Shown piece by piece: positions 1 through 64,000 of a DNA stretch of 64,000 nt. The stretch's first letter is position 1; the number at the start of each line of letters is the position of its first letter. A program made the translations under genes and the position numbers. The notes under the pieces are model-generated. The model searched no databases. It had not been told where the DNA came from and saw nothing but the letters and a program-made list of their open reading frames with translations. This DNA is from Watersipora subatra (Eukaryota; Bryozoa; Gymnolaemata; Cheilostomatida; Watersiporidae). The stretch is from assembly GCF_963576615.1 (NCBI RefSeq), contig NC_088714.1:186001-250000 (forward strand), written 5' to 3'.

Positions 1-1318
1 CAACCGATGCTGTCGGGATCCGTCTCGAAAGGATTACTAAATAAAAAATCACTTCGTATGTAGCTCTTGACATCTTTGTTGACTTCCTATAATACATAGT
101 GGCAACAAACAGCAGCTTAAAGCTGCAGCCATGTTTGTTTTTCTAGAACAAAAATGTCATATATTTGTAGTTCAGGCAGTATACAGAAGTTTGAATTGCA
201 CTGTTTATGGTAGCAAATAGTTTTATTAAGTTTATATGTGAGCCAGCAATTCACTATGAGAGAGCTATGGAAACTTCGTGGAAATGGTTAGTTCAGTAAA
301 TAATTTTCCTAAACCGATCTCAAAGCAAAACAAGTTTTAAGTGCTATGACTCAGTTCCATTCAATTGAATTCGAGTAAAACAGGCAACTATCTAGTTCGT
401 GTTAGCCAGGCTTGCTTTCCAGTGGTTCTAAACTCTTTTTGCACACTTCAATTGTTTTGTTTGCAAGTTAACTTTCAAGCAACCAGAAACTAAAGGAAAA
501 ATATCATTGTCTGTTTTCTCATAATACAAACTATAACGCAACATGTACGATTGAGTGTAAGCAAAACAATTATGAACTAGGAATGTTATACTTCTGATAT
601 TGTTTGTTATCGTTGACCTTATTTGGGTACTTGACTAACTATTTGGTTTCTGTGTTTATAGACTACACTACGGCGACCATCTACCGCATAATCGATGCAA
701 ACTTTACCTAATCAGATGTGAGTCATCGATACAATTTTTAAGCTGACGCATATAATATATATGACGCAATAGTAAGTATTTCAAAAATACGATGTTTATG
801 AATATCCCTAATTTAGTCTGCGCGTGGACGATATGACAATTACAGCAAAAGTTTCTAAATATCCTTATATGGTGTCTTTCAATTACCGGAAGTTTACTTG
901 TGCATGCCGCCTCGAGTATCGCCTGCCTGATTACCAATAGCCTTCAGACCTCCACACTATGTCAGTAAGGATAATGTTGTACATAGAGCTGCGTAGCCAA
1001 AATAGGGTCGTAAGGGTATTTAAAAAAACCATCGCGATAAAAATAAAACACTTCAAATAAAAGAATTTAGAGCAAAAAAATAAAATTTTGCCTACAAAAT
1101 TTGTAAATAAAAGCATTTTTATTTAATCAACAATGAATTAAACAAAAATATTTGTAATTGGTTGTTTTGTCAGATAGTCTTCTATAGCAAGGAAGTGCGT
1201 ATGAATATACATATGTAGGCCGGGGCTATATGAAAGGCTGACTATTCCTTTAGTTTTTTATCGTGCCATAAGGTCGTTGAATAGCAATCGCTTAAAGAAT
1301 TACGCAAAAGTCGTCAAA
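1..1318. other. Sequence upstream of cofilin; no convincing gene
   Basis: No recognisable protein or transposon. A short frame at 662-712, preceded by TTTATAG and closed by TAA, could be a terminal exon of an upstream gene, and the first 45 bases could be another gene end (frame ending ERITK then TAA). Neither has recognisable family content. Confidence 0.3.
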
Positions 1319-4300
1319 ATGGTATGTCTTATTATTTGGTCTAATGCTTTTACATCTATTTCAAATAATACTTGAGCAAATGTAGCGTTGTGTTATGCTG
1401 CGTCCGTCAAGGCTTCCTATAAACTTGACCCGTTGAATTTCAATAATCGCTACTGATAATGGTTTTGTGATCCGCTTTTTATAGCTGGAAATGCTTGAAG
1501 TATTTTACACGTTTATTGCTAATAATTTACAATGAAATATAGACGGTTTTGTATAGTTACTGCAGTGTTTAATGATACTGGCAAAAGTGTGACATAGTTG
1601 AGAATAAGGATATTTTGAACAAGCAAGTAGCAGCTCGAGTTACTCGCTAGATTTTAAAGCTTTGATGTGAACAGCTTTGAACAGATTGGTGTGTATTGTA
1701 TCATACTACATGGCTTTGTGTTGACATCAAACTTGAATTGTGGTGTTATAGATGTGCATCCATCGATGCAGGTATACAGCAACTTGATCGCTAATCGGAA
1801 ACGATGGCTTAGAAATTTAATGAATTGAACACATTGACCATTTTTGTAGATCAATGAGAAGTTTATACTTTTGAGCTCTTTTGTCCACTCCTTTAAAAAT
1901 TCGTTTATGCTTTTGCGGTTCCCTATTACATCTCTACCATAATGTTTATTAAATAACGAATACCTAGTCTCGCAAGAGTTTCAATAGTTTCAGTAAACCC
2001 TTGAGTTTCAAGGGTTTACTGATTTGCATAACAATAAGCATATTGTAATAAAATATTTGTGTAAGAGTGTCTTTTGATGTAAAAGGTACGAGTACTTAAT
2101 TCAATAGGCTTTATTGACGATCATATTTCAATTTTTATCAACCTGTATAATCTAGTACAACTTCCGAATTATTTCAAACTCAACAACTGGTTTTAGAGTC
2201 GAAAACTATGCTTTGCATACTATTTGTATAGCAACCCTTCAAGTAACTGCCTGTAGTATCATTTTGTATCGATCAGTCATGTAGTTAATGTTTCTACTCG
2301 AGCGTTTCAGTGATAGCCTTCGTCTTAAATCTCCCGTTTATTGAAAGAACATTGATTTTGATGTTATGCTATTGGGCATATTTGTTCTCTTTCACCGGAA
2401 TTGACCGACCATAAAGAAGTTTTCAAGGATCGCAATGTCTTCATTCATTTATATGGAGACATTTCATTTAGAATAATCTCATTGGTCTGTAATAAAAACC
2501 TAGCTTAGATGTCTGTACGAATGGTCCAGTTGATGAATAATTAACTGTTTTCATCAATGCAAGAGGTAATTTGCATGGTTCCTGCACATTTTCAGTCTCG
2601 TGTGGCTTAAGCTGTTGTCAACCCCTTTGTACCAAGCCTGTTGCTTAACACTGGAAAAATAGGAATCTTTGATGATTTGGTTGAACCAAGGAAAATATTG
2701 TAAAACTTCTAATAGAATGCCACCTTTATTTCACCGCCGCTATAGGAAAAGGGTTAAAAAATAGAGCGCGGCCCTTTAATTGAACGCCATCTCCATTTGA
2801 TCGCCGCCGCGGCATTCTTTCGTCTTCATGAACCAATATTTGCAAGTAATCATTAGAAATTGTCCACAAAATCGTACTAATAACGACTCGATTCATAAAT
2901 AACAATTCTGTTCGTATCGAAGTCCCGTTTTCCAAGTCCAAAGCTTTTCGGTTATTTTAATAGAACTTTGAAGCCACACCACCGAAATAAATAACTGTAT
3001 CAGGCTAATATTAGTTCCATGTACTTGCAGCAAATTGGTAAACAATTCTTTTTTGCAGTCGTCTGGTGTCAAAGTAGATGCAACATGTGCGGCAGAGTTT
3101 GAAAAGATGAAAATGCACCATGAATATTCTTATATAATCTTCAAAATAACTCAGCAGGAGACAAAGATATCAGTTGATAAAACAGCCCCAAAAGGTAAGT
3201 ATCCTGGAGGAACATTTTTTCATGGTTTGGTGATTCCAACATCTACCAAAGCACCTCTACGGATTCTTCATGTTGGGCTGGTTTGGAATACAGTCATACT
3301 TCGACTTACGAGCTTAATGCGTTCCGAGACTAAGCTCTTATGTCAATTTACTCGCATGTTGGTGCAATTTATTTATATACAGAACAATTAAATATATATT
3401 AATTGGTTTCTATACTCTAAAAAATGCAAATAAAACACTCAAAACAAGATATTGTAACAGAAAAAACATGTTGGTTATTGTCCTAACTTACCACATGCTT
3501 TCAAAAAGCAACAAATAAAAAAATGCAAGGAAATGTGATTAATTAAAATGTAAAATTAAACACATACAGTAGCAGCTAACGCTAGCATTTGCCAGGGAGG
3601 GAGATATAAGTGTTATTCTTCATTACAACAGTTGAATCTGATAAATTTGGATTTTATCAAAGTCTTAAAAAACAAACTTAAAAGCAAACCTAAAAGCAAA
3701 CTTTCATTTTTCGTAATTAAAATTTCTTCGGCGTTCATAGTTGGAGGTTTCTCGCTGGTTAGCTAATTTTCCTTTGTTTCGCTTTCACGACTAGCCGGCC
3801 GTTTTAAGATAAACCTATGTAAGGACGTTTGCCTTTGTCGCCCTTTCAACGTGTTGCGATTAGGACGAACACTGGTGTCGTCACAAAGGGTTAATGCACG
3901 ACCACTAGCCAACTTGTCCGAAAGTCTATTTTTATAGATAGCACCGGCCTTTTCACACCCAGGGCTGATACTCTGAAAGAAACACCCACCTGGATAGGCC
4001 CAGACTTGGATATTGTACCCCCAATCACCTGGTTGGTCAATTGGAATTTGGATAATGTACCCCCAATCACCTGGTTGGTCAATTTGAAATACACCCCCTA
4101 AACACTGGGAGTTCCCTAGAGGGCGCCCAGGTTCCAGGCTGCGCTAAACATCTAATATGATTCATGTATTAATTAAGCAGAAACAAGCTACAAACAAAAT
4201 TTCCAATATTATTTAATTACGTTTTTATTTCGGATTTTTTGTTGGTTTAGTATTGCAAAAACGATCGTTTTTCTTCTGAAAACGGCTTATTTTTTGTTGC

Positions 4301-7300
4301 TAACATAGACCAATATATTGTAGTTTACTATTGGTAAAAAAAATTAAACAAAAAAAAGACAATTAGATAACCATAAATCAATTTATAAAAACCGTTCGTG
4401 TGGTGACATAATAGTCGCTCTGTTTACTAGCGTCAGTATCGCAAAACGACAAAAATGTTGCTATGCCTGCAAAAGGGTTAATAAAACTTATTCCAAACAC
4501 GAACCATCAGATCATCATTTCATTTACAAAAGAAAACATAATAATACCAATAAAAGAAATATCATATCATTCATTCTGAGTATATTGCTAAAGGGTTGCT
4601 AAGATGATGCAGTGTCGACTGTCTCTTTTCCCTTCCTTTTCCGTTAGCAAGCATGCAAATCTTAATGCAATCTGCATTAAAATGAAGACTGGAATTTTGG
4701 TGCAATTTATTGGTATTACTTTGGCTGAATAAAACCTTAATGAGCATGGGCCCTTTTACTGGCTTGGTTGTGGAAACCCCCCTAAAGTAGCAAATTCACT
4801 GACAGTGCCCCATGGTCTGAAAACCCCCCCCCCCTAAAACGTGGTTTTGGGCCGAACCTAATGGGCCTTTTGAGGGGGAGTATCAGCCCTGGGTTTTCAC
4901 ATAGGCTTTTTCGCTTTTTAACCACCGGCCTTTTCTTCGCCTTTATTGAAACATCGTTTCAGTTACGCTGTCACCGGCCAATTGTTTATCTTTTATCCAA
5001 TGCCTGAGCAGTCTCTCCATCAGCGGTCGTGAAGATCGCTGCGTCGTTTAGAAACTATGGTTAGTCCTTTTGCAAACTAAATGCCCTGAATATAACCCTT
5101 CGGTTTGATAATTGTAGATGTATTTCTGTCATATTGCTGAGCTAGATCAATCATGCATACACATTTCGCATATTTTACTATAATAGAGTGATGCTGTTCT
5201 CATAAAACACCTCTGGCGTACTTTGCAACTGACTCACGTGCTCGTATCTCAAACATTGCTCGTATGTTAGTGCTAAAACTTGCCTAAAAGCTGGCTCGTA
5301 TCTCAAGTTTCTCGTACGTTGGAGCACTCGTAAGTTGAAGTATTACTGTAGTAAAAACTCAACATACAATGCCCTTTCATGTTTTACAGTTTTTTCGCTT
5401 TTTGATGTGAAATGTGATGTTTTCCCATCCATTCGTGGCATTTTTTCGTCATGCGACATCAACAAAATGTCTCTCGAAATTCAAATTTGGCGGTCTGTGT
5501 GCTGAATAAGTCGGAATCACGAAGATGCCGATATGCTATTTGCCGAAATCCTTCCCACAATGTCTGAAAGCGATACGACGCTTGCTGTCTCAGCTCGGCA
5601 TTTTCGTGTTTTGTAAATGCTTGATATTACTTGAGTTGAAGAAAAACTATGGTAAAGTAAGCGAATGGAAAAATTTATCGTGCATTTTAGCGTTTAATCT
5701 AATAGTTACAATAAACTTCAATTCATACGTATATAACTATATATATAACTTTAATTCGTTGTTCATGGGTCCTAAGGTTGATAGCGATGTTAAAGGACGA
5801 AATATCAACATGATTACCATGGCAACGAAGCTGGAGTTACTAGGTTAACTATAAGTTAACCATAGTTACTAAGGTTAATATATACTGTTTTGTTAATAAT
5901 TTTGTTACTAATATGTGTATAAAATAAGTATATAAAATGTTGATGTTTTTCACCAGGGCATGTTTGATTTAATGACAAATTGATGCTATTACAATTTATT
6001 GGTTGGATCTTTAGAACCATCTTATCCCATTACAGTTCATCTTAACAGCATTTGTAAGCGCATAATTTTACAATCATAATAATGCCACTTAATCAGGTGT
6101 GGTTACTATTGGTAAATTTACGAATGTGTCGTATATGAAACAGTTGATGAACTACGTCCAAAAAAACTCAAACTCACATACATATGAAATGAATTCGTTT
6201 TTAGATATGCTACATTACATATGTCAAAATTGGCATGTATTGCTGTAAACAGTTTCATGAAGATATAATGTATTTCGTTTAATTGGTTCAGTTCAAAAAC
6301 TTGATGATCAATCTTTTTGATAACTACATAACGTATTAAAAGGTGCATTTTTTTATTTTGCTACGAAGTTGCTGTCTTTTTCAGTGCGTGTTCCCCTCTG
6401 GCTACAAAGTCACTAATTCCCTTAACATAGAAATCTGGTCCGCTTCTAAAGCCATTCACTCACAGCATTGACCACATCCTCGTCACTGGCCTAGTTCTTC
6501 CTTCTCGTGTTCAGGATGTTGATATGTATGGCGTCTGGAGTTGTTCTTTCTCGTGTTCAGGATGTTGATATGTATGGTGTCTGGAGTTAAAATGTCAACC
6601 AGTCTACTATTCTCTTCATCCTGAATCCCAATTCTGTCTTCCTGGAAAACTTTAACCAGTTCATGATAGCAAGATGACTTTAACAGATGCTTACAACCAT
6701 ATCAGGACTTCATTTCAAAGTATATTTCAGCTGTTTGGGCGCCTTCAGCTTGTAAAAATCAAATTACTGTCATCTGTTCCAGGCTTGAGCTCTCTTTCAG
6801 AAATTAAAGAAACTGAACTACTAAGACATAGGCAAGGTGTATCATTCCGTGGAGGGAAATATGGAAAGGTGTTCAGATTTTGTCCAAAATACAATAAAGT
6901 TATAATATATGGTATAGCAAAGTAACCTGTGTAGTCCAATCTTTGTCCCCTGAACAGCAAAGAGGCCAAATAGCTGCATATATTCCCTATGAACTTTTGA
7001 GCTTAAGCACAATGCTTTTAGGCACTCCATATGAGGACCTGGTCGCTGACTTGAGTGCTGCTGCTGACAACAAAGAGTGCCGCTATGCTGCCTTCGATCT
7101 CGACTTCACCTTCAATGACAAGCCCAAAAATAAAATAGTCTTTATTGCGTGGTGAGTTGTCCGGCTATCTTGGTTTATAGTAAATACAAGAATGTATGAG
7201 TGACTTGAGTATCACGGAGTAGTTGCCGTACTGCAATTAGTCCCCAATGTAGTAATACCATCGTCAGTAATGAGCTATATTTTAAAATAGTGGTTTTATG

Positions 7301-7572
7301 GGTCTAAATTATGCGTTACAAGTTGTGATTACCATTTCTGTAGCGATTGATGTTTCTTGTCGTAAAATGATATTGGTCCAATTAATGGTAATGTAAGCCC
7401 TAATATGTATCCTGCATTTATATTTGGTAGGAGCCCGGAAGGGGCAAAGATCAAGCAAAAGATGATCTATACATCGAGTAAGGACTATCTAAAGAAGCAG
7501 TTGCAGCTTGTCATTGAACTCCAGGCTACAGACATGGAGGAGCTGGGCGTTGCAAACCTTATCGAAAGGTAG
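1319..7572 (+). CDS. cfl: ADF/cofilin, actin-depolymerising factor, 4 exons
   Basis: Cofilin binds and severs actin filaments in the cytoplasm. Exons: 1319-1321 (ATG only, followed by the donor GTATGT), 3059-3194, 7022-7151, 7431-7572. Phases agree at each junction (0, 1, 2) and the joined frame is 136 residues, typical for invertebrate ADF/cofilins. Seen: the N-terminal SSGVKVD after Met (family signature with the regulatory Ser), then YSYIIFKI, TPYEDLVADL, ECRYAAFDLDF, KNKIVFIAWSPE and the actin-binding long-helix region KQKMIYTSSKDYLKKQL. An ATG-only first exon is a known feature of cofilin genes. The frame stops directly after NLIER. The same spot (7569) could be a weak donor (AG|GTAGTT) leading to a short extra exon, so the C-terminus is slightly uncertain. 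Intron 2 is 3.8 kb and contains a Tigger copy. Family assignment is sure; the symbol is generic. Confidence 0.94.
1322..3058. other. Cofilin intron 1
   Basis: It starts GTATGT after the lone ATG and ends TTTTTTGCAG. I see no coding sequence, clear repeat or transposon end inside. First introns of cofilin genes often carry regulatory elements, but none can be named from the sequence. Confidence 0.6.
3291..5348 (-). mobile_element. Tigger/pogo-like element, non-autonomous, in cofilin intron 2
   Basis: It is bounded by TA on both sides and by inverted ends (CAGTCATACTTCGACTTACG at the left, the reverse of CAGTAATACTTCAACTTACG at the right). The inside matches the copy at 45092-46327 in the opposite orientation, including the coding remnant that there reads as a CENP-B/Tigger DNA-binding domain. 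Here that part is interrupted by a nested element at 3958-4893. No complete transposase is present. Pogo/Tigger elements use TA target sites and CENP-B-type helix-turn-helix domains, which fits. Confidence 0.85.
3958..4893. mobile_element. hAT-type non-autonomous element nested in the Tigger copy
   Basis: The ends are perfect inverted repeats, CCCAGGGCTGATAC and GTATCAGCCCTGGG, flanked by an exact 8-bp duplication TTTTCACA (3950-3957 and 4894-4901). An 8-bp duplication points to the hAT superfamily. It contains a short internal duplication around CCCCCAATCACCTGG (near 4020 and 4062) and a C-rich run near 4825. No transposase was seen. Its insertion splits the CENP-B-like segment of the host Tigger copy, so it is younger than that copy. 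Confidence 0.88.
6495..6588. repeat. Two-copy tandem duplication, unit about 47 bp
   Basis: The segment containing TCTCGTGTTCAGGATGTTG and ATGTCTGGAGTT-like sequence occurs twice in a row in cofilin intron 2, with a few mismatches. No coding role is evident. Confidence 0.85.
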
Positions 7573-9879
7573 TTTTTTCCAACCCGAGCGGTGATTTGTT
7601 TACAACGAATTGTATGTGAACCAGCAGTCGATAGCATTGACGCAGCAATGCGGATACGTCAGGGAATTTTGCAGCTGTCAAACTTTCTTGATATTTCGCT
7701 GAGCATCGCCAAAAGCCTGTATAATGTGAACTATTTTGGCAATGGCGATTCTCGGATAGCATGATTTATTTTCATATATGATAGTTTTTGCGGGCCAAGT
7801 ATTTAATTTGAGCACGCGGAAACAAAGGTGTCTTTGTGAAAAATTTACAAGAAATTTAGAACACAACGTCCTAAACAATTTGTTGCTGCAAACGCGGATG
7901 GGTTTGTGAGTGGGAACATTGTTATCATGGACGATTACTGGAGTATTGTGGCATCAACGTTGAGATACTGTGATATAGAGTGAACCAACCTTTAGCTGGT
8001 TAGCTCTTGGTATCGATTGGCTCTCGGCATCGATTAGCTTTCGGCATCGATTAGCTTTCGGCACCGATTAGCTTTCGGCATCGATTAGCTTTCGGCATTG
8101 ATCAGCCATTAGCTCTATAATCTATCCATTTCTTTCAAGTTGATGACTTCTTCAACATCAAAATGGTATCACATTGTGTGACTAAATTTGTTTGCGACTC
8201 AATGGCTTTCTGTTTATTTTATTGCATCACAACTTTGTGTGAAATTAAAATTTTTTTATCAAATTACTGCATATGATTAAACGTTTCAATTGATGAATCT
8301 AACATTTGTTTGTTAATGCTAATTTCAAAACGTCCTTCTAAAAATTTTATTTGTGTAAACCTAACATAAAATAATTAGTTTATAGAAATTCTCATCGGGT
8401 CTCTGTTACATTAGTATCTGACTGAGTTCAAGTGTCTGTCAATGTCTTGTAGAGCTCAACGAGGAATGAAGGACTAAATCATGGACTATTAAACAGGATG
8501 GCTCCAGGATAGAGTTACTTTCTCTAACAATGACTAGATAGGATTGGCTGCTGGAGCCCCGTTTGCTAATCCAGCATTTGGTCCAAAATGTTCCAGTGTG
8601 CTCTAGATTGATAACTTTAATTCCTCTTTTTCATTTTCAAGCTTGTTACTACCTTTCTACAGGACTAATACAACACTGCAATTTATAAGTAGCACACTTT
8701 TGATGTTCTTCAGTGGATTATTATAAGGCAAGAAAGATCACTCAATTTATGTAAGTCGCAAGTAATTCTTCAACATAATATTTGCAATAATAATTGTTCA
8801 AGGTCTTTAATTCTATCGTTTGCAATTGGCAAGTAATAAAATACAGAGAAGCAGATAATAGCTGTTGGAGTTTGCTATAGCTGTCCGAGACGCCAGTTAC
8901 TCAAGAATTGTTACTGAGCATCACTACAAATTTGTCGCAACGTATGAATAAATTACTAGTGGGTTCAGTTTCTAGCTGGACACGCATCGCATCAATACTG
9001 GCTTTATCTGAAGATAAACTTTCATATGAAATAAGATAATATTAAAGATAAGGTAGCTTAAATATCCAGGACATGAACCATAGACAGTGCTCACTGGCCG
9101 GCTCTCAAGGCGCCTGACATTCTCTTGAACGAATTCGTGATCTCTACAGTACTAGTCATTTAAAAAGAATTTCAACTTTCGTGATTGTACAAAAGATTCA
9201 GGTAAGCAAGACTGCAAGCCTGCTGTAAGTCAGTTAGACATCAATAGCCAGACTTAGCAGCTGTGGTCTGGGTTCAACAATTAGGCTGAGCGCTCATCTA
9301 AGGTTGGAGGGCATTCATTGTGAGCATTTGCTGACACAGCCCAGAGCCATTGAGTGGAAGAGTTATGCCACCAACAATTTAAGGGAGCCATTTTAGTTCC
9401 ACTTTGCTCAATGGTTTCATTTCATTGTTCTAGGCAATGGTATTTGCTGGCCAATAAAAGTCACGTAAGTGAATATTGGCCAATAAGCTTGCATAACAGG
9501 CAGTACTTGCTAACAAATGATACTTCAGTTAACATGATGTAGTCTCTTTGACAGCCTTATTGCCTCTGATCAAGCAAAAAAGAGCACAAATCCATAAAAA
9601 CTGAGTTGGTTTTTACACATGCACATATACTGTATTTGCAAATAGAATGCATACATACACACACATATAGACAAATTACATGTCATGTGGTTGGGCAAGG
9701 GTTTGCAAACAACATAAATATATATATTCAAATGCACCAAATAAGGCCATATATATCAAGTATATAATATATACAGTCAATTTAATGAAGTTGCTAGAAA
9801 CATACACATAATTATTGTTAATACGGGTTTACTCTTTAGCTGGAGTAATCTGCTCTTATAATAGCTTGGAGTCTCTATC
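7573..9879. other. Region downstream of cofilin, including a 17-bp tandem repeat
   Basis: This should hold the cofilin 3' UTR; no single polyadenylation site stands out. At about 7983-8105 there are around seven copies of a 17-bp unit, GATTAGCTTTCGGCATC and variants. No other gene or transposon end was recognised. Confidence 0.6.
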
Positions 9880-12158
9880 AAAGGGAGACATTTTCTCAAC
9901 CTGTGAACACTAAAGCCCTTTAGTCACACCAAAAATATTTCACATTTGAGCCAAAGACAATGTTATAATTTTAAATAGCCATTTTTGATTGAATCAACAT
10001 GAGTTTTTTAGAGAGCGAAGCCTCACATCTTAGTCTGTAATTACAGAGCTTTACCTTAACTTTCATATACTCAAACACCCCCTTGAGTACACCAGATGAA
10101 AATGGAACTCTCTGCATATGTCTTTGGAGTGTTCTAATAGAAGGAAGTGGTTGATTCTGCTCAAGCAACACGTTGTAGCCTGTGGAGCCACATGCAAATC
10201 TTAGTTGCAGACCTTTTATAATGGTTCCCGGGCTCCATTTAAGTCCTCCTGTAGACTTTCGTCGAAGCTCTTCAAGCTGATTCTCATTAAACAACTTACT
10301 TACAGCTGACTCGGACTGCTTGAGTTTCTTGCCAAGATCAAAGCATCTCTTTCGTACCTTAGACAAAAATAGTAAATTCAATTTAATATATACCCATTAG
10401 GCTATATCAAACATCAAGTAATACACATCAGTATCAAATATAGCTTATAAAATCTACAAAAGTCTTATACCTTAGTATTCTGAGTTTCTACTGAAGAAAT
10501 CTTTCTCTTCAGGGTGTTTATTGTATCCTGGTCATCTTCATTAATGCTAGTTGTATTCATTTCCACTAAAAGTAACATGAAATAATTTTATCAATGCAAG
10601 CTCAGTATATCTAGGTGCTTTAGTTAAGTTGTGATACGTGGAAGAGAGAGGAACATATAATCAGAAGGTGGTTATACAAGTTATGAGTTCTATTAAGTTG
10701 TGCATATTAGGATTAGCAAAGTGTGCACATTAGATGTGAAAGAAGACACACAGAAGAATTAGTGATGCACAGAGGCAATGGTTAAGTCCCATCCAGAAGA
10801 ATAAAATAAATCCCAGCACTCCTTACACACATTTCCACTGACTATACTTACTTGCATGATCATCGCAAGCCTACTAATAGAAAATGTTATAAACACAGAT
10901 TACTCAAAATAAATGCAATTGTATGTCAAAGCAAACATGAACAAAACAAATTTGCAAACTAGGAGAAGAAGGTGCCTCCAGAACTGAAACATCAGGTTCT
11001 TCTTCAGCTGTTGGGCATGGCTTACTGCTTGCATAATCGTGGTCAGAGGAATAAGCAATCGATGGCCCCGAGTCTTCTGCACCTCGTTTTAAAGGTGGCT
11101 TTCGCCTTTTGGCAGCTGAATGATGTGGAAACAGAGTGGGATAAGCAAGATGCCGAAGTTTCTTCAAGCCATCTTTGTGGTTAGGCTCATACATCTGATC
11201 TGAAAAGTAATACGTGTATCTGTATATTAGTTAGGCCTATATTATGTCTATGCTGGTATTTATATAACTTCAATAAACAGTTATTTCATGCAGAAGCTAT
11301 CTATCTATCTATCTCTATCTCTGTAAAATATCTCAAGTGGCCGCTAGGCCTGTAGAAATAAAATGGTGCATTAGGCATAAAAATAAGATCACAAATAAGC
11401 ATAGACTTATTTATCTAAGTCTGAAGGATAAAAGTATAAGATCGCTTGGTCTAGTTATAAGAGGATCAGATGTTAAAATTTCATCGCACGGTTAAAAAAA
11501 GAGTGTTTCATTGCACTTGTATTGATTGTGTGTCTGATATTGGAGCCTCGAGTAAAATAGGATGAGTTCTTAATTACAAATCTATTAAAATCGACCATTA
11601 GGTCTTGGCTTAAAATTTTTTGCAGTGTGCTTTCGTCCTTGATGCGTCTTCTCTCTGCAAGTGTTTGCCATCCCATTTTCACCATTTCTGATGATATACT
11701 ATCAAATTTTCTTAAATTGTTGGCCCACCTAAAAGCTTTTCGGTTAATGGATTCTAGATCTTGTATACTATAATCAAAATGTGGACTCCAGATTTCCGAA
11801 GCGTACTCTAGCAGTGGACGACACACACTATAGTATGCTGTCCTTTTGACATTAGGAGATGTTTTCTTAAGGGTCCGCATAAGCATAAAAAGAGTGCCGT
11901 TAGCCTTACGTATGATGCGACTTATGTGTTCATTAAAATTGAGGGTGCTAGAAACAAGTATACCCTTGTTTCTTGCTATGTTCACCACCATCAATGAATT
12001 CTGTAAATATAATACTTACATGACAAAGTCGTGATGGTGCCCTCTCGTCTCATCATTTGTATCCACTTAACTCGCAATGTGGCATCTTTTGGGAAGCAAT
12101 GCATTGTGTAGCTGTGCACACATCTGTTTGTGCATCCTACTACCCAGCAGTTGACCAT
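9880..12158 (-). pseudogene. THAP / P-element-type transposase gene, catalytic part decayed
   Basis: It resembles THAP9 and P-element-like transposases. Exon A, 12158-12020: starts ATG, reads MVNCWVVGCTNR with C-x4-C, then CFPKD and a Trp, the first half of a THAP C2CH zinc finger. Exon B, 11199-about 10960: YEPNHKDG and LKKLRHLAYPTLFP, the end of the THAP fold, then an acidic linker. Exon C, 10565-10471: polar, coiled-coil-like. Exon D, 10357-10055, open on to a stop at 9971: a helix-turn-helix region with LKWSPGTIIKGLQLRFACG, PLPSIRTLQRHMQRVPFSSG and VFEYMKVKV, typical of P-element families. Phases A-B, B-C and C-D are compatible. The exon with the second Cys and the His of the zinc finger is not found; a LINE sits in that intron. 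Beyond 9971 the DDE region is recognisable only as broken fragments with stops. Host-domesticated truncation and a dying transposon are both possible. Confidence 0.8.
11302..12005 (-). mobile_element. 5'-truncated non-LTR retrotransposon (LINE), end of reverse transcriptase ORF
   Basis: An open frame at 11994-11473 (173 codons) matches the thumb and C-terminal part of jockey/CR1-like LINE ORF2: LVSSTLNFNEHI, KANGTLFMLMRTLKK, RPLLEYASEIWSPH. These blocks are common to LINE reverse transcriptases downstream of the catalytic YxDD, which is absent here. The 3' tail appears to be a (GATA)n run at 11302-11325, usual for several LINE clades. It lies in the intron between THAP exons A and B. The 5' boundary is approximate. 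Confidence 0.85.
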
Positions 12159-13950
12159 TTTCATCTATTAATCAAGGAGTGAAACTCCTTGATCTAATCT
12201 AATGCCACAAGCAAGTTGATCGAAGGAATGTTGACTGCTGCTACTACTAAACTGCCAACTTCTAGTAACCTCTTTGTTGCACTTTGAGTTCAACACATAC
12301 ATACACACACCAATTACACTGAGATATAAAATATTAACAAATCAGCATGATCAATGTATGAATAGGTGTAGTTCTCTCTCAAATAATGCTCAAAATTGCC
12401 ACTTAGCCCCGCGTTTAAACTATGGTAACGACTTAGCCTTTCAATCATAAAGAAGTAGGTTTAGATAAGGCTGGGTGGAATAACAGCCCTTAGTTTCCAC
12501 AATAACAGCTGAAATCGTAATAGAACAGTACAATCAAAGTGATAATTATAATAAATATCCTATATCACTTTGAGTACGAAACGGTAAACGGAACTAAGAA
12601 GGCGACCGTATGATCACGTAATCCATTTTGCGTTACTAGCATGACAATAACTCTTACACCCTCAAGGACGAGTATAACTGGAGTGACTCAGAACCCGGTC
12701 ACGTGACGGGGAATTATCTGTTTTTGTCTAATATTTAATATCACATGCCAAATCTTACCAATTTTTTATACCTTTCTCTATTTTTCTATACATTTTCCAA
12801 ATATCTCTCTTTGTACAATAATCTTATGCAAGATTCTGCAACTATTTATGCACATTTTTGCATAATATCTTATCTTATATTTCTTAACAGTATTGGGTTA
12901 TTGTAATATTGCTGTGATAGAATATAGCATTGTGGCCAGTGTCTAATATTAATCATGATTAAATGCAACTGGGCATGTGCAAGACATGTGACAAAAACAG
13001 AAAATTCAATCCCCCCTCTTTTTAATGCTCTTCCATACTGATATTGTTCATTCTTTACATAAACACTAACTTTCATCATATTTTCATGATCATGAAAACA
13101 TTTGGGTGAAGATCAGTAACTTTCAATTATACAAATGTGTTAATTATTTTTTTAAATTACCAGTTTGCAATGGTCATGACCACCAGAATTTATTAACCTT
13201 TTATTTAACAATCACTAGTAAATATTATGGAACAGATTTCATAGAACAATCCTAGATTCAACAATGGCCCCTAATGCAATTTTAAAGATTCCATTTACTG
13301 TCTGCTAAATATATCACAATATAGGTAAATGAAATTCAAGTATATGCTTCTGTAGGAACTACATGAATCTAAAATTCTTCCATTTCATTTTGATTTGAAA
13401 TCTTTGCTGTAGACAAGCTGCCATACAACCACACATAACGTTTGCAGCCGAGCCATTGATGCTCTTATGTACGCTCTCTAAAACTGTGTTGACAGGATTC
13501 GCAGTGAAACCAACACATTGAATATGACAACCAGAGGCTGAAGAAGCCACTAACTTCTTCAGCCTCTGGATTCATTGTGTAGTTTAACTCTATAGAACAC
13601 TGAAAACAACTGACAAATATAAAACACATATCGCTATAATACCAAATACCGTTGTGTGTTGATTGAATCTACACTAACAGACCTCATAGTGTATTAGAAA
13701 GCACAGCATGTAAATGTCTTCATTCCACAACTGCATCAGAGATGTGGTGATACCTGTGGCTGTTCACAAAAGTAGCTATGATCATAACATCACATATTAA
13801 TCTGGAAACATCAATACCCAGCCTTCAATATAAACATGTGCCAGGTAGGCATTCCATAGTTAATCATGGAATCATAATTGCCAGTGTCAGACATCACACC
13901 AGCCTGACAGAATAAACAATTTTGAAAACTGTCAAGGACATTTTACTTCC
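12159..13950. other. Gene-poor stretch between the THAP element and NOP53
   Basis: No gene or transposon could be named. The only strong structure is the hairpin at 13531-13569, entered separately. Confidence 0.5.
13531..13569. repeat. Perfect 16-bp hairpin
   Basis: CCAGAGGCTGAAGAAG is followed by a 7-base loop (CCACTAA) and its exact reverse complement. No flanking coding context. It could be a structured RNA, a Helitron-like end or a chance fold-back; there is no CTAG end nearby. Confidence 0.85.
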
Positions 13951-13959
13951 TCGAGCACA

Positions 13960-14330
13960 GTTAAATGCAGCATGTGACCTTGAAGCAATGACATATGACT
14001 TTAGAGCACTGACATATGACCTTGGAGCACTGACATATGACCTTGGAGCACCGACATATGACCCTGGATCCCCTAACATATGACTTTAGAACGCCAACAT
14101 ATACCTTGGAGCTCTAACATATGACATTGAAGTGCTGACAAATGATCTTGGAGCACTGACATATGACTTTGGAGCACTAACATAAGACTGAAGCCTTAAT
14201 AAATGACCTTGGAGCACTAACACGTGACATTGGAGCTTGAACATATGATGTTGGAGCGCCAACGTATGACAATGAGGAACTAACATATGATCTTGGAGCA
14301 CTAACATGACCTTGGAGTGCTGACTTGCAC
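13960..14330. repeat. Degenerate tandem repeat, unit about 24 bp
   Basis: About fifteen imperfect copies built on GACCTTGGAGCACTGACATA, continuing in looser form to about 14700 as ATGACCTTGGAGATGTAAAAG-like units. It lies about 600 bp beyond the NOP53 stop codon and could be within its 3' UTR or downstream. Confidence 0.85.
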
Positions 14331-14966
14331 AATCTAGGAAATGCTAAAGCATATTGAATGAATTTTAAAACTGACAAATGCATGAATTATCAGTGATGCT
14401 ACCAAGTGCATTTTATTATGTTGGAAACTGAAAAGGGCGTAGAATGACCTTGAAAATGTGAAAGTACATAGCACGGCATTGGAGCAACTAACAAACCTTG
14501 GGTAAAAGCATCACATGACCTTGAAAATAAAATGAAAATATGTGACATGACCTTGAGATGTGAACGCGCATAGCACGACCTAAGGGTGTGGACAATGGGC
14601 GACCCAATATTGAGGAGGTAAAAGTGCATGACATAACCTTGGGAGTGTAAAAGTGCATTATATGACAGTGGAGATGTAAAAGTTCATCGAATGACCTTGG
14701 AAATTATTAAAAATAACATAGGACATGGAAGACTGTCAAATGATATAGACACATCTTGCAAGAGCACTTGCTTGCAAATAAGTGACGTATTTCAAATTTT
14801 ACCAGGCCATTTTGACCAGCTAGAAATCAAAGACCAAAATACCACATAACGAATCTTTTGGTCATAATGAATCTTTTGGTTTGGACTGGTTGGCAAATAC
14901 GACTTTGTAAGCCCAATAGGGGCCTACAAAGTTAGGTATGAAGAGAGTGTATGAAGTCGTCAGCTC

Positions 14967-17900
14967 CTACTCCTTCTCATTATGTTTCTTCTGGTGAAAA
15001 GGTATCAAGAGCCCTCCTCCTGCACGACTTTTGGCTGTTATCTCTTTAAAGGCTTTCTTTTCCACAAACTTAGGCTTGTACTTCCTTCTAAACCTAAAAA
15101 CAAAGGCGTACGAGATAAAGACATAATGCGACATGACTAATAGTAACGTAAGAACGAATCGAGTATGATTGTGGAAATAGCTCACTTGGCTCGGGTTCTC
15201 GGCTCAATAATATTTCGCTTTTGTAGACTTTTGAAACGGTCATCAAGGAGGGAAGTATTACACTATAATATACAAAAGGTCATCAAAGAGGGAAGTATTA
15301 CACTATAATATACAAAAGGTCATCAAAGAGGGAAGTATTACACTATAATATACAAAAAGTCATCAAGGAGGGAAATATTACACTATAATATACAAAAAGT
15401 CATCAAAGAGGTAAGTATTACACTATAATATACAAAAGGTCATCAAAGAGGGAAGTATTACACTATAATATACAAAAAGTCATCAAGGAAGGAAATATTA
15501 CACTATAATGTATAAAAAGTCATCAAGGAAGGAAGTATTACACTATAATATATACTAGAAATTCCACTGTCATACAGCCCACGACCAAAGAGATATTGGA
15601 AAAAAAGAAAGGGTACTGATGGTTGAGAAATGCAATATTAGCAGTGAAATGGCACTGCAGTGCAATAGGATAACTGCAACGGTAGCTGTAATGTACTGGG
15701 TGTGGGTGTTATTATATACAACAAACAGCAATAATGAAATGAAAAGATTATATGTTTATATCTCTCCCCTGCAATAGGAAAAATGCAATATTGGCCAATA
15801 TTAGAAGTAAAATGCACTGATATTATTAGAATAACCAATATTATTAATATAGTAATGATATAAAACCAATGCACAATTTTGTAGACATTTCAAAACGTCA
15901 TAGTTAGCAATATCAAGAAGTGATATTTATATAGATTTTTAGAAAATCTATTTAAAAAAGTGTTTGATCATGACAAACAGCAACAATGAAAGGAAAAGAT
16001 TATATGTTTATATCTCTCTCCCTGCAATAGGAGAAATGCAATATTAGAAGTAAAATGCACTGATATTATTAGAATAACCAACATTATTAATATAGTAATA
16101 CAGTAATAATAGAAAACCAATGCACAATTTTGTTTACATTTCAAAACGGTCATAGCTAACAATATCAAGAAGTTGTGATATTTATATAGATTTTTAGAAA
16201 ATCTATTTAACAAAACTATTTAGAAAAAATAACAGTAACATATTGCCCATCATCGATGTTGTTAGTGTGACTATAACACTTCAATAGTCATCCAAACTTA
16301 TAATTAAAGGTTGACTTGCAACAAAATTCACATTACAGTTATTTGATATGAAAAGATTCACCATGTCTTATTCTGTTGTGTTGTAGGTGCAAAATATGTG
16401 GAAATGTGATTACAAGCTCTTAAAAGCTCAAAAATGAACAGTTAATTGCAGCCACACGAAACCGCCGTAGTTTGGATTCTCTTTCCAGAACAGCTCAAAT
16501 GTGACGTAGCTGTGATAGATGGTTTCTGTTTACACTTTTATGCAACCTTATTCGTCGAAATATTTTCACAAATAAACTTCACGCATTCAATAAAACCATA
16601 CCTATTGTTCTTACGCGTCTGTTTTATTGTTATTGTAAAGATGTCACTTTTAGCACTGATATCTTATAACTTACCGTAAAAATTCGTTTAATTTTTTAGC
16701 CTTAGCTTGAAGGAGTACATATCACTGTATGATAATCATGACGAGCTTGTTGGTCACTTGTGATAATCGAAAAGTGCTGCAGAAATTATTTGTGAAGTAT
16801 TGGGTAACATGATCAGATTACAACTTGCCGATTAGACCAAACCGAAACAAAACTGCAAAGTAGCGGGCATCTATATTTGATACGGGGTCTTCGGTAAAAC
16901 CCGAAGTGTTTGTCATAAACTAGTGCTACGATAAGTTTTATATTGAGCTTTTTATTGGCCTTTCAATTCTTGTGGAAGCATCACATGACAAGACAAATAA
17001 ATTTCATGACTACGTCAGAGAAATAAACAGATTCCAATCTACGGCAGTTTTTCGTTTTTGAGCTTTTAAGAGCTTGTAATCACATTTCCACATATTTGGC
17101 ACCTACAACACAACAGAGTAAGACATGGTGAATCTTTTGATACCAAATAACTGTAATGTGAAGTTTGTTGCAAGTCAACCTTTAAATATTGTAATAATCT
17201 CATAAGAATCGTTAAAAAAATAACACCGTCATTTCCTTTACTTTTACTGCTTTGGACATCAGTTAGAATACCAAAGTACTCAAAAGTGTCCAGAATGTCA
17301 GTTACTTTGAAATCGACAAAAGAGAAACGATTATATTTCAGTACTTCTACGTTAATTACAGAAACCTTCAGCAATTCGACAATGCTATAGACTGGTGAAA
17401 TGTGCACGTCATTTTTTCGTGAAATGCGCACGACTAATGGTTCTATTCTCTGTTGCTCGGCGTTTCGTTTGCCGGTCTTAATTTTGATAAAAATAAGGCT
17501 TGGCAAGTTTTAATAACGATTTTCGGCCAAATTAATCTGTCTATTTGTGTATAATCCGATCAGATGGGTAAGTTTTAAGATATTGTCGACAATTTACAAA
17601 GACTTGGTAACATATTTAAATTGGTTTATATGTGTTTTGTATTATTATTATACTTAAACGACTCTACCAAAAAATGGTTAAATTTGTTGAAGAGATTTCG
17701 GTACAAGGGTTTGCGACGTTGTTGATGAATAATTTTCGTGAGTTGTGTGCACATGCATTTATCATAAAACTCTCAAACATTCGCTCCGCTCGTGTTTGGT
17801 CGTGGGATAAAAGGTCATCAAGGAAGGAATTATTATGCTAAAGTATACAAAAAGTCATCCAGGAAGAAAATATTACACTATAATATACAAAAAGTCATCA

Positions 17901-20900
17901 AGTAGGGAAGTATTACACTATAATGTATAAAAGGTCATCGAGGGAAATATTACACTATAATATATAAAAGGTCATCAAAGAGGGAATTATTACACTATAA
18001 TATACTAGCTGCATTACCCGTGTTCGAGAGCAGATTCACGTAAAGCAATGTTTATTAAGAGTTGTCTTTCATACTGTAAAACAACTCCAAATACGCAATC
18101 TACTGAAATTTTTGTGGTGATCAGACTGTATACACGTATGCAGTCGTAAATGTCAATAATGTTGGAGAGAACGATGGAAATATGCAATGTGTTTTACAGC
18201 TAGTCTACAATGCATCAGTCTCTAACCACTCAAATCGGAGTTGTCCTATTTTTATACATAAAACAGATAATGAAATCGACATTGCTAGGCAAACTGAAGT
18301 TCTTCAAACTGGCAGTATTGAAAAGTCACATATTTTAGAAAATTCTAGAAAATCTTTTGCTATTGCACGGCTGAACTATCGCCAGCATTTATTGAATTGA
18401 GACTTCTACATGCCTAAAACACTAATCATGACTCAGCAGTTCTTCGTCTATAGCCTGTGTTTTGACATGGTATATACAAACTGTGCAGCAGTAATGTGGT
18501 TGTGTTGATAAAATTTATTATCAATAAAATCTACTATATAAACTACATATATGGCCTCTCGCCTTTCCAACGTAAGGCATTATTACATCTGGAACATTTT
18601 TAGACATTCGTCCCATAGAAAAATTCAGCCCTATACTGTGTTGCAGGATTTAGTCAAGTGCGAAGTTTTCTACCCATGCATAGCGCCTGGTAGCAGCTGC
18701 TGTAGTTAGTGCATTTTGCTGTTGTCGCCGTTTCATCTGCTCTGAAAACTCAGCTCGACGAGCAGCTGCTGTAGCTAGTGTATAATCTTCTTGTGGCCGC
18801 TGCATCTGCTCGGAGGTTTCTGCACGTCTGGCCGCTGTAGCGGCTGCTCGGAGCTGTTTGAGTCACTGCTGGGTTGGCTCAGCAGTCTCTGCACTTCTAG
18901 CAGCTGCAGCATCTATTCTGGCCCACTCTCTACATAGCTGTGTTTGTTCAACAGTTTTGCTCTTCTAGCAGCTGCAGTAGCTATTCTGTTTCGTCGTAGG
19001 CATAGCTGTGTTTGCTCTGCAGTTTCTGCACTTCTAGCAGTTGTAGTAGCAGTTCAGGCCTGTTCTAGCTGTAGCTGTGTTTGCTCAGCAGTTTCTGCTT
19101 GTCTAGCTGCTGCTTTGCAAATTCGGTATCTTTCTTTACGGAAATCAAGCTGTTCGTGTGTTTTGGCAGTAGGCTTTTTGGGAGGCATTGTACTGCTTCA
19201 ATACCGTTGGAAGAAGTGAGCGTTTTAATTGGTAAAACTGTCCTTATTATCTAATGTAACCTAACTTTATCTGTAGATCCCTTCACTGGAGGCAATGAGG
19301 TAGCAGGGTAGCGTACAGTGCTGTAGATCGAACATGAACATGAGTGATAATAGATGCATCCTTTCTTGTATGGCTCCCATATGCTTCAGTGACCTTTGAA
19401 AACAGTGTTGTCATTGGATTATGTGTGTTGTTGTCTGCATCTGAATAAAATAATAAAAATTCTGGTAGAGACATCATTTAGTTTTTAGATGAACATGTGC
19501 AGCCCACAGAAACATGCCAAGGAATGTCATGCTATAATATATCTACAGGTAGATGCAAGAGGGCCATGCTACTAGCTTTGAAAATTAGAAGTGTAAGCGA
19601 ATCGCTGGTCTCAGAGTTAAAACTTGAAAAGTATCGATGCATTTTTCATGACAAAACTTGGAGTAAGAAATTCAAATTTGATCATTATTTAGGAGTCATT
19701 AGGGCTTAATGAATAGATGCAATTTGACTCGTCGGTTTCTAGTGCCAGTGCAGCCAAAATATTTGGTGCAGTTAATGCTTGCCTAAAGAGTAAGTTTAAT
19801 AACACATTGGTAAAGAGCGCCTCTCCAAGTTAAAACTAATGAGTGCCACAACAGAATTAGTTTGTATAACTATATTTCAATGTAGGAAGAATTTTGCTAT
19901 TGTTTGATCACCTCTAAACCATTAAAATGCAAAACAAACTGTAGCCCTACTCAAGCTAGAATCATGCAGGTGAAAATAGATATAATACCGTTCATCCAAG
20001 AAAATGGAGAAAATGCTACCTCCACAGTCTGTCAAAAGAAACTTGATGCTGTCAATAACCAAGATAGCATTTTTAACGCCCGACTTCGGCTTCAGAGCAG
20101 TGACGGTAATCTACAATGAGCCAATAACAATTTATTTGAAGTAATGTGTCGTAGTAGTAAATTAGAGTACTCGTAGCTAGAAAAAAATTAGTTAACTCAG
20201 CTGCGAAAGGAAATGAACATGTTTGCTATCACGAACAGTGGCAAATTCAATGTTTAGCAGTAGGTGTAGTAGATCAAGTAGTGGAGGTGTGGCAATTCAT
20301 AGACAGTACAACATTGAATGGGAAGTACTTACCTTTTTGAAGTGGGAAATTTAGTAGTCAACAACAATGTTTTGTCCAGTGGCCGCAAGAAATAAACGTT
20401 CACGTGATCTTCCCTCTACGCATTGGCAGTAAATATAAATTACATGTAATTTACTACTCATTAATTTATTTGAATTCTGTAGTAAATTTTATTAATTTAC
20501 ATAAATGACATTTTTTAACCCAGCGCCTAGCGGAACAGTACCGTTAGGCATCGTTTTGTTTTTTCTTTCACCGCTAGAGGCGGACTAACCGGATATAATG
20601 CCCCCTGCGGTGAAAGAAAATGCCACAGAATAGCGCAGCCTCTAAATAAGCCCGCATGGCTCAAAACATCGGAAAAAAGTAGTGGCTAATAGTCCGAAAA
20701 GCATGGTAATTAAATTTTACTACTCATATTAATTCAGTTGGCTTTGTACAACCGAATGGAAAAAAGAAAGATAGCTCTATAATTTATTTACTACTTGTAT
20801 TAATTCAGTTCACTTCGTAAGACCGAAATACGTACGACGAAAAAAGGAAAGACCGCTCTATAAGATGGACACACACACACACACACCAGCACACACAGAT

Positions 20901-23900
20901 TGCGTTTATATAGTAGATAAAAGGTCATCAAGGAGGAAAGTATTGCACTATAATATATAAAAGGTCATTGAATGTTTTGAAGGAATGTAATATAAACGAG
21001 GTATAATATAGACTTAAATAAATATAAGTCGGGGACGTGGTTGAGGAGACGGGGCTCTATCATTGCCCCACTGTCCTGTCTGTGATGGAACAGAAAAGTT
21101 AGGTTGAACTGATTAGAGCAGAAGTAATTGCTAAGATTGATGAAGATGGTTGCTGAACATCCTCAAGACTTTTAGCCAAATTATTATTGTACAATTGACA
21201 ATCTTATAAAATGAGTCAGACATGAAATTTACAAACAGGACAGTGCGTGTCTAAAGCCTGGTTCCCATACACGCCGTAAGCACAGGCGACAGCACCACAG
21301 GCTGTCAGCGGTGAAATGTGAACCTAAGCGCTGAGTATCGCCGGTAGTTATCGAAGGTCAACGCAAGAGTTCAGCGCTGTTCAAGTTTTGCGAAGAGCCG
21401 CAGACAAAACCTTCTCAAAATGCACTGTACAGATGAAGGTCAGCATTTTCAAAACGACATGACGAGTGAACATTTTTTATGTGATTATTAGTGATGCAGC
21501 TTTATAAGAACAGATGCCGCCAAGCCTAGCGTCACAAGTGTTCTGCTGCGTAAGATTACCGCCGAGGTCTCGCAATGGATATGGGAACCAGGCTTAAGCT
21601 TGCCCTCTAAAGATTTTAGCTATAGTATTATTGCGGCACACCTCATTTCGACTAGTTATAGTATTATTGCGGCACACATCATTTCGGCCATGAAACTCTT
21701 GTGGCTGTTCTATTTGAAGGTTAACTGAGAGCATTTTAAATTTACATCTAATCATACCACGATAATTATGACACTTCGTTTTTCAGCAATTATTTTGACG
21801 TTAGAAGATCGCAAAACCAGTTTTGGAGACAAAAATATTCGCAATGCAAGCTCCAAGCTGTGATATAAGGTCATTCTTTCGGCAAAGCATTGAATTATGA
21901 TATACATGCATAACGTCAATGCTGAGGATTAGCCAATGTATGATCAGCGCTTCCGTCGACTGCCATTCTGATACATTTTCTTCATCTAGTCGCCATGCTA
22001 CTTGTTTTGGGTACACAACATGGCAGATAATTATAAAGCAAGGTCAATGCATATACCACAAATACTGAAAAGGCCTGCGCTGTATTTAGATGTGAGACAA
22101 CTCCGAAGTGGTAGTTATATAATCACACCAATTAGCATGTGCGTACATCTTGCGGAGTGTTCTATCAAGAAGTTCTTCTTTCACACAAATAAGAAATTTC
22201 AAAACTTGTTCGTAAAACTGGACTATTCTTGAAGTCGTCTGTATAAAACCTATTAACATGTCTGATGTCTCATCTCATGCTCTGGTATCTTGAATCATGA
22301 TTTTGAACAAGCAATTTTTAGATAACTGAGTTCAACAAATGAGTGATTTTAATATAATTATTCAGTGTCAAAACTGTTTAAAGTCGATATTTTGCAAAGA
22401 TCGCGAACCATTTGTTCATTTTCATAACTTGAAAAATATTGATAAAACCTGCTATTTGGTCGAAATTTAAGAAAAAATTATTCAAACAACAAAATGTAAT
22501 GTTATCTATTAGTGTTACAGCAACTAAAGCTTGTGCTGTCAGTTAGCCATTAAGAAACATGTTATATTAGGCCAGTGGCCAGAGTAACAAATTGAATGGA
22601 TGCTCTAGGAAACTATGATCAGAGTAACATATACATGTATGTAGTTACCGGCACCTTTGAAGTTGCTTCTCAACGCAAGGCTTGGTCATGTTTAAACTTG
22701 TTTCTCGTTGTGTGGGAATTTCTTTTCTGCAAGAAAAATACAAGAGCAAGACTTACCCTAGTGAGAGCTAGAGATCCTTTCAGCTCGCTCGTCAATAACA
22801 CATCCTCATCCGGTTCCACAAACTTCTTCTTGTAGAGCCTCTTTGTCCCACCAGCCTTCTCTACTCTCTTTGCCTCTCTTAGTGCTGCCTTCTTTGCCAA
22901 CAGCTTCTCTCTCGCTGCCACTTGTTTCTTTATGGTCTTGAGTCTGTATGAATAGCAACAACATGAAGGCTACCTAAGTAGTGTTTATAGCGATATGATT
23001 CTATACTGTAGAGATTACAGTCATACCACGATATATATACCGCACTTTTCCGACTATTAGCCGCTACTTTTTTTCTGATGTTTTGAGCTATACGGCTTAT
23101 ATAATGGTGCGGCTATCCTGTGGTTTTTTTCTATCACCGCTAGGGTGCATTAACCGGAATCTCCGGTTAGTGCGCCTTTAGCGGTCAAAGTAAAAACGAA
23201 ACAATGCCTAACGGTACTGTTCCGTTAGGGCTAGGCACTGGGCTAAAAAGCATGGGTTAATACGGAACAGTGCCTAACGGGACTGTTCCGTACTAACCAG
23301 CAAAGTTGCTGCCGTGTTAAAAAGCACCATCATGAGTTCTGCAGCCTATGCAAAAGGTGTGGCCTATGTATTGTTTTATTATGTTTTTTTTTAAATAAAG
23401 CAGATGCGGCTTATATAGGGGTGCGGTTAATAGTCTGAAAAGTACGGTAAGCTAAATGTGTTCCGGGACTGAGCTCGTAGGTCAATTTTCTCATATCTCA
23501 AAGCAAAATAGCAATACAAAATAAGTATAGACAAATTAATGAGTTCCCATTTTCTGCGAAACAAAAAACACCTAAAAACAAGATATTACGATGGAAAATG
23601 TGGTTTAATTGTTCTAATTCATGACCTACACTCACAAAGGAACAAATACCCATCAAGCGGTTAAGATCTGCAATAAAATATACCATTATCATGTACAGAT
23701 CTGCATGAAGTTCTTACCTTCCAGACACACGGTAGCAGCTAACGGCGGTGTGAGAGAATTGCTGGCAACACATTCGGTACGCTACACATTTGTGATGCTA
23801 CATAACATAAACCTTAAATTTAACTTAAATGAATTTAGCCCTACTATACATACTTACATACATACATATATACTACTCAACACAAACCTAAAAATAAGTT

Positions 23901-26900
23901 TTAATCGCACTCTACACTTAATACTAATTTTGTCTTCCGGTTCATTGTTTATTATCCTCTCCGGATTTACCGCTTATTCCCTCGCTTTCACTATCACTTT
24001 TAGCTGACCCTTTTAAACCGACTGATCCGAAGAGAAAGAACAAGCAATGCCATTTTTAAAAATCCTCGCGCACTGGCCACCTAGCAGCCGCACTGAGAAT
24101 CGTCTCGCATCCTTGCATCTCAAATTTGTCTTGAATGTAAAGGTATGGGGCTGTATAATAGTAGCATGACTTCATGCTGTAGTACTTAATGGAGGCCCTA
24201 TCGCTCCGACCTACATCAGATTGGTATAGTCGTTGCTTCAAATCCTTCTGTTGGCCACAAGTGCGATGGCACAGGTAGAATCAGCAGAAAAAATGGTTGC
24301 ATACCAAGACGTAATCAACAGCCAGTTTGTTTTCAAATAGCAATTTCATTGTTAGCGGCTGAGCTGCAGGTACCAAAGTGTTATAGCCAGATCGAGAGTT
24401 ATACCGCCCTTTTATGAGATCATTTGTACATTGTTAGTCATTGTTTATGTATGTGAGCAGTATAAAATGAAGGCGGCACACGTTATTGTCAACTATTGTC
24501 TAGGTATTCACCTACCGCTCATTGCTGTTGCGATCTTGTCGAATTCTATCCTCTTTCTCTTTAGATAACAACGATTGCTGCAAGGAAATCAATCAGGCCA
24601 TCAGACGTTGTACCAACATAACGCAAAACATAACGCTGTACTACTAGTGCCTAGTAGCTGGATATTCACAAGATATGTGATTATGTATGTGGTATGTACT
24701 TGAATATTCATACCGCTTTAAGACGTTCCTTTCGTTTTCTTTTCTGCTTTTTGGTTTTCATCTTACAAGTTTTGGAAGCGTTAACTGGTTCTTCTCCTTG
24801 TTCATCGAGAGAACTGTCTGACTGGTCATCTTCATCAACTAGTCCCAGACCTTGTGATAATTCTTTCATAAGGCTAACCTGAACACGTGTAATATTAAAA
24901 ACTATTGAAAGATAGCAGGGGAAGCGAGATAGCAACACACAGTCAAGTGTATCGCCAGCAAGCCTCGCATCGACGTTGGGTTCACTTTGAATATGGGAAG
25001 ATCGAAACCCGATATGAAGTTGATTAAACATCACACCAACATATGTAATGGCCAATATTTTATGTAGGACCAGATGAGCAACTCACCTGTGTGGAATGCT
25101 ACATGCTATTTTAGGTACAGCTATGTAGCCATGACACCTATAACCATTTGAGTTTAAATGACCAAGAGTTAACCATGTAGATATACCATGACTCCCATAT
25201 CATTGCGTAAAGATACTACATTTGGTGTATGGTAAACATTGAGCCAGGCTGAAATAACGCTGTTCTAGTCACCAGAGAGTTACCTAGTTAGGTCCATTGC
25301 CTATCCTCATTGTTCATGCCCCTCATCTAGCTAGGTCAATCCTTGCCATACCCATAGTCTGCTGCCATACCCATAGTCTGCTGCCTTACCCATAGTCTGC
25401 TGCCTTACCCATAGTCTGCTGCCATACCCATAGTCTGCTGCCTTACCCATAGTCTGTTGCGTTACCCATAGTCTGCTGCCTTACCCATAGTCTGCTGCCA
25501 TACCCATAGTCTGCTGCCTTACCCATCGTCTGTTGCCTTACCCAGTCTGCTGCCTTACTCATAGTCTGCTGCCTTACCCATAGTCTGCTGCCTTATCCAT
25601 AGTCTGCTGCCATACCCATAGTCTGCTGCCATACCCATAGTCTGCTGCCTTATCCATAGTCGGCTGCCTTACCCATAATCTAGTACTTCTTACCTGGCTA
25701 GGAGGCCCATCACTACCATAGTTTGGTTTCAATTTTCTCTCTAGTCGTGCTTCATCCACATCTTCCTTGACTTGTTTAACGACTGTTTTTTGCAATAGTT
25801 GCTATAATAGAGAGTATTTAAAATCACTGCAAACATCGTATTTAACAACCAAAAAGCATCCAACTAAGCACACTACAAAACCCTACAAAAATAAGAAAAT
25901 AAATACTACATGTAACTTTTTTGTTTAGCTGTTAATGCTTTCATACCAATTTTACACCATAAAATTAAAAGGTGTGGCGTGTATAATGATTTAACTGCTG
26001 AGAAAACAAAATTACATTTTTGCAAAAGATAAAATAAATTTAGTGGTTTTATTGGTGCAAAAATTGTTAAAAGGTGTACTACCTGTATTAGTGTTGTTGT
26101 TTGGCAGTAGTGTTGTTGTGTCCCAAATGGCTGGCCAGCCTTACTAGATTTCTAAGTGTTTAACCCAGTTTTTTGACATAATATTAGAGGTATCTCGTAG
26201 CAATCTGGCCGTCTGCGCGAATCCGGTAGTACATTTTTCTGTACTTATATGTTAAAGCCACGTGTCAATCATGTGATAAGGTACTAATAATAGAACGTAA
26301 ATAATGACGCATTACAAGCGACAATGTTTGATTTATCACCATAACTGCATTTTTGAAATTATATTACAAAATCTAGTGATAATACTTCTATAGTTTTATT
26401 AATTACTTGTCATATGGTAGAAGAATAAAAAAATTCGAAGTCAGAGGGAGCCGCAGCGAGGGAATGAAAAAGCCGCATGCGGCTCCGCAACCGCAGGTTG
26501 CCAACCCGTGACCTAGACAAATAGCTTACAATCCAGTCCATTGATCAAATTCAAAGTTAGAAAGGTACAAACCACGACTGGATGCTCTTATGTTCAAGAG
26601 CAGGTACTACTGATAAACAGCACGATTAACAGCACGATAAACAGCCACAACAGCTAGAGATTATATGTGGAAGAAACATGTAAGTGCAGTAGATTGATTA
26701 GCGACCTATAGGCTCCAATAAGATGATTAGAAAAGCTGTAGCCATGAGAATGAGCAGGCAGTTAAATTAAAAACATACGACAGTAACACTCAGGCGATAA
26801 ACAGTGGCAAACTGCCCACAGGACCAGTAATACTTGGAAAATACCATGATAGCTAATAAAATGGACAGTTAATAGCAACTGTGAACATACATGTAGGCTA

Positions 26901-29900
26901 TAGTTTCGCTCTACCATACATGATTGGTTACATTTAAACTCTACTATAGATTATTGGTTACATTTCAACTCTACTACACCTGATTGGTTACATGTTAACT
27001 CTACTACACGTGATTGGCTAGACTTCAAATGTACTATAGATGATTGGTTACATTTGGACTCTACTATAGATGATTGGTTACATTTCAACTCTACTACACA
27101 TTATTGGTTACATTTCAACTCTACTACACATGATTGGCTACATTTCAACTGTACTATAGATGATTGGTTACATTTGAGCTCTACTACACATGATTAGTTA
27201 CATTTCTACTCTACTATACATGAGTGATTACATTTGGACTTCACTACACATGATTGGTTACATTTGGATTCTACTATAGATGATTGGTTACATTTCAACT
27301 CTACTACACATGATTAGTTACATTTGGACTCTACTATTGATGAGTGGTTACATTTGGATTCTACTACACATGATTGGTTACATTTGGACTCTACTAATGA
27401 TGATTGGTTACATTTGGACTCTACTACACATGATTGGTTACATTTAGACTCTATTAGTCATCTTAATCATTACTGGGTAGAGCCTGAATAACTGAGTGCA
27501 ACATGATTATGTAGCAATTAACACCAGATATAGACCAGTTATTTAGTGAAATCCTAGAGGTTGTTAGCAAGTCCTGTCTAATTAATAATTACTTATGAAA
27601 CACACGCACAGCATTTGCATTTCAGGCAATCATTTAAAACCTGAAATTAAAAGAAATGTTCCGATGTCAGAGAAGTCTACTTGTGCTATTTCTTGTAATA
27701 TTCACACAAGTTTGATAAAAGCAAAACTAAAAAGAGATTATCGATAAACTTTAAACGATAAAATTATTGGGGCAGCAATATAACACACTTTATAATGATA
27801 GACAGCTGCACATAATATACTTCATTTCTTTGTCTGAAAAATTCTGTTTGATCAGGGTAAAGAGAGTAGAGAGATATTAACTTCATTTACACCAATCAAT
27901 ACAGTTAAATACAATCAATACAGTTAAATACAATCAATACAGTTAAATACAATCAATACAGTTAAAGCAAATTAAAACATGAGACAAAAAACTAAAACAA
28001 AAAATAGTAACATAAATTATGTGTATTGAAAGAAAAAGTTCTTTGTGCACAATCCTAAGTAAGCAAAAACCTAACATTTTATTTATGTAGAAATGCCACT
28101 TAAGGAGTGAGAACAGGCCCAACATGGCTCCCTTTGTCCTTCCTGTGACATTACTTTGTCCACGCTTTACTGTGTAAGACTGAAGTTCATTGCAGCAAAA
28201 ATAAAATATCTACTTCTATCAAACTGAACCATAATATATTTTAAAGAGAAGTTTTTAAACTAATTAATAACAGCTCCATTTGAACAGCAAATTTAACTGT
28301 GTATTTATTGTGTATGCATAGTTTATAACGAGTAGATTAATGCAACAGGAAGTAAGAAGGCACCATATTGGTTTCATACATGCTCTCTCGGTGACATTAT
28401 TTTCTCTATACAATGTTTATTAAGTCTGATACCAACACATACTGTACAAGATTATATAGTTACTAGGCCTTGTTATCGTGGTGAATATTATGCTTTCATG
28501 AACCAAGTTTTACAGAGTTTAAAAAAAAATGATGCAATTGCAACGTGTCTCTCCATAAAGTTTTTAACCAACTAAGCAGATAGTTGGCTTTATACTTGTA
28601 CTGATCATCATTTGTCATTGGCCTGCATCGAGTGATTATATATATTGTTTGGGAGAAAATACTCATGGTTGTTTGTCCTGTAACCACTTTGACAGAGTAT
28701 ATAGATTTTATTGCAGCCATATTTTTACTACATCAACATGAGAGCTGGACGGAGTGAGGTAGGTGGTAATGGTAGACTGTTGTACAGGACAGAATCAGGG
28801 AAGCTAACACTGCCTTACCTGGTGATCATCAAAGGCAGGGTTATAGGAAGAGCCAGGGTGAGGTGTCTCCACAGCTGCGATGGTAGACGGTTTAGCTTGC
28901 AAGGTAGCGGGTGCCTACGTATACAATATCAAAGTAGGTAGGACCATTGCCTAATCATATATGTAAAGTTCAGATTGAAGTTATATAAAGGCAGTCAAGT
29001 CTAAAGAAAAGACAAGAGCTGGAAACTAGATGAGAGGAACAAAACCTAGCAGCATACGGCAATCTATTATTCTTTAATAAACACCTTGACTCGACTTTTC
29101 TTGGTAACAGTGGCAAAATGTTCATCAGCGTATTTGCTAGAGTTATCTTGCCATAGATCATAATTCTCCTGGTGCATCTGTAAATAAGAAATACAATAAA
29201 ACCTTAATTTCAACATCATGGCATTCGATTTTTCAACTCTAGCCCTTGAGTGGCGCTTTATTAGAGGTGACGTTCAAGTAGAGGGTGGCATGTATTTTTC
29301 AAACAAATTTTGAAAAAATAAATCCAACTTTTTTAGCGAATGTCACCTATGTTTTGCACTCTCCTTCGAGCGGACGACATTACTTTTTTTGATGCAATGA
29401 ATCTACTATAACTTACCTCCAACTTGTCGTAGATCTCTAAATAAATATGCATTAAGAAGCTGAGTGATATCTCTACCAGTTGATATTTATTGTTTGCACT
29501 TAACTTACGATGATCTTGTAGCCTGCATAGCAATTTTCTGGAGCTTTCAATTTTTTTATTGTATTTAAGACATTTTTATTTTATAACTATATTTAAGAAC
29601 ATTGCATTAAAGCTCATTGCACTCATTGAAATATTTCCTACAGCTTGCAGCCAAAACTGGCTTTTTATGTGCAATAAAAGAGGAGCTATGAGCATTGATC
29701 CATTGTAAGCCGAATTTGGATAACCCCGTAATGATGCTATCGAATAATATGCTAAAAATCTTCTACCCTACAGGATGAATTTATTCGTGGAGTTAAGTTT
29801 CGTGCAAATTGCCTTTTTATGCATATTCGCGGACTAAGTTATTCGTGGGTGAACACAATCACTCACTATTAAGAACTAACTCTATTGCGGCTAGCAATAG

Positions 29901-32900
29901 AGTTAACCCTTCGCATTCGCACACTGCGTATTTAGGTTTAGTGTTTAGGTTATAGGTATTTATTTAGGTTTAGTTTCTATTTAGCTTACAACTACAAGTC
30001 GATCATGCTAAGCTATAAATTTCTGGCTGCGTTCAGAGGTTTTCACGAATATTCATCGATTTGGAGGCCTTTGATGAACCAACAACTTGTGGTAAGTAAT
30101 GAGTTTTTTCAAAACCATTTGTGACCCAGGCCGTCAGAATGTACAATCGTGCGGTAATTGCATTGTTCACAATAGCACGCTAAGCGTGCTTTACGCTATT
30201 ATATGACTCACGTCACTATTTTAGTAAAAAGTGGTTTATAGTGCATTCAACCCTGCTCTTTCACGTGGTCTTGTTTATTTTTGTGTCTGACCAATCATAA
30301 AGCCATAATTGCCAATTAACTATACCCATATCGGTGGTTGCTATGGAATTTTTCATAACCCAAGATCATAAATATAGGCTCTAACTGTGGGTGCGCGCAT
30401 GTATGTGGCTATTTCCTGTTTTAATGCTTCAGACTAGAACAAAATAAAACCTTCGCAAAAATTACGGCTAGTTGATGCTAGATGATTATTTCTACTTAGA
30501 ATCTGAGTAATCTTAGCTGCCTCAGATCATAGTGAAAGCGATGATGAGGATTGTAATAATAGGGCAACCTTAGAAATACAGCTGCTTACGCAATATGTGG
30601 ATATGCTTAACGATAATGCGAATGAATTAAGCCTGCCTAGCGGCTATTTTTGCGATGACGCCATTCTGCATACTTTGTGACAACCTTGAATAATTTTGTA
30701 AAGAAGTGTGATGCATTGGCAATGGGGTTAACTCGAAGCCCCGGCGATGATTTTAAAAAAGTTTTGGAACTTGGCTACATTTAGTATTTCTGTCTAGCAG
30801 CTAGTTTTTAATTTGAGGCATTAGTTATTCCCTTTTGTGTTTAAAAATAAAATTAATTATTTGCGGAATTTAATAATTCGCGGAATTGACTGTTCGCGAA
30901 ATCGCGAATTTCTATATTCATCGAATATTTTCATCCTGTAGGGTAATTTATAAAGTTATATATAATAATAATCTAGCAAAATGCTACAAGTATAAATTTA
31001 AGAACAAGTGACATAAACAAACCATTATTATGAACAATGCAAAAACAAAAATAAATATTTTTGAAACAAAATATTTGCATCGTTTGCTCGGCCAGTTGCC
31101 TTCTGATTATTGCTTTAATTTGGAACCATTTCAGCTTCTGGCTGTTCAATACCTTCCAGTGTCTTCTGACCTCAACTCTCTTTCTGCAGTGCTGAATTAG
31201 TCGATATTAGCGTTCAAACAATTTTTTAGCAGAGCAAAACAATTACTTGCGGCTGTTCAAAATAATCTTCGCGGAAACAATGATAAAATTTTAGCCGCGT
31301 ACGCGCTTAGCACCATATTTAGCCTCAATATTCCATCATAAATGTTAAACTGTTTTTCACATACGTTAAAGTAGCAAGACCACGTTAAACAAGGAGCTAC
31401 GATTACCCTGATAAAGTAGCAAGGCCACGTTAAACAAGGAGCTACGATTACTCTGATAGAGTAGCAAGGCCACGTTAAACAAGGAGCTACGATTAATCTG
31501 ATAAAGTAGCAAGGCCACGTTAAACAAGGAGCTACGATTACCCTGATAAAGTAGCAAGGCCACGTTAAACAAGGAGCTACGATTACCCTGATAAAGTAGC
31601 AAGGCCACGTTAAACAAGGAGCTACGATTACCCTGATAGAGTAGCAAGGCCACATTAAACAAGGAGCTACGATTACCCTGATAAAGTAGCAAGGCCACGT
31701 TAAACAAGGAGCTACGATTACCCTGATAGAGTAGCAAGGCCACGTTAAACAAGGAGCTACGATTACCCTGATAGAGTAGCAAGGCCACGTTAAACAAGGA
31801 GCTACGATTACCCTGATAAAGTAGCAAGGCCACGTTAAACAAGGAGCTACGATTACCCTGATACAGCTACTAACAAGGAGCTACGATTACCCTGATACCC
31901 TGATAAAGCTACTAATAATTTCTGTGGTGTTGCTTTTAAAGCTTTAATGAAAAATCGTAAGGCTTTCGAGTTAGAAAATGGACTTTTGATACGAACTGCA
32001 AACATAAAACAATTAAATGTTTTTGATGTTGCCGAGTCATTATTAGTTCCATTTTGCGAACAATTTTTTACTGATCACTTATCTACTATATAAACGGCAG
32101 TCGTTGTCTGTCTGTCTGTTTGTCTATTTGTCCGCCTTATAGAGTACCGTACTTTTCAGACTATTAGCCGCTACTAGGTATCTAGGACGCGTTAACGGGA
32201 ATCTCCGGTTAGCACACGCCTCTATTATACGTAACCTAATACGGTAATCATTTGCCGATTTCCCACAAAAATGACGTAATAATTACAACTCTATGGCTTT
32301 CTTTTAGCTTCATGACACGCGATGCTTTTTTGTCCTCGACATATTAGGGCTAATTTGTTTTCGGCAAAACGATATCGACAATAGACTCTTTCGACATTAG
32401 AATTTGGCGATTAAATTTTATTAACTCTATGAAACGCGATGTCGTTTTTGTGAACCTCTATTTCTGACTTTTCTTAAGGTTCAATTGCTAAATCGCTGTT
32501 AAGGTCACTACTTTTCACGTGGACAATTGTAGTACCTCGAAAAGGAATAGCGTTTAGATTCTCTAACCTTCGATCAGACAAAGACACTACAATATTTTAT
32601 TTTTACATAACATATCGTCGTACCAGTATCGTCGTATTCAGAGTTTTGATGGATAGCTATTGGTGGAACAGTAACTTTTTTATACACACACTTCTATGCA
32701 AGAATCGTTATTATTAATTCAACATATTCACGAATTTTTTTTTGTTTTCTCAGTTCGTATTAATTGTATCATTACCAAATCATATCATATTGTAATCGTA
32801 GCAAAACAGACTCAATTTAGCTATTATTAGCTAAATTATTTAGCTAATTATTTCACTGTTACATCTAAACCCTTTATAGCCATTTTATTTTTAAAATTGA

Positions 32901-35900
32901 TTTGACCTGCGCGAAACATTTTTCTCATGATATGAAGTTTAAAAGTTGTTTGACAAAGTAAGTTTGAAAACCTTTACAGTTGTTTTAGGTAGAATGGCAA
33001 ATGTTGTTATATGCTAAATACAAATCAATTTTCTGTTCAGTTTTTTATTACCCGGGCAACGCTGGGTTGAACAGCTAGATGTATTAGCTTACACATTTTT
33101 CCTTTTAAACCTAACCAATTAAGTTTTCGTAATTAATTTCACATTTTACAACAAACATTTGTAAGATTACTGTAAGATTTATCGTGTAAGATTGCAAGTA
33201 TCAGTTTTTCTCCACTCTCTTATATTTACATACATTTACATACTTTGAGAAATATACATATATAGAAGACATATAATTTTAAATTCTCTTATTGCATTTA
33301 AAAACTTTTTATGACTTTTGAATTTATAATATAAGTTTTTTAAAGTTTGTTTCATCGTTGTTATTATTTCAACTTGCATTCTTTTAAACATAAATTGAGT
33401 ATCGTGTTTGAAGTTAAAACATTATTAATTTTCCTATCACGGTTATTATTACTTGATTAGTTTCCAATCTTTATTATTAATATTATTCTTTTATTCAGCC
33501 ATTTTTACCAGGCATTGTTCTAATAAAATTTCAACTACAAATACTATGATATTCTGTCATATTTTTTAATATCGTCGTATTCAAAGAATTGATGGATAAT
33601 TTCTGGTGGGACAGTAACCTTCTTATGCCCACACACTTCTACGCAAGAATTGTTATTATTGATTTAACATATTCACAAATTTTATTTTGTTTTCTCAGTT
33701 TGTATTAATTGTATCATTACCATAGCATCTTTTATTGTAATTGTTGCAAAGCCGACATAATTTAGCTATTACTTGCTAATTATTTGAAATTTACATCTAA
33801 TCCCTTTTACAATTGTTTGATTCTTTGTAATTTATTAGACTGGCAGAAAACCTTTTCCTCATGATATGAAGTTTGAAAGTTAGAGTTGTTTGACAAAGTT
33901 TGATAAACTTTACAGTTGTTTTTATTTTCTCTTAAATTATTTCAACCACACAAAACACTTTTCTCATGATAGGTTACCTATCATGTTTTCTCATGTTACC
34001 TATGTAGTTTGAATGTTAGAATGGCAAATGTTGTTATATATGTTAAATACAAATAGATTTTCTGTGCAAAGACTTTTTTATTACCCGGGTACAAGTACAG
34101 CTTATGGTGTAAAATGTAGAAAAAATACTTTACCGAAGTTGTTTTCGCGCCTTGAAGCAGATTAAAATTTACATTATTTTATTTTAATGGGAAAAATTGT
34201 TTCGGATCTCGAACTTCTGGAACTGATGATGTTTAAGAACTGAGGTTCCACTATACGTTATCAAAAGATATACAGTGGTGTGCATAAACTTGGAATCACC
34301 AGTTAAATCTTCAAATATGTATGTTTATATGCTGTTGTCTAAGAAATTCTTTGGAGTTAAGTGCCTCAACCCCCTCAATATATATATATCATTTGAAAGG
34401 GAAAATTCTGAAGAACAAGATGATGCCAAATATTCGAAAATATTCTCAGATTTTTATCGCTGGGGGTGGATCTACCGAAAGGCAGACTAATTGCAGGCTA
34501 TGAATGTTGTTAGTGAAAATTGATAAAACAGGATACAAACAAACTCTTTTATACAAATTGGTGGCCCTGAAAAGGGCCGTTGGGTTATTGTTGATCTTCA
34601 GAAGGACTGGTAAGGTGTCTTGAGCTGAGCACTAGTATTTTATTGGCCAGCCCTTGTTCTTGATCACCATCTGACACCGTCGAGGCATGCTGTTTACCAA
34701 CTTTCTGAGCTCTTCAGGAGTGATGATGTGATGCCAAGCATGAATAATCTTCTCTATGAGCTCCCGTTTTGTCTTTGGTTTATCTTTGCTGACTATCACA
34801 CCAATACGCTACCAAAGAGTTTCAATGGGATTCAGGTCAGGGCTTTGTGCTGGCCAGTCTATTACCCTCACATTACTTCTGGTCATCCACTCCTTGACTC
34901 TCTTGGCACAGTGGCAGGGTGCATTGTCATCCTGGTAGTACCAGGGTTGGTCGTTGCTGGTGAACAGGCTCCGAGCACTTGGAAGCATGACATCTTCCAT
35001 GGTCTTGATGTATTTGTCTCCATTCATCATGCTTTCACAAATGGAGAGTCTTCCCACACCAAAAGCTGTCATGCAACCCCATACCATGACTCCAGTATGG
35101 TGCTTGATGGTTGGTAGCGTACAAGCCGGGCTGTACTCCTCTCCAGGTCGTCTCCTCACATAACAATTTCCAGAGTGGTTTTGGATGGTAAATGTTGACT
35201 CATCACTGAACAAGACCCTTTGCCATTGGGCTGTTGTCCAGAACCGTTTATCTTTAGCCCACTCTAGACGACGCTTTCGCTGTTTCTCAGAAACTAAGGG
35301 CTTGCGCCTTGCCTTGCAGCCTTTTAAACCATTTGCAAGCAGTCTTCTTCGCACTGTACTGGGGTGAATCTCAATATCTCTGTTGTCCTTGATCTCCTTA
35401 CAAAGTTGAGTACTGTGCAGATGTCTGTCAGCGAGGGATCTTCGTACCAGGTACCGATCTTCGTGGATAGTCGTCTTCTTGGGTCGTCCAGCAGAGTAGG
35501 TGGGTTTAAGACTGCCATTGGAGGTCCAATTCTTGATTGCTGTGTAGACTGCCTTCTGAGAACGACCACATCTTCTGCTGATCAGATTGATATATATAAC
35601 ATCTGGCATGGCATCATAATTGGCAGGAAAATAGAAAGCAAATGGAAGATCCATTCGATATAGAGTGAACCAAACAATGTGATTCCAAGTTTATGCACAC
35701 CACTGTAGGTCGCTGAAAGTTATGAAGTTTTAAATTTACATTGGTTTGAAAATCTTTGCAGTTGTTTTATTTATTTTTAAATCAGTTGTCCTGCACAAAA
35801 CCTTTTCCTCATGATAAGAAGTTTGAAAGTTGTAGTTGTTTGAAAAAGTTTGAAAACCTTTACAGTTGTTTTATTTTCTCTCTTAATTTATTTCAACTAC

Positions 35901-38900
35901 ACAAAACACTTCTTTCATATGTAGTTTGAACGTTAGAATGGCAAATGTTGTAATATGTTAAATACAAATCAATTTTGTGTGCAAAGACTTTTTTTACTAC
36001 CCGGGCAACGCCGGGTAGCACAGCTAGGCTTGAAGCCGTGGCGTCACTCGGGGATGCGCGGGAGACCTTTTTCGTCCCGAGTACAGCGAGAGTCTCCAGC
36101 CGCTGCTTTCTAGATGAATGAGTTGGTGAGTGCGAGGCGGATTGATTGCAAAGCGATTGAGCGCTAGGCGATTGATTGCGAGTGCGAGGCAATTGGTTGC
36201 GAGACGATTGGTTGCGAGTGCAAGGTGATTGATTGCAAGGCGAGTGGGAGGTGATTGCAAGGCGAGTGCGAGGCGATTAATTGCGAGGAGAATGCAAGGC
36301 GATTGACTGAGGCGAGCAGGCCGATTGAGTGCGAGGCAGGTGCGGGCCGATTGATTGCAAGGCGATTGACTGCGAGTGCAAACCGATTGATTATGAGGCG
36401 ACTGCAAGAGCGCGATTGTCAACCGCTCGGCGGGTAAAGACTGGTCAGCCAAGGCGGGGGCTCAGCAGCAGAAGTGCGCGATCGTCAACTGCAAATATAG
36501 ACGAGGGTGAACGGATGCATGAATCTAGACACATGAGTCTAGAATATTTACTAGATTTTACACGCATCTAGCTGTAAGACACATTGCAGATTTTCATTTT
36601 TCTCCCCAACATTGACATGTATAAGTGCATACATACTCTGATCAAGACAACAACTTCAGTAGACTGCATATTTGGAGTTGTTTTTTCGTATGAAAGGCAA
36701 CTCTAAATAAACTTTATGCTGCCCGTGAATCTGCTCTTGTAGGCGGGTAATGCAGCTAGTGCGTTCATAAAGATCAACAAATGCAAGAGTGGCGCTCAAA
36801 TAGAGGTGGCGTTCAATTAAAGGATGGCGGCCTATTTTTCAACCCTTCTCTTAAAAGAAACACTCAAATAGAGGTGGGGTTCAAATAAAAGTTTCACAGG
36901 AACTATTTTAATCTAGCGGAAGTAAGAAAATCTCACTGGCGCGACAAGGGAGAAAATGGCGTGACAAGGGAAAACAATGGCGAGACAAGGGAGACAATGG
37001 CGAGACAAGGGAAAACAATGGCAAGACAGGAGAGACAATGATGAGACAGGAGAAACAATGGCGAAACAATGGCGAGGTAATGGAAACAATGGCGAGACAA
37101 GGGAGACAATGGCGAGACAAGGGAGACAATGGCGAAACAAGGGGGACAATGGCGAGACAATGGAAACAATGACGAGACAAGGGAGACAATGGAAACAACG
37201 GCGGGACGAGGGAGACAATGGCGAGACGAGGGAGACAATGGTGAGACGAGGGAGACAATGGCGAGACAAGAGAGACAAGCAATGAATGAGTGTAACATTA
37301 GCTCTAGGCACAGTTTTCTTGACGAGATGAAATCAGGGGCACGAAAAAAAAACACTTGAGAGCTAACCTTTTTAGCTTGTGTCCGAATTGTCGCCCGATT
37401 ACTCAATGATCGTTTTCTTTCCTGCAGAGCTTGGGTCAACTTGCGTGTGACAGGCCGTACGTCTCTCCTAAACTTCTGTTTGCTGTGGCCACTAACCTGT
37501 CTGTTAAAACAATAAAATTAGAGTCTGCCACCAAATATCCTCTGGGCTATATCATATGTAAAAGTAGTCTAATACTATATGATGGAATGTCAACATGATA
37601 TACAATTTGTCACAGGGTAGTACTGATATAGTTAACATGGTATACAATGTTGCACAGGGTAATACTGATATAGAATCAACATACTGATATAGAGTCAACA
37701 TGATATACAATGTGTCACAGGGTGGTACTGATAGAGAGTTACCATGATATACAATGTATCACAGGGTAGTACTGATATAGAGTTAACATGGTGTATAATG
37801 TATCAGAGGGTAGTACTGATATAGAGTTCACATGATATACAATGTGTCACAGGGTAGTACTGATATAGAGTTAGCATGGTATACAATGTTTCACAGAGTA
37901 GTACTGATATAGAGTTAACATGATATACAATGTGTCACAGGGTAGTACTGATATAGAGTTCACATGATATACAATGTGTCACAGGGTAGTACTGATATAG
38001 AGTTAGCATGGTATACAATGTTTCACAGGGTAGTACTGATATAGAGTTAACATGATATACAATGTTTCACAGGGTAGTACTGATATAAAGTTAACATGGT
38101 GTACAATGTATCACAGGGTAGTACTGATATAGAGTCAACATGGTGTACAAGCAACATGACATGATCTCCGAATCGATGGGTTGTTGATGAACATCACCAC
38201 AACGCCAACTTAAAAGGGGAAACAAGAAAAGCTAAGCAATGGTCATTACATGTCATCAGCTGAATGCGACTCACCTGGAGACAGCAGGTATTCTTGGATC
38301 AGCTTCAAGATTAGCAAAACATTTAAGCTTTTTATCTTTTCCATGAGTTTTACCTACTAAACACACATAGTAGAAAATGAAACATTAGAACTCATGCTAA
38401 GCGCTACAGAAGACAAATATGGCAGACTAGGAGAAGAATTTACATGAAGTATATTACCTGTGAGTGGCTCACTCGGCACGGGGAATGATTTAATATCAGT
38501 ATCGATGAAATACAACTGGTCATCGGTCTTCTCAGCCGCCAGACCTCTAAAATATTCCAGGTAGTGATGGCCATAAATTGGAACATGTCTAAATGCAAGT
38601 TTAGTTGAACATCCGTTAAAGGAATGAAGTAACAGGTTTAAAGGTGTGGTTGGCAGCAATTGAAACAAAGCCACAGACACCAGAATCTTCAGTTGCTGAA
38701 TAAGTAAAAAGTGATGCAAGCCTAAAATCTTTCAACCGAACATATTCTGGTACAATCTGGTCACACTTGGTGAAACAAGAGATCACATTTGATTGGACAA
38801 CTTATATTTAGCTAATACAATGTTCACTTCATTTCGTCACAAATTGTTGGTTCGATTGTCATTCAGAATGCAGCAAATAGATTAGGATAAGAAATAGTTG

Positions 38901-41900
38901 AAACCATATAAACTTTTTGTGTCCAATTCAGACTTGTTTGGTAGTCACTTACCAACTTAAGAACCAACTTAAGATGATGTGGTTGTGACAAGCCTACGTA
39001 GAAGACTTGGCCAGCACTTGAAAGATAACAAGTTACAGCAAACTACTAGAGTTATTGCTAATAGTATATCAGGCAGTAGTTCAATACGTACTGCCAGTTT
39101 TAGCTACTCTGATCTTACCATACATACAGGCATTTCACATGTATGTATATATATATATATATATCTATATATACATGTATATTTCTCAAAGTTTGTCCGT
39201 ATGTGTATTTGTAGGTTTGATTGTCCGGCTATAGCATAGTTCGAATAGTTGTAGTTGGACAACAATGCAGACACAAAGTCATGGCTCACCGCCATTAGAA
39301 GCCTAGCTTATTAAGCAGCTTACTAAAATTTTCCATTGGCAATGTGCCTGGCTAACAGCTTGAAAGTTACAGTTGTTTGACCAAGTTTTAAAACTTTTAC
39401 AGTTGTTTTTATTTCTCTCTTAATTTATTTCAACTACACAAAACACTTGTGTCATGATATGTAATTTGAAAGTTAGAATGGGAAATGTTGTTATATATTA
39501 AATACAATCAATTTTCTGTCCAAAAACTTCTTTATTACTCGGGCAACGCCGGGTAGCACAGCTAGTATATATATATTTAAATATGTACAGTAAACGCTCC
39601 TATAACGTAAATTCCAGATAACCTAAAAAATTTATGCAACGTTTTAGCTTCGCACTATGTAAAAATTTCCATATAACGTAAAGTGTCAAGTAATGACAGC
39701 TTCTCAAATTCGATTTGAATGGTAACATAATTATCTCGCCGCACTTGTGAAAAAAATACGTACGTATAGGGTATGTCTATTATACGGTATATACAACTTC
39801 TATGGCATTTAAGTTCATCGTAATAGATCGTCAGATGGGTCGACAAAACAGACAATAGGTAGCTGCGCAGTAAATAATGTATTAAAGGCGATCAATTTGT
39901 GCAGGCGTTACAGCGTCGGTCTACCAATCTAAATGTCACGAGTTAGGAGTATCGCCAAAAGTTATCTTTTATTCTAATCTTGACCCCTGGGTACAGATAG
40001 ACGATAAACAGGTAAACAACGCTTTTTATATAATAAAAACATATTTTTGTTTTGCTTTTTGTACACATATAAAGTACGTGTTATTAGTTTGACTTTGCAG
40101 AATAGACTTTGCTGTCTAAAAAAATAAACAAATCGTTGTAAATAGACGTCAAATATATGCGGTTCACATCAACTTGTAAAATTACCGCAATCGGAGTATA
40201 TTTGTATATTTGTATATTTGTATATTTGTGAAAATATTTCGACGAATAAGGTTGCATGAAAGTGTAAACAGAAACCATCCTGTAACAACTACGTCCCATT
40301 TGAGCCGTTTTGGAAAGCGAATCCAAACTACGGCGGTCTCGTGTGGCTGCGATTGACCGTTTGTTTTTTAGCTTTTAAGAGCTTGTAGTCACATTGCCAT
40401 ATATTTTGCACCTACAACACAACAGAGTAAGACATGGTGAATCTTATGATACCAAATAACTGTAATGTGAATTTTGTTGCAAGTCAACCTTTAAACCCTG
40501 TGGTCTAGTAGTAACAATTAAAATCTAGCACTAAAACAAACACAGGACATTGGAGCTGATCGTGGGAACTACAGATAGCAAACTAACCATTAAGCTACAC
40601 AGAATACAATGACTTCATTGGGCAAATAGCCATTACATTGGTTAAGATACTCAGGTTTAAAGTTAAAGAGTTTGCTTTAAGTCTCATTACTTCAGGTCTC
40701 TTTAAGGCTCATTACAACGTCGTTAATCGTATAAACAGCTCTAGTGCTTGCAGCTTTCTGGATGGTAAAGTTGCACAAAACTTTGGATATCATTCCATCT
40801 TGCACAGATTTCTTTCATATCCGCAGTTAAGGCATCATTCTTGATGTCATCCTCATCAGAAGACATCATTTTCAACGACCGTTTCTGTTCTACTTCTTCC
40901 TGAAGGTGCACGAGTTCTTCGGTGGTGAGCACATCACATTGTTCGTCGAGGAGCTCCTCGACATCGCCGCTGTCTATTTTTAAACCAAGATTTCGGCCTC
41001 TACTGACAATTTCATCAATCAGTTGAACGCCTTTTTGCAGTCCCTCACCGACGTCAGCAGCTGTGCTGGTACCAGCAACGCCGTCTGGCCCTTCCAACTC
41101 TGGTCCAGCCACACACTTGGGCCACAATTTTTTCCATGCCGAGTTCATAGTCTTGTATGACACTTGGTTCCACATTTTGTCAATGAAGGAGATGCAGTGG
41201 TAAACATTGAAATGATTTTTCCAAAAATTTCAAAGGGTTAGGTTTGTGTCACTAGTCACATCGAAGCATCGTTGAAACAAGAATTTAGTGTACAACTTCT
41301 CAAAATTTGCGATAATTTGCTGGTCCATAGGTTGAATCAGAGGTGTAGTAGTTGCAGGGAGAAACTTTATCTTGATGAAATCCAATTTTTCTGTCAAATC
41401 TTTTTGGAAACATGGAGGGTGGGCAGAAGCATTATCCATAAGAAGACAGCAGCGTAGTGGCAATTACTTTTCCACCAAATATTTTTTTACGGCTGAACCA
41501 AACACCTCATGCACACACTCAGTACTAATTTGCCTGGTCAGCTAAGCCTCTGTATTCGACCTCCACATAACAGGCAACCTCCCTTTACTAACATTGTTAG
41601 CTTTGAAAGCCCTTGGATTCTCGGGATGGTAAATGAGAAGAGGCTTTACTTTGAAGTCACTGCTAGCGTTTCCACACAACAAGAGAGTTAGTCTATCCTT
41701 CATTGGTTTGTGGCCTGGCATCGACATATCCTCACAAATTATGTACGTTCATGGCACTTTTTTTCTTCAAAAAAGTCCAGTTTTATCCATATTGAACGCT
41801 TGTTGAGGACATATATGTTGGCATCGACATATTGCTTGAATTCCTTTTTCAAGTCATCAGCAACTGTTTTGTCCGAAATTTCTGCCTCCCCATGACGAAC

Positions 41901-44900
41901 AACAGAGTGTATCCCACTTCTTTTCTTAAACTTTTCAAACCACCCTCTGCCAGCTTTAAAATCAAACCCTTCAAGAATGATGGTAGGATTCATACAAAAG
42001 TTTTGCTTTTGTACAAATCGTATCTTCACTCAGAGTGTCCCTTGTTTTTCATTTATGAAAATAAGCAGGTTTTTCCACTGCTTCCAATACCTGCGGCTTT
42101 TGTTTGCTAAAAATACTAGATCATTAAATGACATCACCTGCTTTAAGCTGATCTTTGTTTTTTACGGTGGTACTTATGGTCGATTTCGCCATGCCAAACT
42201 CCTTAGCCAACACAGATAAAGGCACACCAGATTCATATTTAGCTATCAATTCCTTTTTTAATTCAATATTTTTTCCGAATTATCTTTTTTTCCCTCGGTG
42301 TCCTTTCTTTGTTTTTGGAGCCATAGTAATGAATCAGGGTTGGGAAAAACATCGATATGTTTAAAAATACCATATCACTGATATATATCATGATATTTAT
42401 TGATATTTTTGATATTTATGATATTTATTGATATGATATCTTTGAAACAAATGACATTTCTGAAAAAAAATGACGCTAGGTTGAACTTGTATGGTGTTTA
42501 AATTGTGATTGATGTATTTTATAGGTTGTATGGAACCAGTCAGCACTGTTTAATACTAAAAACTTGATTTATTGTAAGCCTAGTATAATAATAATATTTA
42601 TAAATATGAGCATGTTCGTCAAACATTGGATTAGAAATCATGACATGAATGCAAAGTGCAAACAAAATAGTGCATATAGTAAATACACACTATGATAGTC
42701 CAAGCATGTTCTCATGTCCTACTCTTGTCTAGTTTAGGTATTTGTAAACAAACACCAGCTTGCCAACCTTCACACCGAGATGATTTCTCAACTTGCTGTA
42801 AACCAGTCCACATGATGAAAACACACAGTCAACACTAGCAGTCAGAGTTATATCATCATATTTATAGATTTTATACTGAGCCAGAATCCTTTAAAGCTAT
42901 TCATTGAAAGAATTTTACAAAAAAAAACGATGAGTTGAGTTACTCTGTCATCTCAGTGAGTCAGTGTAATATGCTTACACTTCTGTTTCTGATGGAGTAT
43001 GAAGTTCAAAGGGTTTTCAGCAGGCTGGTCTTCCAATAAGGCAATAAAATATAACAGTTCAATATGACATGAGATAATCAGGTTAAGGAATAGTACTGGG
43101 ATGAAGGAATACAATTTAGATCTGAAAAACTCTTCACAACTCAAACACTAATTAATTGGTCTAGCCAACGTTACCTCCTTGGTCTGCCTGTCTTTTTTTG
43201 TCTGTTGGGTAAGCCTAATAGGCCTCTATGCAAGTACCTGATGACTTTAGGTGTGATATATATCAAGCGATATATATCAGACCAACCCTGTAATGAATGT
43301 TTCGATGCAGTTTCCGGAGTTGTTCCGAACGTTTAATTCCAAAGCTCAAGCTCCGGTTTAGTCGAGAACCGAATTAATTTTACATTCGAGATCCGAGACG
43401 AACAAATCTCAAAATTTTTAGTCGAAAGCCGAGTTGGTCGAGAACCGAGGTTTCACTGTATATAAATCTCAAAGTCTGTCGTATTTTGGTCTGCCTTGCG
43501 ATAGCTATTAACATCTAGGAATAAAAGACCTGTTTCGAGCTGGATTTGATCTCAGAACCTCCCGCTCACCAAACAATAACCTAACCAATTAGGCTACGTG
43601 AGATGCAATGGATTCATTAAGCGATATGAGTTGTTATTTCGATTAAAATATGCATAGCACTCCGCGTTGAGATGACACATGAGATAACATGCGATACAAC
43701 TTTAAGTACTCTTTGAGTTGCTCACGACTCAAGTCACTAATATTTTAGTTTTTTAATGCAATTTTTCATAACTAGATCACCTATCTATTGTATGCTTACA
43801 GCAATTTACTTAATCTACAATACTAGCAAATAGTCAAGTCTTAACAACAAAAACATCTGAGTTCAAAATGGATTCCCTGTACAGCTGGTTGTACCATTCC
43901 TACAAAAAAGAAGTGAGATTTTCATTTTTTCCTTAGTTTTCAGACTTTATTACTGCAAATACGGAATTTCAGTTTAATTTTCATACCTGATGCAAGAGTA
44001 AATGCCAATGAAGAGATAGATGTCACTGAAATACTTTTAAAAATGCCAAATTGCCTACACATACAATTGTGCTACTGCAACTGACACAAACATTTTTCAA
44101 GAACTCGGATGACTTTCGATAATGCGAGAGAGTTTGAGCTATTTGCAATAGCTCTACATTTCAGAGCTTATAGTATAGTAACTGTTGTTATTTTAGTGTT
44201 ATAATAACTCAGGTCAGTGACCTTTCTACATTGATGCTCGACGATTTCTACTAAACATGAACACAATGAATGAATCTCAAGAATGAGCTCGGTGCATAAG
44301 CTGATACGATTATAGGTTAGTGTTGATTAAAGTAAAGTAGAATAGACATGACACATTGTTTGCCCTTCTTCTAGTAATAGTTGTTATGAAAAAGAAGACA
44401 ATCCTTAACTTAATACTTGATAACCAGTAATGTAAAGCCATTTCAGTGAAAATTTCACTGAAATTTTAAAATTATAATGAAGTGTTGGTTGAGCATTCAG
44501 CAATCAGGTTAAGAATTTTCTTTCCATCTTTGAATACAGACTAAACCTAAATTGAAGACTTCAGCAACAAAGGTATAACGAATTAAAATAGGATATTCGG
44601 TTATCGCTCCAGAAGAGGAAAACTATTAAGGTCTTGGAATAAACTAAAAACTTCTCAATAGTTGATAGCAGCTACAGTTGATACAGATATCAACCAAAAA
44701 TAGAACAGTGTAAAACTGCGAGGTTTTACTTTATCCTTTCTCTTTACTATTCTTCTCTTTTTGTAACCTGCAGCCTCCAAACATTTGTAATTTTTTGTGA
44801 AAATGCATATAATATTCCTTTAAGAGTTTGTATATCAAACAATGCAGACTTAGACAGCTTCTCAGTACACTTTTCTATATTTAAGACTTTATAATGCCAG

Positions 44901-47900
44901 TCATTCCTTGTACATTCAGAGCTACAGTGGTGACCACAATTGTAGAACTGCTTAAAATAAACATGTTATTTGTTATTAATTTTTAGTTTGTTAAGTATTT
45001 ATTAAATTAACAAGAATAAACATTTCCGTTGATGGCAGAATGCACATCAATGGAAAGCTAAGGAAGTTCTACACAGGAATATTGTTAAATACAGTAATAC
45101 TTCAACTTACGAGTGCTCCAACGTACGAGAAACTTGAGATACAAGCCAACTTTTAAGCAAGTTTTAGCACTAACATACGAGCCATGTTTGAGATACGAGC
45201 ATGTGAGTCAGTTGCCAAGTATGCCGGAGGTGTTTTATGACAACAGCATCAATCTGTATTTTTCAACTGCACAGGTTATACTTTGGTACCTTGTTTTTGT
45301 GAGCGCTTTTCAGTGCAGAGTTATATGAATTAAAAGTACTGTGTTTGCCAGTAAAATGAAAAATAATGCAAAGAAAAAGCAAATGATAACAATTGATATT
45401 AAACGGAAAATTATTGAAAAATATGCGAAATGTGTATGCATGATTGAGCTAGCTCAGCAATATGAGAAATACATCCACAATTATTAAACAGAAGGGTTAT
45501 ATTCAGGGTATTTAGCTAGCAAAATGACTAACCGTAGTTTCTAAATGGCGCAGCGATCTTCACCACCGCTGATGGAGAGACCGCTCAGGCATTGGATAAA
45601 AGATAAACAATTGGCCGGTGACAGCGTAACTGAAACGACGCTATTTGAAAAGGCCGGTGCTATCCATCAAAACTATAAAAATAGACATTCGGACAAGTTG
45701 GCTAGTGGTCGTGCATTAAACCTTTGTGACGACACCTGTGTTTGTCCTAATCGCAACATGTTGAAAGGGCGACAAAGGCAAACGTCCTTAGATAGGCTCA
45801 TCTTAAAATGGCCGGCTAGTCAAGAAAGCGAAACAAAGGAAAAATTAGCTAACTAGCGAGAAACTTCAAACTATGAACGCCGAAGAAATTTTAATTATGT
45901 TAAGTTAAAAATGAAAGCTTGCTTTTAGATTTGCTTCTACGTTTGTCTTTTAAGACTTTGATAAAATCCAAAGTTATCAAAGTCAACTGTTGTAATGAAG
46001 GATAACTTATATATCTCTCTCTGGCAAATGCTAGCGTTAGCTGCTATTGTATGTATTTAATTTTACATTTTAATTTAACACATTTCCTTGCATTATTTTT
46101 TATTTGTTGCTTTTTGAAAGCAAGTGGTAAGTTAGGACAATAACCAACATGTTCTTTTTGTTACAATATCTTGTTTTGAGTGTTTTATTTGCATTTTTCA
46201 GAGTATGGAAACCAATAAATATATATTTAATTGTTCTATATATAAATAAATTGCACCAACATGCGAGTAAATTGACATACGAGCTCAGTCTCGGCACGCA
46301 TTAAGCTCGTAAGTTGACGTATGACTGTATCAACTAATACGTAACTTTTAGCCTAGTTTTGGTGTTCCGAGAGTTCTGGTCTTACGTGGGAGTATCCGCA
46401 CATTAGACCCAATAAAAACTAAGTTTATATTTGTTGACAAATTTGACCTAACTTTCAGATGAACTCACACAACATTTCAGTTGATTTTATTAGAAATTAT
46501 CGGTATTTTTATATCATTTGCGATTGATTTTTATGTTTGAAGTGGTCTGACTGCCAGGATGTTTCAGGATTAATGTTAACACAACTTCATCACTGTTAAA
46601 ACATTCATTAAAATGAACTTCATAAAACTAAACAATTTTAAATGAAGAAGACATTCAATTGAACAGAACTTTGTAACAAAGGTGGTACACTGCCAGCCTA
46701 TAAATCCCATTTTCGGATAAAAAAAAGTCTCTATGTTACTACCCTGTAGCATGTAACATGAAAACACGCAGCAATAAGTAATCAGAGTGCAGAAATTAGA
46801 GCAACAAGACGTGTCTCATCATTCCAATCTCAGACTAGCCTTACATGTTATTGTATCGATATGTAGGCTATATCCTAATTAACATCATCTAAAATGAATC
46901 AGATCAGATCAGATAAAAATTTTCCGCAAAAGACCCTCCAATGAAGGTAAAAAACAAAATAGCGGAACTCAGCTTAAAAAGAGCAAGCTAGCTATTCAAC
47001 CTCGGCATGAACTTCCCTCACCGTCCGAGGCCAAAAAGAATATCTTAACTGATCGGTATTAATGTGGGGCAAGTAATACTTCCCAAATCGAGTAGACAAT
47101 GCAGGAGGCCTTCCCTCTTTATCAGAACCACTTTCCCTGACTTTAACTCCCACATTTATATCAATATCGCCTCCGACGATTCTACCAAAAATATTTTTAC
47201 GCAGTCTGGATCGTCTCTCCTCCAGCGATTCAAAAGAAGTATTCTCTCTTAAATTAGTGAAACTAGTAATTCCTTTTTTCTTGAAAATAAATCTCAGTGC
47301 TAGGTTTTGTGTCTGCTCTAATGATAAAATATCTTTTTTAAGATGTGGATCCCAAACCACGCACCCATATTCAAGGCCTGGTCTTACCAAGGATGTATAT
47401 GCAGCCTTTCTAGTTCGAGCATCCGCATTTCGGAGTACCCTTCTAAGCATCCCAATTAATCGCTTCCCTTTAGATTCAATTTTGCAAATGTGTTTATTCC
47501 ATTTTAAGTCACTCTGGAGCTCTACTCCGAGATACGGATTAGATAAGACGCTTTATAGTTTTTGGGCACATAAGAAAAAAGAAGGACACCTCCAAAGTGT
47601 TTAAGACTGTTTACCAATGTCAATGATTTGCCATTTAGGGGATATGTGGCACTTGGACTACCACTGACTTTTCTGACAAATCGGACAATTTGGCTCACTG
47701 TATCACTCAGTATCAGTATTAAAATTCATTCCACAATTAATGGCCCGCTGATCAAGCAGTTATTTTATCCTCTTAAAATTTGACTGAATCTGCGGAGGTA
47801 TTGAAAGAACAACAAAGTAAAGCGTCGTCCGCAGAGAGATTAATCGAGGATGGTTTGAGGTGGTCTAAAATGTAAATGATATAAACTGAAAACCATGTGG

Positions 47901-48269
47901 GATCAGAAAATGAATAATATAATCATGTTTTTTAATGTGAGGGGAGCTGTTGCTGATCATTCAGTTTCTGATGTACTGTTACATTTTATTAAATTGTTGG
48001 TATTTCAGATTGTCCATTTGCCGTTGAGGAAACATCTTGCATTATGTTAAAATAGTATCATCTTAATTACACGAATTAACCAAACCTTTCGTTATTCGAA
48101 GATAATAAGGCCTTCATATCGTTTACATAACATTTTAAAATGCAAAAATAATACGTTAAAATTACCCAGTTCTTTCCTGTATACGCTGATCTTCGATAGC
48201 ATCTTCTACGTCAGCAATATCAACCTTTTTCCATCCTTTTTTCCTATTTTTGGATACCCTGCTCCGCAT
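14967..48269 (-). CDS. NOP53: NOP53 (GLTSCR2) ribosome biogenesis factor, complete, 12 exons
   Basis: NOP53 is a nucleolar factor of late pre-60S assembly; in yeast it recruits the exosome helicase Mtr4 for ITS2/5.8S processing. Exons in transcript order: 48269-48166, 38546-38458, 38353-38275, 37500-37368, 29177-29085, 28914-28819, 25801-25694, 24878-24714, 24577-24516, 22943-22757, 15262-15186, 15093-14967. They sum to 1320 nt (439 residues plus TAG) with every phase compatible; human NOP53 is 478. Family blocks seen: N-terminal NRKKGWKKV and QRIQERTGG; QLYFIDTD (fits the LFxVD-like arch-interacting motif that binds Mtr4); NYDLW; PGSSYNPAFDDHQ; an acidic then Lys/Arg-rich stretch (exon 8); a basic helix (exons 9-10); TSELKGSL; DDRFKSLQKRNIIEPR; and FRRKYKPKFVEKKAFKEI near the end, followed by about 20 extra residues. 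Intron 1 is 9.6 kb and nearly every intron holds transposons or minisatellites. The ATG is chosen because it opens the conserved basic N-terminus. Confidence 0.96.
15241..15554. repeat. 40-bp minisatellite that duplicates the NOP53 exon 11 acceptor
   Basis: Eight units of 40 bp. On the - strand each unit holds TATATTATAG followed by TGTAATACTTCCCTCCTTGA, i.e. the acceptor AG and the first bases of NOP53 exon 11. The real exon edge (15262) lies in the first, exon-proximal unit; all others are copies upstream in the intron. The same array continues at 17808-18004 and 20918-20975, separated by two Helitrons. Unit length is not a multiple of 3, so use of an upstream AG would usually break the frame. 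Confidence 0.93.
15555..17807 (-). mobile_element. Helitron-type element, family 2 (TCCCACGACC...CTAG)
   Basis: On the - strand it begins TCCCACGACCAAAC at 17807 and ends TTTCTAG at 15555, preceded by A and followed by T, without target duplication: the Helitron pattern. Both flanks are parts of the 40-bp minisatellite, so the empty site can be read. Inside are a direct duplication of about 250 bp (about 15715-15960 and 15970-16215), a pair of inverted arms of about 130 bp (about 16305-16436 and 17055-17188), and an open frame of 146 codons at 17506-17066 of unknown content. No Rep/helicase protein was seen. A second copy starts at 63658, and part of the arm sequence recurs at about 40250-40500. 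Confidence 0.72.
17066..17506 (-). CDS. Unrecognised 146-codon ORF inside Helitron family 2
   Basis: It starts MPSLIFIKIKTGKR about 300 nt from the element's 5' end and ends in the inverted-repeat arm. It has a basic N-terminus and a Cys-rich end (LLCCRCQICGN). I recognise no family; the end overlaps repeat sequence and may be non-coding. It may be chance, or a captured gene piece. Confidence 0.2.
   Translation of the reverse strand: MPSLIFIKIKTGKRNAEQQRIEPLVVRISRKNDVHISPVYSIVELLKVSVINVEVLKYNRFSFVDFKVTDILDTFEYFGILTDVQSSKSKGNDGVIFLTILMRLLQYLKVDLQQTSHYSYLVSKDSPCLTLLCCRCQICGNVITSS
17808..18004. repeat. Continuation of the 40-bp minisatellite between two Helitrons
   Basis: Five units of the GGTCATCAAGGAGGGAAGTA type, more diverged than the array at 15241, with lengths of 35-40 bp. 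It ends at the 3' terminus of the next Helitron. Confidence 0.9.
18005..20917 (-). mobile_element. Helitron with degenerate ORF, inserted in the 40-bp minisatellite
   Basis: On the - strand it begins TCTACTATATAAACGC (20917) and ends with CGGGTAATGCAG then CTAG (18005). The base before is A and the base after is T, with no target duplication. Joining the flanks restores a normal repeat unit (CACTATAATATA then TAAAAGG). The 5' part carries a fragment of the DNA transposon seen at 23038-23449, and a CA microsatellite at 20873-20888. The only protein trace is the repeat ORF at 18640-19188. The same ends delimit the 4.7-kb Helitron at 32082-36759. Confidence 0.85.
18640..19188 (-). pseudogene. 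Degenerate N-terminal repeat region of a Helitron-type protein
   Basis: From ATG at 19188 the frame reads MPPKKPTAKTHEQLDFRKER and then about six units of roughly 22 residues around AARQAETAEQTQL. It is broken by an internal stop within the second unit and by frameshifts. Arg/Ala-rich units with (A/S)ET(P/A)EQ are common at the N-terminus of Helitron Rep/helicase ORFs in animals, which suits its place in a Helitron; that link is from memory of the family. No HUH or helicase motif follows. Confidence 0.55.
20918..20975. repeat. Last piece of the 40-bp minisatellite
   Basis: About one and a half units right of the Helitron, starting TAAAAGGTCATCAAGGAGG. Together with the pieces at 15241 and 17808 it formed one array of about 570 bp before the two insertions. 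Confidence 0.88.
21255..21594. mobile_element. MITE with AGCCTGGTTCCCATA inverted ends
   Basis: Ends AGCCTGGTTCCCATA and TATGGGAACCAGGCT are exact inverted repeats, flanked by TAA on both sides. A 3-bp TAA duplication suits PIF/Harbinger-type MITEs; the short palindromic flank leaves other readings open. Length 340 bp, no ORF. In NOP53 intron 10. Confidence 0.7.
21609..21690. repeat. Two-copy tandem duplication, TAGTATTATTGCGGCACAC
   Basis: The segment TATAGTATTATTGCGGCACA and the following CTCATTTCG recur once, about 40 bp apart, in NOP53 intron 10. Confidence 0.8.
23018..24153. mobile_element. Tigger-family MITE with a nested element
   Basis: Left end CAGTCATACCACGATATA follows TA; right end GGTATGGGGCTG precedes TA. 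The inside (GGGACTGAGCTCGTAGGTC, TTTTCTCATATCTC) matches the copy at 57929-58648. It is split by the TIR element at 23038-23449. Near 24070 it carries a single copy of the motif CCACCTAGCAGCCGC, the seed of the 15-bp minisatellite at 62985-63415. Confidence 0.72.
23038..23449. mobile_element. TIR DNA transposon (TACCG...GACTATTAGCCGC ends)
   Basis: Left end TACCGCACTTTTCCGACTAT, right end the reverse of TACCGTACTTTTCAGACTAT. No transposase. It contains GC-rich fold-back units around AACGGTACTGTTCCGTTAGG (23213 and 23275). Pieces of the same family sit near the 5' ends of both Helitrons (20540-20715 and 32148-32220). Confidence 0.8.
25341..25690. repeat. 19-bp minisatellite next to the NOP53 exon 7 donor
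   Basis: About 17 units of CCTTACCCATAGTCTGCTG and CCATACCCATAGTCTGCTG. On the transcribed strand the unit contains GGGTAAGG or GGGTATGG, close to a donor consensus; the array begins about 15 nt inside the intron after the real donor CAG|GTAAGA at 25693. Confidence 0.9.
26450..26515. repeat. GC-rich end of a hAT-like element (fragment)
   Basis: AAAGCCGCATGCGGCTCCGC, followed by AACCGCAGGTTGCCAACCC, resembles terminal sequences of hAT elements in animals. Only one end is visible. Confidence 0.4.
26909..27460. repeat. 30-bp minisatellite in NOP53 intron 6
   Basis: About 18 units of the type TCTACTACACATGATTGGTT followed by ACATTTGGAC, with substitutions and few indels. Non-coding. Confidence 0.92.
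27893..27965. repeat. 19-bp tandem repeat, 4 copies
   Basis: Four near-perfect copies of CAATCAATACAGTTAAATA in NOP53 intron 6. Confidence 0.9.
29765..30944. mobile_element. TIR DNA transposon (ACCCTACAGGATGAA ends)
   Basis: Exact inverted ends ACCCTACAGGATGAA and TTCATCCTGTAGGGT, 1180 bp apart, with a T before and an A after. The inner flanks also fold back (TATTCGTGG, GAATTTAATAATTCGCGGAA). Contains a short acidic coding-like trace near 30520-30700, too weak to name. Superfamily undetermined. Confidence 0.78.
31366..31912. repeat. 45-bp minisatellite grown from a transposon segment
   Basis: About 11 units of AAAGTAGCAAGGCCACGTTA-AACAAGGAGCTACGATTACCCTGAT. Because 45 is a multiple of 3, all frames stay open and give repetitive ORFs on the - strand, which are not genes. 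One single unit of the same sequence (AAGTAACAAGACCATGTTAA) is present at the matching place of the copy at 58710-59823 (about 59530). Confidence 0.92.
34273..35705 (-). mobile_element. Tc1-like transposon, nearly intact
   Basis: 27-bp perfect inverted ends beginning CAGTGGTGTGCATAAACTTG, flanked by TA duplications (34271-34272 and 35706-35707). Total 1433 bp. It carries one transposase frame on the - strand with a single internal stop. It sits inside the composite Helitron and is the best preserved element of the window. Confidence 0.95.
34632..35654 (-). pseudogene. Tc1 transposase, one in-frame stop
   Basis: Cuts and pastes Tc1 elements at TA sites. From ATG at 35654: paired-like HTH region with SAGRPKKTT (AT-hook-like GRP motif) and SLADRHLHSTQLCKEI, then the DDE domain with LFSDES, YYQDDNAPCH and SPDLNPIE. 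The second Asp and the Glu are 34 residues apart, the DD34E pattern of Tc1, so all three catalytic residues are kept. A TAG at 34809-34811 follows IETLW; the frame then stays open for another 58 codons with normal family content and ends at 34632. Length with the C-terminal part is about 340, the family norm. Whether the TAG is fixed or a sequencing error cannot be judged here. Confidence 0.93.
36040..36470. repeat. Degenerate repeat rich in GCGATTGATTGCGAG
   Basis: Irregular units of about 11-26 bp built from GCGAGTGCGAGGCGATTGA inside the composite Helitron. GC content is clearly above its surroundings. Long open frames on both strands are by-products of the repeat. Confidence 0.8.
36760..36890. 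mobile_element. Right remnant of the TIR element interrupted by the Helitron
   Basis: Contains GTGGCGCTCAAATAGAGGTG and GGTGGCGTTCAATTAAAGG, matching the right end of the copy at 58710-59823, plus a second end-like piece finishing GTTCAAATAAAAGTTTCACAG. Confidence 0.65.
36950..37290. repeat. 20-bp minisatellite downstream of the NOP53 exon 4 donor
   Basis: About 16 imperfect units of GGCGAGACAAGGGAGACAAT. It lies about 80 bp into NOP53 intron 4. The long Leu/Ser/Pro-rich and Gly/Arg-rich ORFs over it come from the repeat. Confidence 0.9.
37589..38150. repeat. 44-bp minisatellite in NOP53 intron 3
   Basis: About 13 units of CATGATATACAATGTGTCAC-AGGGTAGTACTGATATAGAGTTAA, with substitutions and two partial units. 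It fills most of the 774-bp intron between exons 3 and 4. Confidence 0.92.
39340..39565 (+). mobile_element. Helitron 3' end fragment
   Basis: It ends with the hairpin CTCGGGCAACGCCGGGT, then AGCACAG and CTAG followed by T. The upstream 200 bp (TTACAGTTGTTTTTATTTCT, AATTTCAACTACACAAAAC-like) match the blocks before 33080, 34090 and 36028. The 5' end was not found, so this may be a truncated or solo end. An (AT)n run lies near 39143-39172. Confidence 0.65.
39589..39960. mobile_element. MITE-like repeat, also at 53500-53930
   Basis: Starts ACAGTAAACGCTCCTATAAC and shares ordered blocks with 53500-53930 (TATAACGTAAATTCC, AAAGTGTCAAG, GATCGTCAG, GGCGTTA). The TATAACGTAA doublet at the left resembles a transposon end; the right end is not defined. 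Confidence 0.55.
40515..40625 (-). repeat. tRNA-derived SINE (diverged)
   Basis: On the - strand TGTAGCTTAATGGTTAGTTT fits a pol III A box (TRGCNNAGYNGG) and GTTCCCACGATCAG lies where a B box is expected. It shares its 5' end (CAATGACTTCATTGGGCAAA region) with the copy at 43520-43640. Too degenerate for a tRNA gene. Confidence 0.55.
40741..42324 (-). pseudogene. Tigger (pogo/CENP-B family) transposase, broken by several frameshifts and stops
   Basis: From ATG at 42324: KELIAKYESGVPLSVLAKEF and GMAKSTIS, the pogo/CENP-B N-terminal HTH; then the second HTH (GFDFKAGRGWFEKFKKRSGI), KSDL-like linker; the DDE part with LTLLLCGNASSDFK, LLIYHPENPRAFK, then LLMDNASAHPP (second Asp) and LPATTTPLIQPMDQQIIANF (region of the third acid); and an acidic C-terminal tail to a stop at 40741. 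At least three frame breaks separate these parts. Domain order is that of Tigger elements. The start is preceded three bases upstream by the hAT insertion at 42335. Confidence 0.92.
42335..43290 (-). mobile_element. hAT element inserted in the Tigger copy
   Basis: Inverted ends CAGGGTTGG and CCAACCCTG with an exact 8-bp duplication TAATGAAT (42327-42334 and 43291-43298). A - strand remnant at about 42845-42730 reads LTASVDCVFSSCGLVYSKLR and NHLGVKVGKLVFV, the C-terminal dimerisation region of hAT transposases. The left part is dominated by GATATTTATTGATAT-type inverted repeats. Non-autonomous deletion derivative. Confidence 0.93.
43299..43458 (-). mobile_element. 5' end of the split Tigger element
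   Basis: After the hAT duplication the sequence continues to a terminus reading, on the - strand, CAGTGAAACCTCGGTTCTCG next to TA. Together with 40741-42326 this is one Tigger copy; its opposite inverted end was not found near 40500-40740, so that side is lost or very diverged. Confidence 0.8.
43520..43640 (-). repeat. tRNA-derived SINE
   Basis: On the - strand CTCACGTAGCCTAATTGGTT contains a good A box and GAGATCAAATCCAGC a B-box-like sequence about 35 nt later. Related to the copy at 40515-40625. No intact cloverleaf, so not called a tRNA. Confidence 0.62.
43641..45091. other. NOP53 intron 1, unassigned part
   Basis: No gene, transposon end or tandem repeat was recognised here. Confidence 0.5.
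45092..46327 (+). mobile_element. Tigger/pogo-like element, deletion derivative
   Basis: Inverted ends CAGTAATACTTCAACTTACG and the reverse of CAGTCATACGTCAACTTACG, flanked by TA. The coding remnant from about 45357 reads ITIDIKRKIIEKYAKC (pogo HTH), then a 103-codon frame at 45545-45856 with LRHWIKDKQLAGDSVTET and LFEKAGAIHQNY, the second CENP-B-type HTH. The DDE domain is absent. Two stops lie between the parts. The opposite-strand relative is at 3291-5348. Confidence 0.88.
46898..47830 (-). mobile_element. 5'-truncated LINE, end of reverse transcriptase ORF
   Basis: On the - strand: LGVELQSDLKWNKHICKIES, LRRVLRNADARTRKAAYTSL, VRPGLEYGCVVWDPH, the thumb/C-terminal region of jockey- or Rex1-like LINE ORF2, ending at 46992. 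Upstream, in another frame, PLNGKSLTLVNSLKHF is the block that normally precedes LGV, so one frameshift separates them. The 3' tail is a short (TCTGA)n run at 46898-46917. The catalytic YxDD is missing. It differs from the LINE at 11302. Confidence 0.85.
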
Positions 48270-48811
48270 TTTGGATCACGTGGACCTGCTAAAGGTGATT
48301 ACAATCTTGCCTCAGCTGTCCAAGGATACCTTTCAAATTCAGTAGTCTGAGAAACAAAACCGCACGCGTAGTATTTTTGTCTGACAACATGAACAAAAAG
48401 CATGCACAACAAATGTATGGAGCAATAACAACAACGACCTTGCGAGCAACCACGCTGTTAAAGCAAATAGTACTTCTCTCATGTACTTTAAAGCACAGGA
48501 AAGCTGCTGCTTATTTCGCCAAAAATTCTGTACAAATTAGTTGTTAAGACTATATAGTAAATTTCTTAGGGATCCAGGTACGATAACGGTTAGTTTACAG
48601 GCTCTCTGGCACCTCGGATCGCCAGATTAGGTAACTTCATGAATGAGCATATATGCCACAAGTTACTTGAATCAAACCAAAATATTAGTGGTGATAAAGA
48701 CTTGACCATAATTGTCATTTGTTTTTGTGACGAATACTAGGCTGTTGTACTATGTATACTAGACAATGTACTACATGAGTCTAGAATATTAAAACGGGAA
48801 ACAGTCCCAAC

Positions 48812-48989
48812 CAGACCTGCCAACCCAAGAGTGGGGCAATGCGTGAGATTTGGTTTTGGGGCAATTGATGTATCAATGATAGTATATATAAAATTGTGGG
48901 AATTGGGGCAAAATTCTCACGCATTTTCATTTTTTCTTTGGGGTGATTGCGTGAGTCTCACGCCCAATACGTGAGAGTTGGCAGGTATG
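48812..48989. mobile_element. hAT-type MITE, 178 bp
   Basis: Ends CAGACCTGCCAAC and GTTGGCAGGTATG, with an exact 8-bp duplication GTCCCAAC (48804-48811 and 48990-48997). It lies about 540 bp upstream of the NOP53 start. Just beyond are three imperfect 22-bp units around GACAAAGGTTGGTCCGAATC (48990-49090). Confidence 0.9.
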
Positions 48990-50374
48990 GTCCCAACATC
49001 AACAAGTCCGAACCTAGACAAGTCCCAATCTCGACAAAGGTTGGTCCGAATCTAGACAAAGGCTGGTCTGAATATCGACAAAGGCAGGTTAGAAAAAAAC
49101 GGCTAGGAAACCCTTTGTCCAATTGTTTTCGATCCATGTAAGTGTATATGTCTCACAGGGAACTGCAACAACACAATCTCCAACATACCTCGTTTTGCTG
49201 TCAGGAAGAAAGAAGGCAAGCATAAATATAAAGCTCACAATTGGACACAGAAATTGTGAAAAACTTGAAAAACCATTTTGTGGTATTAAAGAAAGAATGC
49301 ATGACCACAAAATAATTGAACTTATTTTATTGTTGAACCTATTATATTAATCAGTATGGTTAATATTGTATGGTGTTTGTGACCAACTCGTTTCGAGATT
49401 GGGACCAACCGTTGTTGATATACAAACTCCTTCTCCAAACTACCTTTATATTACAAATACTCTAAATAATGTAATTATCTTCTAAAACCAAAGAACAGAT
49501 TTTTAAGCAAGTTTACACCATAAGCTGGATATTAAAAGAAACGATTAATGTTATATATAAGCATATGCAATTGTGAAGTGCTCATTGGAGCTTTATCAAT
49601 AAAGTTAATTAATAGAGTTAGATTGGAGAATGTATTTACAGCAGCTTTTATTTAAACTTTTGTCAGATTTTTGTCTAAAACGATATAATTTAAAAATAAC
49701 GTGTTTATTTCATCCTAATAAAATATAACATAAATACACCTTTGTTAAACACAAAGTCCAGGTAGTATTATATAAACTGCGATGAACGCATATTCAGTGT
49801 TTAAATACTAAAGCTAATAACCTTTAAGTGTTAATCATTGATGCGATTCTAAACTTAAGTTGCAATCGAGCTGCATCATCAGATTATTTTGAAGATGTTC
49901 AAGCTCAAATTTTTTTTAACATTCGAAGCAAAAGCATAACCAATTTTTTTGTTTGAACTCCCGAGTTTTTTTGAGATCTAAGACATCAAAAAACTTGGGT
50001 TGGACTGCATGCCATGTTTCTCTTTTACCTGTGCTGCTCCTCTTGGGAAAGCATGTCGAATGATTCTGCTTTCTTTTATGTGAAAATTACTTTTGGCCAA
50101 AGTTGTTTGTTCTGCATTATTCAATGCCGTAGTCATGCTCGAAAGTCAGCTCGTATCTCGAGTTTCTTGCATGTTGGGAAGCTCGTATGTAGAGGTATGG
50201 CTGTATTTAGTTTTACTTTTAATTTACTTTTGTTATATAATGCGTGAATCTTTTATGTGATTACTTGCAGTAGTTATTAGTATGTTTGGGCTCTGGAATG
50301 AATTAAACAGAATTCAATGTATTATAAGAACATGTGCTCCAACATCAACTTTTCAGACAAAGTTTCAATGTAAA

Positions 50375-51335
50375 TACGAGGTCTGATCCAAAAGTTCCCG
50401 GAATGGAGTTGTATACTCGTGCATATTCACATGATGGAAAAACCCATTGCAGGGTTGGCTGGGAAACACCTCTGGAGTGTTGTCACAAAACGTTCAGGTT
50501 GCTATGACAATGCGTTCTCATGTGAGCTAACGATATGTCAAGGTATGTCCGGTGCTTCCGTCTTTTTTTTAACAAATTATCGTCATACCTAATCAATCGG
50601 AACAGCGTATTTGCATTAAATTTTGTGCGAAATTAGGGAAAACAAGTACTCAGACAGTTGAAATGTTAACTATTGCTTTTGAAGATGCTGGTCTATAAAA
50701 ACACAAATTTTTGAGTGGTACAAACGTTTTTGTGAAGGTAGAGACAGCACCGAAGATGACGCAAGGTCTGGCAGACCAGCGTCGGCAAGAACCTGCTCGT
50801 AAATTGACAGTGTGAGGTCACTAGGCATGCCAGATCGACGTTTAACCATTACAGATATCTTGAGAGACTGGACTTATTTTTGAAACTGTTCAAAAAGTTT
50901 TAACTGACAATTTAAACAATTTTTTAACAAATCAAACGAGTCGCAGCAAAGTTCGTGCCAAGCTTGCTGACTGATGACCAAAACGAGCTCAGGATGCACG
51001 CTTGCAACGGTTTTAAAAAAAGCTTTCAAGAATGATCAAAACTTTATTTTAAAGGTCGTAATATCCTTGTTTTTCCTAATTGCACACAAAATTTAATGCA
51101 AATGCGCTGTTCTGGTTTATTAGACATGATAAATTTTTTTTTTTAAAAGACGGAAGCACCGGACAGACCTTGACATATCGTTAACTCACATGAGAACGCA
51201 TTGTCATAGCAACCTGAAATTTTGTGACAACACTCCAGAGGTGTTTCCCAGCCAACCCTGCAATGGGTTTATCCATCGTGTGAATATGCACGAGTATACA
51301 ACTCAATTCCGGGAACTTTTGGATCAGACCTCGTA
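50375..51335. mobile_element. mariner deletion derivative with about 190-bp inverted repeats
   Basis: The ends TACGAGGTCTGATCCAAAAG and its reverse complement are followed by about 190 bp of near-perfect inverted repeat (to about 50565 and from about 51145). TA is at both borders. Between them is a + strand mariner transposase N-terminal remnant: EQRICIKFCAKLGKTSTQT, GRDSTEDDARSGRPAS-like in shifting frames, with stops. No catalytic domain remains. The right inverted repeat abuts RBM34. Confidence 0.9.
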
Positions 51336-51412
51336 CATGTATATCAGCCATATCTGGCTGATTTCAATCATTCTTGTATGTTATTTAGATAACTTCTACA
51401 GAAATACTCCAC

Positions 51413-54400
51413 ATGTCTGAGATGGATTATGAGCCTGGTAGCTTATCAGAACTGATTGCTGCAAAATCCCGCAGCAAAAAAGGAAAAGTGAAAAAGGCAG
51501 TTAGTCGATCGAATGAAGAAAACCTTCAGCGAATATTTGAAGATTCTTCTTCAGGAGATTATGTCACCAAACCTCTCTCTACAGTAAGTCCCTATCAACC
51601 CTTTTACCTCATCTTCTTTGTGCTATGTTATCAAACCTCTCTCTACCGTGAGTCCCCTATCGACCTTTTTACATCATCTTCTTTATGCTATGTTATCAAA
51701 CCTCTCTCTACAGTGAGTTCTCTATCAACCCTTTTACATCATCTTCTTTATGCTATGTTATCAAACCTCTCTACCGTGAGTCCCCTATCAACCCTTTTAC
51801 ATCATCTTCTTTATGCTATGTTATCAAACCTCTCTCTACAGTGAGTCCCCTATCAACCTTTTTACATCATCTTCTTTATGTTATGTTATCAAACCTCTCT
51901 CTACAGTGAGTCCTCTATCAACCCTTTTACATCATCTTCTTTATGCTATGATATCAAACCTCTCTTTACAGTGAGTCCCCTATCAACCCTTTTACATCAT
52001 CTTTTTTATGCTATGTTATCAAACCTCTCTCTACAGTGAGTCCTCTATCAACCCTTTTACATCATCTTCTTTATGCTATGTTATCAAACCTCTCTTTACA
52101 GTGAGTCTCCTATCAACCTTTTTACATTATCTTTTTTATGCTATGTTATCAAACCTCTCTCTAAAGTGAGTCCCCTATCAACCTTTTTACATCATCTTCT
52201 TTATGCTATGTTATCAAACCTCTCTCTACCGTGAGTCCCTATCAACCTTTTTACATCATCTTCTTTATGCTATGTTATCAAACCTCTCTCTACAGTGAGT
52301 CCTCTATCAACCCTTTTACATCATCTTCTTTATGTTATGTTATCAAACCTTTCTCTACAGTGAGTCCCCTATCAACCTTTTACATCATCTTCTTTATGCT
52401 ATGTTATCCAATCTCTCTTTACAGTGAGTCCTCTATCAACCCTTTTACATCATCTTTTTTATGCTATGTTATCAAACCTCTCTCTACAGTGAGTCCCCTA
52501 TCAACCTTTTTACATCATCTTCTTTATGCTATGTTATCAAACCTCACTCTACAGTGATTCCCCTATCAACCTTTCTACATCATCTTCTTTATGCTATGTT
52601 ATCAAACCTCTCTCTGCAGTGAGTCCCTTATCAACCTTTTTACATCATCTTCTTTATGCTATGTTATCAAACCTCTCTTTACTACAGTGAATCCCCTATC
52701 AACTCTTTTAAAACATTTTCTTTATTTGGTGTTGCCAAACTCTCTGTACAGCAACTCTCTCACCCAAGCGACTGCCATAACTACAATGCTGTTGTTAACT
52801 TAGCTTATAGTCACACTTGCTATATCGGTTAAGTTAATGAAAAACCAGTAGCTATAGGCTGTATTTTCCATTAGCATTGATCACTGATATCGAAGTTGCT
52901 TAAATACTTTTAGGAAATTGAGGACACAACTCGTCCAACGTCGTCAGATAAGCTCACGAAAATCCAGGAAGAAGCTGATGACGCAATTCAGCCAAACACG
53001 ACAGTTGAGAGACGGAAGGAGGTTCGGGAAAAAAGTAAACTTGTTAAGTTACGACAACGAGAAAAGCTAGCAACTGGAAGTCACACAGTGTTTGTAGGGA
53101 ATGTCCCAGTTGAAGCAGAAAAAAAGGTGGGCATACTTTGAGATAGATACTTACCATAGACTTAGTTTCTGTAAGGATAGGATGGCGAGGCTTGGATCCC
53201 CGTCTTTCCATTTCCATCTTTCCTGTAAACATTTGTAGTCGGAGCCTCTGTCCTTTGCCGACTCCTCTGTCCTCTGTGCCTCTGCCAGAGTCGCAGTCGC
53301 ATCTCTTTATTTTATTACTTTACTCCACGAAGAGCTCACACCATGTTCCACTGCCTAAATGTCTGTATTTACTGATTTTTTATCTGCCAATCTTTGATTA
53401 GGAAAGTTTTTCTCAGAAAAGGTTGTATAATTGGTGGCTTTCATTTAATATAAGCAATATTTTCTCATCTCACTCTGGTTGCTCACTCTGAAAGAATACA
53501 CAGTATACGCTCTTATAACGTATACCTTCTATAACGTAAATTCCTCATGGCGTAAATAATTTATGTAAAGTTTTTGCATTGTACAACATAAAGAATTCCA
53601 TATAACAAAGTGTCAAGGAGCCGGTGCAAATTCTCAAATTTGGTTTGCATAAGGGAATCTTGTAGTTTGCTCTAAAATATTGATACCTTGTGCCACACTT
53701 GAGAGAGAAAATGACATAATTATTTTTATGGCTCTCTCTATTACATGTATATATAATACTAGTACCCCGGCAATTTAGTTCGCTGTTAGAGATCGTCAGG
53801 TGTGTCGACAAAGCGCAAATTATATGTAACTGCACAATGATTCTGAAATACTTCAATACGGTCTATTGGTGCTGGCGTTAGAGTGTTGATATACCAAACT
53901 GAATGTTGCTAGTTTCATTACTGTATTACTTGTTGGTAAGTCGAGTGCTTTGTTACGACCAGCTAATTGCAAAAAATTAGAGTACAGTCGAACCCCAACA
54001 TAGGAAGTTATTCTGTTCCAGTATTTGCTTCTCATGTCGAAATCATGGTATGTTGAAGCACATATTTTCATGAGGATTGTAAGTTGAATGTTGACTGTAC
54101 AAGATGTCAACATATCATAAGCTTTAGTTGACAACACTTTTCTACTTTTGGAGAATCATAATGTAACACCCTCTTGATGCTTAATAATGTCACAAATTAA
54201 TGCGGTAAATGCTTATTTTTCTCTTGTGATGAAAATATGGTTCCTGTACATTCAAGTTTGAAATCAGCCCAAAGAGCCTAACAGATACAAAAGGCTATGA
54301 ATTGCTACAAAAACACTTAGTGTATGTTTTTTATTAGCTGTTGACTTGTGGTAATAAACTATTAGCTGTTGACTTGTGGTAATAAACTATTAGCTGTTGA

Positions 54401-57400
54401 CTTGTGGTAATAAACTATTTCGTTTTATACAGGATATCCGTAAATTCTTTAAAAAATATGGGACTATAAAATCTATTCGATTCCGAAGCCTGGTAAGTTT
54501 TATCACTATACCTGTCTGTACGTGTCTTCTACCTGTAACTTTTATTATACCTGTTTATATTTGTTGTCTACTTATCACTTCCATTATACCTGTCTATGCA
54601 ATGTGTGTTCATCCTTATCACATCTACTTAGCACATTCATTATACTCACTTCGACTACTTCCACCTGTTACTTTTATATTCTCTGTTTGTACTGTGAGTA
54701 TTTACTCTACTCACTTCCACCTGTTACTTTTATAGTCTCTGTTTGTACTGTGTGTATTTTTTCTACTCACTTCTACCTGTTACTTTTATATTCTCTGTTT
54801 GTATTGTGTGTATTTACTCTACTCACTTCCACCTGTTACTTTTATATTCTCTGTTTGTTTTGTGTGTATTTACTCTACTCACTTTCAACTGTTACTTTTC
54901 TATTCTCTGTTTGTACTCTGCGTATTTAATCTACTCATTTTACCTGTTGGTTTCATTATCTATTTTTAGTATTATGTTCACCAGTCGGCATCAGAATCAG
55001 ATTACTTCACTTTATCTTAAGATCTCATTTATTGTAATCTATTTATAATGCAAGGCTTGATTTTGTGGACATATGCTGTTAGTCAAGGTTCATAACATTT
55101 CACCATCCATTATTGTTTTAGTCTTTCCTTATCTATGTTTCTCTGTCTATTTCATCCTTGTTCACATCTGTTTCTGTCTCTTATATCCTCATCCATATCT
55201 CGTTCATCCTAATTCAATCATGTTTTATATCTCATTTCATCTCTTTTCTATCCGTATTTAAATATATTTTCATTGTGTCTGATCTATCTTTGTCTATACA
55301 TTATGCCGGCTCTATCTTACCCTTGTCTGTATCTTTCCATTTCTACTCCACTTTTATTAACATCGGTCTTGTTTTTCTGTTCGTTCTTACTTTTGACGAT
55401 TTATCTCTGTAACCAGACGTTTAGAGCTGCATTTATGATCTAATGTTGGTATCAATGATTTAATGTTGGTATCAATGATCTAATGTCGGTATCAATGATC
55501 TAATGTCGGTATCAATGATCTAATGTCGGTATCAATGATTTAATGTCGGTATCAATGATCTAATGTCGGTATCAATGATCTAATGTCGGTATCAATGATC
55601 TAATGTCGGTATCAATGATTTAATGTCGGTATCAATGATCTAATGTCGGTATCAATGATTTAATGTCGGTATCAATGATCTAATGTCGGTATCAATGATT
55701 TAATGTCGGTATCAATGATCTAATGTCGGTATCAATGATCTAATGTCGGTATCAATGATCTAATGTCGGTATCAATGATCTAATGTCGGTATCAATGATC
55801 TAATGTCGGTATCAATGATCTAATGTCGGTATCAATGATCTAATGTCGGTATCAATGATCTAATGTCGGTATCAATGATCTAATGTCGGTATCAATGATC
55901 TAATGTCGGTATCAATGATCTAATGTCGGTATCAATGATCTAATGTCGGTATCAATGATCTAATGTCGGTATCAATGATCTAATGTCGGTATCAATGATC
56001 TAATGTCGGTATCAGTGATCTAATGTCGGTATCAATGATCTAATGTCGGTATCAATGATTTCAAGTCATTCTACCATTCTAGATGCGGAAGGACATTACG
56101 AAGCCACTAAAAGCAAGTGCTATAAAGTAAGTTGGAGCTATCGCTTCTTTCCATGACATTCTTGACCCTTTGTTTTGACAAGTTGCCGTTTATTTTTCTC
56201 TAAATGTAACCTGTTAACATAAGGTAGGCTTATTGACACTTTATCTGTCATGGCTGGTACGCTTCACCCTAGTCTTGTATCGTAGAAGGGATCTACATCC
56301 TCTTTGCAAGGCTCTGAATGTTTACATCGTGTTTGAGGAGGAGCGTAGCGCTAGTCGAGCACTCAAAAGGTATGTGTAGTAACTTTCCTTTTACATTATA
56401 CATGTTGGCTCATTTTTGTTCATGTCATATTATTTCTCTGTTTTAATAATTGAATGGAAGTGAGTAATACTTGCTATCTAGGGAACAACTGTATGCTTTC
56501 CGCTTTAATTCCTCTATTTCTTTGGTTACTTGTATGGCAGCCATCATTTCTTTTCATTGAATATTGTTTCAAATCTGTTGAGTACAACGTCGTGAGACAA
56601 CCCGGATACATACGATGGAATATAAATAATTATTCAAATATTCGTAATGGTTGTTAGTCAGAAAAACAAAGAAAGATGGTGGTTGTTTACATTTGTTTTT
56701 TTTTAATATCTGAACAAAGGAGAAGGAGTAGCTAAATAGACACGAGATTTTCACAGATGTTTCATCAAGGCTGCATTTATTTAGATTTATATAACCTCGC
56801 TACTTGAAGTTAGATTTATATAACCTCGCTACTTGAAGTTAGATTTATATAACCTCGCTACTTGAAGTTAGATTTATATAACCTCACTACTTGAAGTTAG
56901 ATTTATATAACCTCACTACTTGAAGTTAGATTTATATAACCTCGCTACTTGAAGTTAAATTTATATAACCTCGCTACTTGAAGTTAGATTTATATAACCT
57001 CGCTACTTGAAGTTAGATTTATATAACCTCACTACTTGAAGTTAGATTTATATAACCTCGCTACTTGAAGTTAGATTTATATAACCTCGCTACTTGAAGT
57101 TAGATTTATATAACCTCACTACTTGAAGGTAGATTTATATAACCTCACTACTTGAAGTTAGATTTATATAACCTCGCTACTTGAAGTTTATTATCGTCCT
57201 TTTTGCTTCTTCAACTCTTTCTGCGAGTCATTTAACATGAAGTAAGAAGGAAACAAAGGATTCCAAGCTGAATACTATATTGATACCGCCACAAGCGAAA
57301 CTCAGCTAAAATCGGTCGCAATCAAATCAACGCAGAACTCTGTGTATGACACAACGTCATAGTACATTGTCACGCAAAATGGCTTATTAAACACAGGCAC

Positions 57401-60400
57401 ATATCAATAATAAAATTGTATAATAGTGAAATGCCTTTCTATTACATGCGCAGTTCCCAAATCATGTTTGCATATTCCTATATTCAGCATGAATTGTTAG
57501 TTACTACTGACAGAGACTGTCATGTTGAAATAGGGTCTTGAGTAAGCAAAGCAGCCTGAAATAAGTGGTCAATGTGAGATAAATATTAATGCGTAGGTAT
57601 TGTATTGGTATAGTTTCTCTGAAAAATGGTATTTCGCCTTCAGAACAAAGCTGTGACGATTATGGGTTATTAGCTAAGGTTTCTTTAGCGTGTACATTGT
57701 AACAAACACTAGCAATGTGAAGGGTTTAAGAACACTTCATAGATTATAGTTTGGCCATCTCAACTTAATCTTGTTTTTGTCTTTTGGTAGAAAAAACTGT
57801 TTTTAAATAGTTTCACTAGAGTGGTGATATTGCTTAGATGGCATTAGTATCCAATATATCTGATAGTATCCAACTGTCATGCACACCAACTCAGCCATTT
57901 TATCTACAACCAAATAATTTACAAGTATAGTCATACCTCGACGGATGAGCTTAATTCGTTCTGGGACTGAGCTTGCGTGTCAATTTTCTCATATCTCACA
58001 GCAATATTTTCTATATAAAATAACTAAATAGTAATTACAAAAACACATAAAAATAGTATATGTGTTACAATGGAAAACATGTTCTTAATTGTTGTAATTA
58101 AGAATCTACCTATGCTCTAGAAGAGCATCTACCTATGCTCACAAAGTAACAAATACCTATTTAGTGGTTATGATCTGCATTAAAATGTAAAATTATTATG
58201 TACAGTACTGTATTGATTTATTACCTTTGAATCAAATGTACTGGCTAACGACAGTGTGAGAGACTTGACAGCAATACGATTGGTACACCAGACTTTTGTG
58301 ACGCTACGTAGTAACATAAACTTTAAATTTAATATGAATGAATTGAGCATGCTAAACACACACTTGAAGAAAAGTTTTAATTTTTTACTAAACTTAATTC
58401 TAATTTTGTCTTCGTTTTCATGCTCTTATTATCTTCTTTCGGCCAGGCACTTTTTTTCTCGCTTTCACCATCACCTTTATCCAGCCTTTCCAATACTTTT
58501 CAAACTGATCCGACGAGGAAGACCAAGCGATGCTGTTCTTGTAAGCTGCCTCTCACATACTTAGTCACTTAGCGACGGCATCAACATCGCATCGGCTCGT
58601 TCTCAAATCTCTCATATGTTGGGGCACTCGTATGTCAAAATATGACTGTATTTATACTGTATTTTTTTGCGTTTTCTGAAAATGTATCAATGAAGAGCTT
58701 GTGTAGATACCGTAAAATCTCTAATTGAATGCCATTGTGCTTTATTTTTCAATCCTTCCTTTATAGTGGAAGTCAATTAGAGGTGGGGTTCATATAGAGG
58801 CTGGCGTTGTATTTTTCAAATGACTCGTCAGAATTTTGGGAAAATAAATTTAGCCCTTTTGCAGGCGAATCGAATGTCGTCTATATTCTGCCCTCTTCAT
58901 CCGTTAAAGCAATATTAAACCTTTTGGATGCAATAAATTTGCTAACTTAACTCCAACCTGTCAAAGATCTCTAAAGATAAATAAGCATTAAGAAACCGAG
59001 AAATATCGCTACCAGTTGATATCTATTGCATACAATTAACCTGTGATGATATTATAGCCTGTGTCCTGCTTCGCAAATTATTGGGGCTTTCAATTTTTAT
59101 ATCAAATGCTACAAGTATATATATATATATTCATAAACAAGTTACATAAACAAACCATACTTATATTACATGCAGAAACAAAAATTTACGTTTTAAAACA
59201 AAAATATTTGCATTTGCTCGGATAGCTACGTTCTGATTGTTGCTTTCAATGGAACGAACATCTTCTGGTTGTCCAACCTTTTCCTCAATGTCTTCTGACC
59301 TCAACTCTTATTGTGCATTGCTGAACTAATCAATATTACCATCCAAGCAATTTTTGGCAGAGCAAAACTTTTACGCGTTGCATTTGTGCTAAATGCAACA
59401 CGTAAAAGTTTTGCCTGCTAAATGTAATCTTTCCAAAACTAGTCGACTAGTTTACATCTATTAGTTGTAGATGGAAACTAGTTGTTGACATCTTCCATCG
59501 TAAATGTAAACCAGTTTTCATATACTTTGAAGTAACAAGACCATGTTAAACAAGGAACTACTATCAGCCTGAATCTGATGCAGTTACTAATTATTTTTAT
59601 AGTGTTGCTTTCAAAGTTTTAACAAAAAAACCAAAAGCCTTGGAGTTGAACAATGAGAGAGTTAATTCCTTTGATGTAACCGAGTCATTATTCGTACGAT
59701 TTTGTGGACACTTTTCTACTGGTCATTTGCTATTATGGGTTCGTAACAGTCAATGTCAAAGCGGTGAACAAATGAAGGTGACGTTCAAATAGAGGTGGCG
59801 TTCAATTAGAGGTTTTACGATAGTTCACATTTTTGAGAAGGGCCCTTATTGTCTTTACTATGAATGTTGTTCAAATACAGGTAGTAAATCAGTCATTGAC
59901 TCTGAAACACAGTTTCAGCCACACAATGATATGAGTTGAATATGTGTTAGAATCTAGAGTTTGTATCATTTGTAGGGTCTAGCACAGAATGTTCAAGTAT
60001 GTAGAGCATTCACAGTCATAGAATTTGCTGTTCACGAATTTGTCTGGTATCACCATATTTTAACACTCAACATCATTGTCTTTGTCAAACTCGGTATGAA
60101 ACGTTTGACATCATGTTTAATGTTAACGCTGAGTCTGGCATTTTCAATCTTAATTTAACCCAAAGTAGGTCTGAAAACTAATAAAAAATTGTCTTGCCAT
60201 AAATAAATTGTAGCCAAGAGCTATATATGTAGATATATATGAGAGTTAAAGACATGGGGCGGTTCCATAAAACTATAAAGGATTAATACTTCAGAAAATA
60301 CAACAAAAAGCCTAAATTTATTCAACCAATTCGATACATTGAATTCTTGTAGAAATGGAAAGGAGTTCTTAGGCAGCCATCTGAGAGTGGATTTAGCCTC

Positions 60401-61171
60401 ATCCTCCGTGGACAAAGAGGTAAGAAAAACTTGAGTCACTGAGTTAATTTTATTCTTACTGGAATTATCTATAACACAGGTTTGATGTGATCTACTCTGT
60501 ATCTCTTTTTTAGATCTCATGCCTCTCTATTTTTTTTTCAGCCCAACAGAAAGTGCAGTGTCTTTGTTGGCAATGTTCCCTTTGGTGAGTTCCTCTTTGG
60601 TTATAGTTTTACCTGTGATCCTGTTAGTTATGACGGTATTCTTGCTCGCGAATCAGTAGATACCGTTGTGACTCCTTGCTTAGCGTTTGAGTCTTTGCTT
60701 AGCCTGTGAGTCCCTGCTTAGCCTGTGAGTCCATGTTTAGCCTATGAGTCCTTGCTTAGCCTTTGAGTCCCTGCTTAGCCTCTTCATATTCTCATTATCT
60801 TGTTTATTAGAACTGCATTTGTTGTGCGCCTCTGCTTCAGTATAACACCTTGTTTCTACTGATTAAAGCGCTTGCACAACATTGTCACATGACATGCCAT
60901 CACACCTTGTATGACAAGCTGTCACACCTCATATGATATGCTGTCACATCTCATATAATATGCTGTCACACCTTGCATGACAAGCTGTCAAACCTCATAT
61001 GACATGCTGTCAAACCTCATATGAAAAGCTGTCATATCTTTTTATATACCAGATGCACACGAAGAAGCACTTAGGAAGCATTTCAGTGGCTGTGGAGACA
61101 TTGTTAATGTTCGTCTCATCAGAGACAAGGAGACAAGACTCGGCAAAGGCTTTGGTTATGTTGAATTCAAG
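51413..61171 (+). CDS. RBM34: RBM34 (Nop12-like) two-RRM nucleolar RNA-binding protein, 3' end outside window
   Basis: RBM34 is the animal relative of yeast Nop12, a pre-60S factor. Exons: 51413-51583, 52914-53126, 54433-54492, 56083-56126, 56286-56369, 60353-60419, 60542-60584, 61053-61171; 801 nt, 267 residues, all phases compatible. The first 100 or so residues are charged linker ([28 protein letters not shown]-like basic region). RRM1 begins at [15 protein letters not shown] (RNP2), continues with [16 protein letters not shown] and ends with NVYIVFEEE (RNP1-like) and ALKRNGKEF...LRVDLAS. RRM2 opens with [10 protein letters not shown] (RNP2) and has [20 protein letters not shown] and KGFGYVEFK (RNP1). 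The rest of RRM2 and the basic tail are missing; no matching exon was seen in 61172-64000, so the gene runs off the window. Introns 1, 3, 5 and 8 hold minisatellites. An upstream 5' UTR exon is possible (CTACAG just before the ATG). Confidence 0.95.
51567..52700. repeat. 64-bp minisatellite that duplicates the RBM34 exon 1 donor
   Basis: About 18 units of 63-66 bp. The first unit starts inside exon 1 (ACCAAACCTCTCTCTACA) and contains the true donor ACA|GTAAGT at 51584; the following units carry ACA|GTGAGT, nearly all intact, plus CTATCAACCCTTTTACATCA and CTATGTTATC. Each unit therefore also has a pyrimidine-rich tract ending in CAG. The ORFs that run over the array are by-products. Confidence 0.94.
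53504..53930. mobile_element. MITE-like repeat in RBM34 intron 2
   Basis: Second copy of the family at 39589: TATACGCTCTTATAACGTAT, TCTATAACGTAAATTCC, then ordered shared blocks. The right end is undefined. Confidence 0.55.
54334..54418. repeat. 28-bp tandem repeat, 3 copies, before RBM34 exon 3
   Basis: Three copies of TATTAGCTGTTGACTTGTGG-TAATAAAC end about 14 nt before the acceptor of exon 3, so the array occupies the branch-point region. Confidence 0.92.
54517..54950. repeat. About 61-bp tandem repeat after RBM34 exon 3 donor
   Basis: Six or seven units with CACTTCCACCTGTTACTTTT and ATTCTCTGTTTGTACTGTGT. The array starts about 25 nt beyond the donor CTG|GTAAGT. Confidence 0.88.
55431..56060. 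repeat. 20-bp minisatellite before RBM34 exon 4
   Basis: About 31 near-identical units of TAATGTCGGTATCAATGATC; a C/T change at the last base recurs in several. Units are head to tail with no spacers. It ends 22 nt before the acceptor of the 44-nt exon 4. Confidence 0.96.
56783..57190. repeat. 29-bp minisatellite in RBM34 intron 5
   Basis: About 14 units of ATATAACCTCGCTACTTGAA-GTTAGATTT with rare substitutions. Confidence 0.95.
57929..58648. mobile_element. Tigger-family MITE
   Basis: Left end TAGTCATACCTCGACGGATG, right end CGTATGTCAAAATATGACTG then TA. Shares TTAATTCGTTCTGGGACTGA and TTTTCTCATATCTCA with 23018-24153. No transposase. Confidence 0.75.
58710..59823. mobile_element. TIR element, uninterrupted copy
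   Basis: Left end TACCGTAAAATCTCTAATTG, right end the reverse complement of TCGTAAAACCTCTAATTGAA. It corresponds block by block to the copy split at 32081/36760. Around 59375-59410 it has a palindrome (GCAACACGTAAAAGTTTTGC and its upstream mirror). No transposase recognised. Confidence 0.75.
60680..60780. repeat. 19-bp tandem repeat in RBM34 intron 7
   Basis: Five units of TGAGTCCCTGCTTAGCCTG type, about 100 bp after exon 7. Confidence 0.88.
60890..61030. repeat. About 24-bp tandem repeat before RBM34 exon 8
   Basis: Six units of CTCATATGACATGCTGTCAC type ending about 20 nt before the acceptor of exon 8. Confidence 0.87.
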
Positions 61172-61454
61172 GTACATGTATGTTCTCTTATATTTTAATA
61201 CTTGAACAAAATACCTCAAGGATTATTATCAGTCTCACTAGGTAGCTTTCGGTAGATGCTCAAAGATTCCTGAAATTGTCACCCCTATTGATACAGTCAA
61301 TAAACATTGCAGGAGCTATTGTATAATAATATTATAGTTTTTATTGAGGATTGGTTTCAGATTTAAGTTGAAACTAAATTTGAATTTGTTCTAGAGACAT
61401 CAGCTAAATGCTTTTACTTCGATATGTGATATATAAGCCTATAAAAGTACAAGT

Positions 61455-62020
61455 GAGTGCCAGAGTAGTGTAAGTGATATATTAATATACCAGAGTAGTG
61501 TAAGTGGTATATTAATATACCAGAGTAGTGTAAGTGGTATATTAATATACCAGAGTGGTGTAAGTGTTGTATTAATGTACCAGAGTAGTTAGTGTAAGTG
61601 TTGTATTAATATACCAGAGTAGTGTAAGTGTTGGATTAATATACCAGAGTAGTTAGTGTAAGTGTTGTATTAATATACCAGAGTAGTGTAAGTGTTGTAT
61701 TAATATACCAGAGTAGTGTAAGTGGTATATTAATATACCAGAGTGGTGTAAGTGTTGTATTAATGTACCAGAGTAGTTAGTGTAAGTGTTGTATTAATAT
61801 ACCAGAGTAGTGTAAGTGGTATATTAATATACCAGAGTAGTGTAAGTGGTATATTAATATACCAGAGTGGTGTAAGTGTTGTATTAATGTACCAGAGTAG
61901 TTAGTGTAAGTGTTGTATTAATATAACAGAGTAGTGTAAGTATTGTATTAATATACCAGAGTAGTTAGTGTAAGTGTTGTATTAATATACCAGAGTAGTG
62001 TAAGTGTTGGATTAATGTAC
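61455..62020. repeat. Minisatellite, unit 30-34 bp
   Basis: About 18 units of TACCAGAGTAGTGTAAGTGT plus TGTATTAATA; some have an inserted TTAG. Blocks of units repeat in the same order, pointing to higher-order duplication. GTGTAAGTG in each unit resembles a donor. Confidence 0.92.
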
Positions 62021-62199
62021 AAATATTAACAATATGAAAGCTATTGGCCAACCTCTAGAAACTCGATTCAAAAAACAAACATTGTTAGTCTAGCTTGTCA
62101 TTTATCAAGGGCTACATAGGTGAAGGTCATCTGTAAGAATTGCTTCAACTCTAAGTTCTCTCGCAAAATTTCCGTAGTCGTAGTAAAGATGAACAAACA

Positions 62200-62520
62200 A
62201 CATAGTCTAGACCGATGTGCCCGCGGGCCGTGAGTTTGACACGCCTGGTCTAGATCGATGTACCCGCGTGGCCCGCGGACCGTGAGTTTGACACCCCTGG
62301 TCTAGACCGATGTACCCATGTGGCCCGCGGACCGTGAGTTTGACACCCCTGGTCTAGATCGATGTACCCGCGTGGCCCGCGGACCGTGAGTTTGACACCC
62401 CTGGTCTAGACCGATGTGCCCGCGGGCCGTGAGTTGATACCCTTGGTCTAGACTGATGTACCTGCGTGGCCAATGGGCCGTGAGTTTGACACCCCTAGTC
62501 TAGACCGATGTACCCAGGTA
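62200..62520. repeat. Tandem repeat built from a hAT-like terminus
   Basis: Six units of about 50-60 bp with TCTAGACCGATGTACCCGCG, GGCCCGCGGACCGTGAG and TTTGACACCCCTGG. The reverse complement CCAGGGGTGTCAAACTCACG matches the end sequence typical of animal hAT elements. Confidence 0.85.
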
Positions 62521-62860
62521 AAGCAACCGAGTGAGTCTAACATGCCGTTTCCATGCCAACTAGCTCGCAACATTTAAACCACACTTGATCTAATGTGCTT
62601 TGGCTTTTGCTCAGGTTTGTTAGTCAGTTATATGCCGTCACTTGCCAATCAACTGAGGCTAAAGCTCACAAACGTCAGATTTTTTCCCAATTGCTGAGTG
62701 AGTTCTCGTACTAGCTCAAAATCGTTTTCAATGTCATCTCAGTGAAGACACTCCTGAAGCCTTTGTTAATATCAGGATCTCGGGTGTAAGGAAATGATAC
62801 TATGGTGCGCATACAGAGTGTAATCTGTATTTAGAACAAGGTTTTATAGCACACTGGGTA

Positions 62861-63415
62861 CAGTCATACCACGACATATGAGACTCCCAACAGGAAAATT
62901 TTGAAATACGAAGCAAATTTCGAGCAAATCTTTGCCTTGGTATGCGAAAAAAAACTTGAGATATGAGACGGTTCTCGATGCGGCTACTAGGTGGCATCCT
63001 ACTAGGTGGCATCCTACTAGGTGGCATCCTACTAGGTGGCATCCTACTAGGTGGCATCCTACTAGGTGGCATCCTACTAGGTGGCATCCTACTAGGTGGC
63101 ATCCTACAAGGTGGCATCCTACTAGGTGGCATCCTACTAGGTGGCATCCTACTAGGTGGCATCCTACTAGGTGGCATCCTACTAGGTGGCATCCTGCTAG
63201 GTGGCATCCTGCTAGGTGGCATCCTGCTAGGTGGCATCCTGCTAGGTGGTATCCTGCTAGGTGGCATCCTGCTAGGTGGCATCCTGCTAGGTGGCATCCT
63301 GCTAGGTGGCATCCTGCTAGGTGGCATCCTGCTAGGTGGCATCCTGCTAGGTGGCATCCTGCTAGGTGGCATCCTACTAGGTGGCATCCTACTAGGTGGC
63401 ATCCTTCTAGGTGGC
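62861..63415. mobile_element. Tigger-family end with an expanded 15-bp minisatellite
   Basis: TA-CAGTCATACCACGACATATG at 62861 opens a Tigger-type end. At 62985-63415 the unit CTAGGTGGCATCCTA (15 bp; central copies have CTG for CTA) occurs about 29 times. Flanks GATGCGGCTACTAGGTGGC and GGTGGCCAGG match a single unexpanded unit in the MITE at 23018-24153 (reverse strand, about 24070). The long repetitive ORFs on both strands are not genes. Confidence 0.88.
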
Positions 63416-63657
63416 CAGGTATGATAGAGGCTGCTTATGAGAATAGCATTGCTCTGTTTTTTTCATCGAATCAACAAGATTTTAGGTCAAGTGCAGGTGA
63501 AAGTGACTTTAATTGCGAGATAAAAAAGGACAAGTCAGAAAATGAAAATCAAAAATGAACATGAAAACTAGAATTAGAATGAAATAAAACAAAATTGGAA
63601 TTAAGTTTAGTGAAAGATTTAAACTGATTTTTAGCATATTAAACTAAATTCATCTTA

Positions 63658-64000
63658 TCCCACGACCAAACGAGCAGAGCGAAGTTTGAGAGTTTTTATA
63701 ATAATTGCATGTTCACACAACTTACGAAAACTATTCATCAACAACGTCGCAAACCCTTGTTTCGAAATCTCATCAACAAATTTAACCATCGTTTTGTAGA
63801 GTTGTTAAAGTATAATAACGATACAAAACACATATAAGCCTATTTAAATATGTTACCAGGTCTTTGAAAATTGTCGACAGTATCTTAAAACTTACCCATC
63901 TGATCGGATTATACACAAATAGACAGATTAATTTGGCCGAAAATCGCCACAAAACGCTTGAAAAGCTTGGTTTAATAAAAGTTAAGACCGGCCTACGATA
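63658..64000 (+). mobile_element. Helitron family 2, 5' part, runs off the window
   Basis: Begins TCCCACGACCAAACGAGCAG after an A and matches 17807 downwards in reverse orientation over the whole visible 340 bp (ATTCATCAACAACGTCGCAA, CCATCTGATCGGATTATACA). Confidence 0.75.

Follow-up and report, generated by a model that had tools for sequence, protein, structure and literature searches.

The window, by which we mean the whole 64,000-nucleotide stretch of Watersipora subatra DNA analyzed here, has a G+C content of 36.6% and belongs to a genome of 784 Mb in 239 contigs. On its plus strand lies a gene whose eight predicted exons join into a protein of 267 amino acids, the best PDB match of which is Nucleolar protein 12 (yeast Nop12; E 2.4e-23, residues 125-267), which we take to be the yeast counterpart of RBM34. 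On the strength of this alignment the gene is RBM34/Nop12-like, with exon 1 itself outside the significant part of the match. NOP53 occupies the minus strand, where Pfam Nop53 matches fall at 28819-28917 and 22769-22948 and a weak one at 24711-25082 (E 0.0046, below the cut-off). Elsewhere the window carries a Tc1/mariner-type transposase open frame at 34812-35690 (minus strand; Pfam HTH_Tnp_Tc3_2 and DDE_3) and pieces of a Tc5/pogo-type transposase at 41233-42029 (minus strand; Pfam DDE_1 and HTH_Tnp_Tc5, the latter barely above the cut-off). Two further tandem arrays are found on the plus strand. The first, of 52-bp units at 62219-62515, contains GTGAGTTTGACACCCCTGG, a sequence more reminiscent of the ends of hAT-type transposons than of splice sites. 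The second, at 62984-63415, has 28.8 copies of a 15-bp unit, a length that is a multiple of three, and is open in two plus-strand frames (ORFs 62905-63555 and 62960-63421). The exon 1/intron 1 junction of RBM34, on which the following account turns, was placed from open reading frames and GT/AG signals. The features of the gene and of the arrays considered here are as follows.

51413-51583 (+), coding part of RBM34 exon 1, ending YVTKPLST in phase 0 (open frame, splice to exon 2)
51560-52725 (+), 65-bp minisatellite array of 18 units (Tandem Repeats Finder, TRF: 18.0 copies, 91% matches, score 1934; unit alignment)
51560-51623 (+), unit 1 of the array, 64 nt, with the authentic exon-intron boundary and the donor ACA|GTAAGT at 51584
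51624-52725 (+), units 2-18, copies within the intron (unit alignment)
52914-53126 (+), RBM34 exon 2, acceptor ACTTTTAG|GAAATT
54433-54492 (+), RBM34 exon 3 (open frames and GT/AG; edges corrected by eye)
54493-54948 (+), 5' part of RBM34 intron 3, with a 39-bp array (2.3 copies) and then a 56-bp array (TRF)
56083-56126 (+), RBM34 exon 4 (open frames and GT/AG)
about 56286-56369 (+), RBM34 exon 5 (open frames and GT/AG; edges corrected by eye, also using the human sequence)
59776-59813, small array of 2.2 copies in RBM34 intron 5 (TRF)
60353-60419 (+), RBM34 exon 6 (open frames and GT/AG)
60542-60584 (+), RBM34 exon 7 (open frames and GT/AG)
about 61053-61171 (+), RBM34 exon 8 (open frames and GT/AG; edges corrected by eye)
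25344-25693 (-), 19-bp array in a NOP53 intron (TRF)

The minisatellite of RBM34 intron 1 lies across the exon-intron boundary, with the authentic junction as one of its edge units. Its consensus unit consists of 24 nt of exon end, the donor hexamer and 35 nt of intron, and unit 1, TATGTCACCAAACCTCTCTCTACA|GTAAGT..., joins the final 24 coding nucleotides of exon 1 to the donor. Units 2-18 add 17 copied donor positions, all inside intron 1 (51584-52913), and the array ends near 52725. The original prediction, that the exon 1 donor is duplicated about 17 times in the following intron, agrees with this count of one authentic and 17 copied positions. It was also right that the repeat unit starts in the coding end of exon 1 and includes the donor, although the start lies at 51560 and not at 51567. 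Pairwise comparison of the units points to the way in which the array has evolved. Inner units differ on average at 4.4 of 68 columns, against 8.9 for the first unit and 12.6 for the last, the latter figure including a 3-nt insertion. Such divergence at the edges around inner units that have stayed alike is, judging from the alignment, the usual turnover of a minisatellite, and the suggestion of a recent tandem expansion made in the original prediction is upheld by it. TRF also offers a second fit with a period of 453 bp (seven units). The mean difference between units is 3.89 at lag 7 and lies between 4.0 and 4.9 for all other lags up to 11, and since there is no sharp minimum a duplication in blocks is not established.

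We read this array as a splice boundary that has been duplicated and multiplied. A tandem duplication at the junction would have begun in the last part of exon 1 and reached, through the donor, ~35 nt into intron 1, and unequal exchange or slippage would have expanded the duplicated boundary to 18 units. The mRNA would remain unchanged provided that the spliceosome picks the first, exon-attached donor at 51584, and the extra copies would then be tolerated because they are removed with the intron. The copied donors would be passengers, preserved by the low divergence and the homogenization of the array rather than by selection. We have good confidence that a boundary duplication expanded to 18 units and left copied donors that are tolerated rather than selected; the array itself is genuine and boundary-spanning, and it is most likely neutral. 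The use of the first donor, the neutrality of the copies and the direction of growth are inferred. The reverse order of events, in which the exon 1 donor moved into the first unit of an older minisatellite and the final eight codons of the exon are captured repeat, seems unlikely to us. In favor of it, the protein end YVTKPLST falls outside the stretches aligned to Nop12, so that there is no sign here of the end of exon 1 being old, and unit 1 is the most diverged after the last unit, which fits either order. The exon 3 donor argues the other way, as it follows the Nop12-aligned residues IRFRS and the 39-bp array adjoining it resembles that donor; together these point, if only suggestively, to growth from the junction.

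Whether the copied donors have been held in place can be judged from the 17 copies themselves. All 17 have GT, 15 have GTGAGT and 10 have the exact ACA|GTGAGT, a motif that had been described as kept almost without exception; the departures are three ACC, one AAA, one GCA, one GTGATT and one GTGAAT. With the three insertion columns unique to the last unit excluded, 2 of the 102 cells of the donor hexamer deviate (2.0%) vs. 49 of 1105 in the whole unit (4.4%), the exon side contributing 15/408 and the intron side beyond the donor 32/595. The hexamer is numerically quieter, yet 18 of the 65 hexamer windows along the unit are equally quiet, the donor itself counted, so the picture of a donor held while other positions vary is not sustained. 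For the 9-mer from -3 to +6, 7 of 153 cells deviate and 36 of the 65 9-mer windows are as quiet. At the array-wide rate, binomial expectation for 17 copies gives 12.95 intact hexamers where 15 are observed (P=0.19) and 11.3 intact 9-mers where 10 are observed (P=0.82), and by these measures and per-column variation there is no significant excess in favor of a donor evolving more slowly than the spacer, at low power. Equal divergence of donor and spacer had been named beforehand, together with splicing only at 51584, as the outcome that would speak against selection; by sequence no difference between the two could be distinguished, in a test that is weak given 49 deviating cells in all and related copies whose cells are not independent. 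With so few changes among related copies, weak constraint could be missed.

It had been suggested that the donors are specially retained as decoys. Under such a reading selection would preserve the copies for a role in slowing or regulating the splicing of intron 1, be it as U1 sinks or decoy 5' splice sites, and the intact GT of all copies, the GTGAGT of 15 and the two deviating cells of the hexamer are what would be expected to speak for it. We nevertheless regard selection for decoys as very improbable, since the 15 and 10 intact motifs lie near their expected numbers, conservation does not significantly exceed that of the remaining unit, three of the 17 copies have a changed position -1, and the 9-mer does not stand out as quiet. 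U1 duplex energy, a crude measure of donor strength, weighs in the same direction. The authentic donor scores -5.6, 15 of the 17 copies -5.7 or -5.8, and the remaining two -1.7 and -1.9. Of seven further positions scored as RBM34 donors, five range from -8.8 to -9.6 and two score -5.6, one of these (61171) having been placed one base off its GT and so not being a fair value. The GTGAGT copies, once thought stronger than many real donors, pair less well with U1 than five of those seven. As the authentic donor and 15 of the 17 copies pair about equally, the sequence is silent on why the first donor would win. The only copied donors that are both in frame and open are those at 51713 and 51776, so use of most of the others would break the protein.

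The units carry a second, acceptor-like signal. In 13 of the 17 copies the sequence also reads CAG|TGA behind a pyrimidine run, one G being common to acceptor and donor, and the units could be imagined as pseudo-exons with an acceptor at CTCTCTACAG|TGA as well as a donor. With exon 1 ending in phase 0, the TGA would stand in frame right behind it, so inclusion of such a poison exon would switch the message off. The frequency of the motif and the phase of exon 1 accord with this; however, the same G would have to serve as acceptor and donor, the stretch is not quiet, and the three ACC copies and the AAA copy lose the CAG, which makes a poison exon highly improbable. That the unit is a dispersed satellite inserted into RBM34 intron 1 is most improbable as far as the 64-kb window shows, where a 26-nt unit probe allowing up to three mismatches finds 16 matches (0 expected by chance in 100 shuffles), every one of them within this array; unit 1, moreover, consists in part of RBM34 coding sequence.

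A duplicated and expanded boundary with passenger donors has close counterparts in amphioxus, where intron-exon boundaries have been duplicated into minisatellite-like arrays of unstable length, named "mirages" (PMC3087553; PMC3902484). In the portions of these papers available to us, regular splicing is reportedly undisturbed by mirages (PMC3087553; PMC3902484), inner units of a mirage cluster are alike and its edges, outside homogenization, diverged (PMC3087553), and new introns are suggested to arise from mirages (PMC3087553). The genes named there are Adh3, the globins BflGb6 and BflGb9, and PGBD5, and unit lengths are 10-72 bp in Adh3, 60 and 108 bp in PGBD5, and 150-160 bp in BflGb6 (PMC3087553; PMC3902484). 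As far as those portions go, the RBM34 array and the amphioxus mirages alike span a boundary, retain a splice signal in many but not all units, and have edges left unhomogenized around homogenized inner units. The 65-bp unit of RBM34 falls inside the mirage range, and its 18 units exceed the 3 and 6 of BflGb6 (two haplotypes) and the up to 7 of PGBD5 in the same excerpts. The cases called mirages there come from cephalochordates, and splicing and length variation are known for them, whereas the RBM34 array is known here from the sequence of one assembly alone. By its anatomy, and as the excerpts portray mirages, the RBM34 intron 1 array is of the known mirage kind. A 1995 report by Turri et al. 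is said, by its title, to concern a minisatellite that provides multiple splice donor sites in one transcript, reportedly the human interferon-induced 6-16 (IFI6/G1P3) with a unit of 12 bp, compared with 65 bp in RBM34. Going by that title, the 6-16 donor sites are provided in a transcript, whereas the copied RBM34 donors have been read from DNA only. Ordinary intronic minisatellites are the same kind of tandem repeat, and the window holds many others; of the 14 arrays in introns that could be assigned, that of RBM34 intron 1 is the one shown to cross an exon end. Intronic minisatellites have been reported in earthworm metallothionein genes (PMC12783039) and in an abalone kinase gene (PMC6905558), with duplicated splice sites not described in the available parts of either report.

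Other arrays in the two genes also lie close to exon ends. Among the 14 RBM34 and NOP53 introns with both ends assigned, TRF places 14 arrays in 8 introns, the small intron 5 array included; the ~8-kb NOP53 stretch between 37368 and 29179, which has several arrays and whose next exons are unplaced, and RBM34 intron 8 (array 61460-62020) stand outside this count. With a cut-off of 25 nt that was chosen post hoc, after looking, 6 of the 14 arrays end within reach of a junction vs. 1.50 expected under random placement (p 0.0008), and 5 of 13 vs. 1.21 when the intron 1 array is removed (p 0.002). Arrays of at least 2.5 copies give 5/12 (p 0.003), or 4/11 vs. 1.1 expected without the intron 1 array (p 0.01). 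The result depends on the cut-off. For all arrays, 15 nt gives 4/14 (p 0.008), while there is no signal of junction anchoring for the 14 arrays in these 14 introns at 10 nt (1/14, p 0.49) or 75 nt (6/14, p 0.14). Arrays of at least 2.5 copies without that of intron 1 give 2/11 at 15 nt (p 0.14) and 4/11 at 50 nt (p 0.10). Among the 14, the array of RBM34 intron 1 alone could be shown to contain its junction. Arrays at 54332-54419, 55435-56059 and 60885-61034 (plus strand) end ~13-23 nt ahead of the acceptors of RBM34 exons 3, 4 and 8, and alignment found no significant sequence shared between them and those acceptors.

In eight alignments of junctions to arrays, none of 1000 shuffles scored as high as the intron 1 donor. 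The match of the intron 3 donor to the 39-bp array was equaled by 1 of 1000 shuffles and by 10 of 1000 window pieces. For the six remaining alignments the number of such shuffles lay between 168 and 887 of 1000. The 39-bp array starts 14 nt past the intron 3 donor CCTG|GTAAGT and its unit resembles the donor stretch, a likeness that we consider suggestive. The 56-bp array gave no significant match to the same donor (418/1000 shuffles, 469/1000 window pieces). The 39- and 56-bp repeats make up most of the first ~450 nt of intron 3, and several start with CCTG as the exon end does. The RBM34 intron 7 donor, one of the six, scored 47/1000 in the window-piece control. A scan for self-similarity at the donors and acceptors of seven RBM34 introns, rough because the exon ends entered were mostly misplaced, by 1 to about 23 bases, put 3 of 14 scores above all 100 shuffles: the intron 1 donor (76 vs. 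29), which is clear, and the intron 2 and intron 7 acceptors, with short matches to adjoining arrays.

A parallel array on the acceptor side of NOP53 had also been proposed. None sharing junction sequence was found among the NOP53 introns examined, and the array at 37592-38150 stops ~90 nt short of the acceptor at 37502 with no resemblance evident by eye; what NOP53 has instead is an array on the donor side (25344-25681, minus strand). Its donor CAG|GTAAGA is followed directly by 18 units of the 19-bp repeat, 9 beginning GTAAGG and 6 GTATGG, in register, although alignment of the donor stretch with this array is not significant alone (360/1000 shuffles, 278/1000 window pieces). Across 30 arrays of the window, where the numbers are too small to be decisive, the donor motif GTRAGT occurs in the units of 4, the shuffle means being 0.84 (mononucleotide) and 1.47 (dinucleotide) and the maximum 4 in both; GGTAAG occurs in 1 of 30 (0.38 and 0.36) and GTAAG in 2 (1.91 and 2.18). 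Tentatively, splice junctions may be birthplaces of minisatellites in this genome, where arrays would start at an exon end or next to it and spread inwards, the introns lengthening as their own ends are copied, an idea that we find possible rather than likely.

Boundary-spanning arrays such as that of RBM34 show how much duplicated splice signal one gene can bear. In the model set out in the accessible part of the amphioxus work, they are the proposed raw material for new introns (PMC3087553). If the anchoring of arrays at junctions were general in this genome, it would provide a testable route of intron growth and would raise the question of why exon ends breed tandem repeats.
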